Shown piece after piece: positions 1 to 64,000 of a stretch of 64,000 bases of DNA. Below the pieces are notes generated by a model, which was not told where the DNA came from, did not search any database, and was given only the letters and a program-made list of their open reading frames with translations. The stretch is taken from positions 1 to 64,000 of the forward strand of contig NZ_JARXXA010000012.1 in NCBI RefSeq assembly GCF_029892785.1. The letters run 5' to 3'. Position 1 is the first letter of the stretch. Each line of letters opens with the position of its first letter. The position numbers and the translations under genes are program-made. Source of the stretch: Parabacteroides sp. PH5-46 (GTDB lineage Bacteria > Bacteroidota > Bacteroidia > Bacteroidales > Tannerellaceae).

Positions 1-991
1 AAATACAAACAAAAAATTGCCTATATCATTTTACGGATACAGACAATTTTATTAAGTGAAAAACTTAAAGCCGCTTTTTAAGGGGTGACTAAGTAAGAAA
101 GACATAAAAGTAACTCCCTATTTTGTTAGCCATTCCGCTTGCGATGCCTATATGTTTTTAATTGAAGCAGAAGGGAAACGCATCCTTCACACGGGAGATT
201 TCCGTAATCATGGCTATTTAGGTAAAGGCTTAATGAAAGTTCTTGAACAAATTATATTACCTAAAGGCCAGATAGATGTCCTCATTACAGAAGGAACGAT
301 GCTGTCAAGATCAGAAGAGGAAGTCGTCATGCATGAATCTGAATTAAAACAGAAGGCTACTGAATTGATGAAGCAACGTAAATATGTATTTGTTCTTTGC
401 TCGTCAACAGACATAGATCGCTTATCATCCTTTTATCAGGCAGCACAGAAAAGCAATCGCAGTTTTCTCTGCGACAAATACCAAAAGAAGGTTTTTAAGA
501 TATTTACCGAAACAAAAGGAAATAGGAGTGAGATATATAAATTTGATGCAGAGTGTTATTATAGCCATGGACACACAAATCAATTCTCAAAAATAAAAGA
601 GAAAGGTTTCTGTATGTTGGTTAGAGCTAAACATTACCACCAGATTAAAGAGCTTCTATCTCAATTGCCGGAAGAACAAACACTATTCATTTACTCCATG
701 TGGAAGGGTTATCTCAAAGAAGGCGTGAATCAAAAACAAGAATATGTAAAGATTGCAGATTTGTTTAAGGATAGAGTAAAGGAACTTCACACAAGTGGAC
801 ATGCCACCCCCCAAACATTAGCAGATGTATGCAATCTTACAAACCCCACAACAGCAATCATCCCAATACACAGTGAATGCCCGGCCAAATTTAGCGACCT
901 ACCAATATCCGAAGATTTGAAATCAAAAATAATTACAAGCTCTACTTCAACAATACATGATTTTTCCAAAAGTATGCATACTTTCTTATAA
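1..991 (+). pseudogene. Decayed beta-CASP/RNase J-like metallo-hydrolase, 5' end outside window
   Basis: The longest clean reading frame begins with an internal Met at 152, but related sequence (PYFVSHSACDAYMFLIEAEG) is already readable from about 101, so the gene did not start at 152. Upstream, frame 1 is open from base 1, reads a plausible continuation ending in LSEKLKAAF, and then meets TAA at 79-81; the downstream part is in another frame. The rest shows HTGDFR and, near the C-terminus, HTSGHATPQTLADV, typical of metallo-beta-lactamase/beta-CASP RNA-processing nucleases of the RNase J type. I infer a pseudogene with a frameshift and stop between 79 and 100, truncated by the window edge. 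A sequencing error is the alternative. Confidence 0.65.
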
Positions 992-1007
992 AAGTATTAA
1001 TACTTTT
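968..1007. promoter_or_regulatory. Twin palindromes AAAGTAT-N2-ATACTTT
   Basis: Two near-identical palindromes lie side by side: AAAGTATGCATACTTT at 969-984 and AAAAGTATTAATACTTTT at 990-1007, with a half-like copy (ATACTTTTTT) at about 1019-1028. They overlap the stop codon of the upstream reading frame. Such tandem palindromes usually bind a dimeric regulator; the regulator is not identifiable here. The second palindrome could also form a weak hairpin. Confidence 0.45.
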
Positions 1008-1177
1008 GGGAAAAACTATACATACTTTTTTGTCCCAGGATTTGCTTATTGTAAAGAAACTAATAGTCACGTTAGATTATATATTCACAGAATTAGGTAT
1101 GTTTACCTGAATATCTACAATAAAATAGACGAACTTCACTTTGTTATATATCAGCTTATTACAGTAGTGCTAAAATC

Positions 1178-1257
1178 GCACCCATGTGTTTGATAGATCG
1201 CACCCGTGCGTTTTCGAAATTGCACCCATGCGTTTTGTGAAATGTACCCATGCGGTT
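1178..1257. repeat. Four direct repeats with exact 22-bp period (operator or iteron array)
   Basis: Copies GCACCCATGTGTTT (1178), GCACCCGTGCGTTT (1200), GCACCCATGCGTTT (1222) and GTACCCATGCGGTTT (1244) start exactly 22 bp apart, about two helical turns, so all face the same side of the DNA. The array lies 120 bp upstream of the ATPase/HTH gene at 1380, which suggests binding by that protein or another regulator. The rest of 992-1379 has no gene I can support. Confidence 0.6.
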
Positions 1258-1379
1258 TTTAGTTTGTGTAATGATTGCTTAAATTTTATGCTTGGTTGAT
1301 GTTTAAATGTAAGGAGAATGCAAGCTTGTTAATGAACTTTGGAGAATAAAGAGTAAATTTGTTCAGATATAAATACAAT

Positions 1380-2948
1380 ATGGCAATACCTGTAAACATA
1401 GAAAAGCTGATCTCCGGTCGTATAGTAGAGAACGAACGGATTGAATATAAGAAAGGTTGGAATCCTGCGTCGATCTATCGAACAATTTGTGCTTTTGCCA
1501 ATGATTTTGAGAATATTGGAGGCGGATATATTATCGTTGGTGCTGAAGAGGAAAAAGGTAGGGCTAAACGTCCGGTTATGGGCATTCCTGTTGAACAACT
1601 GGATACCATTCAAAAAGAAATGATTGGTTACAACAATCTGATACGCCCTTATTATGCACCCAAGATTAGTATTGAAACAGTTGATAAACAAAATCTTTTA
1701 GTAATATGGGTTCCGGCAGGTATGAGTCGTCCGTATGAAGTGCCGGAAAATATTACGGCAAAAGAGAAAAAACATCATTATTACATACGTAGATATGCAA
1801 GTACTGTTCAACCGAGCAAAGCAGAACGAGATGAGTTGATAAGTGTAAGTAGCCGGATACCATTTGATGATAGAGTTAATACACAAGCAAGTGTTGAAGA
1901 TATTTCTCCGCTTTTGATAAGGGAGTTTTTGCTGAATGTAAACAGCTCTTTAGTAGAACAAATTGAGACCACTCCCATAAATGAGATATATAGGGCAATG
2001 GATTTGGTTAGTGGTCCCGATGAACTGCTTTATCCAAAGAATATCGCTTTGATGATGTTTAACTACCGTCCCGAAAAGTTTTTCCCATATTCTCAAATTG
2101 AAATAGTGGAATTTCCGAGAGGACTAGGCGACCCTACCTTCTACGAAAAGCCGGCAATTACCGGACCTGTTTATATACAAATACAACAAGCACTTGCTCA
2201 GTTACGGAGCATGGTATTAAAAGAGCAGATATATAAACTTCCGGATAGAGCAGAGGCGCAACGAGTATGGAACTATCCACTTCGAGCCTTAGAAGAATGT
2301 ATTGCTAACTCTCTCTATCATAGAAACTGGGAAATTAGAGAACCCGTAGAAATACGGATATTACCTGATTGTATTGAAGTAATAAACCAAGGAGGTCCAG
2401 ACCGTAGTGTTAAGATGGATGAAATACAGAGCGGAGTCATCCACAACCGAAGATATAGAAATCGCAGAATAGGTGATTTTCTCAAAGAGTTGAATATGAC
2501 GGAAGGACGTGGAACAGGTATCCCCATCATTCGTAAAGAAATGAAAAATAATGGCTCACCTGAACCACGCTTTGAGACAGACGATAATTACAGTTATTTC
2601 ATAACTACACTACCTATTCATCCAGCTTTTCGTACTGATGATGGTATAAACGACAGTATAAAAATATCAAAAACGACTGATAATAAGCTTGATGAAATTT
2701 ACACCCTCATTCGTGACGGTGTAAATGACGGTGTAAATGACGGTGTAAATGAGATTGTTGGTATTCTTGTAAATATTGCAGGGTTAAATGCTATTGAAAT
2801 ATCTAACAGAATAAATAAAAGTTTAACAACCACAGAACGTTATCTCCGCATCCTAAGAAAAAAAGGTATTGTTGAATTTCAAGGAGCCCCTAAAACCGGT
2901 GGGTATTACTTTACATCGAAAGTAATGGATATTCTAAATGCGAAGTAG
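1380..2948 (+). CDS. AlbA_2-type DNA-binding/ATP-binding transcriptional regulator
   Basis: The N-terminal domain (about residues 1-130, with EYKKGWNP near residue 22 and an IGGGYIIVGAEE strand) fits the AlbA_2 (Schlafen-related) DNA-binding domain. Residues about 300-410 carry EECIANSLYHR, INQGGP and GRGTGIP, the fold of the HATPase_c_4 domain fused to AlbA_2 in this family. The C-terminus looks like a winged helix (NAIEISNRINKSLTTTERYLR). A linker repeats DGVN three times, encoded by three 12-bp tandem repeats near 2715-2750. I start at the Met of MAIPVNIEKL; an earlier Met exists at 1359 but is less conserved in style. The 22-bp repeat array upstream suggests autoregulation. Targets are unknown. 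Confidence 0.75.
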   Translation: MAIPVNIEKLISGRIVENERIEYKKGWNPASIYRTICAFANDFENIGGGYIIVGAEEEKGRAKRPVMGIPVEQLDTIQKEMIGYNNLIRPYYAPKISIETVDKQNLLVIWVPAGMSRPYEVPENITAKEKKHHYYIRRYASTVQPSKAERDELISVSSRIPFDDRVNTQASVEDISPLLIREFLLNVNSSLVEQIETTPINEIYRAMDLVSGPDELLYPKNIALMMFNYRPEKFFPYSQIEIVEFPRGLGDPTFYEKPAITGPVYIQIQQALAQLRSMVLKEQIYKLPDRAEAQRVWNYPLRALEECIANSLYHRNWEIREPVEIRILPDCIEVINQGGPDRSVKMDEIQSGVIHNRRYRNRRIGDFLKELNMTEGRGTGIPIIRKEMKNNGSPEPRFETDDNYSYFITTLPIHPAFRTDDGINDSIKISKTTDNKLDEIYTLIRDGVNDGVNDGVNEIVGILVNIAGLNAIEISNRINKSLTTTERYLRILRKKGIVEFQGAPKTGGYYFTSKVMDILNAK

Positions 2949-2997
2949 ATCATGTCCATTCTATAACCAGATCCATTATGGTGTAAAAAATAATAAT

Positions 2998-3801
2998 ATG
3001 ATAAGAGCACAATTGCAAAAAGAGGAGAAAGGAGTATTAGATTGTATTGAGCAAGGTTTTGTTCCGGAGTTTTTGTATAAATACATGAACTTGAAAACGT
3101 TATGTGATTTTGTTTTAGAAAATAATACGCTTCAATTCCAATCTCCTATCAGTTATAATGATCCTTATGAATGTGTTGCTAATATTGATATAAATTTTAC
3201 TTATGAAGAAGCATTATACTATCTATCATATTGTGAATCAACAGGGTTTATCCCTCCAAATATAAAGGAATTTATTGCTTTCAAAACAAGTGTGTCTCTC
3301 CAAGAAAAAGAATTATATTTCAAAAAAATGCTTGTAGATGTTTGGGAAAAAAGCAGTATTTGTTGTTTTTCTGAGATTAATGATGAAATATTGATGTGGT
3401 CACACTATGCTAATGAGCATAAAGGGGTTTGTTTGAAATTTAGTTTAAAAGACGATTTAAAATTCTTTTCAATGCCTCATAGGGTCAAATATGCTTTGGA
3501 GCTACCAGTAGTAAATATGATTAGAAATCCACAATCCATTATAGTTCCTATTTTTACTAAATATGAGAAGTGGAGTTATGAAGCAGAATGTCGTGTGTTT
3601 AAACAAAATGAAAATAAAGGAAAAGAATATAACACATTCAATAAAAGTGCATTGAGAGAGATAATTTTTGGATGTCGAGTAGAAGACTTTAGTATCAAAA
3701 TGATAAAAGAAAAAGTTAAGAAACAAAATTTTCCAAATGTGTCTTTTAAGAAATGTCAAGTTAATGATAAAGAGTATAAACTTAATATTTTTGAAGTTTG
3801 A
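2998..3801 (+). CDS. DUF2971 domain protein
   Basis: The protein carries the hallmarks of DUF2971: FLYKYMNL near the N-terminus, SPISYNDPYECV, a central CCFSE, and MWSHYANEHKGVCLKF. The family is widespread in bacteria and mobile DNA, and its biochemical role is not established. The reading frame is open from 2938, overlapping the previous gene's stop, but the Met at 2998 follows an AT-rich gap and precedes the conserved part. It follows the ATPase gene on the same strand and may be co-transcribed with it. AT-rich codon use resembles acquired DNA. Confidence 0.75.
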   Translation: MIRAQLQKEEKGVLDCIEQGFVPEFLYKYMNLKTLCDFVLENNTLQFQSPISYNDPYECVANIDINFTYEEALYYLSYCESTGFIPPNIKEFIAFKTSVSLQEKELYFKKMLVDVWEKSSICCFSEINDEILMWSHYANEHKGVCLKFSLKDDLKFFSMPHRVKYALELPVVNMIRNPQSIIVPIFTKYEKWSYEAECRVFKQNENKGKEYNTFNKSALREIIFGCRVEDFSIKMIKEKVKKQNFPNVSFKKCQVNDKEYKLNIFEV

Positions 3802-3849
3802 GATTTACGGTGATCCGTGCTGATATAACACTTTACATAATAATACATA

Positions 3850-3885
3850 AACAAAAGAGGCTCACGATTTCTCGTAAGCCTCTTT
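3850..3885 (-). terminator. Original terminator of the tRNA-Met gene, now displaced
   Basis: AAAGAGGCT at 3854-3862 pairs with AGCCTCTTT at 3877-3885, and on the minus strand is followed by TTTTGTTT. It lies just downstream (minus strand) of the left copy of the tRNA 3' half. It would have ended the tRNA transcript before the element inserted. Confidence 0.65.
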
Positions 3886-3893
3886 GTCTCTTG

Positions 3894-4000
3894 GTAGCGC
3901 GACCCAGGATTGAACTGGGGACCTCATGATTATGAATCATGCGCTCTTCCTTCGGCCTTCAAAAGCTTCGCTTTTAAAGAACCGGCTGATCTATCGCACC
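3894..4000 (-). other. Left attachment site with interrupted tRNA-Met mimic
   Basis: 3894-3947 equals the 3' 54 bases of the intact tRNA gene. On the element side, 3980-4000 reads (minus strand) as an 18/21 match to the 5' end of the same tRNA. Between the two, 3948-3979 is a 32-nt insert located in what would be the D-loop; it contains the hairpin AAAAGC-TTC-GCTTTT. The site is therefore a full-length but split tRNA look-alike, not a functional tRNA. The chromosomal side encodes ACCA at the tRNA 3' end (3891-3896 region), whereas the intact tRNA copy does not. Confidence 0.7.
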
Positions 4001-4044
4001 TTAGCTATTTTCTTAATCGATTCTTTTTTATTCTATTTTAGAAT

Positions 4045-4079
4045 GGTTTAACTCACGGTTTAACTGACAGGGTTAAATC
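4045..4079. repeat. Left arm-type integrase repeats
   Basis: GGTTTAACT occurs at 4045-4053 and 4057-4065, and a weaker GGGTTAAAT follows at about 4070. The 12-bp spacing and sequence equal the pair at 16394-16414 inside the other element end. Repeats placed this way in tyrosine-recombinase elements are usually arm-binding sites. The remaining non-coding stretch 4001-4250 shows no gene. Confidence 0.6.
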
Positions 4080-4250
4080 AAGAATGATTAATAATAAATT
4101 TCATATTTTCTCCTTCACGTTAGAAAGAGCATCAGAGAGTCCGCCAGCCAATAAAGCTAACGGTAATATCCTTAATGAATGTCTGCTATTTAATATAATA
4201 GTATTATGACTGGACTTGTCCTCATAATGCCCTATTATGTTATATAGCTT

Positions 4251-4589
4251 TTAGACATTCGTTAGGGATATGGCTCGCCACACACCATCAGGTATGCATA
4301 TAAATACAATTATTATAAATATCACTGCCAATAACAAACCTATCCCTTTAATCCACTTCTTCCTATAAAACAAGTATGGAACAGGAATGAAAGCTTGTAA
4401 CAATGCTATATATAATATCCAGTCAGGTAATGAATGAATCCAAATCTTAGGTAAATAATTGTAGATATTGCTTCTAGTTTCAAACCCATTTATTGCACCC
4501 TGACTGAATATATATAAGGAAATCAGAATCAACAATAACAATATAGGGACACGTATATCATTAAAATATCTAAGTATCAATGCCTTCAT
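4251..4589 (-). CDS. Small membrane protein, last gene of cargo operon
   Basis: This 112-aa protein is not a recognised family. It has about three hydrophobic segments (roughly residues 15-32, 57-76 and 83-103) with charged loops, so it is an inner-membrane protein. Its ATG overlaps the TGA of the preceding gene as ATGA, which implies translational coupling. Both it and that gene begin with MKAL, but the similarity does not extend further. It is the final gene of a run of membrane and exported proteins starting at 7161. The function is unknown. Confidence 0.6.
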   Translation of the reverse strand: MKALILRYFNDIRVPILLLLILISLYIFSQGAINGFETRSNIYNYLPKIWIHSLPDWILYIALLQAFIPVPYLFYRKKWIKGIGLLLAVIFIIIVFICIPDGVWRAISLTNV

Positions 4590-4858
4590 GTCATGTAAAT
4601 TAAATGATGTATAAACTTATCTACCATTGGATGCAAGTACTTGCCTAAATGATATGCCATTAATGGTATTGGATACAAGAATAGGAGTATTAAGCCATTA
4701 ATATATTGCTTCCTGAATATCAGATATAACCCATTAATAGACATAACAATAAGTGTATATGGTGTAAGAAATAACATTATAATAGATACTGTCCAAACAA
4801 GAATATCAATCCATGTAGTATTTGAAAACTTCTTTTTAAGTTGGAATAGTGCTTTCAT
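4586..4858 (-). CDS. Small two-helix membrane protein
   Basis: The 90-aa product has a short basic N-terminus (LKKKFSN) and two hydrophobic segments, about residues 19-45 and 52-72, ending in a His-containing polar tail. No known family is recognised. It is coupled to the next gene by a 4-base overlap and follows a 39-aa single-helix protein gene by about 20 bp. The operon context (lipoprotein, DUF805 protein, secreted protein) suggests an envelope-located function, which is an inference. Confidence 0.6.
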   Translation of the reverse strand: MKALFQLKKKFSNTTWIDILVWTVSIIMLFLTPYTLIVMSINGLYLIFRKQYINGLILLFLYPIPLMAYHLGKYLHPMVDKFIHHLIYMT

Positions 4859-4877
4859 TGTTGTAAAAGGCTAAATA

Positions 4878-4997
4878 TTAATTCAATATTGCAATAAATA
4901 TCATAACGACAAATCCAATAACACCTATTATAAGACCTGTGATAAGTAGAGTAACAGGAGATATCGCACATAGTATAATTTTCTTAGCCTTATTCAT
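4878..4997 (-). CDS. 39-aa single-pass membrane peptide
   Basis: The reading frame starts with ATG at 4997, inside the last codons of the lipoprotein gene (overlap 4990-4997), and ends at TAA 4878-4880. It encodes MNKAKKIILCAI followed by one long hydrophobic helix ending in IAILN. The overlap and the hydrophobic pattern shared with neighbours support it. There is no homology evidence. Confidence 0.45.
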   Translation of the reverse strand: MNKAKKIILCAISPVTLLITGLIIGVIGFVVMIFIAILN

Positions 4998-5724
4998 TTT
5001 GTAGAAGATAATCTCTGCCCTCTTTCAAATGCTTATACCAGATAAAGAGGTATTCCGCTCGCTCCAACATATTAGGTCTTAGATAATATAAATGAAACAA
5101 ACTCATTTCCCTTCCACCTGTATTTCCGTATTTCGGCTCAGTAATCAACAAAGATATATCCCGTGAACTATTAAAACTCTGTAACCAAAATAACTGGTCT
5201 TGCTCCAATAGCTTTTTATCCTCTGATTCCAGTAAAGACAATGTAAGGTTATAATATTTGCTCATCAATAGTTCTTCTGCCATATACCTGTAAGCATTGC
5301 ATTGCTCAATCCTATAATTCTTGTCAAAGAACAGGGCAACACAATATTCATATACTGTTTCTATTCTGAATTTCTCTTTGGTAAACTCAACAGATAAGGC
5401 AGTGTCTTCATTTGGAGATAAGTCTTGTATTAAATAATCTATATCCACATCTGCCATAAAGCAACTATCAACATTGCTTTTGAAAAGACTGTCTAATTCC
5501 AGACAGAAAGAAAGATAGGTTTCATCATTTTCGTATCTCTCAAAGATAGGTTCTACCTTATCAATACCCAATCTTTCTTTAAATTCATCAACTGTTTCTT
5601 TGCTTGGATGATATAACAAGTCACTGCCTCTATCCGTTTTTGCTCTATCAGGATTATTGCAAGAAATAATACCAACGCCTATTAATATCAGCATTGTTGT
5701 TTTTATGTATGCACTATTCACCAT
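4990..5724 (-). CDS. Lipoprotein of unknown function
   Basis: The N-terminus is a lipoprotein signal: hydrophobic TTMLILIGVGIIS followed by Cys22 and NNPD, a fitting lipobox (IIS-C). The remaining 220 residues are acidic and mostly helical (for example LLESEDKKLLEQDQLFWL and ERAEYLFIWYKHLKEG). I do not recognise a domain. It is likely anchored in the periplasm or outer membrane. It sits in the middle of the cargo operon, and its stop codon overlaps the start of the 39-aa membrane peptide. The product's size and helical nature would suit a binding or scaffold role, but that is a guess. Confidence 0.65.
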   Translation of the reverse strand: MVNSAYIKTTMLILIGVGIISCNNPDRAKTDRGSDLLYHPSKETVDEFKERLGIDKVEPIFERYENDETYLSFCLELDSLFKSNVDSCFMADVDIDYLIQDLSPNEDTALSVEFTKEKFRIETVYEYCVALFFDKNYRIEQCNAYRYMAEELLMSKYYNLTLSLLESEDKKLLEQDQLFWLQSFNSSRDISLLITEPKYGNTGGREMSLFHLYYLRPNMLERAEYLFIWYKHLKEGRDYLLQNE

Positions 5725-5837
5725 ATCAGCATTTAAAACTACTTTATATTGACTTATTCAGTTTAAAACTATAGACAGGGACATTTTTAACTTAGGGTCT
5801 ATAAAACCTTTATTCTGAAAAAAATGTCCTTATCAAA

Positions 5838-6002
5838 TCACTTCTTATTTTTCCCGCCAAATTTCATTGTAATGAAAATGAACAGGCAAAACAACAAACA
5901 AATGCCTGTTATTATCACTTCAAATATGCCAGGAGAATCAGGGTCTGTAAAGTCAACAATTTTTCCCCTGAGTAATATCCAATTAATCAAATAGTATACC
6001 AT
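5838..6002 (-). CDS. 54-aa membrane peptide
   Basis: ATG at 6000-6002 opens a frame ending at TGA 5838-5840. It overlaps the preceding 38-aa gene by 20 bp. The product has a soluble-looking segment (RGKIVDFTDPDSPG) followed by one hydrophobic helix (about residues 30-46) and a Lys-rich end. Support comes from tight packing in the operon only. A hairpin with arms GGACATTTTT/AAAAATGTCC (about 5778-5831) follows and may be a partial terminator or processing site. Confidence 0.45.
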   Translation of the reverse strand: MVYYLINWILLRGKIVDFTDPDSPGIFEVIITGICLLFCLFIFITMKFGGKNKK

Positions 6003-6099
6003 ATCCTCCGCAATCTACTAAAAATACTAAAAATAAAATGAATGCTGCTCCTAAGAACAGCAAAGCATATAGCCAATAATCTTCTTTATCTTGTTTCAT
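5983..6099 (-). CDS. 38-aa membrane peptide
   Basis: The frame starts 4 bases after the DUF805 gene's stop and ends inside the next small gene. The product begins MKQDKEDYWLYALL and consists of essentially one hydrophobic helix followed by DCGGYG. The spacing is what one expects in a compact operon. No family is recognised. Confidence 0.45.
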   Translation of the reverse strand: MKQDKEDYWLYALLFLGAAFILFLVFLVDCGGYGILFD

Positions 6100-6103
6100 A
6101 TCG

Positions 6104-6754
6104 TTATTTGTATTTTGGAGATGCTCCATATTCATTTGAACCTCTTTCTCCATCACCAAATAACATTATAAAGAAGTAAAGTGGAATAAGTTGAAACCAC
6201 CCTGAGTTCCCCCTGTCATGACAGCGTTTTGCTCCCTGTGCGCAGAATATCCAAAATAAAGGAATAAGTAGCAATCCCAGAAAAATGGCAACATATTCAT
6301 TGATTTCTATCATGCCCATATAATTAAATATCAACGTGTAATATATTGCAGCAAAAAGCAAGCAATAAAACAGGTAGGTAAAGCAGTACTCTGAACGCCT
6401 TATTCTCCCTTCAAAAGAAAACAAATGCTCCCAAAAATTGCTTTTTTGTTCTATTCTTATTGTGTCTATTTCTTCTGCCCCATCATAAATAGCGACATAA
6501 AGCGGAGTTGAATATTGGTTTATATAAAATTCATGTTCACCGGAAGCGGGAAGATCTTTAATTATTTGCAGTTGTGTCCTATGTTCAGAATATAAGCGGA
6601 TGCTTAACTCTGTAAAGTCTTTAGTCTTCCACCTGACAGGTATAGAGTTCATTCCACTGGGCAAAGTCACTTGCTGATTAATAAGCCTGTCATTTTGAAC
6701 GCAAATAGTTTCTCCATTGACGTACATTTTAAAAAGGTCTATAACGGGTTTCAT
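6104..6754 (-). CDS. DUF805 membrane protein with N-terminal soluble domain
   Basis: The C-terminal half matches DUF805: FSFEGRIRRSEY (about 113-123), two or three membrane helices (125-147, 154-173, 187-200), KRCHDRGNSGWF (176-187), and DGERGSNEYG (201-210). DUF805 proteins are small inner-membrane proteins of unknown function. The first about 105 residues are an additional beta-rich domain without a recognised family, which is unusual because DUF805 proteins are commonly little more than the membrane part. It lies second in the cargo operon after the secreted protein. Confidence 0.75.
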   Translation of the reverse strand: MKPVIDLFKMYVNGETICVQNDRLINQQVTLPSGMNSIPVRWKTKDFTELSIRLYSEHRTQLQIIKDLPASGEHEFYINQYSTPLYVAIYDGAEEIDTIRIEQKSNFWEHLFSFEGRIRRSEYCFTYLFYCLLFAAIYYTLIFNYMGMIEINEYVAIFLGLLLIPLFWIFCAQGAKRCHDRGNSGWFQLIPLYFFIMLFGDGERGSNEYGASPKYK

Positions 6755-6789
6755 AAAAAAGAATATTTAATAGTTATTTTTTTAGACAG

Positions 6790-7161
6790 TCATAACGCCA
6801 ACTGTCCTTGTCCATCAAAGTTTATATGATAATAGTATGTACCATTATAATTAATCGTCTTATTCACGCTGATAGTGAAATTGACTTTCTTGTTGACTAA
6901 ATAGTACATGTCATAAGGAATGGACTCACCACTTTCTTTAAGGTTGAAAGTCCCTAAGAATTTAACATCCCAGTATTTTTCATATCCATTTCGCTGAACA
7001 GTTATCCTGTCCCTTGTAATATAAACGGTGGCTTCACTTCGTTGTGCATTTCCTCTTGAATCTAACACGTATTTCACATGATACGTTTTATTGGCTGTAG
7101 TCTGTGCAAAGCCAATTGATGCAAATAAGAGCAAAAGTAGTAATAATGTGACTTTCTTCAT
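6790..7161 (-). CDS. Small secreted protein, first gene of cargo operon
   Basis: The 123-aa product has a clear signal peptide (KKVTLLLLLLLFASIGFAQ, cleavage after FAQ). The mature part of about 100 residues is rich in beta-strand patterns (YVLDSRGNAQ, VYITRDRITVQRNG, NYNGTYYYHINFDG) and has no recognised family. It is the first gene after a predicted promoter at 7464-7471 and a structured leader of about 300 nt, so it probably opens the operon running to 4251. It could be a periplasmic partner of the lipoprotein and DUF805 protein. Confidence 0.6.
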   Translation of the reverse strand: MKKVTLLLLLLLFASIGFAQTTANKTYHVKYVLDSRGNAQRSEATVYITRDRITVQRNGYEKYWDVKFLGTFNLKESGESIPYDMYYLVNKKVNFTISVNKTINYNGTYYYHINFDGQGQLAL

Positions 7162-7250
7162 TTTGAAAATTGTTTATGCTTCTTTATTCCTGTATGAAGC
7201 GGTTAATAATAAAAAACGTGGAACTAAACCATATTATCTGCTTAGAGGCA

Positions 7251-7380
7251 TCCCCATGCCCACAACTCAAATAAATGGAATAGCCCACGTCGTTTTATGT
7301 ATTAATCCCAAAGGAGTAAAAGCATAAATCTAACGTGAGCGCTATTTCCACTATCCCTGAGTTGTTATGAAAATTGGGGA
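7251..7380 (-). ncRNA. Long imperfect hairpin in leader of cargo operon
   Basis: Complementary blocks occur in nested order: TCCCCA (7251)/TGGGGA (7375), ACAACTCA (7262)/TGAGTTGT (7358), TGGAATAGC (7276)/GCTATTTCCA (7341), ACGT-CGTT (7287-7294)/AACGTG (7332), and TTTATG (7294)/CATAAA (7323). Together they form one interrupted stem of about 130 nt with a small apical loop. A TAnnTTTG box at 7464-7471 would start a minus-strand transcript containing it. It could be a cis-regulatory leader or a stand-alone structured RNA. Confidence 0.5.
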
Positions 7381-7463
7381 TTTTCTAAGCAAGGATAATA
7401 TCGTATAACGCTTTCGTAAATATGTCCTCCCACACCTTAACTCTTTAAGAAGTGGAATTGACA

Positions 7464-7471
7464 CAAAGATA
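7464..7471 (-). promoter_or_regulatory. Predicted -7 box of cargo operon
   Basis: TATCTTTG on the minus strand fits the Bacteroidetes -7 consensus TAnnTTTG. It lies between the stop of the RadC-like gene (7508) and the operon at 7161. No clear -33 TTG is visible. Confidence 0.45.
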
Positions 7472-7507
7472 AACAAAAGCGTTAAATATCGTATTCTGAT
7501 AAAAGAA

Positions 7508-7963
7508 TTATAAAACTCCTTCATCAGCAAAAGAATAGTAACCTTCTGCTGTAATAATCAGATGGTCTAACACGGTAATATCAAATAGCTTGCAAGCCTC
7601 TTTAACATTGTTCGTGATGCATCTGTCCTGATTGCTAGGCATCATATTGCCTGAAGGGTGGTTATGGCAAAGAATAATACCACTACTGTTAGACAGGATT
7701 GCAGACTGTATGATTAGCCTAATATCGACTATAGTTCCGTTAACTCCTCCTTCACTTATAAGGTGAACACCAAGCACCTTGCTAGCACGATTCAGTAATA
7801 CCACATTAAAAGACTCCTTGTGTTGAATTGTCTTCATGTCAAAGACGTGTTCCATCAGAAAACTAAAAATATCCCGCGAGTTCTTAATCTGCAACCTTTC
7901 AGAAGGCTTGATTAGGGGCTCGTAGTGGATAGTAACATCACAAACTTTATAAACATCTTTCAT
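7508..7963 (-). CDS. RadC-like JAB/MPN-domain protein
   Basis: The protein contains the JAMM metal site: CHNHPSG (H100, H102, S104) followed by D113 (PSNQD), then LDHLIIT and GYYSFADEG, typical of the RadC family. It is about 150 aa, so it is the JAB domain with a short N-terminal part and lacks the helix-hairpin-helix of full RadC. Such short RadC proteins are common on Bacteroidetes plasmids, phages and islands; their role is unproven despite the historical DNA-repair name. It is upstream of the cargo operon on the same strand but separated by an independent promoter. Confidence 0.85.
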   Translation of the reverse strand: MKDVYKVCDVTIHYEPLIKPSERLQIKNSRDIFSFLMEHVFDMKTIQHKESFNVVLLNRASKVLGVHLISEGGVNGTIVDIRLIIQSAILSNSSGIILCHNHPSGNMMPSNQDRCITNNVKEACKLFDITVLDHLIITAEGYYSFADEGVL

Positions 7964-8302
7964 CTCTGTAAATGATTAGATTAAACAATAAGAGAGCCAC
8001 TCATTGCTGAATGACTCTCATTTTGAATTGGTTGTAAAGGTTAAATGACATGTTTATTTCCTCCCCAAAAAGAAAAACCCCTTAGATTCCTGCCTTATGT
8101 TATTTGGGTAGCAGTTTTCTCTAAGATTGATTTTCGAAATAGGGCAGGTTAAACTAAAAATGCAGCGTAGTTTCCACAGCTACAGTTTAAGTTATAATAT
8201 ATCATTTTCCTCTATGATTAGGCGAGGGGCGTATTGGGGAACACTGCTATCGCTCACATACCTATAGCTATGTTTGTATGGAACATCTACATGATTTTTT
8301 AT

Positions 8303-8311
8303 GGGGGGGGG
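8303..8311 (+). repeat. Homopolymeric G9 tract in AT-rich intergenic region
   Basis: Nine G follow T6-ATG inside 7964-8417, a 454-bp stretch without a supported gene. It lies about 77-85 bp upstream of a TAnnTTTG box and within an unsupported minus-strand frame of 61 codons. Such tracts mutate by slipped-strand mispairing. The same stretch has a hairpin near 7991-8014 (GAGAG...CTCTC). Confidence 0.4.
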
Positions 8312-8387
8312 AGCTGTTTCTGCAGAAAAAACACAATTGATTTCCGAAATTGCTTTATAATAAGCTCGCTTCATCAATATGACTTAT

Positions 8388-8395
8388 TATATTTG
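8388..8395 (+). promoter_or_regulatory. Predicted -7 box for the gene at 8418
   Basis: TATATTTG matches TAnnTTTG and lies 22 bp before the ATG at 8418, giving a short leader of about 15-20 nt. No clear -33 element is visible. Confidence 0.4.
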
Positions 8396-8417
8396 TCTTT
8401 CTTATTTATAGTCTATC

Positions 8418-9335
8418 ATGGAAGAAAAAAATATAGTATATATCACAAATGCTAATTATAAAAGAATATTGAAGTCCGTTGACCTCAATAGTATTAAAGA
8501 TTTAAAAGGTAATATCTATAAAAGGAAAATCTATTTTTATAATCGCTGGGAAGAAAAAGAACTGTTGTTGGCAGAATATTTATTAAAAAATCCTCAAGGA
8601 TTTGTAGATATATATAAAGCTGCAGAAGTAAAAGATAGATTTATGTTTGTTTATGAAGAGCCTAAACTTCCCGCATATCATAGAAGTACAGAGTGTGAAA
8701 GATTAACTTCTGATTTCAAAAATTTCTTTATCCCTATTGAAATAAAGTCTAGAGCAAGAGAAAAGGCTATTAGAGAAGGAAAAAGTAAAGAAGAAATAAT
8801 GAAATGTATTGAACAAGAAGTTAAAATTTTTCGAAATTGGTTTAATAGACATAGTGATGTCTTTATGAGTGATACTGAAGAATTTTTGAGAATTTTAGAA
8901 ATACATTGGAATATTAAAAACATAAAAGTATTTGAGGGAAAAAATTCGGGTGCTTATGAAATTTTGAATCAGGATTTAAAAAAATTAGAACATGATATAG
9001 ATGAACTATTAAGAGAATCAAGAATATTCTATGTTAATAATCCTGACAAACAGTCTATTATCAAAAATTATCAAGGTCGAACCTTTCTAGCTTATAAAAA
9101 AGAACCAATTCCTAATAATACAAAATTAACAGAATCTGAATTAAGACAATTCTTAAAAGATTTTGACGAAAAATTTAAAAGCCCAACAAGGAGAATGTTA
9201 ATAGATTATTATCGAGTAAAGTTTAATCCTGATTTAAAGTTTGAAAAATACTTGTTAGATATCTTAAACTTTAAACCTTGTGGGGCATGTCATAAGCCCA
9301 AAACATACGATGATTCTATTCTGGAATTTGAATAG
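8418..9335 (+). CDS. Unknown 305-aa protein with possible Zn site
   Basis: No family is recognised. The protein is Lys/Glu-rich and predicted mostly helical after residue 90. H88-x4-C93 (AYHRSTEC) and C288-x2-C291-H292 (PCGACHK) could form a zinc site joining the N- and C-terminal parts. The conserved-looking segment TSDFKNFFIPIEIKSR follows the first pair. It is a single gene with its own promoter inside the tRNA element, low in GC, flanked by unrelated units; this is a position where islands often carry defence or other accessory genes. No function can be assigned. Confidence 0.6.
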   Translation: MEEKNIVYITNANYKRILKSVDLNSIKDLKGNIYKRKIYFYNRWEEKELLLAEYLLKNPQGFVDIYKAAEVKDRFMFVYEEPKLPAYHRSTECERLTSDFKNFFIPIEIKSRAREKAIREGKSKEEIMKCIEQEVKIFRNWFNRHSDVFMSDTEEFLRILEIHWNIKNIKVFEGKNSGAYEILNQDLKKLEHDIDELLRESRIFYVNNPDKQSIIKNYQGRTFLAYKKEPIPNNTKLTESELRQFLKDFDEKFKSPTRRMLIDYYRVKFNPDLKFEKYLLDILNFKPCGACHKPKTYDDSILEFE

Positions 9336-9497
9336 TAATGCCTTGGACTATATCCAAAATGGCAGTAGTAAGTCTGCCTTATACCCTATTTTTTAATAAT
9401 GTGGTACGTCTCTATGCCGTTTAACAATACTATAATAAAACAAAACTCACTTTTTCATATTTCCCGATTTTCGTTTTTTCGACCTCTAAAAAGTTAG

Positions 9498-9505
9498 TAT
9501 CTTTG
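9498..9505 (+). promoter_or_regulatory. Predicted promoter with about 340-nt leader
   Basis: TATCTTTG fits TAnnTTTG and is the best box in the 516-bp gap 9336-9851, which holds no gene I can support. Transcription from here would give the SF2 gene a leader of about 340 nt. A -33 TTG is not evident. The leader contains related blocks TCCTATGTCC (about 9528) and ATATAGGACA (about 9793), which could pair. Confidence 0.4.
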
Positions 9506-9851
9506 TGTATTCTTAAATCAAGGATCAGTCCTATGTCCGGTAAAAGGTGTAACCAACTTCAAACTCCATTTTAACCGAAATATCTCCTATCAGATAATCC
9601 AAGTAATAAGATTCACTCTACATTGACCAACCAAGTCGAAAAAGTAAAATAAAGATAATCTTCAGTCAATATATTGATATTTATTAAACGTTTTGCTAAT
9701 GAAGCCGGAGACTAATCTGGTTTTATTTTTCCCGAGTGTGTCCAGTTTTTCTACCGAGACCTCCTTAATAGAAGATGAAAATAGTCCAAAATATAGGACA
9801 ACCAACATAAGAGATGACTTAACTATAAATCTTATAATCAAACTTATCTAA

Positions 9852-11702
9852 ATGAAAAAAAATGAAATTAAAATCGAACCGGGAATTAGATACTTTAGTG
9901 ACTTTAAGAACTCACCAACATTAAATAAATTTAGATTCCAAAACGGGATATTAGCCAAAGAGATTGCCGGATGTGGAGCGACTACATTTGCATTAGAAAA
10001 TGATGAGCCTACTATAATATGTAGTCCACGGAATGAACTATTGAAGAATAAGCATGAACAGTATCCTCATACTTTAATGGTCGTAGGTGGAGTTTTTAAG
10101 CCGGAGATAGAAAACTATCTCAAAGGAAATGACTGCCCTAAGATACTGACTTCATTTGATTCCCTTTATAAAGTCTTAGATTGTGTTGGGAATAATCCAA
10201 ATTACCGGGTCATTGTTGATGAATTTCAATGCGTCTTATCCGATTCTTCTTTTAAATCGGAAGTTGAAATGAGAATGTTGGCTGATTTAAAACAGTTCCC
10301 GAATGTAACCTACTTATCAGCCACTCCAATACTTGATAAGTATCTTGAACAGATAGATATTTTCAAAGACATGGACTTCTATCAAATGAATTGGGCGGAG
10401 AAAGAGATTATTAATGTGTTAAGAGAAAGAACTCCAAACCCGTTAGCTGCTGCTGTTGATATTGTTCGGAACTATCAAAACGGAGTTTATCCTTTTCTCA
10501 TTATTGATGGCAAACCAGTTTATTCCACCGAATGTGTTATCTTCCTTAACAGTGTGAACAATATTGTAAACATTATAAAGCAAACAGGACTATTACCGGA
10601 CGAAGTGAATATCATTGTTGGTAATTCGGAGGATAACGACAAGCAGATAGCCAAAATAGGTAAAGGATTCAAAAGAGGGCGTATTCCATTACGGGGAGAA
10701 GAACATAAGAAATATACGCTTTGCACTTCTACCGCTTATGCCGGATGCGATTTCTATTCAACTACTGCTTCTACCTTTGCTATTAGTGATTGTAACAGAA
10801 TTAATACGTCTATAGACATTGCTACTGAATTAATTCAGATTGCCGGACGCCAAAGATTGGATGAGAACCCATTTCGGAGATACGTGCAATTTATCTATAA
10901 CACCAATGCCGGAGACGTAACGGATGAAGAATTCTTTGCTGAATTGGAGCAAAAAACAAATCTATCCATAGAGGAAATCAATTCAAATAACAGGGAAACC
11001 GGAGCATTAAGACAGAAGAGAATAAAAGACAATATAAAACTTCAGAAAATCAATAAGTACACGGAATCATATACCATGTATGATGAATCGGAAAAGAAAT
11101 TTGTCTTTAACGATATGGCTAAAATCAGTCAGATATATAACCATGACGTACAAAAGCATGGCTACCGGAATGGTGTTGTAATTAGAAAACAACTATCTGA
11201 AAGCGGCTTCGACGTCTCAATAAACCAACAGTATCAAGAATATGAAGAAAGTCTGAAACATTTAATTCAAAAGGAGACCTTCGAGGAAAGAATGAAGTAC
11301 TACTGCGATTATAAGGCGAAGGGTGAGTTCACATTTGATGCATTAGCCATATCAATGGAGAAACAGCACCCCGAAGTGAAACATTATTATGATTTGCTCG
11401 GTGGTAAAAGAATCAAGGCTCTCAATTATAAAGAATCGAACTTGAAAAAGGAGATTAACAATAATCAATTGGATGGTCGGGTAAGATATGAACTCCATAA
11501 ACGAATACTACTATTCCCATTTGAGGCAACTATACCGGAAGCTAAACGGATACTACAGGAAGTCTACGATACGGTCGGAGTAAAAGGAACAGCCACGGCC
11601 ACTGGTTGGGATAAATACTCTGTCGGTTTTCAAAAGACTAAAGACGATATCAACGGAAAGCGGGTAAATATTATCCGAATACAAGGTATTAAAGGTTTCT
11701 GA
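9852..11702 (+). CDS. SF2 helicase-like ATPase with atypical Walker A
   Basis: Helicase motifs appear in SF2 order: AGCGATT (39-45, motif I), VDEFQ (122-126, Walker B), YLSATP (154-159, motif III), STAYAGCDFYS (about 294-303, motif V), and QIAGRQR (329-335, motif VI). Motif I has Ala where the Walker Lys is expected, although the two Thr are kept. The C-terminal 270 residues have no recognised domain. It resembles in layout the origin-binding or DEAD-like proteins of Bacteroidetes mobile DNA. As the only replication-type gene in the element, it may serve element replication or excision; a defence role is an alternative. It ends at a strong terminator. Confidence 0.7.
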   Translation: MKKNEIKIEPGIRYFSDFKNSPTLNKFRFQNGILAKEIAGCGATTFALENDEPTIICSPRNELLKNKHEQYPHTLMVVGGVFKPEIENYLKGNDCPKILTSFDSLYKVLDCVGNNPNYRVIVDEFQCVLSDSSFKSEVEMRMLADLKQFPNVTYLSATPILDKYLEQIDIFKDMDFYQMNWAEKEIINVLRERTPNPLAAAVDIVRNYQNGVYPFLIIDGKPVYSTECVIFLNSVNNIVNIIKQTGLLPDEVNIIVGNSEDNDKQIAKIGKGFKRGRIPLRGEEHKKYTLCTSTAYAGCDFYSTTASTFAISDCNRINTSIDIATELIQIAGRQRLDENPFRRYVQFIYNTNAGDVTDEEFFAELEQKTNLSIEEINSNNRETGALRQKRIKDNIKLQKINKYTESYTMYDESEKKFVFNDMAKISQIYNHDVQKHGYRNGVVIRKQLSESGFDVSINQQYQEYEESLKHLIQKETFEERMKYYCDYKAKGEFTFDALAISMEKQHPEVKHYYDLLGGKRIKALNYKESNLKKEINNNQLDGRVRYELHKRILLFPFEATIPEAKRILQEVYDTVGVKGTATATGWDKYSVGFQKTKDDINGKRVNIIRIQGIKGF

Positions 11703-11707
11703 AATGA

Positions 11708-11745
11708 AAACAGGGAGGTTGAAAATTCCTCCCTGTCTTTCTATT
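11708..11745 (+). terminator. Terminator of the SF2 gene
   Basis: ACAGGGAGG pairs perfectly with CCTCCCTGT around TTGAAAATT, just after the stop at 11702, and is followed by a T-rich run (CTTTCTATTGTTTTTTTA). Confidence 0.75.
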
Positions 11746-11784
11746 GTTTTTTTATATGATTAATAATAAAAGTGTACTCATTTC

Positions 11785-11876
11785 AGGATTAACTCGAAAT
11801 CAGTGTGCTTTTTGCAAGTTGTTCATCAAATTAGTTTGCTTGTTTTAAGATTAAACTGAAAGTAGTTGACTTTTTG
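11785..11876. repeat. Three degenerate tandem repeats of about 31 bp
   Basis: Units at 11785-11814 and 11847-11876 are clearly related (ending TGTGCTTTTTG and TTGACTTTTTG), with a more diverged unit between them (AAATTAGTTTGCTTG at about 11828). The period is about 31 bp. They lie between the SF2 gene's terminator and the convergent gene, so they may be binding sites for element replication or recombination proteins. Confidence 0.4.
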
Positions 11877-11888
11877 TGAGATTTATAC

Positions 11889-11918
11889 TCCCTGCTGTTT
11901 CCAACAGGGAGTTTTAGA
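11889..11918. terminator. Hairpin between convergent genes
   Basis: CTCCCTG pairs with CAGGGAG around CTGTTTCCAA, followed on the plus strand by TTTT. It lies 11 bp past the stop of the minus-strand gene at 11929 and probably ends transcription from one or both sides. Confidence 0.55.
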
Positions 11919-11928
11919 GTAAACTACA

Positions 11929-12474
11929 TTATTTCTGAGATTCTTCTGTAGGCAGAGAAGCACTTATAAGAGCAGAAGCAGAAAAAGGAGCAGGACTAGG
12001 AATATTTTGACTACTAACAGCATCTGCAATAAAGCTTTCTTTCGGAGTAAAACCATGCTGCTGTGATTCATCAGTAGAACAAGAGTAATCACCTTGGATA
12101 TAAGATTGGATATCCTTTTCACTGAAAATAGGCTTGCCCATTGCTCTTATCTTTTCTCCGAAAGTAGAATACAAACCATTTTTTAAAACTTCATTCATCT
12201 TCTTTTTCCCTTCAAAAACTACACGCTGGGCAACAGCTTCCGGATTAAGATTTAATACTTCACACTCACGACTGATTTTTTTTGAATCTAATAACAACTC
12301 TTTCTCTTTTGAAAAATCAGTAAAGAAATCCTCTCTTTCATTCCAAGGTAATACATCCTCACATACCTCTCTGTAGATTTCTGGGGTTTTAACTTTTTGC
12401 CCCTTGATACGCATACGGATTCTTTGAATGTTTGAGTAAACACTGGTTTTTCTTTCTTTCTTGAACTTCTTCAT
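11929..12474 (-). CDS. Unknown basic-to-acidic 181-aa protein
   Basis: No family is recognised. The first 30 residues are strongly basic (MKKFKKERKTSVYSN, RIRMRIKGQK) and could bind nucleic acid; the middle is helical, and the last 50 residues are low-complexity Ser/Ala/Pro (SPAPFSASALISASLP), probably disordered. It has its own upstream gap of 160 bp with an imperfect hairpin (GCATCTCGTAT/ATACGATGC, about 12524-12549). It sits between the SF2 gene and the defence-like block. A regulatory or DNA-binding role for the element is possible but unproven. Confidence 0.5.
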   Translation of the reverse strand: MKKFKKERKTSVYSNIQRIRMRIKGQKVKTPEIYREVCEDVLPWNEREDFFTDFSKEKELLLDSKKISRECEVLNLNPEAVAQRVVFEGKKKMNEVLKNGLYSTFGEKIRAMGKPIFSEKDIQSYIQGDYSCSTDESQQHGFTPKESFIADAVSSQNIPSPAPFSASALISASLPTEESQK

Positions 12475-12633
12475 TTTCTTTGTTTTTTAAATTAATGTTA
12501 GTGTTTTGTCAGATACTATGCGCATCTCGTATCTTTCAAATACGATGCGAATATAATTCCAGAGTAATCGGAGCAAAAGAGTAATTAAAGAGGAGGGTTT
12601 TAATACGCTGCTGAATTTTAGCGTATTATGTGG

Positions 12634-13350
12634 TCAAGCAAGTGTATTTAAGAAGATTTCTGTTCCTTCAAAGTCGTTCATTAGTTTATCGAAGACTATA
12701 TTATTATCGTTGTGACAAACTATTTTCGGATTGCCCAGTAAGAAGTCGCAAAGGTATAATACGCATAAGCATAATAGGCGTTCTTTATTGGAGTATCTGA
12801 TATTAGGGGTTTTGGTTATAGGTAGGTTATCAATGAGGTTTTTGATTATAACGTAGCTAAGCTTTCGTAGAGTGTCCGGGTTATCGTCTCTTATTATTGA
12901 GTAGTTAACATATGGTTCATTTGTCCTGTAAACTGCAAACAGACCTTTTATTAGATTTGGCTTTGTTATAGTGTAGCTGTTTCCTCTCCCTTTAGTAGAT
13001 ATAGTTATTTTCAGATTAGGGTTGTCTATATTATCAGTAATGAACTTGTTGATTTCTTCAACCTTGCTACCGTATGTTATAAACTTGTTTTGACTGGATT
13101 CAAAAGTATGGTAGTATAAGAAGATAATAAAGTCGAGCAACGCTTCATCGTCCAATTCTAAATCTTCAATAACTTCCTGTAATGTATCGAAGCTATAGTA
13201 TTTTTCTTCTGAAAAGGGCATATCAGCTAAAATCTTATCTCTGTTTATGAGGTAAGCTTCTGGTAAATTAGAAGGCCAAAAATCCTCTCCATCTGTTGCC
13301 GGATAGTGAGTATCACAGAATTGTCGTATATATTTTAACCTATTGTCCAT
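12634..13350 (-). CDS. Unknown 238-aa protein of the putative defence block
   Basis: I start at MDNRLKYIRQFCDTHYP (13350); a Met seven codons upstream (13371) is possible. The protein has a Cys-containing hydrophobic stretch (LLCLCVLYLCDFLLG, about residues 187-201) and otherwise mixed helix and strand. No family is recognised. It is the third gene after the AbiJ-type gene on the same strand, about 50 bp from the previous one, so it may belong to the same transcription unit. A regulator or accessory protein of the system is one possibility. Confidence 0.55.
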   Translation of the reverse strand: MDNRLKYIRQFCDTHYPATDGEDFWPSNLPEAYLINRDKILADMPFSEEKYYSFDTLQEVIEDLELDDEALLDFIIFLYYHTFESSQNKFITYGSKVEEINKFITDNIDNPNLKITISTKGRGNSYTITKPNLIKGLFAVYRTNEPYVNYSIIRDDNPDTLRKLSYVIIKNLIDNLPITKTPNIRYSNKERLLCLCVLYLCDFLLGNPKIVCHNDNNIVFDKLMNDFEGTEIFLNTLA

Positions 13351-13400
13351 TTTAAAGACTTCATAATGCAAAAATAGTCAATAGTCTTTATCATTAACAA

Positions 13401-14159
13401 TTATTTCAATACATATAGATTGTTATAAAAATCTTCCAAGATGAAGACTTTGTCAAATTCTGAAGTAAAATCCATTTCAAATGATTGATAATCTTCAATC
13501 TGGTACGAACTACTCCCAACACCACCAATGACTATTAACAACCATTGAGGTATATCGTATTTCAATCTATACACTGATATTTTTTTCTCTTTCTTCTTAA
13601 TCGCGTTTATGAGTGTTTCAGGTGTAATGTATTTTTGCCACCAAGCATCAGTTATGGCTACAGCTTTTAAAGAATGAGGTTGTATGCTAATGCGTTCTAT
13701 ATATGGATTTTCAATAAATCTATTTTCTAAAATGTAAGTTCTTATAACCTTTTGCACCGTTGTAACTACATCTTTCTTTTCATGAAGTTTATATCTTATA
13801 TTGGGCATCATGCTACAATTTGCTAAAAAGTTTGGTAAGGTAGAATCTTTTTGAAGCTCCTTTTCTACTAGATTAATCACAGTGTCAATAGTTCCTTCTC
13901 CAATTTTAGAAGGTACGTCTACAAGAATTTGATGTTCTAACCCTATGAAAGAGCCATCTTTTTTCAATATAAAATCGGGCTGTTCAGATATCTCATGGAT
14001 TAGTGTATTATCATTTAATATCATTAATAACTTCCCTGCATGACAAAGTTCAATTTCTTTTTTGCGATTGCCTTTAATCGTTTCGAGATGTGGATTGATA
14101 ATACCTTCTAAAATGTTTTTGTTAGCTATTATATTATCGCTATATTCTATTTTAATCAT
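13401..14159 (-). CDS. Possible PD-(D/E)xK-type nuclease
   Basis: Residues P61-D62 followed by FILKKDGSFIG and E75-H-Q77 resemble the PD-x(n)-ExK core of restriction-like nucleases with Gln in place of Lys. The preceding helix (GNRKKEIELCHAGKLLMIL) also fits that fold. The rest (IRTYILEN, ISVYRLKYDIPQWLLIVIGG) is unassigned. It starts 33 bp after the stop of the AbiJ/HEPN gene, in the same direction. A nuclease next to a HEPN gene on an island suggests anti-phage function. The fold assignment is by eye and tentative. Confidence 0.5.
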   Translation of the reverse strand: MIKIEYSDNIIANKNILEGIINPHLETIKGNRKKEIELCHAGKLLMILNDNTLIHEISEQPDFILKKDGSFIGLEHQILVDVPSKIGEGTIDTVINLVEKELQKDSTLPNFLANCSMMPNIRYKLHEKKDVVTTVQKVIRTYILENRFIENPYIERISIQPHSLKAVAITDAWWQKYITPETLINAIKKKEKKISVYRLKYDIPQWLLIVIGGVGSSSYQIEDYQSFEMDFTSEFDKVFILEDFYNNLYVLK

Positions 14160-14192
14160 ATGGTATTTTTCATTCTCAAAAAAGGTATATAG

Positions 14193-15113
14193 TTATAGCC
14201 CACTTAATTCTATCAGGTAGATTATATTACTACCTGTAAGATTTAAAGCATACCTTGTTGTTTTATCATCTACAGTTTGGGGTATAGCTCCTTGTCCATG
14301 CCCACCCAACTTGTTTCTAATAGTTGGTATTCCGCTTTCCAATAAACTCTTTAGAGAAGTAAATTGATTTTGCATAAATGTTGGAATTAACTGATTTGTA
14401 AAGCAAGTAGTAATAAGTGCTTTGGCTGTATCAGTTGGATTATATGTCCAACCTTTTTCCGAGCAAATGATTTTCATAGTACTTTCAAATGCTTTCAAAC
14501 ATTCAGTTAAGCATTCTTTATTAAGCCCTTTTTTATAATGCTCATGTGCTTTCATATATTCATCATTAGCCCCTTTAAATTTAGGATTTTGTAATAATTT
14601 AATTGTAGGCTTCACAATTTCTGAATGAATATATGTAGAATCTAAACGTATTATCTTATTATTCTCAAACTGATAACCAACACCATGCTCTTTAAATCTT
14701 TCATTTAATTCTTCTATAGCTTCTTTAGGCGTTTGGTTGACATTAGCATTCTTTTTATAATGATATTCATCGTATTCTTGGATTTTATTTAAATTATTTA
14801 TAAACCTAAACAACAACTCTATCACATCTAAAGCTCTTTCTACTTCAGTCTTTAAAAGAAAATTCATAACCTCATATTTTGGACTAGAACTGTCATCTAA
14901 ATAAAATAGTCCATATTCTTTTCTTAGTATTTGAGCAGTTCTTTCATATATTTTATCAGGAAGTGAAACTTTATAACTATCACCAATAACTTCCTTCACA
15001 ATGTGAATAATCTGAATTCTTAATTCATTAGAAACTTCATCATATTTATAAATATCAGGAACTTCTCCTCTTTCTTTTTTTTGTCGTTTAGAGAATATAT
15101 CATATATCGCCAT
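14193..15113 (-). CDS. AbiJ-like HEPN protein (STM4504/CBY_0614 family)
   Basis: The N-terminus MAIYDIFSKRQKKERGEVPDI and the following YDEVSNELRIQIIHI match what I know of the STM4504/CBY_0614 family, which carries an AbiJ N-terminal domain (type 4). The C-terminal third resembles the abortive-infection C-terminal domain: TIRNKLGGHGQG contains R266-x5-H272, the HEPN ribonuclease signature. HEPN proteins of this kind are thought to halt phage growth by cutting RNA in infected cells. It is the first gene of a probable unit with the 13401 and 12634 genes, adjacent to the integrase, which is a common cargo position. Confidence 0.8.
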   Translation of the reverse strand: MAIYDIFSKRQKKERGEVPDIYKYDEVSNELRIQIIHIVKEVIGDSYKVSLPDKIYERTAQILRKEYGLFYLDDSSSPKYEVMNFLLKTEVERALDVIELLFRFINNLNKIQEYDEYHYKKNANVNQTPKEAIEELNERFKEHGVGYQFENNKIIRLDSTYIHSEIVKPTIKLLQNPKFKGANDEYMKAHEHYKKGLNKECLTECLKAFESTMKIICSEKGWTYNPTDTAKALITTCFTNQLIPTFMQNQFTSLKSLLESGIPTIRNKLGGHGQGAIPQTVDDKTTRYALNLTGSNIIYLIELSGL

Positions 15114-15148
15114 AAATGTAAATTTTGTTTAATAACAAAAATAATAAA

Positions 15149-15178
15149 AAATCCCACCTCCATTGCTGAAAGTGGGAT
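15149..15178 (-). terminator. Integrase terminator
   Basis: ATCCCAC and GTGGGAT (about 15152-15177) form a stem around CTCCATTGCTGAAA, directly after the integrase stop; on the minus strand it is followed by TTTTTTATT. Confidence 0.65.
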
Positions 15179-15183
15179 GATTT

Positions 15184-16383
15184 TTATAACAGATTCTTCA
15201 TTGCCTCGTCTATCTGTGAATTTTCGAAGCTATCAAGGTAGATTTGGGTAACCTTTTCCGATGAGTGTCCCATTATTTGGCTTATAATGGCTGTGGGGAC
15301 ACCTGAGCGCTTTAAATTTGTAGCCTGTGAGTGTCTCGAAACGTAACTAGTCAATTTTATTGGTAGATTCAATTCTTCTCCTACCTCCCTGAGCTTTGCA
15401 TTAACTTTCTTAACAACCTTTCGAACTCTGTTTATCTTTTGTTGTTCGGTGCTATGAAAAGATGAAAGAATGGGGAATAAATACGGACTATCTGCATTCT
15501 TATATTTGTTAATCAATTCAAATGCTATAGATTGCAAAGGCAATTTTATCATTCCTTTCGTTTTTTTTCTGACATAGATTAGCTGACCATCTATGATATT
15601 GGCATTAGTTAGATAGGCTATATCTATGAAGTTAATTCCCCCCATGAAATATGAGAATATAAATAGGTCTATCGCCAACTTTAGATATGGATTTGTAGAT
15701 TTATAAGCCATAATTTTGCCTATATCTTCTTTGCTGATAGCTCTTTTTATCGTTTCTTCTTTAAGTTTCGACACCTTATATCTTTTAAAAGGGTAGTTTT
15801 CTGATTTAACGATATTTTCTTCTATAGCACGATTATAGATAGCTCTCAATGTTCTGAACCTGATTCCTATCGAATTATTTGCCAAACCTTTTTGTCTTAG
15901 AAATGACTCATACCCTTTCAACCAAGTAATATCAATATCAGAAAATGGTATGTCTAAATTGCTTTTGAAGGAATTAAGCGAGTTTAAAAGATGCTTATGC
16001 GATGAAGCATAATTGAAACGATTTTCGGTTTTTAACCGCTGAATCTCATTTTCAAGAAAGGTTTTCACTGTCTTCCGTCTTAGTGGTTTATTCAAGCACT
16101 CAATCAAGCTGGAAGCTGTAAACTCTTTCTGTGTAGTCTGAAATTCTATAACCTGAGTTGAATACTGCTTAATCCGCTCTGTTATGATAGATTGAATGCT
16201 ATCATGATTAGGACAATTTCGTTTTAGTTTTCCTTTCTTAAAGTCCCAATATTTTGGGCTGATAGATACTCCAATACTTTTATACTTCTTTTTTCCGTCT
16301 TTGCAGATACGAATCATCAATGGACTTTCTCCATTTGCTAATGTTTTTGACTTGTAACACAAGATGTTAACCGTAGTACTCAT
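15184..16383 (-). CDS. Tyrosine-type integrase of the tRNA-Met element
   Basis: This is a Bacteroidetes integrase with N-terminal arm-binding domain (MSTTVNILCYKSK), a SAM-like core-binding domain (about 100-200) and a catalytic domain. Catalytic residues: K276 (KKTKG), R350 (SRHS), H373 (MGHSS) and Tyr382 (QIYLDSF). The first Arg of the usual R-K-H-R-H-Y set is replaced by Gly248 (FMGGINF), and the His of HxxR by Tyr347. IntDOT of CTnDOT is also known to lack the first Arg. The frame runs back into the tRNA gene to 16533; MSTTV at 16383 is chosen because it matches the family start. Arm-type repeats lie directly upstream. Confidence 0.88.
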   Translation of the reverse strand: MSTTVNILCYKSKTLANGESPLMIRICKDGKKKYKSIGVSISPKYWDFKKGKLKRNCPNHDSIQSIITERIKQYSTQVIEFQTTQKEFTASSLIECLNKPLRRKTVKTFLENEIQRLKTENRFNYASSHKHLLNSLNSFKSNLDIPFSDIDITWLKGYESFLRQKGLANNSIGIRFRTLRAIYNRAIEENIVKSENYPFKRYKVSKLKEETIKRAISKEDIGKIMAYKSTNPYLKLAIDLFIFSYFMGGINFIDIAYLTNANIIDGQLIYVRKKTKGMIKLPLQSIAFELINKYKNADSPYLFPILSSFHSTEQQKINRVRKVVKKVNAKLREVGEELNLPIKLTSYVSRHSQATNLKRSGVPTAIISQIMGHSSEKVTQIYLDSFENSQIDEAMKNLL

Positions 16384-16393
16384 ACTAATTTTT

Positions 16394-16414
16394 GGTTTAA
16401 CTCTTGGTTTAACT
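16394..16414. repeat. Right arm-type integrase repeats
   Basis: GGTTTAACT at 16394-16402 and 16406-16414, the same sequence and 12-bp spacing as at the left end. They sit 10-30 bp upstream of the integrase start, so integrase binding could also regulate its own transcription. Confidence 0.6.
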
Positions 16415-16453
16415 CTGTTCTTAAATAAATAGGAAAATCGATAAGAATAGACA

Positions 16454-16487
16454 CAAAAAAAGCACTCAGAATATTCTCTAAGTGCTT
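16454..16487 (-). terminator. Element-supplied terminator for tRNA-Met
   Basis: AAGCACT (16460-16466) pairs with AGTGCTT (16481-16487), followed on the minus strand by TTTTTTTG. It lies 13 bases past the tRNA 3' end and replaces the original terminator now found at 3850. Confidence 0.65.
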
Positions 16488-16500
16488 CTTTTTCAGTTTG

Positions 16501-16574
16501 TAGCGCGACCCAGGATTGAACTGGGGACCTCATGATTATGAATCATGCGCTCTAACCAGCTGAGCTATCGCGCC
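16501..16574 (-). tRNA. tRNA-Met (anticodon CAT)
   Basis: A full cloverleaf is readable on the minus strand: acceptor GGCGCGA/TCGCGCT, D-arm AGCTCAGCTGGTTAGAGC, anticodon arm CATGA-TTCATAA-TCATG with anticodon CAT, T-arm CCCAG-TTCAATC-CTGGG, discriminator A. CCA is not encoded (ACAA follows), unlike the chromosomal remnant at 3894, which has ACCA. This is elongator-like tRNA-Met or possibly a tRNA-Ile2 with modified C; the loop alone does not settle this. It is the integration target of the element. Confidence 0.92.
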
Positions 16575-16598
16575 AAGGTAGTTCGTTTTTGAACGGTG

Positions 16599-16629
16599 CA
16601 AAAGTAGAGGTTATTTTTATCTTGTGCAA
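16599..16629 (-). promoter_or_regulatory. tRNA-Met promoter
   Basis: Minus strand TACTTTTG (16599-16606) fits the -7 consensus, and TTG (16627-16629) lies 20 bp upstream, the usual -33 spacing in Bacteroidetes. It is 25 bp from the tRNA 5' end. Confidence 0.7.
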
Positions 16630-16770
16630 CTCTTTTGGTGAAAAAATGAGGTTTTGGGAACTTCTTGGGGGCTTATTCTGTTTTGTTAGTGATGTTTTTC
16701 TTTTGTATATTAGTAAGGCAATTGAATTCTTTTATGTATCTTGTGGCAATTTTAATTTATATGTTGAAGG

Positions 16771-17154
16771 ATGAAGAAAGAGAAGTTTCATATTGAATAT
16801 GTTTTCGATACCGTTTCGCGAAGAAGTTTATGGAATCATCTCACTACGCCTCCGGGGCTTTCTTCATGGTTCGCAGACGATGTATCTATTCACGATAATA
16901 AATACGCCTTTAAATGGGACAAAGAAGAACAAGAGGCTGAAGTGGTATCCATGAAACCTGAAATTTGTGTTCGTTACCGCTGGGTTGATGAAGAAGATGA
17001 AGGAGTTTATTTTGAATTTATTATACATACCATAGAATTGACCGGAGCCACGGCTCTTGAGATAACTGATTTTGCCGAACCAGACGATAAACAGGATTCC
17101 ATTGAGTTATGGGATTCGCAAGTAATAGAATTGAAGCGTACATTAGGTATTTAA
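16771..17154 (+). CDS. START-like (SRPBCC-fold) protein
   Basis: The 127-aa protein has the pattern of the START-like/AHSA1-type family common in Bacteroidetes: FHIEYVFDTVSRRSLWNHLTTPPGLSSWFADDV at the start, a beta-rich centre, and a C-terminal helix (ELWDSQVIELKRTLGI). It is cytosolic and probably forms a hydrophobic ligand pocket; the ligand is unknown. It is followed after 40 bp by the LptF/LptG-type permease on the same strand, a pairing I believe is conserved in Bacteroidales, so the two are probably one operon. Confidence 0.8.
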   Translation: MKKEKFHIEYVFDTVSRRSLWNHLTTPPGLSSWFADDVSIHDNKYAFKWDKEEQEAEVVSMKPEICVRYRWVDEEDEGVYFEFIIHTIELTGATALEITDFAEPDDKQDSIELWDSQVIELKRTLGI

Positions 17155-17194
17155 TTTCTTTTTTCACTACTTTTGCCCTTTCAATCGATTGGCA

Positions 17195-19114
17195 ATGCTG
17201 AAAATTAAGCGACTATATACATTCATGATGCAAACGTTCCTGCCGTTATTCTTTATGACGTTTGGTATTTGTTTGTTTATAGTGCTTATGCAGTTTATCT
17301 GGAGGTATATTGATGACATGGTGGGAAAGGGGCTTGATATGCTCGTTCTGGGTGAAATGTTCCTTTATGCTGCTCTGTCGTTGGTTCCTATGGCACTTCC
17401 ACTTGCTATTCTTCTTTCTTCACTTATGACTTTCGGTAATTTGGGCGAACGCTTGGAGTTACTGGCGATGAAGTCGGCCGGGGTTTCTCTGATCCATATT
17501 ATGAAACCCCTGATAATCCTTATCTTTTTTGTTAGTGTAGGGGCTTTTTTCTTTCAGAATAATGTAATGCCTGTTGTGCAGGTAAAACTATACTCCTTGC
17601 TTTATTCGATGAGGCAAAAGTCTCCCGAACTGGATATTCCCGAAGGTGTTTTCTTTCAGGAAATCACCGGCTACAACCTATATGTGAGGAATAAGAATAC
17701 CAAGACCGGCCTTTTGGGAGACCTGATGATTTATGACTATTCCGAAGGTTTTAACAATGCCCGCGTGTTTGTCGCTGACTCAGGCCGGCTAAAGACCTCT
17801 GATGATAAACTATTCCTTGTTCTGACGTTATATAGTGGTGAGTCTTTTGAAAATGTGAATCCACAAGCAAATACGGCTGCCCGGGCGAAGGAAGCTGTCC
17901 CATACAGACGGGAAACCTTCTCTGAGAAAGAGATTCTGATTGAGTTTGACGGCAACTTTAACCGAACCGATGAATCTTTTTTCCAGAACAACTATATCGG
18001 GAAAGACCTGGAAACGTTACAGACATCCATAGACTCTATGACGGTACGCCTGGATAGTATTAAGAATGTAAATGCAAACAATGTCTATGCTTCGTCTTAT
18101 AAAAGGTCGTTCCCGGGTTATACACAGAGAGGGACTCCGGAAACGCCGAAGCAGATAAACGATAAAACAGAAGATGTACTTGTATTGAATTACGACAGTT
18201 TATATCTTGCTAAAACTGCTGCCGATCAGGCTTCGATGCTTTCACGAACGAAATCCTCTATTGAAAACCTGAAATCAGACTATCACTTTAAAGCGCTAAG
18301 CATAGGGGATGAATCCTTAAGGTTGCGACGACATATTACGCAATGGCACAAAACATTTGCAGTTTCCTTTGCCTGCCTTGTCTTTTTCTTTATCGGAGCG
18401 CCTTTGGGAGCGATTATCAGAAAAGGAGGATTAGGAACACCTGTTGTGATTTCCGTAGTATTGTTTATTATCTATTATGTGATAGACAATATGGGCTTCA
18501 AGATGGCGCGTGATGGTGTTTGGCCGGCCTGGCAAGGTATGTGGCTGAGTTCGGCTGTTCTGACCCCTTTAGGTATCTTTCTTACCTACAAGGCCGTGAA
18601 TGACTCTGTTATTTTGAATGCTGATACTTATCTGAATGCATTGAAGAGCCTGATAGGAAGACGTGCCACCCGTAAGGTGGAACGAAAAGAGGTTATTATC
18701 TTTAATCCCGATTACAAGGCATTGGTACCCCGTCTTGAAAATCTTATCAGTAACTGTCGCCTTTATATTTCCAAACATAAACGTTGGATCAGCTACATTA
18801 CTTATTGGAGAGAAGGAGGGAAAGATGCTATAGCTGAACACTTGGCATTGGAAATGGAAAGCATCGTAGAGGAGCTTTCCAATTCGGATCAGAACCTGGT
18901 ATTGAACAAGCTGATGGACTATCCCTTCATTGGCGGATACAAGCAATTAGGCGCTCATTTGAATCCAAAACTGAGTCTTGCTATCGGTGTGTTCTTTCCT
19001 TTAGGGCTTCCTGTTTATTTTCTTTCTATTTATCAACGGAAATTATTACGCCAGGATATTGAGACTGTCCGTAAAGTCAGTGAAGAACTAAAGGATATGA
19101 TCTCTGAATTATAA
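17195..19114 (+). CDS. LptF/LptG-family LPS-export permease
   Basis: About 640 residues with the YjgP/YjgQ arrangement: three N-terminal helices (about 10-35, 55-80, 98-122), a periplasmic beta domain of about 200 residues, then C-terminal helices from about 385 (FAVSFACLVFFFIGAPLGAIIRKGG through LGIFLTYKAV). LptF/LptG permeases move lipopolysaccharide from the inner membrane to the Lpt bridge. Unlike the roughly 360-aa enterobacterial proteins, this one has a cytoplasmic C-terminal extension of about 150 residues, a feature of Bacteroidetes members. I start at ATG 17195; a TTG at 17189 is also in frame. Confidence 0.85.
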   Translation: MLKIKRLYTFMMQTFLPLFFMTFGICLFIVLMQFIWRYIDDMVGKGLDMLVLGEMFLYAALSLVPMALPLAILLSSLMTFGNLGERLELLAMKSAGVSLIHIMKPLIILIFFVSVGAFFFQNNVMPVVQVKLYSLLYSMRQKSPELDIPEGVFFQEITGYNLYVRNKNTKTGLLGDLMIYDYSEGFNNARVFVADSGRLKTSDDKLFLVLTLYSGESFENVNPQANTAARAKEAVPYRRETFSEKEILIEFDGNFNRTDESFFQNNYIGKDLETLQTSIDSMTVRLDSIKNVNANNVYASSYKRSFPGYTQRGTPETPKQINDKTEDVLVLNYDSLYLAKTAADQASMLSRTKSSIENLKSDYHFKALSIGDESLRLRRHITQWHKTFAVSFACLVFFFIGAPLGAIIRKGGLGTPVVISVVLFIIYYVIDNMGFKMARDGVWPAWQGMWLSSAVLTPLGIFLTYKAVNDSVILNADTYLNALKSLIGRRATRKVERKEVIIFNPDYKALVPRLENLISNCRLYISKHKRWISYITYWREGGKDAIAEHLALEMESIVEELSNSDQNLVLNKLMDYPFIGGYKQLGAHLNPKLSLAIGVFFPLGLPVYFLSIYQRKLLRQDIETVRKVSEELKDMISEL

Positions 19115-19129
19115 TCTATTTATATTTCA

Positions 19130-19137
19130 TACCTTTG
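19130..19137 (+). promoter_or_regulatory. Predicted ribBA promoter -7 box
   Basis: TACCTTTG fits TAnnTTTG, 32 bp before the ribBA start. The -33 element is weak. No FMN riboswitch structure is evident in the short leader. Confidence 0.5.
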
Positions 19138-19168
19138 TATGAAGAAAACGTAGAAACACAAAATCAAT

Positions 19169-20386
19169 ATGAATGATACAAAGTTAAATACCATTGAGGA
19201 AGCTATAGAAGATTTCCGCGAAGGTAAATTTGTGATTGTAGTAGACGATGAAGACCGTGAAAATGAAGGCGATTTCATTATTGCGGCTGAAAAAATAACG
19301 CCCGAGAAAGTAAACTTCATGATGACATACGGGCGGGGCGTATTATGCGCACCAATCACTGAAGAACGTTGCGAAGAGTTAGAACTGGAAATGCAGGTTA
19401 CGCGCAACACATCGATATTGGAAACGCCTTTTACCGTAACGGTTGACAAACTGGGCGGAGGTTGTACCACCGGAGTATCCATGTACGACCGGGCGCAAAC
19501 TATTCTGGCGCTTGCCAACCCGAATACAAAACCAACAGATTTGGGACGTCCGGGGCATGTAAGCCCATTGCGTGCCCGTTCAAGAGGTGTACTTCGTCGT
19601 TCCGGTCATACGGAAGCAACGGTAGACATGGCTCGCCTGGCCGGGCTTTATCCTGCCGGAGCCTTGATTGAAATTATCAATGAAGACGGAACAATGGCTC
19701 GCTTGCCTGAGCTTATGGAAATTTCCAAAAGGTTCGGAATTAAAATCATCAGTATCCGCGACCTGATTGCTTACCGGCTCAAGAACGAATCGCTTGTTGA
19801 AGCAGGTGTTGAGGTAGATATGCCTACCGAATACGGGCATTTCCGCTTGATTCCTTTCAAGCAAAAAAGTAATGGGTTAGAACATATTGCCCTGATAAAA
19901 GGAGAGTTTACCAAAGATGATCCTATATTGGTTCGCGTTCATTCTTCCTGTGCTACCGGTGATATCTTCGGTTCCAGGCGTTGCGAATGCGGCGAACAGC
20001 TCCACAAGGCCATTCAGATGGTAGAGAAAGAAGGAAAAGGAGTTATTATTTACCTGAATCAGGAAGGCCGTGGGATTGGTCTGATGGATAAAATGAAAGC
20101 CTATAAACTACAAGAGGAAGGCCTGGATACGGTAGATGCTAATCTGCACTTGGGGCATCAGGCCGACGAAAGAGATTATGGGGTAGGGGCTCAGATCTTG
20201 CGCCATCTGGGCGTTTGCAAGATGCGCCTGATGACCAATAATCCGGTAAAACGAGTAGGTTTGGAAGCCTATGGACTGACAGTTGTAGAGAATGTTCCGA
20301 TAGAGATTACCCCTAATAAATACAACGAATTTTATCTGAAAACGAAAAAGGAACGAATGGGGCATACACTCCATAATATTAAATAA
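19169..20386 (+). CDS. ribBA: Bifunctional DHBP synthase/GTP cyclohydrolase II
   Basis: The N-terminal half is 3,4-dihydroxy-2-butanone-4-phosphate synthase ([11 protein letters not shown] at about 28-38; GHVSPLRA and [17 protein letters not shown]). The C-terminal half is GTP cyclohydrolase II with the zinc cysteines in [20 protein letters not shown] and the EGRGIGL loop. Together they feed both branches of riboflavin synthesis: ribulose 5-phosphate to DHBP, and GTP to the pyrimidine precursor. At 405 aa it has the normal length. It stands alone between the Lpt permease and an aminotransferase, with its own promoter. Confidence 0.95.
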
Positions 20387-20397
20387 CTTACAAAATG

Positions 20398-20428
20398 TTG
20401 TAAATTATCCGCTTAATGATTAATTTTG
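20398..20428 (+). promoter_or_regulatory. Promoter of the aminotransferase gene
   Basis: TTG at 20398-20400, a 20-bp spacer, and TAATTTTG at 20421-20428, a textbook Bacteroidetes -33/-7 pair, 38 bp before the ATG at 20466. Confidence 0.7.
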
Positions 20429-20465
20429 TTGCATCATCATAAACAAATCAAGCAAAATTCGAATT

Positions 20466-21659
20466 ATGACGCAAGTTTCAGAACGTTTAGCAAGCTTATC
20501 GCCATCAGAAACACTGGCGATGTCGCAAAAGAGCAATGAGCTTAAGGCTCAGGGCATCGATGTAATTAACCTAAGTGTTGGAGAACCCGACTTTTTTACA
20601 CCGGATCATATTAAAGAAGCTGCAAAGAAAGCCATTGACGACAACTTCTCTTTCTATTCTCCCGTACCGGGATATATGGATCTGCGAAAAGCCATTGTAG
20701 ATAAGCTGAAACGTGAAAACGGACTGGACTATACAACAGACCAGATCATAGTATCGGGTGGAGCAAAACAGTCGGTATGTAACGTATTGCTGAGCATCAT
20801 CGGACCGGGTGACGAAGTGATCGTTCCCGCCCCTTATTGGGTGAGTTATGTAGAGATGGTGAAGCTGGCAGAAGGTACCAACGTAATTGTAGAAGCAGGG
20901 ATTGAACAGGAGTTCAAGATTACTCCCGCACAGCTTGAAGCTGCGATTACTCCCAAGACAAAGGCTCTGATCCTTTGCTCTCCTTCCAATCCAACGGGTA
21001 GTGTTTACAGCAAAGAAGAATTGAAAGGCCTGGCAGATGTATTGGCTAAACATCCGAATGTTGTTGTATTGGCAGATGAGATTTACGAGCATATTAACTA
21101 CATAGGCAAGCATGAAAGCATCGCTCAGTTTGATAATATCAGAGATCGCGTCGTAGTGATCAATGGTGTTTCCAAGGCATATGCAATGACAGGCTGGCGT
21201 ATCGGGTTCATTGCTGCTCCGCTTTGGATTGCCAAGGCTTGTAATAAGCTACAGGGGCAATATACTTCAGGTCCATGTTCGGTTGCTCAGAAAGCCTCTG
21301 TTGCGGCTTTTAACGGTCCTCAGGAATGTGTTGCCGAGATGCGTAAGGCCTTCCTTCGCCGTCGCGACCTAGTAATCAATTTGTGTAAGGACATCCCCGG
21401 TATCAAGATCAATGTACCACAAGGCGCTTTCTATGTATTCCCTGAGTTGGATTACTATTTCGGAAAGAGTGCCGACGGACGGAAAATAGAAAATGCAGCT
21501 GATCTGGCTATGTACCTGCTGGAAGTAGGACATGTGGCAACCGTAGGAGGAGCAGCCTTTGGTGCTCCGAAGTGCTTACGTTTCTCGTATGCTACATCCG
21601 ACGAAAATCTGATTGAAGCAATCAGCCGCATGAAGAAAGCACTCGCAGCCTTGAAATAA
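20466..21659 (+). CDS. aspC: Class I aminotransferase, probably aspartate aminotransferase
   Basis: A 397-aa PLP enzyme of the AspC/class I fold: SVGEPDFFTP at the N-terminus, SPSNPTGSVYS, DEIYEHINY (PLP-binding Asp/Tyr), the Schiff-base Lys in GVSKAYAMTGWRIGF, and the C-terminal Arg in LRFSYATS that binds the alpha-carboxylate. It most likely moves amino groups between aspartate and 2-oxoglutarate; substrate choice within subfamily I-gamma cannot be fixed from sequence alone. It is monocistronic, ending at a strong terminator (21689-21718). Confidence 0.88.
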   Translation: MTQVSERLASLSPSETLAMSQKSNELKAQGIDVINLSVGEPDFFTPDHIKEAAKKAIDDNFSFYSPVPGYMDLRKAIVDKLKRENGLDYTTDQIIVSGGAKQSVCNVLLSIIGPGDEVIVPAPYWVSYVEMVKLAEGTNVIVEAGIEQEFKITPAQLEAAITPKTKALILCSPSNPTGSVYSKEELKGLADVLAKHPNVVVLADEIYEHINYIGKHESIAQFDNIRDRVVVINGVSKAYAMTGWRIGFIAAPLWIAKACNKLQGQYTSGPCSVAQKASVAAFNGPQECVAEMRKAFLRRRDLVINLCKDIPGIKINVPQGAFYVFPELDYYFGKSADGRKIENAADLAMYLLEVGHVATVGGAAFGAPKCLRFSYATSDENLIEAISRMKKALAALK

Positions 21660-21688
21660 CCTTTGTTTATATTCCCAAAACAGATATC

Positions 21689-21718
21689 AGAAAGTGGCCA
21701 TTAAGCCACTTTCTTTTT
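21689..21718 (+). terminator. Terminator after aminotransferase gene
   Basis: AGAAAGTGGC and GCCACTTTCT form a perfect 10-bp stem with a CATTAA loop, followed by TTTT. Confidence 0.85.
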
Positions 21719-21744
21719 AAAGAACTAATCATATTTATAACCGT

Positions 21745-23256
21745 ATGAAAACAACAAACTTGAAAAAGATAGGAGGTTCATGCCTATTGCTTCTTTCCTT
21801 CTTACTGGGAAGTTTTACAATCAATGCTCAGCACTCCCCGCTTAAACTGACACTAAAACCCAGAGCTGATAAATCAAAATTTAAAGATAGAAAAACCTTT
21901 GATTTTTGGATTGAAAATACATCCGGCAGCGAGACAATCCCTGTTCTTGTAGCTCTCGAAGCAGAGGTTTTTTGGGGCGGGTATAAAGCCCTTTATTTTA
22001 CAGAATTAGACGGGAAAGTAGCACCTCCTGAATCTAAACCACTGCCGATGTTACCATCTGAGCCAAAAAATAAAGGGATTGTAGACCTTAAACCGGGTGA
22101 AAGCATCAAGGTCGACTTCGGCTTTCTGACGACACCTACATTCGGCGTCTATAAACTATGGGCCGTATATGTACAAGATCCTGCTACACTGACCCCCGAA
22201 TATCGCAAAAAATTAGGCAAAAAAGCCGATAAACTTCAAGCCTACGAACTACATTCGGATACGCTTACTTACGACTTCACAGCGCAATGCGCGCCTTTGG
22301 AAAAGGAACTCGATTACAAATCACTCTTGGAAGCCGTCAAACGCCCCAATAGCACAGTCATGGATTATACATATAAGGAATACGGAGTGAATGAATACTT
22401 GGCTTATTTCTCTACCGATTTGAAGCATTTAATACGATTGAAAGTAGCATCGAAGGAAGAAGCCGAAATGATACCGCAATTGCTTCCTATGCTTAAAAAC
22501 GTAAGAGGACTGCATGTAGAGCTTGCGCCAGGCGAAGCGATTCCCAACTATGTGAAGCAATTCCCCAATCTGATATCACTTACAATCAGAGTAAAAGACA
22601 ATCAGAAAACGCAGACTCCTTTAGAGGGATTAGAGCAATTAGCCATGCTGCAAAATATGCTTCAACACCTGGAGCTACAGCAAACTTTCATCAAAGACTG
22701 CCCGCAGTGGATCACAACAAGCAACAATCTGCGTTCTTTACACATTGAATCAAACGCATTTCTGAACTATTCTGAGGTAACAAAGATTCCCAACTTGGAA
22801 GTTCTTTCCTTAAATATCAGATCCGACGAACAAGCCACTCTCGACTTGTCTAAAGCAACCAAATTAGAAAAGCTTTCATTCATTAGCTATAAATATGGAT
22901 TAGCCGGGAAGTCACTCCTGAATTTAAAAAAGTTACATACATTACAAATAGTTGCCGACAGAATCGAACGTGTACCCGCACTAACAGGGCTTAATGTGGA
23001 AAATCTCACGATCAAACTCGAAGACAATCTGGCCGATCATTATCCTGTGGGAATGGATACGCTTCACAAGTTGAAACAGTTGAACCTCACCGGATGCTTT
23101 AACAATACCGACTTTCCGGATCTGTCAGCTTGTACCAGTCTGGAGTTTGCCGACATTACCGACCGTAGCATGACGGTTGTTTCAGCCAATCTGAAAAGTC
23201 TGCAAACCAAAGTGCCCAATTTCAAGTTAAGAGCTCCCAAAGTTCCTAAAGAATAA
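21745..23256 (+). CDS. Secreted leucine-rich-repeat protein
   Basis: The signal peptide (GGSCLLLLSFLLGSFTINAQ) is followed by a beta-rich domain of about 130 residues (FDFWIENTSGSETIPVLVAL, FLTTPTFGVYKLWAVYV), then from about residue 230 a series of leucine-rich repeats (LRSLHIESN, LEVLSLNI, LEKLSFISY, LHTLQIVAD, LKQLNLTGC). LRR domains usually bind proteins; the protein is exported or surface-associated. No enzyme motif is seen. The gene after it (7-bp gap) encodes another exported protein, and the two probably form one operon. Function unknown. Confidence 0.6.
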   Translation: MKTTNLKKIGGSCLLLLSFLLGSFTINAQHSPLKLTLKPRADKSKFKDRKTFDFWIENTSGSETIPVLVALEAEVFWGGYKALYFTELDGKVAPPESKPLPMLPSEPKNKGIVDLKPGESIKVDFGFLTTPTFGVYKLWAVYVQDPATLTPEYRKKLGKKADKLQAYELHSDTLTYDFTAQCAPLEKELDYKSLLEAVKRPNSTVMDYTYKEYGVNEYLAYFSTDLKHLIRLKVASKEEAEMIPQLLPMLKNVRGLHVELAPGEAIPNYVKQFPNLISLTIRVKDNQKTQTPLEGLEQLAMLQNMLQHLELQQTFIKDCPQWITTSNNLRSLHIESNAFLNYSEVTKIPNLEVLSLNIRSDEQATLDLSKATKLEKLSFISYKYGLAGKSLLNLKKLHTLQIVADRIERVPALTGLNVENLTIKLEDNLADHYPVGMDTLHKLKQLNLTGCFNNTDFPDLSACTSLEFADITDRSMTVVSANLKSLQTKVPNFKLRAPKVPKE

Positions 23257-23263
23257 AAACAAG

Positions 23264-24247
23264 ATGAGACAAACAGGCATAATAGTGTTAATCCTATGGA
23301 TTAGCACTATTCCTCTTTTTGCACAAGAAAGCAATCTTGAGAAAGACAATCGAAATGCACGCACTTTTATCAATGCACTACTCGTGTATATCTATAAAAG
23401 TGAAGCCAGGCCGTATATCAAACAGTTTGATTATCAGTATAAAGATGGCTTGATTTGTGGGGTAGCATTCACATCAGACCCAACACACAAGAAATTGGAA
23501 TACATAGAAATCAGGTTCGGAGATACAGGCTACATACAAACAATGCAAGGAGACGAAATCTACACCTATACTAAGCTAAAAGGCAACAATGCCCTGATAA
23601 ACGTAGGTAAACACCTTTCACGTAAAATATGGATAGAGATAGGAGACAAAGGGGAAGTCGTAACTCTCACAAACGTGGAGACAAAAGATTCTAATCGGGA
23701 GATCGGACGGAAGTTAGTTGTAACATACGATGATCAAAACCGGATCGTACACCTCGAAGAGTATCAAATAGATTTGCTCAACGAAGCTATCCCTCCTCTG
23801 CTACGCATGGATAAGTCTACCGAGTATTTGGCCAATGACGGTGTAAGGATCGTAAGGCGCAATTACAAGAAAGAGAACGGTCTATCTCAAGTACATAACG
23901 TTTCGATCTCAACGCTAACAAAAGTCGATGATTTTGAATACATGAACGTAACGGACGATAATGTTAGCAAAACAAGGTACGACGAAAACGCTCGTATCCT
24001 ATTCCAAAACTACCTGACAGACAACTCCGGATGGGAACAAATCAACGAGTACGAAAACGATCTGTTGATCAGAGAGACGCACCGCAATATCGTCAATGGA
24101 GTCATTCAGCCCTATTACGTACTCAATCATTTACCCGAAGGAAAACTCAAACAATATTACAACCAAGAAGGAACGTTATACAAAGAAGAGCAAAACTTCA
24201 AAACGCGTACAAAAGTGAACGACGAATGGACTCCATGGAAATATTAA
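23264..24247 (+). CDS. Secreted protein of unknown function
   Basis: A signal peptide (MRQTGIIVLILWISTIPLFAQ) precedes 305 residues rich in Asn, Tyr and Asp with repeating strand-turn patterns (YDENARILFQNYLTDN, EYENDLLIRETHRN, YNQEGTLYKEEQNF), a little like MORN/YD-type repeats but too irregular for a call. It is 7 bp after the LRR gene and ends 4 bp into the convergent DUF3108 gene. It is probably periplasmic or surface-exposed. Confidence 0.55.
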   Translation: MRQTGIIVLILWISTIPLFAQESNLEKDNRNARTFINALLVYIYKSEARPYIKQFDYQYKDGLICGVAFTSDPTHKKLEYIEIRFGDTGYIQTMQGDEIYTYTKLKGNNALINVGKHLSRKIWIEIGDKGEVVTLTNVETKDSNREIGRKLVVTYDDQNRIVHLEEYQIDLLNEAIPPLLRMDKSTEYLANDGVRIVRRNYKKENGLSQVHNVSISTLTKVDDFEYMNVTDDNVSKTRYDENARILFQNYLTDNSGWEQINEYENDLLIRETHRNIVNGVIQPYYVLNHLPEGKLKQYYNQEGTLYKEEQNFKTRTKVNDEWTPWKY

Positions 24248-25119
24248 GGGATTTCTACCCGGCAGTTTAGGGGATAGCGGAGGTTCTTAGACGATTTGTA
24301 GTAAGCCTCCATTGCTCCTATCTTCAGCTTGGCCCGCATTTTAATCGGGAGGTGATTATCATCGTCTCCAATCCATAATTCCATCGCTTCTTTGCTTTCG
24401 GTAAAGGCATCGTCATAGATATCTATGATGATGAGGCGGGTGCGATACTTCACATTTCCCCGTTCTATAATTCGCTGGCCGGCATAGCGATATGCTACGT
24501 TTATCAGGCTCTTTCCCATCCCTACTTCCAAAGGGTATTGTACGCCTACTTCTATATTAGTCCAATCAAAGGAACGGGCAAACATGAATGAACCCAGTAG
24601 GTCGAGTACACATTCTCCGGCTACCAATACGGTGTCGGCTCTTACTCTGGAGAGGTTTTTGCGAACGGCATGAATATGGGCTTTGTTGTCTTTATAGGTG
24701 TAGTTAAGATCATCCATTTCATAATACCCTCCTTCGTACGAACGTTTCCCACTGTATAATAAGCGGGGGTTTTCTTTTGAGATAAAGTTCTGCATGGTGT
24801 CACGGATACTGAATACCTTGTCTACCATCCCGGATGTATTTAATAGCAGAAAGGTATGCCAGGCAGGGGTATTTTTGTAGTTGGTATCCTTTATGGTCAT
24901 AGAAGCAGTGCCAGCTTTCGGCATCAGTAATCCCCACTTGAAATAGAGGTCGTATTCCATTTGCTCCCCTTTTGCGAATACGTTGAGATCTAAGCACTGT
25001 TTTTGTGCCTGGGCAAACCATCCTACCAGGCAACATAGTATAACAAAAGAAAAACGTTTAAAATGGCATTCCCGTACCGCTGCTGCCGGAACTTCTACTT
25101 TTTGTCTGTCTTCCTTCAT
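24244..25119 (-). CDS. DUF3108 envelope protein
   Basis: The sequence fits DUF3108, a periplasmic beta-barrel-like family: EQMEYDLYFKWGLLMPKAGTA, LLYSGKRSYEGGYYEMDDLNY, AMELWIGDDDNHLPIKMRAKL. The signal peptide (FVILCCLVGWFAQAQ) begins only around residue 25, so the N-terminal stretch MKEDRQKVEVPAAAVRECHFKR is odd and overlaps the end of the upstream Ig-like gene by 62 bp. No closer ATG exists in frame; translation from a non-ATG codon near 25060, coupled to the upstream stop, is plausible. Confidence 0.7.
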   Translation of the reverse strand: MKEDRQKVEVPAAAVRECHFKRFSFVILCCLVGWFAQAQKQCLDLNVFAKGEQMEYDLYFKWGLLMPKAGTASMTIKDTNYKNTPAWHTFLLLNTSGMVDKVFSIRDTMQNFISKENPRLLYSGKRSYEGGYYEMDDLNYTYKDNKAHIHAVRKNLSRVRADTVLVAGECVLDLLGSFMFARSFDWTNIEVGVQYPLEVGMGKSLINVAYRYAGQRIIERGNVKYRTRLIIIDIYDDAFTESKEAMELWIGDDDNHLPIKMRAKLKIGAMEAYYKSSKNLRYPLNCRVEIP

Positions 25120-26980
25120 TTCGGTGATCTCTTTTTTGTTTGGTAACCTCTTTGGGTTTGTTCTTTGTTATATCTAACGGTTTTTGCTTCGTAAATGTTG
25201 CGGCATTGATATCCCAAGACTCCTCTACTTCCCAATTTTTCATTATATTAAACATACTGGGGCAATAGATAACCTTCTCCGGTTGACGTTTTTCGGCATA
25301 GTTTCCGGTATCCCACTTAAAGTTTTCGTTCTCGTCGATTACCAGCCTGACATAATACTTGTCGGGCTTCAGGTTCATGAAAAGGACTCCTCCTTTTTCT
25401 ACCCAGCCTTTACGTAGCGGAACATCCGATGAGTTCAACAGCTCTACGAAAGCAACGGTAGAATCTGTCGGTAATCCGTTTATGTTAAGATAGAAGTGTC
25501 CGTATTCATCCTCGTTCTTTATTTTGAACGTTTGGCTTTTCGGGTCATTCCATTTTCCGTAAATACTGAAAATCGCGGCTGAGTCTACTTCCAATCGGAA
25601 TTCTTCTCCGTAATTCCATTTGCGGTTAATGAAGTAACCGAGTGAGTTGGTCGAATCGGGAAAGAATTCAAATTCTGCCGGAATCCAGACGGTATCTACT
25701 TTCTGGCTCAGGGAGAACCACTCTTTATTTACATCCAGTACCGGCTCACTAAACAGGATAGAAACCGTATCGGATATGTCCATCGAACCGGAGGCATCAA
25801 TCGTCATGCCCAGAAATACAATGGGTTCGGGTTCATCATTTTTCTTTTTCTTCTTGGGCTCCGGCATACGGCGTATGGCTGCCGTCAGGGTATCGGTTTG
25901 CGGCTGAAGTACATTCAGCGAGTCGCTCTTGGGATACGTTACTTCTATTTTGAGCGTATCTTGTTGCCATACCTCCGGATCAGTCAACCAATAGTTTACC
26001 GCTTTGTCTTCTTCTGCCCATTGAGGGAAATACCAGTCATCCTGAGCCGGTGTGAAATTCAGGGGGATAGGGTGGGGCATGGTATCCAACTCGGCGTTAA
26101 AACGAAGCGTAAACATATTCTCCTGTTGCCGTTCAGGGCGCAGGATATACTGGCGTTTAAAATCTTCTTTGAAAAGCCGTAGCTCAATATCGTCGGGCAT
26201 AAAGCGCGTATAATGTACTGTCTTTATGGTATCTATTGTCAGGGTATCTTTCCACAAGGTATCCTGTCGCGAGGTAAACTCGAAAGTAGGAATAATCAGC
26301 GAGTCACAGAAGGCGATATCTTCACCGGCCTGGTCAAACTTATAATCGCGGTTCACATCGTTGAGGGCAAAGATGCGGTAGGTACCCGGAGCAATGTTGC
26401 GGATGACAAACTTCCCTTTTTCATTGGTACGCGATGTCCGGATAAAAGGCTCTTTCGTAAAAGCCGTATCTTCCAGATTATTGTGTAATCCGATAGTGAT
26501 ACCCTGCATCGGCTCCAGGTTTTCGGCATTCAGCAGATAGCCGGAAACTTCCAGTGAGTCGATCACATCACCCGTAGAGAAGGCAAACGTAAAGTTCTCA
26601 AATACATTCTTCTCGTTATTATCGGCAATGGAGTTGGTGAAGTCTACCGTGTAAGTAGTATTGTCTTTCAGCGTATCTTTCAGCTCGACGGTTACTTTCT
26701 TTCCGGCTGCCCGGACAACAGGCATTTGTAGCTGGGGAGGCGTTACAATTACATTCTCGGAAGGCTTATCCAGCTGGATTAACTCGTCAAACAGAATCTC
26801 AACCTTCTTCCCTTTGTAGTTCACCTGATTGGGCGTTGGCGTACTGCTGATAAACTTGGGAGGGTCTTCATCGTATGGGCCGCCATTGGGTGTTCCTACA
26901 TTGGCGCACGAATAAATAAGGAAAACGGTACACAAACCAATGAATACCGGTATATTTTTTTTGATATATTGAATCTTCAT
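25058..26980 (-). CDS. Ig-like domain lipoprotein
   Basis: The N-terminus is a lipoprotein signal (FIGLCTVFLIYSC, Cys26) followed by ANVGTPNGGPYDEDPPKF and an SbsA-type Ig-like domain (EILFDELIQLDKPSENVIVTPP, TYTVDFTNSIADNNEKN), then CarboxypepD_reg-like repeats (GKFVIRNIAPGTYRIFALND) and a further Ig-like region. The 640-aa layout is a conserved Bacteroidetes lipoprotein of unknown role, probably displayed on the envelope. The Lys/Arg-rich, Gly/Ser C-terminal tail (about 600-640) is coding for DUF3108 in another frame. It is transcribed together with that gene. Confidence 0.72.
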   Translation of the reverse strand: MKIQYIKKNIPVFIGLCTVFLIYSCANVGTPNGGPYDEDPPKFISSTPTPNQVNYKGKKVEILFDELIQLDKPSENVIVTPPQLQMPVVRAAGKKVTVELKDTLKDNTTYTVDFTNSIADNNEKNVFENFTFAFSTGDVIDSLEVSGYLLNAENLEPMQGITIGLHNNLEDTAFTKEPFIRTSRTNEKGKFVIRNIAPGTYRIFALNDVNRDYKFDQAGEDIAFCDSLIIPTFEFTSRQDTLWKDTLTIDTIKTVHYTRFMPDDIELRLFKEDFKRQYILRPERQQENMFTLRFNAELDTMPHPIPLNFTPAQDDWYFPQWAEEDKAVNYWLTDPEVWQQDTLKIEVTYPKSDSLNVLQPQTDTLTAAIRRMPEPKKKKKNDEPEPIVFLGMTIDASGSMDISDTVSILFSEPVLDVNKEWFSLSQKVDTVWIPAEFEFFPDSTNSLGYFINRKWNYGEEFRLEVDSAAIFSIYGKWNDPKSQTFKIKNEDEYGHFYLNINGLPTDSTVAFVELLNSSDVPLRKGWVEKGGVLFMNLKPDKYYVRLVIDENENFKWDTGNYAEKRQPEKVIYCPSMFNIMKNWEVEESWDINAATFTKQKPLDITKNKPKEVTKQKRDHRNEGRQTKSRSSGSSGTGMPF

Positions 26981-27098
26981 TCAGCTATTAATTTGTCAAT
27001 GACCAGACAAAAATAGCTAAATTCCTGAGAATCCTAATAATCAGATTTGTGAAACAGAAATTATTTCTATATTTACGGAATAACTTACTCTATACATT

Positions 27099-28583
27099 AT
27101 GTTACAAAAAGAACTGCAAGGTCACCAGTGGAAAGCATTTGAGAGGCATCCGATGTACGGACGCAATATGGCTGTTAAGATATTTATGTTCCTTGTTTTC
27201 GGGATGATAGCCGTTTATCTACTGATGTTTGGTTTCATTTTGAGTGACTTACTGCTGGAGGTAGGCGCTTATTCACGCGGTATTGATTCCTTTAACTACC
27301 TCCTTCTCTATATCTTTCTGGCAGATTTCCTGCTCAAGTATATGTTCAAGCAGAGCCAGACGATGCAGATTGTACCCTACCTGGCACTCCCTGTCAAGCG
27401 ATTCCGTTTATTCAATTTTCTGCTGACGAAAGAATTCTCCAATGTCTGGAATTTATACCTGCTCCTGATGCTGCTTCCGTTTGTCATTAAGTCTGTTATT
27501 CCCTATTATGGAGCAATAAGTACGATACTTTATATGTTGTACATTTATCTGTCCTGCATCGGAAATAGCTTGTTGGTCAATATCTCGAACAATCTGTTCC
27601 GGCGTAACGGATGGTTTTTATTTCTGCCTGTTATTGTAGTGGCTATTATAGCCGGAATTACGTTTATACCGGGGCTAGATGTGTGTGACTATGCCGTACG
27701 GTGGGGAGAATGGATTCTGGAGAAGAATTTGCTTGCCTGGGGGGCTGTATTACTTGTCTTTGGCCTGTTCTGGTATATCAACCTGTCTATGATGCGGGAA
27801 GAATTATACCGGGCTTTGCAAGGAAAGAAGATTTCCGAAGGAGGAACTTTCTTCCGCCTGTCCTTCCTTGAGAGATTGGGTAGTGCCGGAGAGTTTATCA
27901 ACTTGGAACTGAAGATGATTGCTCGCTCAAAACGCTTGAAGCAACAGGCGTTTTTCGGACTGTTCTTTGTTGTTTATTATTTTTTGATGATCGATTCTGA
28001 GGTATTTAAACTTACTTACTTTTTCCCGCTTTTCTTTACGATGTTTGTCGTAGGATGGGTGGGCTTGATTATGGCTCAATATATGTTTACTGCCGAATCT
28101 TCTTTCTTCGATGGACTGATGACCCGGAACGTATCTCTGCTCAGCATGATAAAGGCTAAGTATCTGTTGTATGTGTCGTGCTCTGTCGTATTGCTGCTTT
28201 TATTAATGAGCCTTGTTTATCTGGGCAAACTGGACTTCCTGTTCCTGGTATCTGTTTTTTTCTACACGAATGGGTTCTTGCTCTTTCTAATGTTCCAGAA
28301 TGCCGTCTATAATAAAACCTATTTCAGTCATGCGGAGAGCGGACTTTTCAACTGGAAAGGAACATCCGGAAACATGATGATGGTTACCATGATTGCCATG
28401 TTTATACCTCTTGGCATTGTGATGATAATAAAAGGGGTCTTTAGTGCAGCTATAGCCTACTATTTTATGCTGATAGTCGGGCTGGGCTTTGTATTGACAG
28501 CTAATCTTTGGCTCGGCTGGACCTATAAGCGTTTCCTGAAAAGAAAATATATAAACATGGACGGATTCCGTAGCGATGCGTAA
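27099..28583 (+). CDS. DUF5687-family ABC transporter permease
   Basis: The 494-aa protein has about 10-12 hydrophobic helices and the DUF5687 pattern (QWKAFERHPMYGRNMAVKI at the start, NLELKMIARSKRLKQQAFFG in the middle). It is the membrane subunit for the ATP-binding protein encoded 26 bp downstream. Such Bacteroidetes exporters are found in core genomes; the substrate is unknown. It is transcribed divergently from the Ig-like lipoprotein gene with a 118-bp gap holding both promoters. Confidence 0.75.
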   Translation: MLQKELQGHQWKAFERHPMYGRNMAVKIFMFLVFGMIAVYLLMFGFILSDLLLEVGAYSRGIDSFNYLLLYIFLADFLLKYMFKQSQTMQIVPYLALPVKRFRLFNFLLTKEFSNVWNLYLLLMLLPFVIKSVIPYYGAISTILYMLYIYLSCIGNSLLVNISNNLFRRNGWFLFLPVIVVAIIAGITFIPGLDVCDYAVRWGEWILEKNLLAWGAVLLVFGLFWYINLSMMREELYRALQGKKISEGGTFFRLSFLERLGSAGEFINLELKMIARSKRLKQQAFFGLFFVVYYFLMIDSEVFKLTYFFPLFFTMFVVGWVGLIMAQYMFTAESSFFDGLMTRNVSLLSMIKAKYLLYVSCSVVLLLLLMSLVYLGKLDFLFLVSVFFYTNGFLLFLMFQNAVYNKTYFSHAESGLFNWKGTSGNMMMVTMIAMFIPLGIVMIIKGVFSAAIAYYFMLIVGLGFVLTANLWLGWTYKRFLKRKYINMDGFRSDA

Positions 28584-28609
28584 CAATAACTGAATAAGAA
28601 TACTACATT

Positions 28610-29323
28610 ATGATACAAATTAAAGATTTAAAGAAGCAGTTTGGCGATAAAATCGCTGCAAATATACCTGAGCTAACCATCGAAGAAGGCAGCCTGATAG
28701 GGCTTGTAGGTAATAACGGTGCGGGAAAAACAACCTTGTTCCGCCTGATCCTCGACCTGTTGAAAGCGGATAGCGGATATGTATTGAACAGAGGACTGGA
28801 TGTGTCTAAAAGCGAATATTGGAAGACATATACCGGCTCCTTCCTCGACAATCGTTTCCTGATTGACTTCCTCACGCCGGAAGAGTACTTCTATTTTGTA
28901 GGCAAAACCTACAATATGACGAAGGAGATGGTAGACGAACGCCTGGCCATGTTCAGCCGTTTTATGAACGATGAGATATTAGGACAGAAGAAGTATATCC
29001 GCAATTTCTCATCCGGCAATAAGCAAAAGATCGGCATTATGGCTGCTATGATGATCCGTCCGCAATTACTCATTCTCGACGAGCCATTCAACTTCCTGGA
29101 TCCTTCTTCCCAGCTTGAAATCAGGGATATGATACAGAAAATGAATAAAGAAGAGAACGTAACGGTTCTGATATCCAGTCACAACCTTGCCTACACCACC
29201 GATATTTGCAGCCGGGTTATCTTATTGGAAAAAGGAGTCATTATCAACGACCTGGCCAATAGCCTGGAAGCAGTTGCCAACCTGAATTCGTATTTCGTGA
29301 AACAGGCTGTAGCCACAGATTAA
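28610..29323 (+). CDS. ABC transporter ATP-binding protein
   Basis: Walker A GNNGAGKTTL (about 33-42), signature NFSSGNKQKIGI (a degenerate LSGGQ), Walker B LLILDEPFNFLD, and the switch His in ISSHNLAYT are all present. At 237 aa it is the standard size for a stand-alone ATPase. It pairs with the DUF5687 permease just upstream in one operon, giving an exporter of unknown substrate at the inner membrane. Confidence 0.9.
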   Translation: MIQIKDLKKQFGDKIAANIPELTIEEGSLIGLVGNNGAGKTTLFRLILDLLKADSGYVLNRGLDVSKSEYWKTYTGSFLDNRFLIDFLTPEEYFYFVGKTYNMTKEMVDERLAMFSRFMNDEILGQKKYIRNFSSGNKQKIGIMAAMMIRPQLLILDEPFNFLDPSSQLEIRDMIQKMNKEENVTVLISSHNLAYTTDICSRVILLEKGVIINDLANSLEAVANLNSYFVKQAVATD

Positions 29324-29328
29324 AAGGC

Positions 29329-30594
29329 TTATACCCGCTTTAATAAGCGGAAACCGATACGGCAATAGAGGCATTTTTTCTTTTCGCAATACTCTCTTTT
29401 CAGTTGGATGAGCGCTTGTGTATCACCGGCATGGGATACATGGATACCTGCTTTGCTAAAAGTGGAAATAATGTTATTCCCCTCCGGAGGGATGCGCTCC
29501 AGCAAGCTGATTGCCCGTTCGCAATATTCGTCCTGCTTATTTTTCTGTCCGTAAGCGAATAAGATTGGTACTACTGCATTAATCAGTAATATATTCAAGG
29601 CATTGAATCCTAAACGTTTCTCTTTTTGCGGTGAGGCGTATTTGAAGTGGTAATGTGTTTCCCAATAATCGGAAGGAAGCACCTGTAGTAGTTTCTTGGT
29701 CTGTTCGATGTCTTTTTCTTCCAGAATGAGCGAGAATAAGGTATCATAGCGATACCATATAGCGGCTAATTGTGCCAGTTTAACATGTGGAAAACTCGCG
29801 GGCCTTACACGTAAACTCTTAAAAACAGACTGATCCAGAGGAGCTAAAGAGAATTTATGTTTCAAAAACTTGTACTCCTGTTGCAGCAGGCGATAATAAT
29901 GGCAATTACCCTCTTCATCCAGCATACCGGCTTGTCCGAACAAAAGAGACTCTACCTGCGAACTGCTATTACGTTGTTTCTGTATATAGCGGAAAGGGAG
30001 ACTTCGAGCCAGACGCTCGAAAGCATCATTGTTGATCCCGAAGCCAAAACAACGGCTTAACAGGATATAAAACACCTCGTTCCAATCATTCCCGTATTGA
30101 TCTAGCAAAAGGAAGATATCTTTTGTTTTCCGTTCCAGCCTTTCACTGAGTAACGCTTCCATCCAGGATGATAATTGAATAGGCGGAATTTCCCGGATCG
30201 TATGAAAGCAAGGAATGGCAAGATCCTGCCTGAGAAGCCAGTCTATATTCTTGCGTACATGCTCCGGAACCGGTAAGCAAGCCTGAGGGATCGGTTCGTT
30301 GTTGGTACGGCAGATTCCGGCATCGTTTACTCCTACCAGGTGTAGAACCACGGCATCGTAAGCCTTATCTTTATCATGATTATGCCTGAGCCAGTCGGAG
30401 GCTTTATCGTGTATCTCAACGCTTCCTGCCCAAAGCGTTTCTCCTATCTTTACTTTTGCATTGAAAAAATCAGGACCGGCATCCGTATTCTGAATTCCGG
30501 GATCAATAACAGATACAGGCAAACCATCGGTAGTAACCAAACCGGTAGGGGAGTAGAGCTTGTACTTCCATACATAGTGCAATAAACGTTCCAT
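29329..30594 (-). CDS. DUF2851 family protein
   Basis: The sequence carries the marks of DUF2851: MERLLHYVWKYKLY, GLPVSVIDPGIQNTDAGPDFFNAKVKIG, WAGSVEIHDKASDWLRHNH, and YDAVVLHLVG, which together resemble a nuclease-like fold, though no activity is established. I start at ATG 30594 because MERLLHYVWKYKL is the family start; the frame is open to 30738. The C-terminus has a Cys-rich tail (CEKKKCLYCRIGFRLL). It is convergent with the ABC operon. Confidence 0.8.
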   Translation of the reverse strand: MERLLHYVWKYKLYSPTGLVTTDGLPVSVIDPGIQNTDAGPDFFNAKVKIGETLWAGSVEIHDKASDWLRHNHDKDKAYDAVVLHLVGVNDAGICRTNNEPIPQACLPVPEHVRKNIDWLLRQDLAIPCFHTIREIPPIQLSSWMEALLSERLERKTKDIFLLLDQYGNDWNEVFYILLSRCFGFGINNDAFERLARSLPFRYIQKQRNSSSQVESLLFGQAGMLDEEGNCHYYRLLQQEYKFLKHKFSLAPLDQSVFKSLRVRPASFPHVKLAQLAAIWYRYDTLFSLILEEKDIEQTKKLLQVLPSDYWETHYHFKYASPQKEKRLGFNALNILLINAVVPILFAYGQKNKQDEYCERAISLLERIPPEGNNIISTFSKAGIHVSHAGDTQALIQLKREYCEKKKCLYCRIGFRLLKRV

Positions 30595-30697
30595 TCTTTT
30601 GTAGTTAAGATTTGTGTTAAATATGCTGCAAAGATAATAAGAAACCTCCCTACAGCCTGTATTCGATGTGATTTTTTGAAAAATTGTGATATATTTT

Positions 30698-30728
30698 TTG
30701 CTAAATGATATATAATAACTTATTTTTG
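30698..30728 (+). promoter_or_regulatory. Plus-strand promoter without an obvious gene
   Basis: TTG at 30698-30700 and TATTTTTG at 30721-30728 with a 20-bp spacer: an ideal Bacteroidetes promoter. No reading frame of useful size follows; a hairpin and T-rich end do. Confidence 0.55.
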
Positions 30729-30734
30729 TGCTGT

Positions 30735-30812
30735 TCATCCTACCTGATTAGGAGGAAGGAGCTTCGAGGTCTGACATGACAAGATTCATGCCAGACCTTG
30801 GTCTTTTATAAG
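30735..30812 (+). ncRNA. Candidate small RNA ending at a hairpin
   Basis: From the predicted start near 30735 a transcript would contain AGGAGGAAGGAG, then a strong stem (AGGTCTGACATGA, 30767-30779, with TCATGCCAGACCT, 30786-30798) and TGGTCTTTTA. It is about 75 nt and would overlap the last bases of the minus-strand gene at 30806. An 11-codon frame (30776-30811) lies within it and is probably incidental. Confidence 0.4.
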
Positions 30813-31330
30813 CGGCTTGTCCCGTTTTTCAGTTTCTTGTCAATTTGTTTTTCTCCGTATTCTTCATCTAAATAATAGGCAGTTAGCAGATAGAAATACT
30901 CTTGATTGCTTCTTTTGGGCTCTAAAACAATAACGTATTTATGTGGTTTGTCGTAAATGTAAGTTCGAGTTGTATTTTTGCCCCTAATTCTGTCTTCATG
31001 ATCAAAAATAAAGACACCTTTGCCTCCACAAGCGTCTATGTGATGTCTTATCCAATGTAGTCTCTCAGAACGGCGCATGTCAAAGTTATCTCTTTTTTTC
31101 ACCCCTTCTTCTGAGTCAGATTTGCATGTTAAATGCGAAAATAACACCATTTTAGTGCTTTCATCGCTATTCATTTGAGTGGGTCTGACTTCTTTTTCAA
31201 AAAATATCAGCTTCTTATTGAAATATATGTCTCTTTCATATATGGATAATAAGGTTTTATATCTTTGACTCTCTGTATATGAAAGTAAGTCAAGGCAATC
31301 ATCGTATTTTTTTGTCGCATTGAAAGGCAT
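30806..31330 (-). CDS. BECR-type nuclease-like protein, partner of DUF3800
   Basis: The 174-aa protein has a C-terminal half that resembles phage barnase-EndoU-ColicinE5-RelE (BECR) nuclease-like domains: SERLHWIRHHIDACGGKGVFIFDHE, TRTYIYDKPHKYVIVLEPK, YFYLLTAYYLDEEYG. It could therefore be an RNase or toxin. Its ATG lies 4 bp after the stop of the DUF3800 gene, so the two are translated from one message. AT-rich base use against the GC-richer neighbours suggests acquisition. The nuclease reading is an inference from motif spacing only. Confidence 0.5.
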   Translation of the reverse strand: MPFNATKKYDDCLDLLSYTESQRYKTLLSIYERDIYFNKKLIFFEKEVRPTQMNSDESTKMVLFSHLTCKSDSEEGVKKRDNFDMRRSERLHWIRHHIDACGGKGVFIFDHEDRIRGKNTTRTYIYDKPHKYVIVLEPKRSNQEYFYLLTAYYLDEEYGEKQIDKKLKNGTSRL

Positions 31331-31334
31331 GGCG

Positions 31335-32003
31335 TTATTTGAGATTTATGTAGAAGAGATTCATCTTTTCATAGCCTTTAGGAGTTGTTTTGCTTATATT
31401 GAAAGGATGTTGTTTTTCTATTTTTTCTACGATTTTACACTTGGCGATAACCTTGTATTCTTCTCTTAGTTTATAATTTATAGCCCCCATTATAACATCA
31501 CATATCTGCATTAATGAGCTTTCATAAGATTTGATAAACTGACAATTCCTGATAGAAGAATTATATTTTAGAATAGTGTTTAACTTTTTGATTTTATAGT
31601 GACTACACGTATCTTTTATGTCAATGTAAATATTATAATTATCAGACAGATCCATCATATTGTGGAGTAGCTGATAATACATTTTGAAATAAAAGTCATC
31701 ATAGGTGAAATTTTCTCGAGTTTCATCAATCTGTTTTTTATCCACAATAACCGATCTGAAAACTAAATCGCTGGAGAAGAAGTAATCAATCAATTCATTG
31801 AAGAATGGAGACATTTTTTTTGACACTTTGCTCCACTTTATTTCACCTTTGTATTTGTATTTGGCTCTGATATCTTTGATCGCTGCTTTATGAAAAGATA
31901 ATTGATTATATGGGCATTTGATATAACCTATTAACATATAAGGCATTTTGTCATTTTGCAAATGAGTACTCTCGTCACAATATAGATTGTAAGTTCTTGA
32001 CAT
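31335..32003 (-). CDS. DUF3800 protein
   Basis: The N-terminus YNLYCDESTHLQN (D10-E-S12) and the C-terminal SSLMQICDVIMGAINYKL fit DUF3800, a family thought to have an RNase H-like fold with acidic residues. The gene has its own -7 box (32019-32026), so the leader is only about 10 nt. I start at MSRTYN (32003); the frame is open to 32021. It is followed at 4 bp by the nuclease-like gene. DUF3800 genes occur in defence islands and mobile DNA; the role here is unknown. Confidence 0.72.
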   Translation of the reverse strand: MSRTYNLYCDESTHLQNDKMPYMLIGYIKCPYNQLSFHKAAIKDIRAKYKYKGEIKWSKVSKKMSPFFNELIDYFFSSDLVFRSVIVDKKQIDETRENFTYDDFYFKMYYQLLHNMMDLSDNYNIYIDIKDTCSHYKIKKLNTILKYNSSIRNCQFIKSYESSLMQICDVIMGAINYKLREEYKVIAKCKIVEKIEKQHPFNISKTTPKGYEKMNLFYINLK

Positions 32004-32018
32004 AAAGTTATTTTTCAG

Positions 32019-32026
32019 CAAAGATA
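32019..32026 (-). promoter_or_regulatory. -7 box for the DUF3800 pair
   Basis: TATCTTTG on the minus strand, directly after the tsf terminator hairpin and 16 bp before the DUF3800 ATG; the -33 region would fall within that hairpin. Confidence 0.5.
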
Positions 32027-32030
32027 ATGA

Positions 32031-32065
32031 AAAAGGGCCACCCGATAATCCGGAGTAGCCCTTTT
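32031..32065 (-). terminator. Terminator of the rplM-tsf operon
   Basis: AAAGGGC and GCCCTTT form a stem with an inner CCG/CGG pairing, 22 bp after the tsf stop; TTTTTC follows on the minus strand. Confidence 0.75.
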
Positions 32066-32086
32066 AGTATTTATATGAACATTTAC

Positions 32087-32914
32087 TTATTCAACGTTCA
32101 ATGTTACGCGTTTGAAAGCAGTAACTGTAAGGTCTTTGTTTTGTTGTTTCAGATATTGGTCGATAGACAATTTGTTGTCTTTCACAAATTCCTGTTGCAA
32201 CAAAGTGTTTTCTTTGTAGAATTTTTGCAAAGCGCCTTCAGCAATACGATCCAGCAGGTTTTCTGGTTTGCCTGCCTGACGTGCTTTATCGCGAGCGATT
32301 TCCATTTCCTGATCGATGATTTTTTGATCAACTTCAGCCGGAGTAACGGCTACCGGAGCCATAGCGGCTACCTGCATAGCGATATCGCGAGCTACCTGGA
32401 ATTCTACACCGTCTTGGTTGAAAGCAACGATGGTTGCTAACTTGTTACCCGGGTGAATATAAGAAGCTGCTGTAGCTCCGTCCAGGAATTCATAGAATCC
32501 TAGTTCCATCTTTTCGCCTGTTACACCGATACGGTCGGTGATATGATCCTGGATAGCACGTCCGTCAGCCATAGGAGAAGCCAATAAAGCCTCCAATGAT
32601 GTCGGTTTTTTATCCATAGCGATGTTCAGGATATCTTGAGTTAATGAAATAAACTGCTCATTCTTTGCAACAAAGTCAGTTTCGCATTTCAAGGCTACGA
32701 TAGCAGCATGTCCTCCGTCTTGAGCGGCCAGTACACAACCTTCAGATGCTTCACGATCCGAACGTTTTGCGGCTACTGCCTGTCCTTTTTTACGGATGAT
32801 TTCCATTGCTTTATCGAAATCGCCTTCTGCTTCTTGCAAAGCATTTTTACAATCCATCATACCCGCTCCGCTCATTTTGCGTAAGTGGGAGATTTCAGCC
32901 ATTGTAACTGCCAT
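32087..32914 (-). CDS. tsf: Elongation factor Ts
   Basis: EF-Ts recycles EF-Tu by exchanging GDP for GTP. The UBA-like N-terminus (ISHLRKMSGAGMMDCKNALQEAEGDFDKAMEIIRKKG) and the TDFVAKNEQF motif that contacts EF-Tu are clear. At 275 aa it has normal length. It is the last gene of the rplM-rpsI-rpsB-tsf order typical of Bacteroidetes, 25 bp after rpsB, and it ends at a strong terminator. Confidence 0.97.
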   Translation of the reverse strand: MAVTMAEISHLRKMSGAGMMDCKNALQEAEGDFDKAMEIIRKKGQAVAAKRSDREASEGCVLAAQDGGHAAIVALKCETDFVAKNEQFISLTQDILNIAMDKKPTSLEALLASPMADGRAIQDHITDRIGVTGEKMELGFYEFLDGATAASYIHPGNKLATIVAFNQDGVEFQVARDIAMQVAAMAPVAVTPAEVDQKIIDQEMEIARDKARQAGKPENLLDRIAEGALQKFYKENTLLQQEFVKDNKLSIDQYLKQQNKDLTVTAFKRVTLNVE

Positions 32915-32939
32915 AATTTATTTTTCCTTTCTTATTTAG

Positions 32940-33788
32940 TTACTCACCTATTTCAATATCTTTCGCTACTTTGTCAAGAACGTTTGCGTTCAACGCATCA
33001 TCATCTTCTTTCTTTGTACGTTCTTTCTTTACGGTAGCTTTTGCTTTGCGCTCTCTTCTGGGCGTTGCTTCTTCAGCAGCTTCAGAATCTATTTTTTCAG
33101 CTTTACGTTCTTGTAAACCTTCATTGATAGCTTCGCAAACAGCGCCTACGATCACTTCTACCGATTTAGTAGCATCATCGTTAGCAGGAATTACGAAGTC
33201 AATGCTGTTCGGGTCTGAGTTGGTATCAACCATTCCGAATACAGGAATACCTAAACGGTTTGCTTCACGCACTGCAATATGTTCTTTCATCACGTCAACA
33301 ACAAACAAAGCAGAAGGAAGACGGGTAAGGTCTATGATAGAACCTAACATCTTTTCCAGCTTGGCACGTTGGCGTGTGATCTGAAGTTTTTCTCTTTTCG
33401 AAAGATTATCAAATGTACCGTCTTTTGTCATCTTATCGATTGTAGTCATCTTTTTGATGGCTTTGCGGATCGTGGGGAAGTTGGTCAACATACCACCCGG
33501 CCAGCGTTCGATAACGAAAGGCATTCCTACGGAAGTAGCCTTATCTGCGACAATTTGTTTAGCTTGTTTTTTGGTAGCTACGAAAAGTATTTTCTTGCCC
33601 GACTTTGCCAGGTTTTTCATTACTTCGGCAGCTTCGTCAACTTTAGCAACTGTTTTATGTAAATCAATGATATGAATACCATTGCGCTCCATGAAAATAT
33701 AAGGAGCCATTGCGGGGTTCCACTTTCTTTTTAAGTGTCCGAAGTGTACGCCTGCTTCTAATAATTGATCAAAATTAACTCTTGACAT
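32940..33788 (-). CDS. rpsB: 30S ribosomal protein S2
   Basis: The S2 signature is present: LLEAGVHFGHLKRKWNPAMAPYIFMERNGIHIIDLHKT, FVATKKQAKQIV, RWPGGMLTNFPTI, and VDTNSDPNSIDFVIPANDDA. I start at MSRVNFDQLLEAG (33788). A charged C-terminal tail (about 235-282, ERKAKATVKKERTKKEDDD) extends beyond the E. coli-type protein, as in other Bacteroidetes. The 140-bp gap to rpsI could hold S2 autoregulatory structure; I see no convincing stem. Confidence 0.97.
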   Translation of the reverse strand: MSRVNFDQLLEAGVHFGHLKRKWNPAMAPYIFMERNGIHIIDLHKTVAKVDEAAEVMKNLAKSGKKILFVATKKQAKQIVADKATSVGMPFVIERWPGGMLTNFPTIRKAIKKMTTIDKMTKDGTFDNLSKREKLQITRQRAKLEKMLGSIIDLTRLPSALFVVDVMKEHIAVREANRLGIPVFGMVDTNSDPNSIDFVIPANDDATKSVEVIVGAVCEAINEGLQERKAEKIDSEAAEEATPRRERKAKATVKKERTKKEDDDALNANVLDKVAKDIEIGE

Positions 33789-33928
33789 TTTTTTCTTTTT
33801 AAATCGTTTACATTCTGTTTTACCATTCAACCATCAGGTAGTCCTCCAACATATCAGCATGCAAAAGAAATCCTGACAATTTAGATACTAAACGCCTCTT
33901 TTTACTTGTAAGATACTCACAAATAAGG

Positions 33929-34315
33929 TTAACGTTTGCTGAACTGGAATCTCTTACGTGCTTTCGGTTGTCCCGGTTTTTTACGTTCAACAACGCGTGG
34001 ATCGCGGGTTACGAAACCTTCTGCTCTCAGAGCCGGTTTATCTTCCGGATTGATTTTGATCAATGCGCGGGCGATAGCCAAACGGGCTGCTTCGGATTGT
34101 CCTTTGAAGCCGCCTCCGCCTAAATTGATGCGGATATCATATTGCTCTGCTACATTCAGTTTGTTAAGCGGCTGCTTTACAATGAACTGAAGGATAGAAG
34201 AAGGAAAGTAATTTTCAATGTCGCGTTTGTTGATAGTGATCTTACCGGTACCTTCGCTAACGTATACACGAGCAATTGCCGCTTTACGTCTTCCTATTGC
34301 ATTTACTACTTCCAT
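33929..34315 (-). CDS. rpsI: 30S ribosomal protein S9
   Basis: The 128-aa protein MEVVNAIGRRKAAIARVYV...RDPRVVERKKPGQPKARKRFQFSKR is S9, including the basic C-terminal tail that reaches the P site. Start chosen at ATG 34315, 4 bp after the rplM stop; the longer frame upstream is only rplM in another frame. It is translated with rplM. Confidence 0.97.
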   Translation of the reverse strand: MEVVNAIGRRKAAIARVYVSEGTGKITINKRDIENYFPSSILQFIVKQPLNKLNVAEQYDIRINLGGGGFKGQSEAARLAIARALIKINPEDKPALRAEGFVTRDPRVVERKKPGQPKARKRFQFSKR

Positions 34316-34319
34316 AATA

Positions 34320-34775
34320 TTATTTAAGTGAGTTAATATCAATTGATTTGGGTTGTTGAGCCTCATGTTTGTGCTCTGTTCCGGCATATACATATAAGTT
34401 GCCTAGCAACTTAGCTCCCAATCGGTTTTTAGGTAACATACCCTTTACTACTTTACGGAACAAACGGTCTTCACCTTTTTCTTTTAGTTGAGCAGGTGTA
34501 AATTCACGTTGTCCACCGGGATATCCGGTATATCTCAAATAAATACGATCGTTCCACTTATTTCCTGTCAGAACGACTTTGTCTGCATTGATGATAATTA
34601 CGTTATCACCACAATCAACATGAGGTGTGAAATTGGGTTTGTACTTGCCGCGCAAAAGCTTCGCAACTTTTGAACACAAGCGACCCAAATGCTGGTCTGT
34701 AGCGTCTACTACAACCCATTCTTTGTTTACAGTTGCTTTGTTTGCAGAAATGGTCTTAAAACTTAAAGTATCCAC
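34320..34775 (-). CDS. rplM: 50S ribosomal protein L13
   Basis: L13 is recognised from KEWVVVDATDQHLGRLCSKVAKLLRGK, VIIINADKVVLTGNKW and MLPKNRLGAKLLGNLYVYAG. Family alignment places the start at VDTLSFKTISANKATV, where the codon is GTG (34773-34775), so GTG initiation is likely; it is preceded by a purine-rich AGAAAGAAA. It is the first gene of the operon, with a leader of about 120 nt from the promoter at 34903-34933. Confidence 0.95.
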   Translation of the reverse strand: MDTLSFKTISANKATVNKEWVVVDATDQHLGRLCSKVAKLLRGKYKPNFTPHVDCGDNVIIINADKVVLTGNKWNDRIYLRYTGYPGGQREFTPAQLKEKGEDRLFRKVVKGMLPKNRLGAKLLGNLYVYAGTEHKHEAQQPKSIDINSLK

Positions 34776-34902
34776 TTTCTTTCTAATTTTTTTAATTAAT
34801 AATTCAAAAAACAAGTTCCCAACATCATTCTTGCCTCGGACACAAGATACAACAATGCGCTAAGAACTAAACTCTTAGTATATTCGGATAATAATCGGCT
34901 TG

Positions 34903-34933
34903 CAAAGGTACGCGTTTTCTTTGAAATACAAAA
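34903..34933 (-). promoter_or_regulatory. Promoter of the rplM-rpsI-rpsB-tsf operon
   Basis: Minus strand TTTTG at 34929-34933, an 18-bp spacer and TACCTTTG at 34903-34910. The leader to rplM is about 120 nt and may carry ribosomal-protein control. Confidence 0.7.
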
Positions 34934-34936
34934 CAT

Positions 34937-35572
34937 TTAACGGAAAAAGTACCCTAAAGAGAAGGAGATATTATTGTGATAAACACGGGATTCACTTTCT
35001 TTTTTATCCACACGGCAATCCAGTATACCATTATATATATCGATGGCGAAGAATACTTTTTTATATTCTACACTGATCCCGGCATTGCATCCCAGGTCGA
35101 AAGATTTCATGTTTTTTTCCGTTTGGGGGCGGCTTTCTCCGTTTATCGCCAGGGTTTTCATTTTCCCCCACAAACGAAAATCAGGAACCAATCCTCCGTA
35201 CACTGCCATGCGAACGCCCGAAATAGGAATGTTGAATGCTATATTTAAAGGAGTTTGCAGGGAATAGTAATTGCATGTATGCTTCAAGCCGGGGAGTTTG
35301 TCTTCATTATAATCGGAGAAAAAATGTCCTCCCTGCTTGGTGAAGGCTATTTCAGGACGAAAAGAAAACCTGCGGTAGAAGGGAATATCTGCCAGTCCGG
35401 CCACACTGAATCCCAGTTGTGAGCCCGACTCATGGTCCAGGTCAATCTTTTGTATCATAGAACTCCGTGCCAGTCCTGCCTTCACGCCAAACGTAACCTG
35501 AGCAGTAACAGCCGGGATTGCCCATACCATGATCAACCCTAACAAGACATATTTTCTGAAGCCTGTTTTCAT
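34937..35572 (-). CDS. Outer-membrane beta-barrel protein (OMP_b-brl type)
   Basis: After a signal peptide (KYVLLGLIMVWAIPAVTAQ) the 211-aa product shows alternating strands from VTFGVKAGLARSSMI through LGFSVAGLADIPF, FSFRPEIAFTKQGG, VRMAVYGGLVPDFRLWG, to ISFSLGYFFR, ending with Phe-Arg as in small 8- to 10-strand PorT-like barrels of Bacteroidetes. Start is MKTGFRKY (35572). Function unknown; not fimbrial. Confidence 0.8.
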   Translation of the reverse strand: MKTGFRKYVLLGLIMVWAIPAVTAQVTFGVKAGLARSSMIQKIDLDHESGSQLGFSVAGLADIPFYRRFSFRPEIAFTKQGGHFFSDYNEDKLPGLKHTCNYYSLQTPLNIAFNIPISGVRMAVYGGLVPDFRLWGKMKTLAINGESRPQTEKNMKSFDLGCNAGISVEYKKVFFAIDIYNGILDCRVDKKESESRVYHNNISFSLGYFFR

Positions 35573-35582
35573 CTTCACCTTA

Positions 35583-35619
35583 TATAATAAGGGGCAAAAT
35601 ATAATAAGGGGCAAAGATA
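35583..35619 (-). promoter_or_regulatory. Promoter region with direct repeat upstream of the barrel gene
   Basis: TATAATAAGGGGCAAA is repeated at 35583-35598 and 35600-35615; TATCTTTG (minus, 35612-35619) is a -7 box ending in the second copy. The repeat could hold a regulator site. Confidence 0.4.
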
Positions 35620-36381
35620 ATCCATCGCCAGGAAGTTACCCCATGAAATCCCCGGAAATTTCTTTTTAATAGCTGAAAGGCAGTTACAGATTATAAGCAA
35701 CGGGCTACCAAGATGAACAACCGTTCCGGTTTTTTTGATGTTAAAAAACCCTATATCCTTACATATTTCTTCAAAAAGCAAATTTCGGCTAACGTTACTT
35801 TTATTCAAAAGCGACAAAAAATAAAAATCCGAAAGACTTTTTAATATATTTTCGCCGATATTTAACGTATTTTCAGCAAAAACACCGACTTTTCCCCATT
35901 TTATCTTCATGATTTACTGAAATCATCCAATTAAATCCCCTCATTTATCCAAATGATTCCGGATATTCATCCAAATGATTTTTTAACTATTTCGGCCAAT
36001 CTCAAAACTGGATGGCTGGAATATGTAAAACGAAGCATTTTTTAACGCAAAACCCACCCAAAAACGCTGTTCTTTTTAAGATAACAAAAAGACAGGTTTG
36101 AGTTAAAGAATATAGAATAATAGATGAAAAATGTTTGAAAAAGCGTTCTGCGTATTCCGTTCTACGTGCTGCAGCTTGCAAAACAACAAAGCTTAAGTGC
36201 CAAATAAAAGCCTTCTTTACAAGCTCCCCCTGCCTCAGCCCCAAATACGGCCTGCAAGCCGTGGGTAAATTAACATTTTGACAATTTGCAGTTTTATGTG
36301 TTTTTTTTATACTTTTACCACCATATCAATGACTAATCCTTTCTGGACTAATTATTTTTTAACCTTAAAAAGAAAGACAAG
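35620..36381. other. 762-bp region without a supported gene
   Basis: A 111-codon minus-strand frame (35575-35910) has no recognisable domain or start context. ATCCAAATGATT occurs twice (about 35947 and 35970) with a weaker third copy near 35928. The 3' end holds the recombinase promoter, probably TTGACAATTTG near 36279 and a TATACTTTTA box near 36309. The TGCGT/CTGC-type repeat at about 36147-36175 is related to others in the fimbrial locus. Confidence 0.4.
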
Positions 36382-37632
36382 ATGATTTCTGTAAAATTTA
36401 TGCTGCGGGCCTCCAATGTAGAAGGCCGCGCTTTTCGCCTTTTTGTACGCATTATCAGTAAACGTACCACGTACAATGTATCAACCCGTATCCAACTGTA
36501 TCCCAGTGAGTGGAATCTGGACAGGCAAATGATTATCCCGCCGCTCATGGAAGGGGAGCGCTCCCGCTACCTTGCCTGGGCTAAAGCGGAGCTGGAAAGC
36601 GACCGCTACTTTGTTGAATCCACCGCCTTGCGGCTCGAAAGGGAAGGCACACCCGATGCTGCCAAAATAGCTGCTGCCTACAGGCAGTATAAAGAGAAGA
36701 TCAGTGTGGCTGATTATGTCTACAAATTAGTCCTGGGACTGCTGAAAAGGGGACAGGTACGTACCGCCAGGGCTTACCAGACGGTACTGGACAGGTTTGT
36801 CGGCTTTAGTAAAAAACCTGCCATGAATTTTAATGCCATGACTCCCCTGTTGATGAAGAATTTTGAGTTCCAGCTCACCGAAGAAGGGCTTGCACGCAAC
36901 AGTATTTCCTTTTATATGCGTAACCTGCGTGCCATTTATAACAAGGCGGCAGCGGAAGGCATCTTCCAGGCACACAGTATACCGCCCTTCCGCGATGTAT
37001 TCACCGGGAATGCCACCACCCCCAAACGCGCCCTGAGCAAAAAAGAAATGAACCTGCTTGATAAGGTGGAGCTTAAGCTGCGGTCGTCAAAAAACTCCGG
37101 GCTCCCTTTCCACTTGCAGCAGGCGCTGTTGATGTTCCTTTTCAGTTTCCATGCCAGAGGCATGTCATACGTGGATATGGCCTTCCTCAGAAAAGAAGAC
37201 CTCAAAAACAATGTCATATCCTACAAGCGGATGAAGACCGGGCAGCGGATCGAACTGAAAGTGAATCAAAAACTGAAGGATATACTGGCTACCTTCCGCC
37301 CGCTTACCGAGGGAAGTCCCTACCTTCTCCCCATCATCACCCGGAAGAATGTCTCCCCCCGCCTGCAGTATGAGAGCGGCCTACGGAGGCAGAACCATAA
37401 ACTGGGGGAAATCTCACAGTTTCTGGGGCTGAAGAACAAGCTCACCACGCATGTAGCGCGCCACAGCTGGGCCTCTATCGCCAAAGGGGCGAACCTGCCG
37501 CTGGCAGTTATCAGCGAAGCCCTCGGACATACTTCCGAGGCCACTACCCGTATCTACCTGGCCTCCTTCAACAGAAGTGTGCTCGATAAAGCCAATGATA
37601 CGGTAGCAAAAGCCATTACCCATGCCATGTAA
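36382..37632 (+). CDS. Tyrosine recombinase, probable invertase of the fimbrial switch
   Basis: The 416-aa protein is a Bacteroidetes-type site-specific recombinase: N-terminal arm-binding domain (VKFMLRASNVEGRAFRLFVRI), SAM-like domain (about 110-200) and a complete catalytic set, R259 (ARGMSYVDM), K285 (KRMKTG), H357 and R360 (HVARHSW), H383 (GHTS) and Tyr392 (RIYLASF). Related enzymes (Mpi, and the tsr invertases) flip promoters in Bacteroides. Its stop lies only 98 bp from the left inverted site of the invertible segment, and the fimbrial operon follows, so it is the obvious actor. Being a stand-alone gene, not in an element, supports a local switch. Confidence 0.88.
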   Translation: MISVKFMLRASNVEGRAFRLFVRIISKRTTYNVSTRIQLYPSEWNLDRQMIIPPLMEGERSRYLAWAKAELESDRYFVESTALRLEREGTPDAAKIAAAYRQYKEKISVADYVYKLVLGLLKRGQVRTARAYQTVLDRFVGFSKKPAMNFNAMTPLLMKNFEFQLTEEGLARNSISFYMRNLRAIYNKAAAEGIFQAHSIPPFRDVFTGNATTPKRALSKKEMNLLDKVELKLRSSKNSGLPFHLQQALLMFLFSFHARGMSYVDMAFLRKEDLKNNVISYKRMKTGQRIELKVNQKLKDILATFRPLTEGSPYLLPIITRKNVSPRLQYESGLRRQNHKLGEISQFLGLKNKLTTHVARHSWASIAKGANLPLAVISEALGHTSEATTRIYLASFNRSVLDKANDTVAKAITHAM

Positions 37633-38026
37633 ATAACAGCACATTTAAGTTAATTTATGTTTTCCGGGGAAAATGAGGAAAAACGGCGGGTTTTATATAT
37701 ATTTGCAATATCTATTTGTTTTTTAGACCATCTGTCACTTAGTGAGTGACAGAAATAAGGATAAAAACCAGTAATTATCTGCAAATATCTAGCATTTAAA
37801 ATCGCCAGAAATACTTAATTCCTCTCAATCTATTCACAATTATCACCTGTTGGTATTGTGGATACACATATAAAATAGGCCGGAAAATATATGTCAGAAG
37901 CCGGGCAGATAAAGAGAATTTGTCCGGACAGGCAAGCTGTGTCCTTATTTATAAATACTATTGGGGGTACCACATAGGTCATATCAGTATATTTAATCAT
38001 AGTTCTCACTATTTTGGTTCAGGGCG

Positions 38027-38169
38027 CAAAGGTAGTGAATGCCAGGTGGAATAGATAAGCGTTTACAAACATTAGCCGGAAAAAACTCTTTTTAGTTTGC
38101 TAAGGAAGGCATCATTCCTGCATCTTCGACATAAATCCGTTTTTCTTTCTATAAAACTCGCCAAAAGTA
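38027..38169 (-). promoter_or_regulatory. Two minus-strand -7 boxes inside the invertible segment
   Basis: TACCTTTG at 38027-38034 and TACTTTTG at 38162-38169 (minus strand) fit the Bacteroidetes -7 box; neither has a clear -33 TTG. In the sequenced orientation they point away from the fimbrial genes and would face them after inversion. Confidence 0.45.
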
Positions 38170-38349
38170 GATTTAAAACACAGTAAATAAGGCTGTTTAT
38201 AAAATGTTTACAAATTCCACTCTTACAAAGCTTATTCCTTCATTCTTCAAAACGGGCTTTTAAATTACAGTTTAAGGCGGATTTTACAGGGCTTTTGAAC
38301 TGTCCCCTGTTTATAAAAATGTTTCACCTTTTTACGAAACCACACAAAG

Positions 38350-38357
38350 TAGTTTTG
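38350..38357 (+). promoter_or_regulatory. Plus-strand -7 box next to the right inverted site
   Basis: TAGTTTTG lies inside the segment, 107 bp before the DUF3575 start and pointing at it. A -33 TTG is not clear (TTTTTA sits about 22 bp upstream). The overlapping palindrome TTTGCA-ATTAC-TGCAAA (38354-38370) may bind a regulator. Confidence 0.45.
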
Positions 38358-38463
38358 CAATTACTGCAAATATAAGCACTTACATTTTCATTAAGCCTGT
38401 CTGCTGTCACTCACTAAGTGATAGGAGATGGAAGAAGCCTAAAAAAACAGAAGACTAACATTG

Positions 38464-39051
38464 ATGAAAACAAAGAATCGTATAACCGTTGGATGGATAA
38501 AAAAGGCTGTTGTGGTATTAGCCATGCCGGCGTTTTTTATGCCCTTAGCAAAATCACAGGATGTGGCCCTTAAGTCGAACCTACTGTATGACGCGACAAC
38601 GACGCTGAACCTGGGCCTTGAAATCGGCCTGGCTCCCAAATGGACACTGGAACTACCGGCAAATTACAACCCCTGGGAGTTCTCCAGGAACCGCAAGCTC
38701 AAGCATTGGGCCATACAGCCCGAGGCTCGTTACTGGTTCTGTGAGCGCTTCATGGGTCACTTCATGGGCTTGCATGCACACGTAGCAGGCTACAACATAG
38801 GAGGACTGAAGATGTTCGGTCTCAATGAAAACCGTTACGAGGGTTACTTATACGGTGCGGGCATCTCCTATGGCTACCAGTGGATCCTCAGTAAGCGTTG
38901 GAGCATAGAAGCAACCGTTGGCGTAGGATACGCCTACCTCGATCATGCCAAGTATCCATGTGAGAAATGCGCTGAAAAAATCGGCGATTTCACCAAACAC
39001 TATTTCGGACCTACAAAAGCAGGGATCTCACTGATTTATATAATCAAATAA
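38464..39051 (+). CDS. DUF3575 outer-membrane protein, first gene of fimbrial operon
   Basis: The protein matches DUF3575: signal peptide (VVLAMPAFFMPLAKSQ), ALKSNLLYDATTTLNLGLEIGLAPKWTLE, WEFSRNRKLKHWAIQPEARYWFCERFMGHFMGLHAH, ending in ISLIYIIK like an outer-membrane barrel. DUF3575 genes commonly open fimbrillin loci in Bacteroidales. I start at ATG 38464; TTG at 38461 is one codon upstream. Its stop abuts the DUF3868 start. Assembly or anchoring of the pilus is the likely role. Confidence 0.85.
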   Translation: MKTKNRITVGWIKKAVVVLAMPAFFMPLAKSQDVALKSNLLYDATTTLNLGLEIGLAPKWTLELPANYNPWEFSRNRKLKHWAIQPEARYWFCERFMGHFMGLHAHVAGYNIGGLKMFGLNENRYEGYLYGAGISYGYQWILSKRWSIEATVGVGYAYLDHAKYPCEKCAEKIGDFTKHYFGPTKAGISLIYIIK

Positions 39052-40560
39052 ATGGATATGAAAAAGATACTATATATATTATTCATAGCATTGTTGCAAT
39101 CTCAATTGTTAACTGCCTACTGTCAACTGTCAACTGAACTTTTGAAGTTACATTCCCTTCGGCAGGTGGAAGATTCTGTGTTGTTAATCATGGATATTGA
39201 CTTGGCGGATTTGCGTCTTAATACGGAGCGCTCTTTGGAGTTGACACCTGTACTCAGCAATGGGAAAGGACGGGAAGTGAAGATGAAGAGTGTGTTGGTT
39301 AATGGACGCCACCGCCAGAAAGCCTTTGAAAGGGAGGTGGAACTCAATGGATGGCAAAAGCAGGTTGCTTCGGCACATTATGCGGTTATTCCACTCAAGG
39401 CTGAGAACCGTAAAGTCTACCGTTACCGTGAGGCGGTGCCTTATGAAAACTGGATGCGTGAAGCTAAGCTGGATGTATTGTGCGACCTCTGCGGATGCGG
39501 AGGTGAAGCGGCAGAACAGGAAAGCCATAGGCTGGCCGACCGCATCGTTCTTGAAGGGGTGAAAGAATATAACCCCTCCACCCATGTGGCTTATATCCGT
39601 CCCGAGGCGGAACAGGTAAAGGCGCGCAGTGAACAGAGCGATGTCTTCCTGGATTTCCCTGTGGCACGTACGGAGATCAACCCGAGTTTCGGCAACAACC
39701 CCCGCGAATTGGCTAAGATCGAACAGATCATTGGCAGCATACGCTCTGACAAGAACCTGACGGTAACCAGTGCACTTATCACAGGCTACGCTTCCCCCGA
39801 AGGGAATGTAAATACAAACAACCAACTGGCAAGGGGACGTGCCGAAGCTCTCAGGAACTACCTTTCCATGCGTGCCGGTATCCCCTCACACCTCTACCGG
39901 ATCGGTTACGGGGGTGAAGACTGGGAAGGCTTAAGTCGTTTGGTACAGCAATCTTACATAGAACCTAAAGGCACCATCCTTTCAATCATCAATTATTACA
40001 ATCCCGAAGAACGGAAGAACCGCCTTAAGGCACTCAATGGCGGAGGTCCTTACCAGCAGATGTTGCACCAGCTGTACCCACAGCTGCGCCGCGTAGTGGC
40101 AAGAATAGATTACAACGCCAGGAACTTCAATGTGGAAGAAGCCAGGCAGGTAATCAAAACACAACCCCGGCAGCTCAGTCTCAATGAAATGTTCCTCGTG
40201 GCCAACACCTACCCGGAAGGCAGCCCGCAGTTTGTAGAAGTATTTGAAACAGCTGTAAGGCTCTATCCCGAAGACCCGGTAGCCAACCTGAACGCAGCCG
40301 CCTCGGCACTCAAAGCAGGTGACCAGGTGCGCGCAGAAAGGTATTTGCAGCACGCAGCACGCAACACGCAGAACGGAAATGTAGTTCGGGGTACGGCAGA
40401 GTATTATAACAACATAGGGGTACTTGAAATGCTTAAAGGCAATACGGCCAAGGCAAAGAGCCTCTTCAAACGGGCATCAGAGAAAAACCTCGATGCAGCC
40501 CTGAAGAACCTCGACGAAATAAAGAGAAAAGAAGATGCGGAGAAATTGCTGCGCAACTAA
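39052..40560 (+). CDS. DUF3868/OmpA-like protein with C-terminal TPR
   Basis: A signal peptide is followed by a DUF3868 domain (about 30-180, DSVLLIMDIDLADLRLNTERS to VPYENWMREAKLDVLCDLCGCGG), then an OmpA-like peptidoglycan-binding part (ALITGYASPEGNVNTNNQLARGRAEALRNYL, IGYGGEDWEGL) and TPR-like helices at the end (NAAASALKAGDQVRAERYL, NNIGVLEMLKGNTAKAKSLFKRAS). This is the conserved partner of DUF3575 in fimbrial loci and probably anchors the structure to the cell wall. The start codon directly follows the previous stop. The signal peptide region (near 39110-39135) is coded by a TGTCAACTGTCAACTG repeat. Confidence 0.85.
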   Translation: MDMKKILYILFIALLQSQLLTAYCQLSTELLKLHSLRQVEDSVLLIMDIDLADLRLNTERSLELTPVLSNGKGREVKMKSVLVNGRHRQKAFEREVELNGWQKQVASAHYAVIPLKAENRKVYRYREAVPYENWMREAKLDVLCDLCGCGGEAAEQESHRLADRIVLEGVKEYNPSTHVAYIRPEAEQVKARSEQSDVFLDFPVARTEINPSFGNNPRELAKIEQIIGSIRSDKNLTVTSALITGYASPEGNVNTNNQLARGRAEALRNYLSMRAGIPSHLYRIGYGGEDWEGLSRLVQQSYIEPKGTILSIINYYNPEERKNRLKALNGGGPYQQMLHQLYPQLRRVVARIDYNARNFNVEEARQVIKTQPRQLSLNEMFLVANTYPEGSPQFVEVFETAVRLYPEDPVANLNAAASALKAGDQVRAERYLQHAARNTQNGNVVRGTAEYYNNIGVLEMLKGNTAKAKSLFKRASEKNLDAALKNLDEIKRKEDAEKLLRN

Positions 40561-40685
40561 TTATTAATGATTAATTATTAATGGTTAAGGGTTAATTATA
40601 AATTGTAAACAACTGGCAATTAACAATTAATAATTTACAATTCACAATTAAATAGACTTTTTTTATTAATTAAATTCAAGTAAAA
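40561..40685. repeat. AT-rich short repeats before the major fimbrillin gene
   Basis: The 125-bp gap contains overlapping copies of TTAATTATTAAT, TTAATTGTAAA and AATTGT in both orientations, able to form AT-rich stems. A very similar cluster lies at 61530-61590. These look like a dispersed intergenic repeat; an effect on mRNA stability is possible. Confidence 0.4.
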
Positions 40686-42068
40686 ATGAGAAAGACGTTT
40701 AAGTTTTTTATGTGTGCTGCTATTGTGGCGGCAGGGTTTACGGCTTGTTCGAGCGAGGAAGGCACGGCACCGGAAATAACCCAGGGCGAGGACAATTATT
40801 CCAGCCTGATTGTAAGGGATTCCAAACCGGCTACTTACGGGACGGTAGATACCGATCCGGCAGTAACGGAAGAGAATTTGGCTAGTGCGGATAACCTGAA
40901 GGCATTTGTGTACAACAGTGATGTGTCGGGTGGACTTACTCCCCTGGAATTTACTACAGGAGAATCGGAAATTACATTTACCGGTAGCAGCCCCAATTAC
41001 AACAGTAACAAATTCAAGCTTGCTTCAGGTGACAAGTATTTCTACATCTTAGCCAACCAGGCAAATGTGACAGGGGTGGGAGAAAAAGCATCCAGGGGCC
41101 TTTATGAATTGCAAACTGTCAGTGCAGGTTTTTCCAATTATACCTCTGAAAAAGTAGCGGGAACGACCTCTGTTTATCGCGTGAATCCGATCCCGGCAAA
41201 CATTGCTACCGACAACAAGTTTATGATCGGTACACTTTGGGGTAAGGCGACAACTGTTCCTAGCGGCGGAACTGAAACTACGCCTAAGGACATCACCGGG
41301 CTTACCATCGGACGTTTGGCAGCAAAAATAAACCTGACAGAGGTAACTGCCGGCAGCGCAACCCCGCTGGGCGGAACATTCTCCGATGCTACATACCGTC
41401 TTTGCTCGGTACCTGACGCCATGTACCTGGTAGGTCAATGGGACGGCACCAACGAGCCGGGCACCAACACCAGCGCAGCATTGGTTAAGAGTATCTACCA
41501 TGATGAAGCTGCCGGCACGGCAGGCAGCCCGAACACCAAGTTTAAAAACTACAAATGGACAGGCGCCTATGCTCCCGGAAAAGCCTATTATGCAGTGGAA
41601 AACACAACAGCCCTGCAAAACGGCGACCAGTATTACGGAAATACAACCTATATACAGCTGAAAATTAAGTATACTCCTACCGCCACTATCTACAAAGCCG
41701 ACGGTACGTCAGGCGGTACTCTTAGCAACGGTACATTCTGGGTGTATAACGTAAACGGACAGCCGCGTATCTTCGCTGCCGAACCCAGCCAGAGCATAGC
41801 AGGTATCAGTACTACAGGTACCAAATACGACAAAGGTTTTATGTACTATTCTTTCCCGGTGGCTGACAACAGTGAAACAGAGGCCGTAAAAAAACATGCC
41901 GTACTGCGTAACCACTCGTACCTGGTGAAGGTAACCGAAATCAAGAATTTCGGATCGGGAGAAGAATCGGAAGTAATACCGGAAACCCCGATCTCAACCG
42001 AAACATGGGTAACCCTTGAAGTGTCTGTTCTTGACTGGTCTAAAATCGAACAGGACGTTCCATTATAA
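40686..42068 (+). CDS. Major fimbrillin, FimA/Mfa1 family
   Basis: A lipoprotein signal (FFMCAAIVAAGFTAC, Cys21) leads a 460-aa Mfa1/FimA-type protein with the two-domain beta-sandwich signs: NLKAFVYNSDVSGGLTPLEF near 75-95, KYFYILANQANVTG, TIGRLAAKINLTEV, GTFWVYNVNGQPRIF, and the C-terminal LRNHSYLVKVTEIKNFG with VTLEVSVLDWSKIEQDVPL. In type V pili the lipid-anchored precursor is cut near its N-terminus and the C-terminal strand completes the neighbour's fold. It is the main shaft subunit by size and position. A hairpin follows the stop. Confidence 0.88.
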   Translation: MRKTFKFFMCAAIVAAGFTACSSEEGTAPEITQGEDNYSSLIVRDSKPATYGTVDTDPAVTEENLASADNLKAFVYNSDVSGGLTPLEFTTGESEITFTGSSPNYNSNKFKLASGDKYFYILANQANVTGVGEKASRGLYELQTVSAGFSNYTSEKVAGTTSVYRVNPIPANIATDNKFMIGTLWGKATTVPSGGTETTPKDITGLTIGRLAAKINLTEVTAGSATPLGGTFSDATYRLCSVPDAMYLVGQWDGTNEPGTNTSAALVKSIYHDEAAGTAGSPNTKFKNYKWTGAYAPGKAYYAVENTTALQNGDQYYGNTTYIQLKIKYTPTATIYKADGTSGGTLSNGTFWVYNVNGQPRIFAAEPSQSIAGISTTGTKYDKGFMYYSFPVADNSETEAVKKHAVLRNHSYLVKVTEIKNFGSGEESEVIPETPISTETWVTLEVSVLDWSKIEQDVPL

Positions 42069-42085
42069 TTAATAAAACAAATATG

Positions 42086-42129
42086 ACCGGCTGTGGGCTA
42101 CGGGTAGCCCCCGGGGCTCCGCAGCCGGT
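42086..42129 (+). other. Stable hairpin between major fimbrillin and anchor gene
   Basis: ACCGGCTG (42086-42093) pairs with CAGCCGGT (42122-42129), with GGGCTA/TAGCCC stacked inside. No T-run follows, so it is more likely an mRNA 3'-end stabiliser or processing site that raises shaft-subunit expression relative to the downstream genes than a terminator. Confidence 0.55.
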
Positions 42130-42165
42130 ATGTAACACCTACATTAAAAAAACCCGGCAAACAGC

Positions 42166-43119
42166 ATGAACAGACAACGATCCTTATTTAGCTCCATACT
42201 GATCCTCCTCCTTTTTTTGGGGAGCTGTATAAACGACGACCTCAGCGAATGTCCGTCGGGAAGGTACCTTCATTTCGAAACACTCAACGGCAAGTACAGC
42301 TTCCGTGATGTAGTGGAAACGGTAGACCTGTACATCTACAAGGGGAACAGCCTGGTGGAAACCAAACGCTATAGCCGGGAGGAGATACAGGCCACGGGAT
42401 ACAAAATATACCTGAACGACCGCCCCAACGGCACTGAGCTGCGTTACGTAGCACTGGTGAACCAGGCGGAAGACTGTTACCATACCACAGGCAGCGAAAC
42501 CTTGGAGGGCATGCTCACCGGGCTTGTTTCCTTAGAAACGGACAGCCTTTCCGACCTCTACCACGGGGCGAAGGACATCCTCTTTGAACACCGCTCAGCC
42601 GGGGTAGCCGATACCATTTACCTGAAAAAGAATACCAACAGGATCAACCTCTATGTAGGCTTTGACGGCTATGAACTGCCCCAAGGAAGTACACTCCATT
42701 CATACATACAGGGGCGCAACGGGCAATACGACTCGGAAAACAAACCCGTGGAAAACAGCCGCTACACCTACCACCCTTACCGTTGGGCACTGGGCGGGGA
42801 AGAGAGCCGCTACGACTACAACGCACACTTTACAACCCTGCGCCTCTGGATAGGCGCCGATACCGATCTTAGCATTGAAAAACAGGATACAGCCGTTTCA
42901 CCACTCAGGGCCACGGAAGCACAACTGCTATACAGGCTCAACATCGTGGAAGAACTGGCCAAAGTGGTGTCCTCAGGGGGTACATACCTCTACGACACCA
43001 ACGAGAAACTGGAACTGGAAGACGAATTTGACATCATACTCCTTCTCGACGGCAGCTTTGTCGTACTGGAGCTCATTATAAACGACTGGGTGGTTATCAG
43101 CAACAGGGTACCCCTATAA
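42166..43119 (+). CDS. FimB/Mfa2-family fimbrial anchor
   Basis: A lipoprotein signal (FSSILILLLFLGSC, Cys21, then INDDLSECP) starts a 317-aa protein of the FimB/Mfa2 family: YLHFETLNGKYSFRDVVETVDLYIYKG, LRYVALVNQAEDCYHTT, IYLKKNTNRINLYVGF, ending in LELIINDWVVISNRVPL. FimB/Mfa2 caps and anchors the base of the pilus in the outer membrane and limits its length. It follows the shaft gene by 97 bp. Confidence 0.88.
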   Translation: MNRQRSLFSSILILLLFLGSCINDDLSECPSGRYLHFETLNGKYSFRDVVETVDLYIYKGNSLVETKRYSREEIQATGYKIYLNDRPNGTELRYVALVNQAEDCYHTTGSETLEGMLTGLVSLETDSLSDLYHGAKDILFEHRSAGVADTIYLKKNTNRINLYVGFDGYELPQGSTLHSYIQGRNGQYDSENKPVENSRYTYHPYRWALGGEESRYDYNAHFTTLRLWIGADTDLSIEKQDTAVSPLRATEAQLLYRLNIVEELAKVVSSGGTYLYDTNEKLELEDEFDIILLLDGSFVVLELIINDWVVISNRVPL

Positions 43120-43130
43120 TACACAGAATT

Positions 43131-44567
43131 ATGCGCAGTTTATACCGATACATATGGACCGTTTTAGCACTTCCCGCCCTCTGGGCTTGTTCGGGGGAAG
43201 AAAAGACCGTTATCACAGAACCCGAAGGGAAAGAGGAACGCGTCACCATTTATTTTAACAGCATGGGCCCGGCCACCTACGCACTCGACTTCGAGAAGGA
43301 AAGCCGCGTGGAAACCATCGACATCCTCGCCTTTAAGGGCAGCGGTGCAGAGGCCGTATTCGCCTTCAGCCGGCAGATAAACGATGCCGATATGGATACC
43401 CCCGTACTCGAAGAAGCAACGGGCGTGTATAAGCGCAGCTTCGAGGTGGAACTAATCAACGACGGTGAGCAGTACACCTACGTATTCCTGGCCAATGCGC
43501 GCGTAGAAATCTCGGCCTGCCTCTCCGCCTATCCGTCCGTCGTAGAAAAGGGCTACCTGCTTTCGCACCTGGTAGCCTCGAATACCAGCGCCTGGAATAC
43601 AGGCACGGATTACAAGCGTTTACCCATGTGGGGCGAATACGGGCCTGCCACCCCCAAGACACTGGACGGCAAGACCATCGACCTGATACGTGCCGTGGCA
43701 AGGGTGGACGTGAGCGTGACGGCGGCCAACTTCACGATCTCGGCCGTCTATGTGAAAAACCAGTACAACCACGGGCGCATCGTACCGGAAACAGCGAAAT
43801 GGAACGCAACGGACAAAAAAGTGACGGAGCCTTCCCTCCCGCTTAGCGGGGACTATACCGGCTCACTTGTCAACAGCAACCCGCTGCAGTATGCCACCGC
43901 ACCGCGCAGCATATACCTCTTTGAAACGGAACTGCCCTCCGACAATAATTACACCAACACCACCCACCTTATTATCAAGGGTGCCTTGCAGGGGAAAGGC
44001 GAAACATACTACCGTGCCGACTTCAAGGACTTCTTTACAGGGGGAGGCGAAAACAACGGGAACGGATGGGAAGACGGTCCGCCTGCCACAGGGAGTGGCT
44101 CGGGTGGCTTCGTAGGCTCGGGAGACCCCTACCGCCGGCTCTTGCGCAACCACCATTACCAGATGAACATCATCAGTGTGGCGGGGGAAGGCTATAGCAG
44201 CATCGACCTGGCATCGGCAAACCCCAACTCGCAGCGCATGCTATCCGAATACATCAACTGGAACGACCGGGGCAATCAGGTAGACGTAGGCAATGTATCC
44301 TATTCCTTTGATGTGAGCCGGACCAAAATCAGCTTCAACAGCCAGTTCACCCAAGACTTCATCGTAGTGAAGACCAACTACCCGGGTGCCTGGGAGGTGG
44401 AAAATACAAACGCCTGGTTCAGCTGCATTCAAAAGGAGGACGGCATAGAAGTAAACTTCACCGGCAACACAAGTATCCCGGCGGAAGGTTCCTTCAATAT
44501 CCTGCTTAAAAGCAACGGACAGGTGAAGTTCACCAAGAAGATACAAGTTACATGGAACAACGATTGA
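43131..44567 (+). CDS. Accessory fimbrial subunit lipoprotein (FimC/FimD-like)
   Basis: A lipoprotein signal (WTVLALPALWAC, Cys20) precedes a fimbrillin-like fold (VETIDILAFKG, RAVARVDVSVTAANFTISAVYVKN, RRLLRNHHYQMNIISVAGEGY). After about residue 380 a BACON/Ig-like C-terminal domain follows (RTKISFNSQFTQDFIVVKTNYPGAWEV, GSFNILLKSNGQVKFTKKIQV). It resembles accessory subunits that sit at the tip of FimA/Mfa1 pili in P. gingivalis. It is 11 bp after the anchor gene and overlaps the next gene by 16 bp. Confidence 0.75.
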   Translation: MRSLYRYIWTVLALPALWACSGEEKTVITEPEGKEERVTIYFNSMGPATYALDFEKESRVETIDILAFKGSGAEAVFAFSRQINDADMDTPVLEEATGVYKRSFEVELINDGEQYTYVFLANARVEISACLSAYPSVVEKGYLLSHLVASNTSAWNTGTDYKRLPMWGEYGPATPKTLDGKTIDLIRAVARVDVSVTAANFTISAVYVKNQYNHGRIVPETAKWNATDKKVTEPSLPLSGDYTGSLVNSNPLQYATAPRSIYLFETELPSDNNYTNTTHLIIKGALQGKGETYYRADFKDFFTGGGENNGNGWEDGPPATGSGSGGFVGSGDPYRRLLRNHHYQMNIISVAGEGYSSIDLASANPNSQRMLSEYINWNDRGNQVDVGNVSYSFDVSRTKISFNSQFTQDFIVVKTNYPGAWEVENTNAWFSCIQKEDGIEVNFTGNTSIPAEGSFNILLKSNGQVKFTKKIQVTWNND

Positions 44568-45940
44568 CATATATAATTATGTTGCTTTCTGCGTACTGCT
44601 TTCTGCTTTCTGCGTGTACCACGGAGGAAAAAGGAATCGGCCCGGAAAAGCAGCCGCCGGAAACGGAACGCCCCTTTACACTGACCATGGTCATACCGGG
44701 AACAAGTATACCTACGACCTACGCGCTCAGTGCGGACGACGAGAATGCCATACATTCCGTAGACATCTTGGTGTTGGAGGTGTCGGAGAAAGGAGCGTTT
44801 TACCATCACCACATAGCCGTGGACGAAGTGGCGCAACCGGGGGCACTGTCCAGCGTGAAGCAGATAGGCTTTAGCCTGGAAGAGGCGGACGTACAGCTAC
44901 TTGTCCTGGCCAATGTACGCCACTTATTCACCAATACCCTGACGGCCCGGCTTGAAGCGGCGGCACAAAGGGGCGCTGTGGGCAAGGAAGAACTAATGGA
45001 ATACTTTAGTTTCGACTTCTCAAAGCCGTGGGGCAAGGCAGCGTTTCCCATGTACGGGGAGTCGGGCCTTATCGGCCGGACAGACACCGGGGCGGAGGGT
45101 ATACAGATGAAACGGGCCGTTTGCCGTATCGACATCGGCAGCGGCACGACGGGAACATCCGTAGGCACGGAACAGCCCCTGGTCATAGACTCCGTATTTG
45201 TGTTCCATGCCCGGAGCAAAGCATACCTGGCACCCGCTTTCGATGGCAGGGGCAACATACTGGAGAAGCCGAACGTACCCGAAGGGGCACAGCCCAACAG
45301 CCAATGCTTTGCGTATGCCTATACGGAAACCGGCGGAAAAGGGCTGAGCCTGATGGAAGGCGCCATCTATATAGCCGAGGACACCCAGGAGGAGGGCGAC
45401 AAGGAGACCACCCTCGTCATCAAGGCGGCAGCCGGAGAAGAAGAGGCACAGTATTACCGCATCAAGCTCAGCGACAAGGAAGGCAAAGCGATCCCCTTTG
45501 TGCGCAACTACCGCTACCGCGTAATCGTGATGGCGGTGGCCGGAGAGGGCTACCCTACGGCCAGGGAAGCGGCGCTGGCACCGGCCTCGGCTATTTCATT
45601 TGTCGATGCCAACGAGCTTGAACTAAGGGCCATCGAATTCAACGATTATTACCTGCTGGGCCTCTCTACAGACTCCCTGGCTATCGGCTCGGGGGAAAAC
45701 TGCACACTCGATGTGTACACGACCTACGGCAGTTGGTCGGCAGGATGGAAGGAAGGGGGCGAAGCCTTATGGCTCAGCACGCCCACCGGCGAATACCCCT
45801 CCAGCGTAACCTCCCTTGGCCTACAGGCAGCCGGAGGCTATGCAGCGGAAACAGACAGCCGGGCGGCGCTTATCATACGCGCCGGAACACTGTCGAGGGA
45901 AGTAATCATCACATACCGTACAACAACAGAAGAAAATTAG
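44552..45940 (+). CDS. Second accessory fimbrial subunit lipoprotein
   Basis: Start ATG 44552 gives a 22-residue lipoprotein signal (TYIIMLLSAYCFLLSAC); ATG 44579 would leave only 13. The body follows the accessory-subunit pattern (IHSVDILVLEVSE, QLLVLANVRHLF, KRAVCRIDIGSG, VRNYRYRVIVMAVAGEGYPTAREA) with a final Ig-like domain (GENCTLDVYTTYGSWSAG, AALIIRAGTLSREVIITYRT). It is homologous in layout to the previous gene and probably another tip or adaptor subunit. The signal peptide coding region is made of CTGC/TTTCTGCGTAC repeats, unusual composition. Confidence 0.72.
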   Translation: MEQRLTYIIMLLSAYCFLLSACTTEEKGIGPEKQPPETERPFTLTMVIPGTSIPTTYALSADDENAIHSVDILVLEVSEKGAFYHHHIAVDEVAQPGALSSVKQIGFSLEEADVQLLVLANVRHLFTNTLTARLEAAAQRGAVGKEELMEYFSFDFSKPWGKAAFPMYGESGLIGRTDTGAEGIQMKRAVCRIDIGSGTTGTSVGTEQPLVIDSVFVFHARSKAYLAPAFDGRGNILEKPNVPEGAQPNSQCFAYAYTETGGKGLSLMEGAIYIAEDTQEEGDKETTLVIKAAAGEEEAQYYRIKLSDKEGKAIPFVRNYRYRVIVMAVAGEGYPTAREAALAPASAISFVDANELELRAIEFNDYYLLGLSTDSLAIGSGENCTLDVYTTYGSWSAGWKEGGEALWLSTPTGEYPSSVTSLGLQAAGGYAAETDSRAALIIRAGTLSREVIITYRTTTEEN

Positions 45941-45951
45941 ATAGAATGCAT

Positions 45952-48030
45952 ATGAAACAATTAGCTATAATGATCCTGGGAAGCCTGCTTCTGAGTGCCA
46001 CGCAAGCCGGGGCGCAGGAAAGCGCAGTGATGTTCCTCAATACGGGAACCCTCAATGTCGAAGGCAGCACTACCGCCCGTACCGCCCTTTATATACAGGG
46101 CGACATGATGGGCGCAGGAGCGTCCAACATCTACGTGCAGAAAGCCAATATGAAGCTGACAGGGGACCTTATCAACCATTCGGACGACGGCTTCCATGTA
46201 TTCGCCGGGGATGAAAGTGAAACAAACTTTGCCGCCAAGACGGACGGGAGCTTTGAATTCGCCGGTACCTCCCCCCAGCAGATACGCGGCATCGCGGGCA
46301 AGGCCGGCAGCTTTATCCGCTTCCCCCAAACAAGCGTGATAAACAATACCAACGCCACCGATTGGAAACAGGCCACCGTAACGCTTGTGCCCACTGCGGC
46401 AGCCACCATGACCAACCTGCAGCACAAAAGCGGGCGCCTGGTGATAGACTCCGAAACGGGCATGGACTTCAACACCAACAACGCACACCTTATCCTGCAA
46501 GGCACCGCCTCGGGGACGATGTATTATGACAATACGAATCCCGCTGGTCCCTGGGGGCATGTACAGGTGAACCTCGCCTTGGGCGCAAACCAGGGCAAGC
46601 GTATCTTCGGATTCGCCTCCCCCTTCAGCCGCACCTATGCCGACTACTTTATGTACAACTTCCTTTCGGCTCCATCGTCTAAGGGGCTCTTTGGAGACAA
46701 CGGACTGCTTATCACTAACCCCGCCACCTTTGTGGAAAAGGGCAAGGGATATATCGTAGGGCAGGGCCTGGTGGACGAAGCCGCCTATTACAGCGGCATG
46801 CTCGACCCCGAGTGGGCGGGTGCCAAGTATGCCGACCGGGCCACCACCGTGTTCCACTTCGGGGGATTCCCCTACTACGGAGCGGCTTCCATACAGGTGA
46901 AGACAACAGCCGAACGCTATGCGGCCGAAGTGCTTAACAGCTCCGACATCCCCCTTACCCTCTCCAAAGGATTCAATTACCTGGGTAACTCCTTTACGGC
47001 GCCTTTGGACCTGAAGAGCCTGGTGGAAAAAGAAGGGGCGGCGGATAGCGACTGGGGCGTAACGGTAGGCCCTGCCGCTACGGCGGATGTAAAAAACGGC
47101 TTTTATGTGCTCACCAACGGTAGCGGCGCCTATGAGGGAAATAACCGCTTTAGCTTTGCCGCCAGTTGGCTGATCGGACAAAAAGTAGGGGGAACCTATA
47201 CGGGCAGTGCCGGAAACTACGACAGCCAAAACCTCATTGCCCCCATGCAGATGTTCGTGCTCTGGTCCAACAAAGAGAATGTAAGCCTCAAAATACCGGC
47301 AGCCAAACGTACACACGGCATTGTGGATTTCCTCCGCGCAGCGGAAACCGAGAGCGGCCCCATAGATGAAATACTCCTGGAAAGCCGTGACACCCGGACA
47401 GGCGGCTTCGACCGCTTCTGCGTGGTATTCCGTCCCGACGCTTCGGAAGCGGCTACCGACCCCTACGATGCCCCCAAACTGTTTAACCGCTCCGGCGGCG
47501 TAAACCAATTATACACCCGCTCGTCGGACAACAAGGAAATGACAACAACTGTGATACCCCCTACCACCTACCGCATTCCCCTCTATTTCGAGCCTTCACT
47601 AGAAATACAGGAAGTGGAGCTGGAAGCCTCGCGTTTGGAATCCCTACAGTCTGTACAGGAGGTGATACTGGAAGATACCCAAACAGGCAAAAAGAGCAGT
47701 TTGATGCGCAATGCCGTCTACCGCTTCACTTCCAGCCCAGGAGATAGCCCGGCACGCTTTGTATTACACTTCCGTAATACGGCAACAGGCATGGAAGCGA
47801 TAGAAGAGAAGGCCTTTACGGCTTCGTACCGTAACGGTATCACCTCCGCATATGGCCTTGACGAAGCGGACAGGGGCGAATACCTCTACCTGTACAATGT
47901 GAAAGGGGAGCTTCTCTATCGCGAGAAAGTAACGGAACTATTCCCGCAAAGGATACGCAAAACCCTGACAACGGGCGTGTACATCCTCCGCACAGAAAAA
48001 GGCAGGACAACAAAACTATCGGTTAAATAA
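45952..48030 (+). CDS. Exported fimbrial-locus protein with T9SS-like C-terminal domain
   Basis: Start MKQLAIMILGSLLLSATQAGAQ (45952; another Met at 45946) gives a signal peptidase I signal, not a lipoprotein. The roughly 650-residue body has right-handed beta-solenoid-like or Ig-like stretches (LNVEGSTTARTALYIQGDMM, VQKANMKLTGDLINHSDDG). The last 75 residues (YLYLYNVKGELLYREKVTELFPQ, TLTTGVYILRTEKGRTTKLSVK) match the C-terminal sorting domain of type IX secretion substrates. If so, it would reach the surface by a different route from the lipoprotein subunits. The frame is open upstream to 45733 but those codons belong to the previous gene. Confidence 0.65.
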   Translation: MKQLAIMILGSLLLSATQAGAQESAVMFLNTGTLNVEGSTTARTALYIQGDMMGAGASNIYVQKANMKLTGDLINHSDDGFHVFAGDESETNFAAKTDGSFEFAGTSPQQIRGIAGKAGSFIRFPQTSVINNTNATDWKQATVTLVPTAAATMTNLQHKSGRLVIDSETGMDFNTNNAHLILQGTASGTMYYDNTNPAGPWGHVQVNLALGANQGKRIFGFASPFSRTYADYFMYNFLSAPSSKGLFGDNGLLITNPATFVEKGKGYIVGQGLVDEAAYYSGMLDPEWAGAKYADRATTVFHFGGFPYYGAASIQVKTTAERYAAEVLNSSDIPLTLSKGFNYLGNSFTAPLDLKSLVEKEGAADSDWGVTVGPAATADVKNGFYVLTNGSGAYEGNNRFSFAASWLIGQKVGGTYTGSAGNYDSQNLIAPMQMFVLWSNKENVSLKIPAAKRTHGIVDFLRAAETESGPIDEILLESRDTRTGGFDRFCVVFRPDASEAATDPYDAPKLFNRSGGVNQLYTRSSDNKEMTTTVIPPTTYRIPLYFEPSLEIQEVELEASRLESLQSVQEVILEDTQTGKKSSLMRNAVYRFTSSPGDSPARFVLHFRNTATGMEAIEEKAFTASYRNGITSAYGLDEADRGEYLYLYNVKGELLYREKVTELFPQRIRKTLTTGVYILRTEKGRTTKLSVK

Positions 48031-48061
48031 AATAGATATAAAAATAAAACAGAGATAACAG

Positions 48062-49714
48062 ATGAAACGAATCAGATTAAAACTAACAGTATGGTTGGCT
48101 GTGATAGCCGGGACAATTCCGGCATACAGCCAGGTAACAGTGGGCTCGGACATCACCCCCACACGTGCGGCGCTCCTTGAAATCAAGACACAGCAGACCA
48201 GCGGCAAGGTAGCCTCCGTAACCGATGATAAGAACATCACATCGGGTAAAGACGGCGGGGGATTCCTCTTGCCCCGGGTAAAACTAGTCAATACCGGTAC
48301 GCTGGAACCCTTTATCGAGGCGGATGACGATGAGTTTGTAAACAATGTAGGCTCGCTGAAAGAGAAACTGGCGGGGCTGATGGTGTACAATATCACCAAC
48401 AACGGGGGGGCGCTCTACCCGGCGGTGTACACCTGGAACGGCGCCTACTGGGTGACCTCGCAGGCCAACGAAGCGGTGTCGTCTATTACGAAACAGCCCA
48501 AAAAGTTTACCTTTTATGAACTGGGGACAGAAACACCCGCTGCACTGGAATTTAAAGTAGACGGCCAGGGCGACTGGAGCTACCAATGGTACCAGGTGAC
48601 AGGAAACAATGTGCATGTGCGTATCGGGACAGCCATAGGAGGATCGGGAACGGTAACGGGAACGGGAGCGACGACAAGCAAATTTACGCCGACGGGAGTT
48701 ATTAAAGGAACGACCCGCAATGCCAAGAATGCAGGCTTTTATAAATTCTATTGCATCGCAAACAGTTCGCTGGGCGCAGAATTAACATCCGATATAGCCG
48801 AAGTAGCCGTGGGCTGCGGGGCCAAGAACAATGCCGGGGAATGGCTGTCCTTTATGTGCTTCAACCTGGGGGCTACCACTCTGACGATTGAGGCGCAGAA
48901 AAATCATTCCATGACTTTCAATCCTGCCAATGAATCAAACGGTTTACATTATTACATTGCCGGGGAAGAAAACCTCTACGGTGACCTGTACCAATGGGGC
49001 CGTATTGGCGATGGGCACGAAAAGCGTGGGGCATCGGCAGGCTTTGTCGCCGGACAAAAAAACGCCGGGACAAACCAGGTGGCTTATGGCGAAGGTCCTA
49101 CGTATGAGAGTGGTAACCTGATTGCTCTACAGAATTACCCGTGGCGGCAGGTAAAGCGTAATACTGACCATTACGGGAAGTTTATTCTCACAACTTCAGA
49201 GCAAAATGCCAACTGGGCATATAACTTGTCTGCCACCCAGATAGACCGGATATGGCGCAGCGGACGTTTGGCCGCTAACGACCCCTGTGCCAAAATTAAG
49301 GAAGACGGCATCAGCTACGAGACCTATTATCCTGCAACGAATGGCACCAGCGGAGCGAATACCGCTTGGCGCACACCCTCCCAGGATGAATGGAGAAGCC
49401 TGTACAAAGGGGGCGCTATCGCGGGCACTCCGGCCACGGCTACGGCCAATACCTGGGTATGGAACAGTGTGAATGGCCGTGGTTATGAGATCAAACCGGA
49501 CGGCGAGACAACCACCCTCTTTTTACCTGCAAGTGGCTCCCGAGCCGCTACTAATGGTCAGCTCTATAATCAGGGAACGGGCGCCAACTATTGGACTATC
49601 GGTACTATCGGTACGGATGCATACATGCTGAGCTTCAACAGTAGCACCGTTAATTCCGCTGGTAGTGGTAACCGGGGCCAAGGCTGCACATTGCGTTGCA
49701 TTAAGCACAATTAA
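48062..49714 (+). CDS. Tip adhesin candidate with FISUMP domain
   Basis: A signal peptide (VWLAVIAGTIPAYSQ) is followed by VTVGSDITPTRAALLEIKTQQ and GGFLLPRVKL, an N-terminal motif of surface fibre proteins. Next comes an Ig-like domain (WSYQWYQVTGNNVHVR to YKFYCIANSSLG) and, from about residue 265, a FISUMP-type domain (FNLGATTLTIE, YGDLYQWGRIGDG, AWRTPSQDEWRSLY, GYEIKPDGETTTLFLPASGSR, GCTLRCIKHN). FISUMP relatives have a lectin-like fold and are often adhesins. It is the last surface protein of the operon and is probably the pilus tip ligand-binding subunit. Confidence 0.72.
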   Translation: MKRIRLKLTVWLAVIAGTIPAYSQVTVGSDITPTRAALLEIKTQQTSGKVASVTDDKNITSGKDGGGFLLPRVKLVNTGTLEPFIEADDDEFVNNVGSLKEKLAGLMVYNITNNGGALYPAVYTWNGAYWVTSQANEAVSSITKQPKKFTFYELGTETPAALEFKVDGQGDWSYQWYQVTGNNVHVRIGTAIGGSGTVTGTGATTSKFTPTGVIKGTTRNAKNAGFYKFYCIANSSLGAELTSDIAEVAVGCGAKNNAGEWLSFMCFNLGATTLTIEAQKNHSMTFNPANESNGLHYYIAGEENLYGDLYQWGRIGDGHEKRGASAGFVAGQKNAGTNQVAYGEGPTYESGNLIALQNYPWRQVKRNTDHYGKFILTTSEQNANWAYNLSATQIDRIWRSGRLAANDPCAKIKEDGISYETYYPATNGTSGANTAWRTPSQDEWRSLYKGGAIAGTPATATANTWVWNSVNGRGYEIKPDGETTTLFLPASGSRAATNGQLYNQGTGANYWTIGTIGTDAYMLSFNSSTVNSAGSGNRGQGCTLRCIKHN

Positions 49715-49728
49715 TCCGGTTTATTTAT

Positions 49729-50904
49729 ATGCTTAAATATATAACGATACTGTGTTTTGTATGGCTACCGGTCATCGCCTCTTGTCGGACAATAGACGTA
49801 CGGCTACCCTCTTACGCCGGACGGGAGTATTCCTGCTCTTTGTTTGAAGGAGCTAAGCAGGATACTATTGCTAAGGGAACACTAGATGCAGACGGCAAGG
49901 CAGTTATCCGTTTGTCCGGGAACTATCGCGGCGTAGCCTGCTTCTCGGTCAAGGATTCCGCTAAGGTATGGAATATTGTTGTCAGTGGTGATGAAGATAT
50001 TTGTATGAGCGAAGAGGGAACGCTTTTGTTTGAAGGCTCGCCCGAGAATAATTTTCTACTTCGCTCGATGGAGAGGCAAAACAACATCATACAGAAATAC
50101 GTAGATGCCACCAATGTTATGCAAAGGCAATCGATAGAGACAGAGTACAAGGCTTTCCGGAAGGAAATAACGGATAGCCCCCTCTATGCCGCCCGCCTAT
50201 TGGAGATCTTAAACCTATTGACAGGCGTAGGCAGCTCCTTTACCATCACAGAGGAAGAAATGCTGGAAGAACAATACGCCTTTGTGGTGGATCAATTGGA
50301 TTTTATCGATCTCTATAGCAGTGGGTTCTGGGAGCCGGTATTCGAACTGTGGATGCAGCAAAGCTACGCCAAGGATACCGTATTGGTAGCCGATGCCCGC
50401 CGCATGATTGACAGCTGCGGGCATGATATCCCCGTACGCCGCGAAGTAACACAGGCCATTATCCGCATGTTCAGTAAGTATGCAAAAGACAACTTACTGG
50501 CAGAGCTGGGAGTGGAATACCTGACCATGCCCCTGAACGGGCAAGCGGCACCGGAAATCGTACAGGAGGATACTGCAACATTAGTGCCCGTAAGCAGCCT
50601 GATCGTCTTTTACGAAACCGGCTGCGGCAATTGCCATTACGAGCTGGAACAGCTGAAAGAGAAATACAAATTACTGAGAGATAATAATATCCGCGTGATC
50701 TCCATCGCCGCCGACATAGACAAGGATATATTTGAAGCGACCGCCCACAGCCTGCCCTGGACAGACAAACTCTGCGACCTGAAAGGCTTTGAAGGCGAGA
50801 ACTTCCGGCACTACGGCATCGTAGGTACACCGACCTATATCCTGACCGACAGCGAAGGCATCGTACGCGGAAGATATGCACAACTTAAAAAACTTCTTCC
50901 TTAA
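49729..50904 (+). CDS. Thioredoxin-fold (TlpA-like) exported protein
   Basis: A short signal peptide (ITILCFVWLPVIASC, possibly lipoprotein, Cys19) is followed by a beta-rich N-terminal domain, a helical part (about 110-270) and a C-terminal thioredoxin domain. The redox motif is C-G-N-C in FYETGCGNCHYELEQLKEKY, and cis-Pro is in VGTPTYILTD. TlpA-like proteins in Bacteroidetes reduce or isomerise disulfides in the envelope. In this operon it probably helps fold Cys-containing fimbrial subunits. Confidence 0.78.
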   Translation: MLKYITILCFVWLPVIASCRTIDVRLPSYAGREYSCSLFEGAKQDTIAKGTLDADGKAVIRLSGNYRGVACFSVKDSAKVWNIVVSGDEDICMSEEGTLLFEGSPENNFLLRSMERQNNIIQKYVDATNVMQRQSIETEYKAFRKEITDSPLYAARLLEILNLLTGVGSSFTITEEEMLEEQYAFVVDQLDFIDLYSSGFWEPVFELWMQQSYAKDTVLVADARRMIDSCGHDIPVRREVTQAIIRMFSKYAKDNLLAELGVEYLTMPLNGQAAPEIVQEDTATLVPVSSLIVFYETGCGNCHYELEQLKEKYKLLRDNNIRVISIAADIDKDIFEATAHSLPWTDKLCDLKGFEGENFRHYGIVGTPTYILTDSEGIVRGRYAQLKKLLP

Positions 50905-50908
50905 AATT

Positions 50909-51787
50909 ATGAGGACAGGTATGATACAGCAGGAGGGATTCCAGTACATGGAAGTGGGAGAAGGAAAAGCGTTCCGTCTACCGATCCGGAAGCACAACTA
51001 TTTGATCTTCCTTTTGGAGGGAGAAATGCAGATCAGTTGCAACAACTTCTACCGTCGCGAGCTGCCTGAGGGGTGTTTTATGCTGGCTCCCATAACGGCA
51101 GACACCCTTTGCCGCAGCCTGCGTCCCTGCCGCTTGGTCCTACTGGCATTCAACGCCCTGCCGGCAGTCTATAATGGCCGCTATATGGCGGAACTGTACC
51201 AGATAGCCAAAGAGACGGACGATACGTTCGAGCCGGTGGTGACATGCGAGGCATTGCAAAAGTTCCTGAAACTGCTGCTGGGATACGAGAAAGCAGGGAT
51301 AGACAGTCCCAAACTGCATGCAATTAAAAGCCTGGAGCTTTTCCTTCTATTGCAAGCCTTCTACAGTACTCAGGAAGTAGCAAAGCTGTTACACCCGCTG
51401 GTGGGCAACAACCCCGCCTTCCGGCTGGATGTACTACGCTACTACCGGAACGTAAAGCGATCAGACGATCTGGCAGCTAAATTAGGCATGGAGAGCCGTG
51501 CCTTTGCCCTGGAGATGAAGAGAGAGTTCGGACTCTCCCCTTACCGGTGGCTCTTAAAGCGGAAAGCCGCCCATATCTATTTCAGCCTGCGGGAAGAAAA
51601 AGAGAAGCCCCTGGAAGTCATCTGGCTGGAAAACGGCTTCTACTATGCCGGACACTTCAGCCGCTTCTGCAAAGAACAATTCGGCGCTCCGCCGCTGAAA
51701 ATCAGGAATGCCTTGCGGCATTCTGAGGAACACGCAGCACGCAGCACGCAGCACGGATTTTCCCCCTCTCTTGTGGAGAGGGGTTAG
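50909..51787 (+). CDS. AraC-family transcriptional regulator
   Basis: The C-terminal half carries the AraC helix-turn-helix pair (DLAAKLGMESRAFALEMKREFGLSPYRWLLKRKAAHIYF and PLEVIWLENGFYYAGHFSRFCKEQFGAPPLKIR); the N-terminal half is a cupin-like sensing domain (RKHNYLIFLLEGEMQISCN). I start at ATG 50909, 4 bp after the previous stop; ATG 50876 would overlap that gene. It ends the fimbrial operon, so it would be made only when the switch is on and could reinforce it. The last 20 residues (EEHAARSTQHGFSPSLVERG) are encoded by a repeat element that runs into the gene. Confidence 0.82.
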   Translation: MRTGMIQQEGFQYMEVGEGKAFRLPIRKHNYLIFLLEGEMQISCNNFYRRELPEGCFMLAPITADTLCRSLRPCRLVLLAFNALPAVYNGRYMAELYQIAKETDDTFEPVVTCEALQKFLKLLLGYEKAGIDSPKLHAIKSLELFLLLQAFYSTQEVAKLLHPLVGNNPAFRLDVLRYYRNVKRSDDLAAKLGMESRAFALEMKREFGLSPYRWLLKRKAAHIYFSLREEKEKPLEVIWLENGFYYAGHFSRFCKEQFGAPPLKIRNALRHSEEHAARSTQHGFSPSLVERG

Positions 51788-51845
51788 GGGAGAGGCTTTC
51801 CCCGTTCTGCGTACTGCATACTGCGTACTGCGCCCGCCCCGGCGG
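51731..51845. repeat. Compound GC-rich repeat overlapping the 3' end of the AraC gene
   Basis: GCAGCACGCAGCACGCAGCACGG (51731-51756 region), a CCCCTCTC/GAGAGGGG hairpin (about 51764-51785), then CTGCGTACTGC units (51808-51832) and a GCCCGCCCCGGCGGGC hairpin. Related units appear at 40347-40376, 44583-44615 and about 36147-36175. It behaves as a dispersed repeat family rather than as part of one gene. Confidence 0.5.
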
Positions 51846-51970
51846 GCAGAAAAGAAATCTTATCTTTCTTAAGTTAACGCCAAGTTAATTTAAGGTTAGT
51901 CTATGGAGAAGGGAGGCCTGTGAAGGTATCCCTCTCATTTTTTTTGATTTTACAAACCAAGTCTTAACGA

Positions 51971-52435
51971 ATGTATTATAAGGAACTTAAACGTTTTTTT
52001 GAGGGGGAATACCCTTCAGTCAAGAGATTTATAGCCAAAACAGCCTTATTGCCCTCCCAGGAAAGAGCGCAATGGCTGCGTATCGCCTTTGAGGCTGCCC
52101 TGCACAACTGGGAAGAGGCGAATAGTGAATTCCAGCCATTCCTGGTGAACCTGACAAAGTGTAACCGGCAGTCCTTCCTGGACTACCTGCACAAGGCTAC
52201 CGTCATGGGAAGCCTTCGCTTCAAAGTAGAAAACCCCATATTGCTACGAAAAGTAATCTGGCTACTGGAAGGAGGTGCGAGGGAAAGAAAATCTTCCTCC
52301 TGGGACCTTTGCTCCTCCCTATTATATGGAATGGACTTCGGCCTGAAAGTAAACAGCCTCCACCAATACATGCGCACCGACATCTTCACCACCGACGATA
52401 TGGTGGAGCTACTGGAGATACCCCTTTTCTTTTAA
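51971..52435 (+). CDS. Unknown 154-aa protein
   Basis: A mostly helical soluble protein (YYKELKRFFEGEYPSVKRFIAK, RAQWLRIAFEAALHNWEEAN, LLRKVIWLLEGGARERKS) with no recognised domain, no signal peptide and no membrane segment. It lies about 180 bp after the AraC gene, behind the compound repeat, on the same strand. A role as a transcript-linked regulator of the fimbrial locus is possible but unsupported. No terminator is clear between it and the palindromic repeat downstream. Confidence 0.5.
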   Translation: MYYKELKRFFEGEYPSVKRFIAKTALLPSQERAQWLRIAFEAALHNWEEANSEFQPFLVNLTKCNRQSFLDYLHKATVMGSLRFKVENPILLRKVIWLLEGGARERKSSSWDLCSSLLYGMDFGLKVNSLHQYMRTDIFTTDDMVELLEIPLFF

Positions 52436-52472
52436 TATGATATAACTGAAACACACAATACGGGTAGTATAA

Positions 52473-52660
52473 AAATCGCATAGCGATTAAATGTCATTAG
52501 CCAGGGCGCGCCAGCCCCTGGTTGGGATGATCCATGCCCCATATTATAGCCCCATTAGGGGCGATATATTGCATACCTACGGCATGCATATATTGGGTTT
52601 GACCCATTAATACAGGGGCTGGCGCCACCTGCCTAATAACATCTAGTCGCTATGCGATTT
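52473..52660. repeat. 188-bp palindromic repeat (MITE- or REP-like)
   Basis: Two 48-bp arms, 52473-52520 and 52613-52660, are inverted copies with about 42 matches of 48 (AAATCGCATAGCGA at the ends, CGCCAGCCCCTG at the inside). The centre contains further short palindromes. It contains no gene and ends just 12 bp before the toxin gene stop. It fits a miniature inverted-repeat or REP-like unit, or a bidirectional terminator. Confidence 0.6.
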
Positions 52661-52672
52661 AAATTTTATATG

Positions 52673-52987
52673 TTACGTTATTTTTAGTTTGGCGGGGTTT
52701 TGTCGGCAATCCCATAAATCAACAATGTAGACATTCTGGGTATCACAATAGTAGATGATTTTGGTATGACGATGTACAACCAGCGAACGGAAGTCTTCCG
52801 GATGGCCGACAAGCAAAGGTTCACGTTTGCCGATAGCGGATTGTCTGCTGATTCGCTCTACATTTTCAGCTATGCCACGCATGAAGCTATCAGCGGCTTT
52901 CAAACCCATATTATCGAAATACCATCGTGTCGTTCTGAGGTATTTGGCGCGTGCAGTGTGCTTCCAGATGATTTGTTTTATTGCCAC
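52673..52987 (-). CDS. ParE/RelE-family toxin
   Basis: The 104-aa protein has the ParE/RelE pattern: QIIWKHTARAKYLRTTRWYFDNMGLKAADSFMRGIAENVERIS, then IGKREPLLVGHPEDFRSLVVHRHTKIIYYCDTQNVYIVDLWDCRQNP. The family poisons gyrase (ParE) or cuts ribosome-bound mRNA (RelE); the conserved end DLWDCRQNP is ParE-like. Its start overlaps the antitoxin stop by 10 bp, the usual coupled order. Confidence 0.85.
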   Translation of the reverse strand: MAIKQIIWKHTARAKYLRTTRWYFDNMGLKAADSFMRGIAENVERISRQSAIGKREPLLVGHPEDFRSLVVHRHTKIIYYCDTQNVYIVDLWDCRQNPAKLKIT

Positions 52988-53229
52988 GATGCGATGAGTT
53001 TCTCCATCTCTTCCATTACCTGTTGATGGTTATAAGCACGTGTGTCGCGTGCTGAAGCAATTGCCGAAGCAATGTTCTCGGCTGGTGATGCCGATAGCGG
53101 GTAAGGTTGCAGCCTGTCATCGTCGGCAACAATCTGTACAGCTGTCTTTTTGCTTTTCATCATAGCACGAGCTACGTTCATCAGCGTACGACCTTCTTCC
53201 GTATTTTCGTTTATTAAGATTGTTGTCAT
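52978..53229 (-). CDS. Antitoxin of the ParE-type pair
   Basis: This 83-aa protein (MTTILINENTEEGRTLMNVARAMMK...) is the antitoxin partner of the downstream toxin gene, with which it overlaps by 10 bp. The N-terminal part is a putative DNA-binding or dimerisation segment; the C-terminal MEEMEKLIASWQ helix would bind the toxin. I start at MTTIL (53229). It is not a clear ribbon-helix-helix. A -7 box TATCTTTG (minus, 53256-53263) lies 27 bp upstream, and autorepression there is expected. Confidence 0.8.
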   Translation of the reverse strand: MTTILINENTEEGRTLMNVARAMMKSKKTAVQIVADDDRLQPYPLSASPAENIASAIASARDTRAYNHQQVMEEMEKLIASWQ

Positions 53230-53255
53230 AACCGTCACATTTTTATGATATAACA

Positions 53256-53263
53256 CAAAGATA
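53256..53263 (-). promoter_or_regulatory. Promoter -7 box of the toxin-antitoxin pair
   Basis: TATCTTTG on the minus strand, 27 bp before the antitoxin start; no sharp -33. Confidence 0.5.
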
Positions 53264-53345
53264 CGAAATAATGATGAACAATGAAACAACGTTCGCTGCT
53301 TTGCAACAAGGAAGATTAAAATTTCATAGCTACGGATTAAACCAT

Positions 53346-53353
53346 TACCTTTG
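53346..53353 (+). promoter_or_regulatory. Promoter -7 box of the RND efflux operon
   Basis: TACCTTTG, 68 bp before the adaptor ATG at 53421. The leader is about 60 nt. Confidence 0.5.
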
Positions 53354-53420
53354 GGGGTAGTCTAAAATGACGATTACTTATATTTTTCTCATATTACCTA
53401 ATATTTAAGACCAATTAAAC

Positions 53421-54518
53421 ATGACGAAGAGTGCTAAATGGGGTGTAATTATTGTGATAGGATTATTAATTGTTGGTATGATTGTTTATCCCCGTATTAA
53501 AAGCAAATTGACAACGTCTAAGAATGCTTCCGAAGTGGTTCCTCCATCCTCTCCTGCACTTCGCACACAGGTATTGAATATCAATGCCCAGGTGTTAAAG
53601 CAACAAACACTAAGTGAAACCTACCGGACAACAGGCAGCACTATGCCTGATGAAGAAGTAGACCTTTCTTTTGAGTCGTCGGGTAAGATTGTGGCTATTT
53701 ATTTTAAGGAAGGTACGCATGTGAAAGAAGGAGATTTGCTGGCTAAGATAAATGACAAACCTTTGCAGGCGCAATTAAAGAAACTGGAAGCCGAGGTGCC
53801 TTTGGCTACCGACCGGGTGTATCGTCAGCGTACGTTGCTGGAGAAAGATGCCGTGAGCCAGGAAGCCTTCGAGCAGGTAACCACCGATTATGAAAAACTA
53901 ATGGCAGACATCGAACTGGTAAAAGCCAATATCGCACAAACCGAATTACGCGCTCCTTTTGACGGGATTATCGGTCTCCGCTTCGTGAGTGAAGGAGCTT
54001 ATGCTACCCCCTCTACCGTGATTGTAAAACTAACCAAGATATCTCCCCTTAAAATAGAATTTTCTGTTCCTGAAAGGTATGAGTCGGATGTGAAAGACGG
54101 AACACCCATCACCTTCCACATGCAGGCTACAGATGGGATGATTCAAAAATATCATGCCAAGGTATATGCTGTAGAAGCAACGATAGACCAGACCACCCGT
54201 ACGCTGAAGGTACGTGCCACCTATCCGAACCAGAACGAAGCCATCCTGCCGGGTAGGTATCTGTCGGTAGAAGTAACCAAGCGCGAGATTAAAGATGCAC
54301 TGGCTGTCCCCAGCGAAGCCGTTATCCCCGAGATGGGTAAGAGCATCGTTTATTTATATAAAGGTGGCGTGGCCATGCCTGCGGAAATTGTTACCGGCCT
54401 GCGGACGGAAAGCCACGTACAGGCACTGGAAGGATTACATCCGGGAGATACCCTGATTACTACCGGTGTGATGCAGTTGAGAACAGGCATGAAAGTTATG
54501 ATTGACAATTTGAACTAA
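53421..54518 (+). CDS. RND efflux periplasmic adaptor (membrane-fusion protein)
   Basis: The N-terminal helix (WGVIIVIGLLIVGMIVYP) anchors it in the inner membrane; the lipoyl/barrel-sandwich hybrid (SFESSGKIVAIYFKEGTHVKEGDLLAKIND), a short coiled-coil hairpin (LKKLEAEVPLATDRVYRQRTLLEKDAVSQEAFEQ), TELRAPFDGIIGLRFVSEGAYA and beta-barrel (PLKIEFSVPERY) parts follow. At 365 aa it is a normal HlyD/AcrA-type adaptor. It links the pump at 54527 (9 bp downstream) to the outer-membrane channel. Confidence 0.92.
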   Translation: MTKSAKWGVIIVIGLLIVGMIVYPRIKSKLTTSKNASEVVPPSSPALRTQVLNINAQVLKQQTLSETYRTTGSTMPDEEVDLSFESSGKIVAIYFKEGTHVKEGDLLAKINDKPLQAQLKKLEAEVPLATDRVYRQRTLLEKDAVSQEAFEQVTTDYEKLMADIELVKANIAQTELRAPFDGIIGLRFVSEGAYATPSTVIVKLTKISPLKIEFSVPERYESDVKDGTPITFHMQATDGMIQKYHAKVYAVEATIDQTTRTLKVRATYPNQNEAILPGRYLSVEVTKREIKDALAVPSEAVIPEMGKSIVYLYKGGVAMPAEIVTGLRTESHVQALEGLHPGDTLITTGVMQLRTGMKVMIDNLN

Positions 54519-54526
54519 TATCCCCT

Positions 54527-57500
54527 ATGGCAAATATTTCCGAATTAAGTATCAATCGCCCCGTACTTTCAACGGTAATGGTATTGGTTATCCTGTTGTT
54601 CGGGATGATTGGGTACCGCTGGTTGGGGGTACGTGAATATCCGAGTGTAGACCAACCGATTATCTCTGTGAGTACATCGTACCCGGGGGCTAATGCGGAG
54701 GTAATCATGAACCAGATTACCGAACCCTTGGAGCAGAATATTAACGGGATTCCCGGCATCCGTTCGTTAAGCAGTGTGAGTAGCCAGGGAAACAGCCGTA
54801 TCACGGTAGAATTTGAACTTTCTGTAGATCTGGAAACGGCAGCGAATGATGTGCGTGATAAGGTTTCACGTGCCCAACGATACCTGCCGCGTGACTGCGA
54901 CCCTCCTACCGTGTCCAAGGCCGATGCCGACGCCACTCCTATTATGCAGATCGGTATCCGAAGCAGCCAGCGTTCGCTGATGGAACTGAGCGAAATAGCT
55001 GAATTGACCGTAAAAGAGCGTTTGCAGACGATCCAGAATGTGAGTGGTGTAGATATATGGGGGCAGAAGCGCTATTCCATGAGGCTGTGGCTGGACCCTA
55101 TCAAGATGGCCGGATATGGTGTAACGCCTCTTGACGTGAAGAGCGCCGTAGATGCCGAAAACGTAGAATTGCCTTCGGGAAGTATAGAAGGAAATACGGT
55201 GGAACTATCTATCCGTACCTTGGGATTGATGACTACCGCCAAGGAGTTTAACGATTTAATCGTGAAAAAAACCAGCGACCAGATTGTTCGCTTCCAGGAT
55301 ATCGGTTATGCCGAACTGGCACCGGAGGATATCAAGAGTTTCCTGAAGAAGAACGGTGAGCCCATGGTTATCGACGTGATTATCCCCCAACCGGGAGCCA
55401 ACCATATTGAAATTGCCGACGAAGCCTATCAGCGTATCGAGCAACTAAAGAAAGACTTACCAGAGGATGTTACCATCGAAATGGTGTATGATAATACCAG
55501 TTTCATACGTGCCTCTATCCGGGAAGTGGAAGAAACGATCTATGTAGCCTTCATTCTGGTGGTGTTGATTATCTTCCTGTTCCTGCGCGACTGGCGCGTA
55601 ACCTTGGTTCCGGTAGTTGTAATTCCGGTTTCACTGGTGGGAGCCTTCTTTGTGATGTACGTGGCCGGTTTCTCTGTGAATGTACTGACCATGTTGGCTA
55701 TCGTGCTCTCCGTAGGGCTAGTGGTAGACGACGCCATTGTGGTGGCCGAGAATATCTATGTGCGTATCGAGCGGGGTATGCAGCCGAAGGAGGCGGGGAT
55801 CGAAGGCTCGAAAGAAATCTTTTTTGCCGTTATCTCTACGACCATTACCCTGATATCCGTGTTCCTTCCGATTGTATTTATGGAAGGGATGACGGGGCGC
55901 TTGTTCAAGGAGTTTAGTATCGTAATTGCCGGATCGGTAGCGATTTCTTCCTTTGTTGCGCTTACCTTTACGCCCATGCTTGCCACAAAACTGTTGAAGC
56001 GGCGGGAGCATAAGAACTGGTTCTACCGGAAGACCGAGCCTTTCTTTGAGTGGCTGAACAATATTTATGCGAAAGGATTGGACTACTTCTTGAGTCATAA
56101 GTGGATGGCTGTCCCTGTTGTCGTTATTTTATTCGCTACCATCTTTTATTTCTGGCAGAAAATACCTGCTGAACTTTCACCTTTGGAAGACCGTTCGCAG
56201 ATATCCATCAACCTGCGCGGTCCGGAGGGTACTACCTTTGAATTTATCCGCGACTTTGCCGAGCGGATTGAAGTAATAGCCGATTCGCTGGCACCGGAAA
56301 GAAAATCCATCACTACCCGTTCTTGGGGTTCGAGCGGTTTTATTACCGTTTTATTGCCCGACATACAGGATCGTGATCGATCTCAGATGGAAATAGCCGA
56401 GAATATATCAGCAGCTGTCAGGAAAGAGACGTTGGCTCGCGGATTCGTGCAGCAGCAATCTACCTTTGGCGGTAGGAGAGGGGGGATGCCCGTACAATAC
56501 GTACTGCAGGCAACCAGTCTGGGAAAACTACAGGAATTCCTTCCGGAGTTTATGCAACGGGTGAATGAAAGCCCCGTTTTCCAAATGGCGGATGTAAATC
56601 TGAAATTCACCAAGCCGGAAGTCCGTATCGAGATAAACCGCGACAAGGCTTCGTTGTTGGGCGTAAGTACCCAGAACATTGCCCAGACATTACAATATGC
56701 CCTGAGCGGACAACGTATGGGCTACTTTTATATGGGAGGCAAGCAATACCAGATATTGGGCGAGATTAACCGCCAGCAGCGGAATACACCTCTGGACTTA
56801 CGCTCTATCTACGTACGTAGTAACAATGGGGCGATGATACAGCTAGACAACCTGGTATTGCTGCAAGAGAATGTAGCTCCACCACAACTTTACCGGTATA
56901 ACCGCTTTGTATCGGCAACCGTTTCCAGCGGACTAAACAAGGGCTATACCTTAGGGGATGGTCTGAACGAGATGGACAAAATTGCTGCTGATGTGCTGGA
57001 CGATACCTTCCGTACGGCACTTTCCGGTGAGTCGAAAGAGTTTCGCGAAAGTTCCGACAGCCTGATGTTCGCCATGGTACTGGCATTATTTATGATCTAT
57101 CTGGTACTGGCGGCTCAGTTTGAGAGTTTTAAAGACCCCTTGGTGGTCATGTTTACCGTACCATTAGCCATTGCAGGAGCACTGATGTTTATGAGTGCTT
57201 CGGGAGTTACCATGAATATATTCAGCCAGATCGGTATTATTATGCTCATTGGTTTGGTGGCGAAGAACGGGATTTTGATTGTAGAATTTGCCAACCAGCG
57301 ACAGGATAGTGGCTTATCCATCGGAGAGGCGATCCGTTCGGCTTCTATCCAGCGTTTGCGCCCAATCCTGATGACCAGTGTTTCTACCATTCTTGGTTTG
57401 CTTCCGCTGGTATTTGCTTCTGCCGAAGGGGCACAGGGACGTATTGCCATGGGAACAGCCGTAGTAGGGGGGATGCTTGTATCTACCTTCCTGACACTTT

Positions 57501-57565
57501 TCGTTGTTCCGGCTATGTACAGCTTTATTTCTACCGACAGACAAAAAAAGATATCAAAGAGATGA
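54527..57565 (+). CDS. RND multidrug efflux pump (HAE1/AcrB-like)
   Basis: The 1012-aa protein is a full RND transporter: first helix (VLSTVMVLVILLFGMIGYRWL), docking and porter loops (SSQGNSRITVEFELSVDLETAANDVRDKVSRAQRYLP), helices with the proton-relay motif VGLVVDDAIVVAENIY (Asp-Asp pair), and TM blocks at about 335-560 and 855-1005. It exports hydrophobic toxic compounds from the periplasm by proton antiport; substrates cannot be read from sequence. It lies between adaptor and TolC genes, overlapping the TolC gene by 4 bp, and forms one operon. Confidence 0.93.
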   Translation: MANISELSINRPVLSTVMVLVILLFGMIGYRWLGVREYPSVDQPIISVSTSYPGANAEVIMNQITEPLEQNINGIPGIRSLSSVSSQGNSRITVEFELSVDLETAANDVRDKVSRAQRYLPRDCDPPTVSKADADATPIMQIGIRSSQRSLMELSEIAELTVKERLQTIQNVSGVDIWGQKRYSMRLWLDPIKMAGYGVTPLDVKSAVDAENVELPSGSIEGNTVELSIRTLGLMTTAKEFNDLIVKKTSDQIVRFQDIGYAELAPEDIKSFLKKNGEPMVIDVIIPQPGANHIEIADEAYQRIEQLKKDLPEDVTIEMVYDNTSFIRASIREVEETIYVAFILVVLIIFLFLRDWRVTLVPVVVIPVSLVGAFFVMYVAGFSVNVLTMLAIVLSVGLVVDDAIVVAENIYVRIERGMQPKEAGIEGSKEIFFAVISTTITLISVFLPIVFMEGMTGRLFKEFSIVIAGSVAISSFVALTFTPMLATKLLKRREHKNWFYRKTEPFFEWLNNIYAKGLDYFLSHKWMAVPVVVILFATIFYFWQKIPAELSPLEDRSQISINLRGPEGTTFEFIRDFAERIEVIADSLAPERKSITTRSWGSSGFITVLLPDIQDRDRSQMEIAENISAAVRKETLARGFVQQQSTFGGRRGGMPVQYVLQATSLGKLQEFLPEFMQRVNESPVFQMADVNLKFTKPEVRIEINRDKASLLGVSTQNIAQTLQYALSGQRMGYFYMGGKQYQILGEINRQQRNTPLDLRSIYVRSNNGAMIQLDNLVLLQENVAPPQLYRYNRFVSATVSSGLNKGYTLGDGLNEMDKIAADVLDDTFRTALSGESKEFRESSDSLMFAMVLALFMIYLVLAAQFESFKDPLVVMFTVPLAIAGALMFMSASGVTMNIFSQIGIIMLIGLVAKNGILIVEFANQRQDSGLSIGEAIRSASIQRLRPILMTSVSTILGLLPLVFASAEGAQGRIAMGTAVVGGMLVSTFLTLFVVPAMYSFISTDRQKKISKR

Positions 57566-58902
57566 AACGACTTTTCTATATAGGGTTTTTGCTTATACTG
57601 ACCGCCTCCATAGGCGCACAGGAAGTGTATAACCTGAAACGCTGCATTGAAACGGGATTGGAACGTAACTATGCCATCCGCATCATACGCAACACACAAC
57701 AAATTAGTGACAATAACGCCACCATCGGAAATGCCGGTTATCTGCCGACAGTAGGAATGAATGGTGGATTTAACGGAAGTATCAACAATACCCGCGAGGA
57801 AGCAAAAGACGGGACGGTTACAAAAACAAACGGTATCAACTCGGAAACGGCAACAGCCGGAATTGATGTGAATTGGACGATCTTCGATGGCTTCGGTATA
57901 CAGGCTGAATATGCCAAACTGAAAGAATTGAAAAGCATTGGAGAGCTCAATACCCGCATGACGATTGAAGACCTTATCGCCGATATCGCCAGTGAGTATT
58001 ACAACCTTATCCGTCAGAAAATCCGCTTACAAAACCTGACTTCTACATTGAACCTGTCGCGTGAACGGCTCCGCATTGTGGAAGAACGTTACTATATCGG
58101 TTCAATGTCTCGTCTGGATTTGCAACAGGCCCAGGTGGACTTTAACTCCGACAGCTCGGCTGTGTTGAACCAGCTGGAAGTAGTACATCGTTCGCGTACA
58201 GCTCTCAACCAACTGATGTCTATTGATAATGTAGAAGAACGGATCCATCAGAAAGACTCAACGATCTACCCCAATCCCTTCCTTGATGAAGTGGACTTGT
58301 GGAGCAGTACCATGAGCTCTAATGTATCCTTATTGCTGGCTCAGAAAGACCAGCGACTCTCGGAACTCGACCTGAAAAAGGCCAAAAGTCGCAACTATCC
58401 TTATCTGCGACTGAACGGAGGATATGGCTATACCGGCAACTGGTACGAAGTAGGAAATACGGACTTCCAGCGGAGGCTCGGTTTCAATTACGGAGTGACT
58501 GTCGGCTTTACAGTGTTTGACGGACTCAACCGGAAACGTGAACAGCGAAACGCCCGTATCCAGATAGAGAACAGCGAACTCAGGAGACAAGAATTGGAAC
58601 TGGCTTTGCGTGCCGATATGAGCAACCAATGGATGGCCTACGAAAACAACCTGAACCTTTGGGCGTTGGAGAAAGAAAACGTAGTAGCCGCACAAGAGAA
58701 CTACCGTATCGCAATGGAGAGATATCGCCTGGGGCAACTCTCCGGTATTGAATTACGCGAAGCGCAGAACAGCCTCCTCAATGCTGAGGAGAGCAAGTCC
58801 ATTGCCGAGTTTTCTACTAAGCTGTGTGAAATATCCCTATTACAACTAAGCGGACAAATCACCAATTATCTGATTCCTGATCCGAACGAAGCGAGCCAGT
58901 GA
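57562..58902 (+). CDS. TolC-family outer-membrane efflux channel
   Basis: The signal peptide (FYIGFLLILTASIGAQ) is followed by the two repeated OEP domains of about 200 residues (YNLKRCIETGLERNYAIRIIRNTQQI, RLDLQQAQVDFNSDSSAVLNQLEVVHRSRTALNQL; then SELDLKKAKSRNYPYLRLNGGYGYTG, YRLGQLSGIELREAQNSLLNAEESKSIAEF). Trimers form the tunnel of the tripartite pump. The ATG overlaps the pump stop as ATGA. The stop directly meets the convergent DUF4625 gene. Confidence 0.92.
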   Translation: MKRLFYIGFLLILTASIGAQEVYNLKRCIETGLERNYAIRIIRNTQQISDNNATIGNAGYLPTVGMNGGFNGSINNTREEAKDGTVTKTNGINSETATAGIDVNWTIFDGFGIQAEYAKLKELKSIGELNTRMTIEDLIADIASEYYNLIRQKIRLQNLTSTLNLSRERLRIVEERYYIGSMSRLDLQQAQVDFNSDSSAVLNQLEVVHRSRTALNQLMSIDNVEERIHQKDSTIYPNPFLDEVDLWSSTMSSNVSLLLAQKDQRLSELDLKKAKSRNYPYLRLNGGYGYTGNWYEVGNTDFQRRLGFNYGVTVGFTVFDGLNRKREQRNARIQIENSELRRQELELALRADMSNQWMAYENNLNLWALEKENVVAAQENYRIAMERYRLGQLSGIELREAQNSLLNAEESKSIAEFSTKLCEISLLQLSGQITNYLIPDPNEASQ

Positions 58903-59370
58903 TCATTCATGCGTTCCGTCGTTTCCATCTTTGCTTAATACAATGCTACGGGCTACATTCAATTCGTTACCTGCTGCATCTGTACAATAGACCATGAAGT
59001 GATAAGCACCTTCCGTAGCATTAGCAGGAATCTCAATCTCGTGATGATGTATGTGTGTGTTCTTAAGGCCGGACACATCCCATGACTTATTATAAGTGAA
59101 AGGAGCCGTTTCTGCTTTAGTGGCTTTACTTTCGTGTCCATGGTTGTTAAAATTGTCATGTATTTCTACTTTGTACGAGCGAAGCATTTCGTTATCGCTT
59201 AATTCCATCTCGAAGTGGATGGCGCTACCCGGTTTTAATACAGCTCCTTCTTCCGGTTCGATCAGATTAATAACGGGCTTTTGTGTATCACTTTCATTAT
59301 CATCACAGGAAACTAAAATATGCAGACTAAGAATAGTAATCAGGATAGGGAATAAAACTACTTTTTTCAT
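58903..59370 (-). CDS. DUF4625 lipoprotein, His-rich
   Basis: A lipoprotein signal (PILITILSLHILVSC, Cys22) precedes a single Ig-like domain of the DUF4625 family (PVINLIEPEEGAVLKPGSAIHFEMELSDNEMLRSYKVEIHDNF). His clusters (HDNFNNHGHE, KNTHIHHHEIEIP) suggest metal binding. The gene overlaps the end of the upstream TonB receptor gene by 4 bp, so the two are one operon, and it probably works with the receptor at the surface, possibly with zinc or another metal. The metal is an inference. Confidence 0.75.
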   Translation of the reverse strand: MKKVVLFPILITILSLHILVSCDDNESDTQKPVINLIEPEEGAVLKPGSAIHFEMELSDNEMLRSYKVEIHDNFNNHGHESKATKAETAPFTYNKSWDVSGLKNTHIHHHEIEIPANATEGAYHFMVYCTDAAGNELNVARSIVLSKDGNDGTHE

Positions 59371-61523
59371 TTGAATATACTTTTAAAAGGTACTTTAATA
59401 ATAACTTGAAAGTTTCTTCCCGGTTCGGGGATTTCTACTTTCCTGTAAAAACTTAAATGATTATAATATTTGGTATTCAGCAGATTCCGGGCCGACAGCG
59501 TGATCTCGGCTTCCGTAGCTCCTAGAGGTATGGAGACTGCGGCTCCTGCATGAAACAGATTGGCTCCCGGTGTAGGGTCTTCGTTCCGGTCGGTACGGTT
59601 CTGGTCGGCAATCCAATGATGCTCGGCATAGAGGCGAAGCTTTCCCCGTTCCCATGACAGCGTATTACGCAATGTAGCAGGAGGAGAAAAAGACAGCGGG
59701 ATGTGATCGTCACAATTATAGGTGTATACATATTCTGCCGCTAATTCGTACTTGAAATAGAAGGGCAAATGAACCGCTGCTGAGGCTTCACCTCCTGCGA
59801 ACAGAGCCTCCGATCCGGTATAGCGATAAACCTGTCCGGCATGTGGAAGGATAGACCATTCACCCGTAGGCCGCAAGTAGATATAATTACTAAACCAGGA
59901 TACAAAGGGAGATACATTCACTGTGACGTATGGAGATGTAAAAGTATAAGCCACATCGAATTGCCAGCCCCGTTCCGAGTCCAGTGAAGCGTCTCCCTGT
60001 TCGTGACGGAAGGTACCGTGATGCACGCCGTTTGAGGCTAACTCATTGGCTCCCGGCAAGCGGAAACTATGTCCTATATTTGCTTTTAACAGATGTTCGG
60101 ATGCTACTTGCCATACAATCCCCAGTGAGCCCGACCAGTCGCCAAAGTTCTTATCTACTTTATGGCTACGCACTTCATTGGCGGCAATCTCTGCTTCGGT
60201 ATATCCCTGTTGTTTCAGGTATGTAGCCAGGTAAAGGTCGGAAAAAGGCTCCGCTTCTATCTTGCCGATATCGTAGCGGAGTCCTCCGCTGAGTGTAAAG
60301 GCATCGTTTAGCTTATAGTTTGTCAGCCAAAATAAACCACTAGTCAAACGGCTGTATTCCGGCAGCAGGAAGGAATAACCTCCGATGGTATTCCGCTGGT
60401 ACTGCACGTCCCATCCTCCGGTATGCTCCCAAACGGCAGAGCCTAAAAGACGCACTTTCAGGCCGGAGCTAAAGGTATGCAAGGTAAAGGCCAGCTCCTT
60501 ATCGGGATCTGTTGCGGGAGGAGATTGCGTACCGTAATGGGTATGAAAGAAACTCCATTCCTCGCGATGGTTGTTCTGGTAGCCGATGTCCCAACGAAGT
60601 TGAGCCCCGTCCCAAGTGTATTGCTGACGAGTCGTAGCCTTCAGATGGTTGACCTTGCTATAAGGCATATCTATGTTCCGCGAATCGCCATCGTCTTCTA
60701 CCCGTGAGGCGTCCGGTATACCATGCGCACCGGGGAAGAAGCCTACCTTCTGATACGCATTGCTTAGGGCATAGGTACTCCGGTAGCGTCCGTTCAGGTA
60801 CTCTCCCAGCCAGTTTACATTCCGTTCAAGCCCGGCTGTATTTTTGAGCCTTTTATTGTAGATGGGTATTCGCTGGGTGAGGTAGATTATGGTATCCGTT
60901 GGAACACGGTAATCTCCGAAACGCTGCTCGGAATAACGTAGGCGGGTATGGAACCTGCCCTTTTTAAGCCCCAACAACAGCGAGCCTCCATACAGGCTAT
61001 TCACTGATTTCCCCAGCAGGGTCGCTTCACCGAAGAACTGATCTTCAAAGGGCGGCGAGGGCGGCATGATCTCCACCACTCCGGCCATAGCGTCGCTGCC
61101 ATACAAGAGGGAGGCTGGCCCTTTGCGGACATTGACGGTTTCTACGTTCAGGGCGTCAATCTCCAAGCCGTGATCGGCTCCCCATTGCTGACCTTCCTGT
61201 TTGATGCCATTCTCGGTAACAGATACCCGGTTGAATCCCATTCCACGGATCACGGGCTTGGAAAAGCCGGAACCAATATCCATCGAACGTACACCAGGCA
61301 GCTTCTCCAAGGTCTGCATCAGGCTACCGGAATAATAGTGTGTTAGAAAATCTTTGTCAGCTACCTCCAACTGCACAGTCGACTGTTTGTTACGCGCCTG
61401 TTTCACGTTTTCGGTAATGACAATCTCACGGATCGACAACTCCTTCAAGGTGTCAGGATCCTGGGTTATCGCTCCGGCCACACGCACCAATAGCAATAAT
61501 CCCATAATTATCTTTATACGCAT
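59367..61523 (-). CDS. TonB-dependent outer-membrane receptor
   Basis: The signal peptide (IIMGLLLLVRVAGAITQ) is followed by a plug domain (TLEKLPGVRSMDIGSGFSKPVIRGMGFNRVSVTENGIKQEGQQWGADHG, then RKGPASLLYGSDAMAGVVEI) and a barrel of about 22 strands ending in VEIPEPGRNFQVIIKVPFKSIF. At 718 aa, with no CarboxypepD_reg extension, it is not a SusC protein. The neighbours (DUF4625 His-rich lipoprotein, His/Cys-rich protein) suggest a metal or metal-chelate as ligand. Energy comes from TonB-ExbBD encoded elsewhere. Confidence 0.88.
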   Translation of the reverse strand: MRIKIIMGLLLLVRVAGAITQDPDTLKELSIREIVITENVKQARNKQSTVQLEVADKDFLTHYYSGSLMQTLEKLPGVRSMDIGSGFSKPVIRGMGFNRVSVTENGIKQEGQQWGADHGLEIDALNVETVNVRKGPASLLYGSDAMAGVVEIMPPSPPFEDQFFGEATLLGKSVNSLYGGSLLLGLKKGRFHTRLRYSEQRFGDYRVPTDTIIYLTQRIPIYNKRLKNTAGLERNVNWLGEYLNGRYRSTYALSNAYQKVGFFPGAHGIPDASRVEDDGDSRNIDMPYSKVNHLKATTRQQYTWDGAQLRWDIGYQNNHREEWSFFHTHYGTQSPPATDPDKELAFTLHTFSSGLKVRLLGSAVWEHTGGWDVQYQRNTIGGYSFLLPEYSRLTSGLFWLTNYKLNDAFTLSGGLRYDIGKIEAEPFSDLYLATYLKQQGYTEAEIAANEVRSHKVDKNFGDWSGSLGIVWQVASEHLLKANIGHSFRLPGANELASNGVHHGTFRHEQGDASLDSERGWQFDVAYTFTSPYVTVNVSPFVSWFSNYIYLRPTGEWSILPHAGQVYRYTGSEALFAGGEASAAVHLPFYFKYELAAEYVYTYNCDDHIPLSFSPPATLRNTLSWERGKLRLYAEHHWIADQNRTDRNEDPTPGANLFHAGAAVSIPLGATEAEITLSARNLLNTKYYNHLSFYRKVEIPEPGRNFQVIIKVPFKSIFK

Positions 61524-61597
61524 TTTTCTTAATGGTTAATTGTAAATGGTTAATTGTTAATTATTGACACAATAATAATTAACAACCAATTAATTAA

Positions 61598-61930
61598 TCA
61601 TGAAAGAAAAGGAGGTGCGCGAAGGAGGTAGGAGTGAGTAACGGCAAGAAGATGCGTACTCTGGTAAGGAGCCGGCTCAAAAGGAAGGGCCGGTTGGATT
61701 ACGGGATTATCCGGAATCTCAATATGAAGGAAAGGTGATAAGGTAAATTTACAGATGAAACAGTCGTCTGCCGAATGCTTCTGTTCTGTTTCATCTGTAC
61801 TATGATGGGAGGAACAGCAACCCGTATCTTCCGGAGCATGATGGTGCGTTAGTTTCGCTACCGTCAAAGGAAGCAAACACAGGATCAAAACCCATGCCGA
61901 TATACGTTGTTTACTATTGGTTTCCTTCAC
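61598..61930 (-). CDS. Small His/Cys-rich exported protein
   Basis: This 110-aa protein has an N-terminal hydrophobic signal (WVLILCLLPLTVAKL) and then clusters of candidate metal ligands: LTHHHAPEDTGCCSSHHSTD, QKHSADDCFICKF. The rest (PFLHIEIPDNPVIQPALP) has no recognised domain. It precedes the TonB receptor gene by about 75 bp on the same strand and is probably in its operon. Such small proteins next to TonB receptors often sense or bind the metal being handled. Which metal is unknown. Confidence 0.6.
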   Translation of the reverse strand: MKETNSKQRISAWVLILCLLPLTVAKLTHHHAPEDTGCCSSHHSTDETEQKHSADDCFICKFTLSPFLHIEIPDNPVIQPALPFEPAPYQSTHLLAVTHSYLLRAPPFLS

Positions 61931-61970
61931 AAATGCCTGTTAAAGTGGCAGCAAAGGTAAAAAGAAATCC

Positions 61971-63374
61971 TTACCAGCCAAAATAATTTTTCGCGTTGTA
62001 ATAGCTGATGTTTTCCACCATCTGCTTGATGAATGGCAGTTCGGATACCGGCAGTTCGCCATTCTCTACATCGTTACCAAGCATGTTACACAAGATGCGG
62101 CGGAAGTATTCATGACGCGGATACGACAGGAAGCTGCGCGAATCCGTCAGCATACCTACAAAGCGACTTAGCAGTCCTAAAGCAGACAAGGAGTTCATCT
62201 GATTCTCCATACCTTTCATGGTATCCAGGAACCACCAGGCGGCGCCAAACTGTATCTTGCCGGGTGTTGTTCCGTCGTTGAAGTTGTACGCATTGGTTAC
62301 CATCAGGTCGTTGTCGCGAGGATTCAGGTTGTACAGGATGGTTTTAGCAAGCATGCCTGCGCTGTTCAGACGGTCGAGCAAGCGATCCATCGCTACCACG
62401 AAGTTATGGTCGTGGATGGCATCGTAGCCGGTATCCGGCCCCAGGATATTGAACATCTTTGTATTGTTGTTGCGGATAGCTCCTATGTGGAACTGTTGTA
62501 CCCAGCCGGAGCGGGCATCCATCAGTGCACCTTCGTATAATATGGCCGAGCGGAACTTCAACAGTTCTTTCTCGTCTACAGACTTGCCGGCGCGTACTTT
62601 CTGGAAGATGGCGCGTATCTCGGCATCGGTATAAGGTTCGGCATAGAATGTTTCCAGTCCGTGGTCAGACACGGTGCAACCTACGGAGGCAAAGAAATCG
62701 TGACGGTTCTGAAGCGCTTGCAACAGATCGTCGAAGGTCAGGATCGTAACGCCTGATACCTCTTCCAAGCGGGCCAGGTATTCGTTATAGGCTACGGGAT
62801 TCTCAATCGCCATTGCTTTGTCCGGACGCCAGGTAGGGAATACTTTTACCGAGAAGCCGCTAGCTTGGATAGCTTTGTGATACTCCAGCGAGTCGATTGG
62901 GTCGTCCGTTGTGCAGACTACCTTTACGTTCATCTTCTCCATGATAGCTTGTGCGCGGAAGGCTTCGGTCTGCAATTTAGCAGAGCATTCGTCGTAGATC
63001 TCGCGAGCGGTAGAAGGATTCAGTACCTTGTTTACGCCGAAGATGCGGCTTAGCTCCAGATGTGTCCAGTGATAGAGCGGATTACGCATGGTGTAAGGCA
63101 TGGTTTCCGCCCATTTGGTAAACTTCTCGTAAGAGGGTTTATTGCCTGTTATGTATTCTTCGGGCACTCCGTTGGCACGCATCTGCCGCCATTTATAATG
63201 GTCGCCGCCTAGCCATATTTCTGTCAGGTCGGCAAATTGGTAGTTATCGGCTATTTGCTGAGGGATCAGGTGGCAATGATAATCAATGATCGGCATCTTG
63301 GCCGCATGCTCATGATATAATTCTTTCGCCGTATCTGTCTGCAACAAAAAGTCTGCATCAAGAAAAGTCTTCAT
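61971..63374 (-). CDS. uxaC: Glucuronate (uronate) isomerase
   Basis: UxaC converts D-glucuronate to D-fructuronate and D-galacturonate to D-tagaturonate, the first step of hexuronate breakdown. The sequence shows [36 protein letters not shown] (metal HxH), WLGGDHYKWRQMRANGV, and CTTDDPIDSLEYHK, all typical. About 467 aa from MKTF, normal length. I start at 63374, where the ATG overlaps the aldolase stop as TAATG, so both are translated together; the longer frame upstream is aldolase sequence. Confidence 0.95.
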   Translation of the reverse strand: MKTFLDADFLLQTDTAKELYHEHAAKMPIIDYHCHLIPQQIADNYQFADLTEIWLGGDHYKWRQMRANGVPEEYITGNKPSYEKFTKWAETMPYTMRNPLYHWTHLELSRIFGVNKVLNPSTAREIYDECSAKLQTEAFRAQAIMEKMNVKVVCTTDDPIDSLEYHKAIQASGFSVKVFPTWRPDKAMAIENPVAYNEYLARLEEVSGVTILTFDDLLQALQNRHDFFASVGCTVSDHGLETFYAEPYTDAEIRAIFQKVRAGKSVDEKELLKFRSAILYEGALMDARSGWVQQFHIGAIRNNNTKMFNILGPDTGYDAIHDHNFVVAMDRLLDRLNSAGMLAKTILYNLNPRDNDLMVTNAYNFNDGTTPGKIQFGAAWWFLDTMKGMENQMNSLSALGLLSRFVGMLTDSRSFLSYPRHEYFRRILCNMLGNDVENGELPVSELPFIKQMVENISYYNAKNYFGW

Positions 63375-64000
63375 TATTTCTGGTATTTCTTTATGATGGT
63401 TAATGCATCTTTGCACAAATGAGTGATGGCTTGCCAGTCACCTTTAGCGATTGCTTCTTTGGGGAATAGCTTCGAGCCCATGCCTACACAGGTAACTCCT
63501 GCCTTGAACCAGGCCGAGAGGTTTTCTTCCGTAGGCTCAACGGCTCCTGTAGCCATGATCATCGACCAGGGCATCGGTGCTTTTATATTGCTGACAAAGG
63601 AGGGGCCGCCTACATTGCCTGCGGGGAATATTTTGCAGAGGTCGCAGCCTACTTCCTGCGCAAAGCCGATCTCGGAGACTGATCCGCAGCCGGGCGTATA
63701 GGGGATCAAGCGGCGGTTACATACTTTGGCTACTTCGGGATTGAAGAGTGGGCCTACGATAAAGTTGGCACCCAACTGTATATACAGAGCAGCAGTAGCC
63801 GGATCAACAATAGAACCGATACCCAGAATCAACTCCGGACATTCCTTGGCCGCAAACTTCACCAACTCGCCAAACACTTCCTGAGCAAAGTCGCCCCGGT
63901 TCGTAAACTCAAAGGCGCGAACACCTCCGGCATAGCAAGCCTTTACCACTTGCTTCGCCACCTCTATATCTTTATCATAATAGACCGGAACCATCCCGGT
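63374..64000 (-). CDS. eda: KDPG/KHG aldolase, 5' end outside window
   Basis: Bifunctional 2-keto-3-deoxy-6-phosphogluconate / 4-hydroxy-2-oxoglutarate aldolase: [62 protein letters not shown], and the Schiff-base Lys in [14 protein letters not shown]. It makes pyruvate and glyceraldehyde 3-phosphate, the last step of the uronate pathway started by uxaC. The Met at 63994 is internal; the family has about 15 more N-terminal residues, which continue past 64000 in frame. It is cut by the window end. Confidence 0.9.

Follow-up and report, generated by a model that had tools for sequence, protein, structure and literature searches.

The fimS switch of Escherichia coli (fimB/fimE) resembles the locus described here in having, ahead of a fimbrial operon, a short promoter segment that is turned around by a tyrosine recombinase; it differs in length, at about 300 bp, and in its fimbriae, which are of the unrelated chaperone-usher kind. 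To our knowledge, the fimS segment holds no regulator gene. In Bacteroides fragilis, Tsr19 / BF2766 is described as a case of local promoter inversion, in which a tyrosine recombinase adjoins a promoter bounded by inverted repeats and bearing a -7 TAnnTTTG box (PMC4747536), and a phase-variable fimbria-like locus has been reported from the same species (Weinacht 2004, as cited in PMC12632263). Since fimbria-like loci of this kind have been cited (PMC12632263) and promoter inversion of the Tsr19 type has been described (PMC4747536), phase-variable fimbriae with neighbouring recombinases are already known in gut Bacteroidales. Here we analyse a putative switch of this sort in a stretch of 64,000 nucleotides from Parabacteroides sp. 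PH5-46 (hereafter the window) and compare it with its paralogues and relatives. The features are collected in Table 1; the two ends of the segment are called A and B.

Table 1. Features of the putative switch and its fimbrial operon, in window coordinates.
Feature	Position	Strand	Evidence
Tyrosine recombinase gene, 416 aa, presumed inverter of the segment	36382..37632	+	Pfam; paralogues beside five more site pairs
TATATTTGC, outside the segment and facing it; fixed when the segment turns	37698..37706	+	-7 match in 6/6 paralogues
Left recombination site, CTGTCACTT-AGT-GAGTGACAG	37731..37753	+	Site search, comparison with paralogues
Putative invertible segment, inner 649 bp; A end left and B end right in the assembly	37754..38402	.	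Paralogue C10 inverted
A-end outward -7 element, GATATTTGC; -33 is TTTC at 37808-37811	37781..37789	-	Points away from operon; one base off TANNTTTGY
Second A-outward -7-like element, TATATTTTC	37883..37891	-	6/6 paralogues
Repeated motif CTGTTTATAAAATGTTT, candidate regulator site	38193..38209	+	9/9 genome matches within six segments
Second motif copy, CTGTTTATAAAAATGTTT, 114 bp on	38307..38324	+	Repeat search
Right recombination site, inverted partner of the left	38403..38425	-	Site search, comparison with paralogues
First operon gene, DUF3575	38464..39051	+	Pfam 8.3e-79
DUF3868 / OmpA-like gene	39052..40560	+	Pfam
Mfa1-family major fimbrial (shaft) subunit	40686..42068	+	NCBIfam NF038041, 150 bits vs cut-off 130
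Mfa2-type anchor	42166..43119	+	Pfam 2e-31
Further fimbrial / tip-like subunit genes	43131..49714	+	Weak sub-cut-off Mfa1-family, FimD-tip and FISUMP matches
Thioredoxin-like gene	49729..50904	+	Pfam matches slightly below cut-offs
AraC-type regulator gene at the operon 3' end, start codon uncertain	50876..51787	+	Pfam HTH_18 1.2e-12; five paralogues

Recombination sites, recombinase and operon

An initial annotation of this DNA had proposed two inverted sites about 650 bp apart, and these are present, with 649 bp between them; an 18-nt stretch, TCACTTAGTGAGTGACAG, is identical in both, and the sites are inverted to each other. The palindromic character that it had ascribed to them holds for the left site, TCTGTCACT-TAGTG-AGTGACAGA, a perfect 9-bp palindrome with 5 nt between its halves, and fails for its partner, GCTGTCACT-CACTA-AGTGATAGG, an imperfect palindrome with three mismatches to the pattern as first drawn. 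At up to three mismatches, the site pattern was matched twice in the window against 0.01 matches expected, and two matches were reached in none of 100 shuffles. This is the window's one pair; the genome search that had been suggested for more copies returned several pairs beyond it. The gene distances were also as first given, with the recombinase stop codon (37632) 98 bp to the left and the first ATG of the operon (38464) 38 bp to the right.

As in Tsr invertons, short inverted repeats bound an intergenic segment upstream of surface genes, and the adjacent tyrosine recombinase has intact family domains; profile searches identify the switch gene as a tyrosine recombinase, in place of the serine recombinase of Mpi-type switches. 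The site had earlier been set apart from the Mpi core. The difference stands, yet Mpi is the wrong yardstick, because it is a serine recombinase (PMC4747536, PMC5903667).

The recombinase left of the segment had been called complete, and it is full length at 416 aa with both Pfam domains, Phage_int_SAM_5 (3e-15) and Phage_integrase (9.7e-9). Residues R259, K285, H357, R360, H383 and Y392, which we take to be the catalytic residues, are invariant in seven recombinase paralogues. Among solved structures, the recombinase profile matches XerA, XerH, IntI4 and an XerC-like protein only. When 18 genomes of same-genus species were searched at E <= 1e-80, the recombinase was found in one, the own genome, so this set offers no close outgroup. 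A further tyrosine-recombinase-like gene in the window (15184-16533, minus strand) shares 32% identity with the switch recombinase.

To the right of the segment, genes for an Mfa1-family shaft and an Mfa2-type anchor bear out the type V fimbrial operon recognised there earlier. The DUF3868 gene contains an inverted repeat of 22 nt (91%; 39141-39162 / 39797-39818, 634 nt apart), and a perfect 17-nt tandem duplication, ATATAATAAGGGGCAAA twice, lies at 35582-35615.

Paralogous cassettes and an inverted segment

In the own genome (4.42 Mb, 39 contigs), recombinase paralogues with 84-88% identity to that of the window were found on contigs C14, C11, C10 and C19 (two). Each of these five is followed by a site pair and then by a DUF3575 gene 91-92% identical to that of the window, which makes six window-type cassettes with the window included. 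A seventh, diverged cassette lies on C22 (recombinase 57%).

The inner segments of the six window-type cassettes align over 632-666 nt, five in the same sense and that of C10 reversed. On the minus strand, the C10 segment aligns across 633 nt at 89.7%, and its local alignment score against C14 is 503 when reversed and 13 in the same sense. Its breakpoints fall inside the 13-bp site core: the outer flanks are constant by side in C10 and the others (left ATCTGT, right CTAT, read toward the core), and the inner flanks of C10 are swapped relative to the other window-type cassettes, as would be expected of conservative exchange in the core. C10, with its whole segment reversed, is natural comparative evidence, short of raw reads, for the segment inversion that had been proposed; opposite orientations are seen between paralogues in the assembly only. 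Judged by its segment ends, C22 is inverted as well: its segment has the C10 orientation and is similar to five of the six A ends in the window-type set, the exception being the window's own (no match at E <= 1e-3). The A end thus stands on the right in two of the seven assembled cassettes of the genome.

Several related stretches of the same genome were noted. The C10 and C14 contigs (L029 and L031) both stop after codon 422 of DUF3868, and these operons were probably broken there by near-identical paralogous sequence. On C8:98000-108000 (L128), a recombinase paralogue (54%) adjoins a TetR-type gene, and neither a site pair nor a fimbrial gene was detected in that stretch. Four more recombinase cassettes (L129, L130, L131 and L132, on C4, C5, C8 and C3) show 40-42% identity, site centres GGT or GCT, segments of 415-729 bp and large lipoprotein genes downstream, with FISUMP (Fib_succ_major) domains in the two of these genes that were scanned. 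In L131 (4415-4677) and L132 (reverse strand, 3773-4032), a second large inverted repeat with arms of 57-59 nt, some 145 nt apart, lies within the segment. A fimbrial operon with a DUF3575 gene (72%) on C14:60000-72000 (L133) has no recombinase detected in that stretch; an AraC-type match with one stop is found at C14:50713, some 14 kb from this operon.

Site grammar among relatives

The sites of relatives share the grammar GTCACTT-NNN-AAGTGAC. Exact copies are rare, occurring in 6 of the 123 family genomes and, of 392 genomes sampled from the order, in 4, the own genome being counted in both; this scarcity weighs against the mechanism proposed below. Seventeen strict pairs, defined as two exact sites on one contig within 1.4 kb, were collected. 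The two 3-nt centres are reverse complements of each other in all 17, and a centre is common between pairs in 5 of 136 comparisons. Left out of the 17 were nine strict sites lacking a strict partner nearby (three in G000, two in G032 and one each in G110, G430, G144:C22 and G146:C55); in those that were inspected, the partner is degenerate or lies past the end of the contig. Pairs with mismatched arms were also kept out of this count, since they had been filtered partly by complementary centres; at up to one mismatch per arm, the own genome has more pairs with complementary centres on C3, C4, C5 and C8. The idea that private centres form an address code isolating each cassette does not hold generally, since one centre is common to C10, C12 and C14 and G146 reuses centres.

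The initial annotation had named relatives with the recombinase but without the paired sites as evidence that would count against the switch, and here the outcome was mixed. At up to two mismatches per site, a motif-type pair was found in 20 of 80 distant relatives with at most 45% identity (drawn from named genomes, the own species and paralogues lying outside the set); the same search gave no motif-type pair in the other 60, some of which are cut by contig ends.

Promoter-like motifs and the probable direction of the switch

The published Bacteroidota -7 consensus is TANNTTTGY (PMC12632263). Promoter-like elements pointing outward at the A end are conserved in all six window-type segments, 39-40 and 140-142 nt from the site, and support the earlier suggestion that inversion of the segment would turn the operon on or off. 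In the A-end -7 element of these six, G replaces the first T and none is an exact TANNTTTGY; the -33 of the second element is TTTA in the window and TTTG in the other five. Sixteen long segments, comprising relatives and C22 (L043, L164 and L165 fall outside this count), were searched for the exact motif. Outward within 70 nt of the A end, it occurs in 10 and is absent from six, against a background of 18 in 2,884 sequence windows; at the B end, outward, it occurs in none. Given the tendency of TANNTTTGY to face outward from the A end, the orientation with A on the right is probably ON and that of the window, with A on the left, probably OFF.

The OFF call for the window is uncertain and could be wrong, because an exact TANNTTTGY match at its B end, TAGTTTTGC, faces the operon in the present orientation. 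The segment might therefore invert as proposed and the window be ON now, driven from the B end. We consider this unlikely: although a relaxed promoter match at 57 nt accompanies the B end in three of the six window-type segments, it is not conserved in the other three, the exact match is confined to the window among the six, and the long segments favour the A end over the B end by 10/16 to 0/16.

Less likely still is that transcription starts at a fixed promoter left of the segment and reads through, with inversion acting by way of an orientation-dependent leader or terminator. The element TATATTTGC at 37698 would suit such a role, being a -7 match outside the segment conserved in all six paralogues, but it lacks a good -33 (2/4 at best), no terminator-like site was found in 37600-38500, and no known RNA in Rfam matched the segment near its gathering score. 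A scan for sigma-70 type promoters, which does not cover those of Bacteroidota, returned none.

AraC-type regulator genes

By tblastn, an AraC-type gene lies inside all 19 site-bounded segments of 985-1235 bp that were examined (L034, L037, L039, L043, L063, L139, L140, L143-L148, L151-L154, L164 and L165), intact in 13 and broken in six (L139, L140, L148 and L151-L153). The same search gave no AraC-type match in 17 shorter segments of 235-729 bp, namely the six window-type ones, L129-L132, L040, L071, L105, L141, L150, L166 and L167. HTH_18 scores above the Pfam cut-off in the operon-end gene of the window and in those that lie inside the segments of L034, L143 and L037; the broken gene of L139 gave ExsA_N and HTH_AraC only, below cut-off. 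Downstream of the regulator-bearing segments stand DUF3575 fimbrial operons in most of the Tannerellaceae MAGs and an Mfa2-like gene in two Dysgonomonas genomes. The in-segment gene points away from the downstream genes in 18 of 19 cases and toward the operon in C22, as expected for an inverted segment. In L140, L151, L152 and L153, a frame break divides the regulator gene in two, on or close to a run of six or seven T. The break has one common position in three of them and a different one in L151, and it may reflect slipped-strand variation, a programmed frameshift or decay.

In the window, the AraC-type gene, to which the initial annotation had not pointed, is the last of the operon and overlaps the thioredoxin-like gene by 29 nt. 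Five paralogues of it (55-61%) lie after fimbrial genes in partial operons, each starting at a contig boundary (C5, C6, C13, C16 and the start of C22); that of C16 has an in-frame stop. There are as many of these fragments as there are window-type cassettes truncated at a contig boundary, so they look like the 3' halves of the other window-type operons. A further AraC-type match, with one stop, is found at C22:29702 in the direction of the C22 operon. We considered and rejected the idea that a single regulator had moved from the one position to the other, segment or operon end, since a tree of 26 AraC-type proteins groups the two kinds apart; they look like two lineages. Traces of a former regulator gene within the segment of the window were likewise rejected, as no match lies there. 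The repeated motif near the B end (Table 1) has all nine of its genome matches in the six window-type segments, against one match for a backward control, and is a candidate regulator site, although common descent alone could give this distribution.

The nearly constant direction of the in-segment genes might suggest that such cassettes flipped formerly and are now relics, each fixed in one orientation, so that the switch of the window is inactive. The imperfect right site would agree with this, as would C19a, whose two site centres differ by one base. We judge this about as improbable as the fixed promoter, given that the recombinase reading frames are open in all six window-type cassettes and that the paired centres match in five of them. 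An assembly artefact at C10 is the least credible explanation of its inversion: the assembly is a draft, several of its 39 contigs breaking inside fimbrial operons, but the repeated site spans only about 20 bp, below the usual read length, both junctions have C10's own sequence, and C22 is an independent case.

Proposed mechanism

We hold it very probable that positions 37754-38402 form an invertible promoter element that the adjacent recombinase flips, probably ON with A to the right and OFF with A to the left, and that the switch is linked to a regulator of the AraC type. The recombinase would bind the site arms (CTGTCACTT/AAGTGACAG) and exchange strands in the centre, turning the segment around. 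With A on the right (C10, C22), the promoter-like sequence of the A end would face the fimbrial operon; in the window and the four further window-type cassettes that have A on the left, it would face the 3' end of the recombinase gene. The regulator of the window, encoded at the operon 3' end, would be made only upon transcription of the operon and could act back on the segment; in the relatives, the regulator encoded within the segment would act on the switch region. We infer the inversion from comparison among paralogues, the action of the A-end promoter on the operon from motifs, and the regulator step from gene position. The genome holds at least six segments that can probably flip, each between its own recombinase gene and surface-fibre genes, and individual cells probably turn the fibres on or off in this way.

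A more tentative reading, to which we give rather less than even weight, is a switch of two layers, in which inversion sets the direction of the promoter and the AraC-type regulator, in the segment (relatives, C22) or at the operon end (window type), reinforces the state through the segment. As one genome would then run six or more of these switches side by side, some of them with identical site centres (C10, C12, C14), cross-talk of recombinases and regulators between fimbrial operons could occur.

Comparison with known systems

In its description, the locus is like B. fragilis Tsr19 / BF2766, a recombinase-adjacent invertible promoter controlling surface genes (PMC4747536), a likeness drawn from the published account. 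It differs in that Tsr19 / BF2766 controls an exopolysaccharide and also genes clustered at a distance, two regions being served by a single recombinase, and the passages of that account available to us mention no regulator gene within the segment (PMC4747536). Alike in kind is the B. fragilis locus whose phase variation is described as under tyrosine recombinases and whose product was afterwards identified as fimbriae (type V pili) (PMC12632263). An invertible segment large enough to hold a gene is reported from the fimbriae of Providencia stuartii (844 bp), where it encloses a recombinase gene (PMC5903667); the segments of the window's relatives enclose an AraC-type regulator instead. Among catalogued gut invertons, those of Bacteroidota likewise neighbour surface genes and tyrosine invertases, and the portion of that report consulted names no AraC gene within a segment (PMC11892184). 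Among the literature matches listed, a coverage that leaves out most subscription journals, none reported a fimbrial invertible segment with a regulator gene in it.

To these systems, the present analysis adds (i) a family of cassettes with a transcription regulator gene inside the invertible DNA, (ii) a natural pair of opposite orientations among the paralogues of one genome, and (iii) a readable site grammar of fixed arms and a variable centre, with the centres of a pair reverse-complementary. With this grammar, such switches can be found from sequence and partner sites predicted, and it can now be tested whether inversion is coupled to a regulator loop and whether the six parallel switches are independent of one another.
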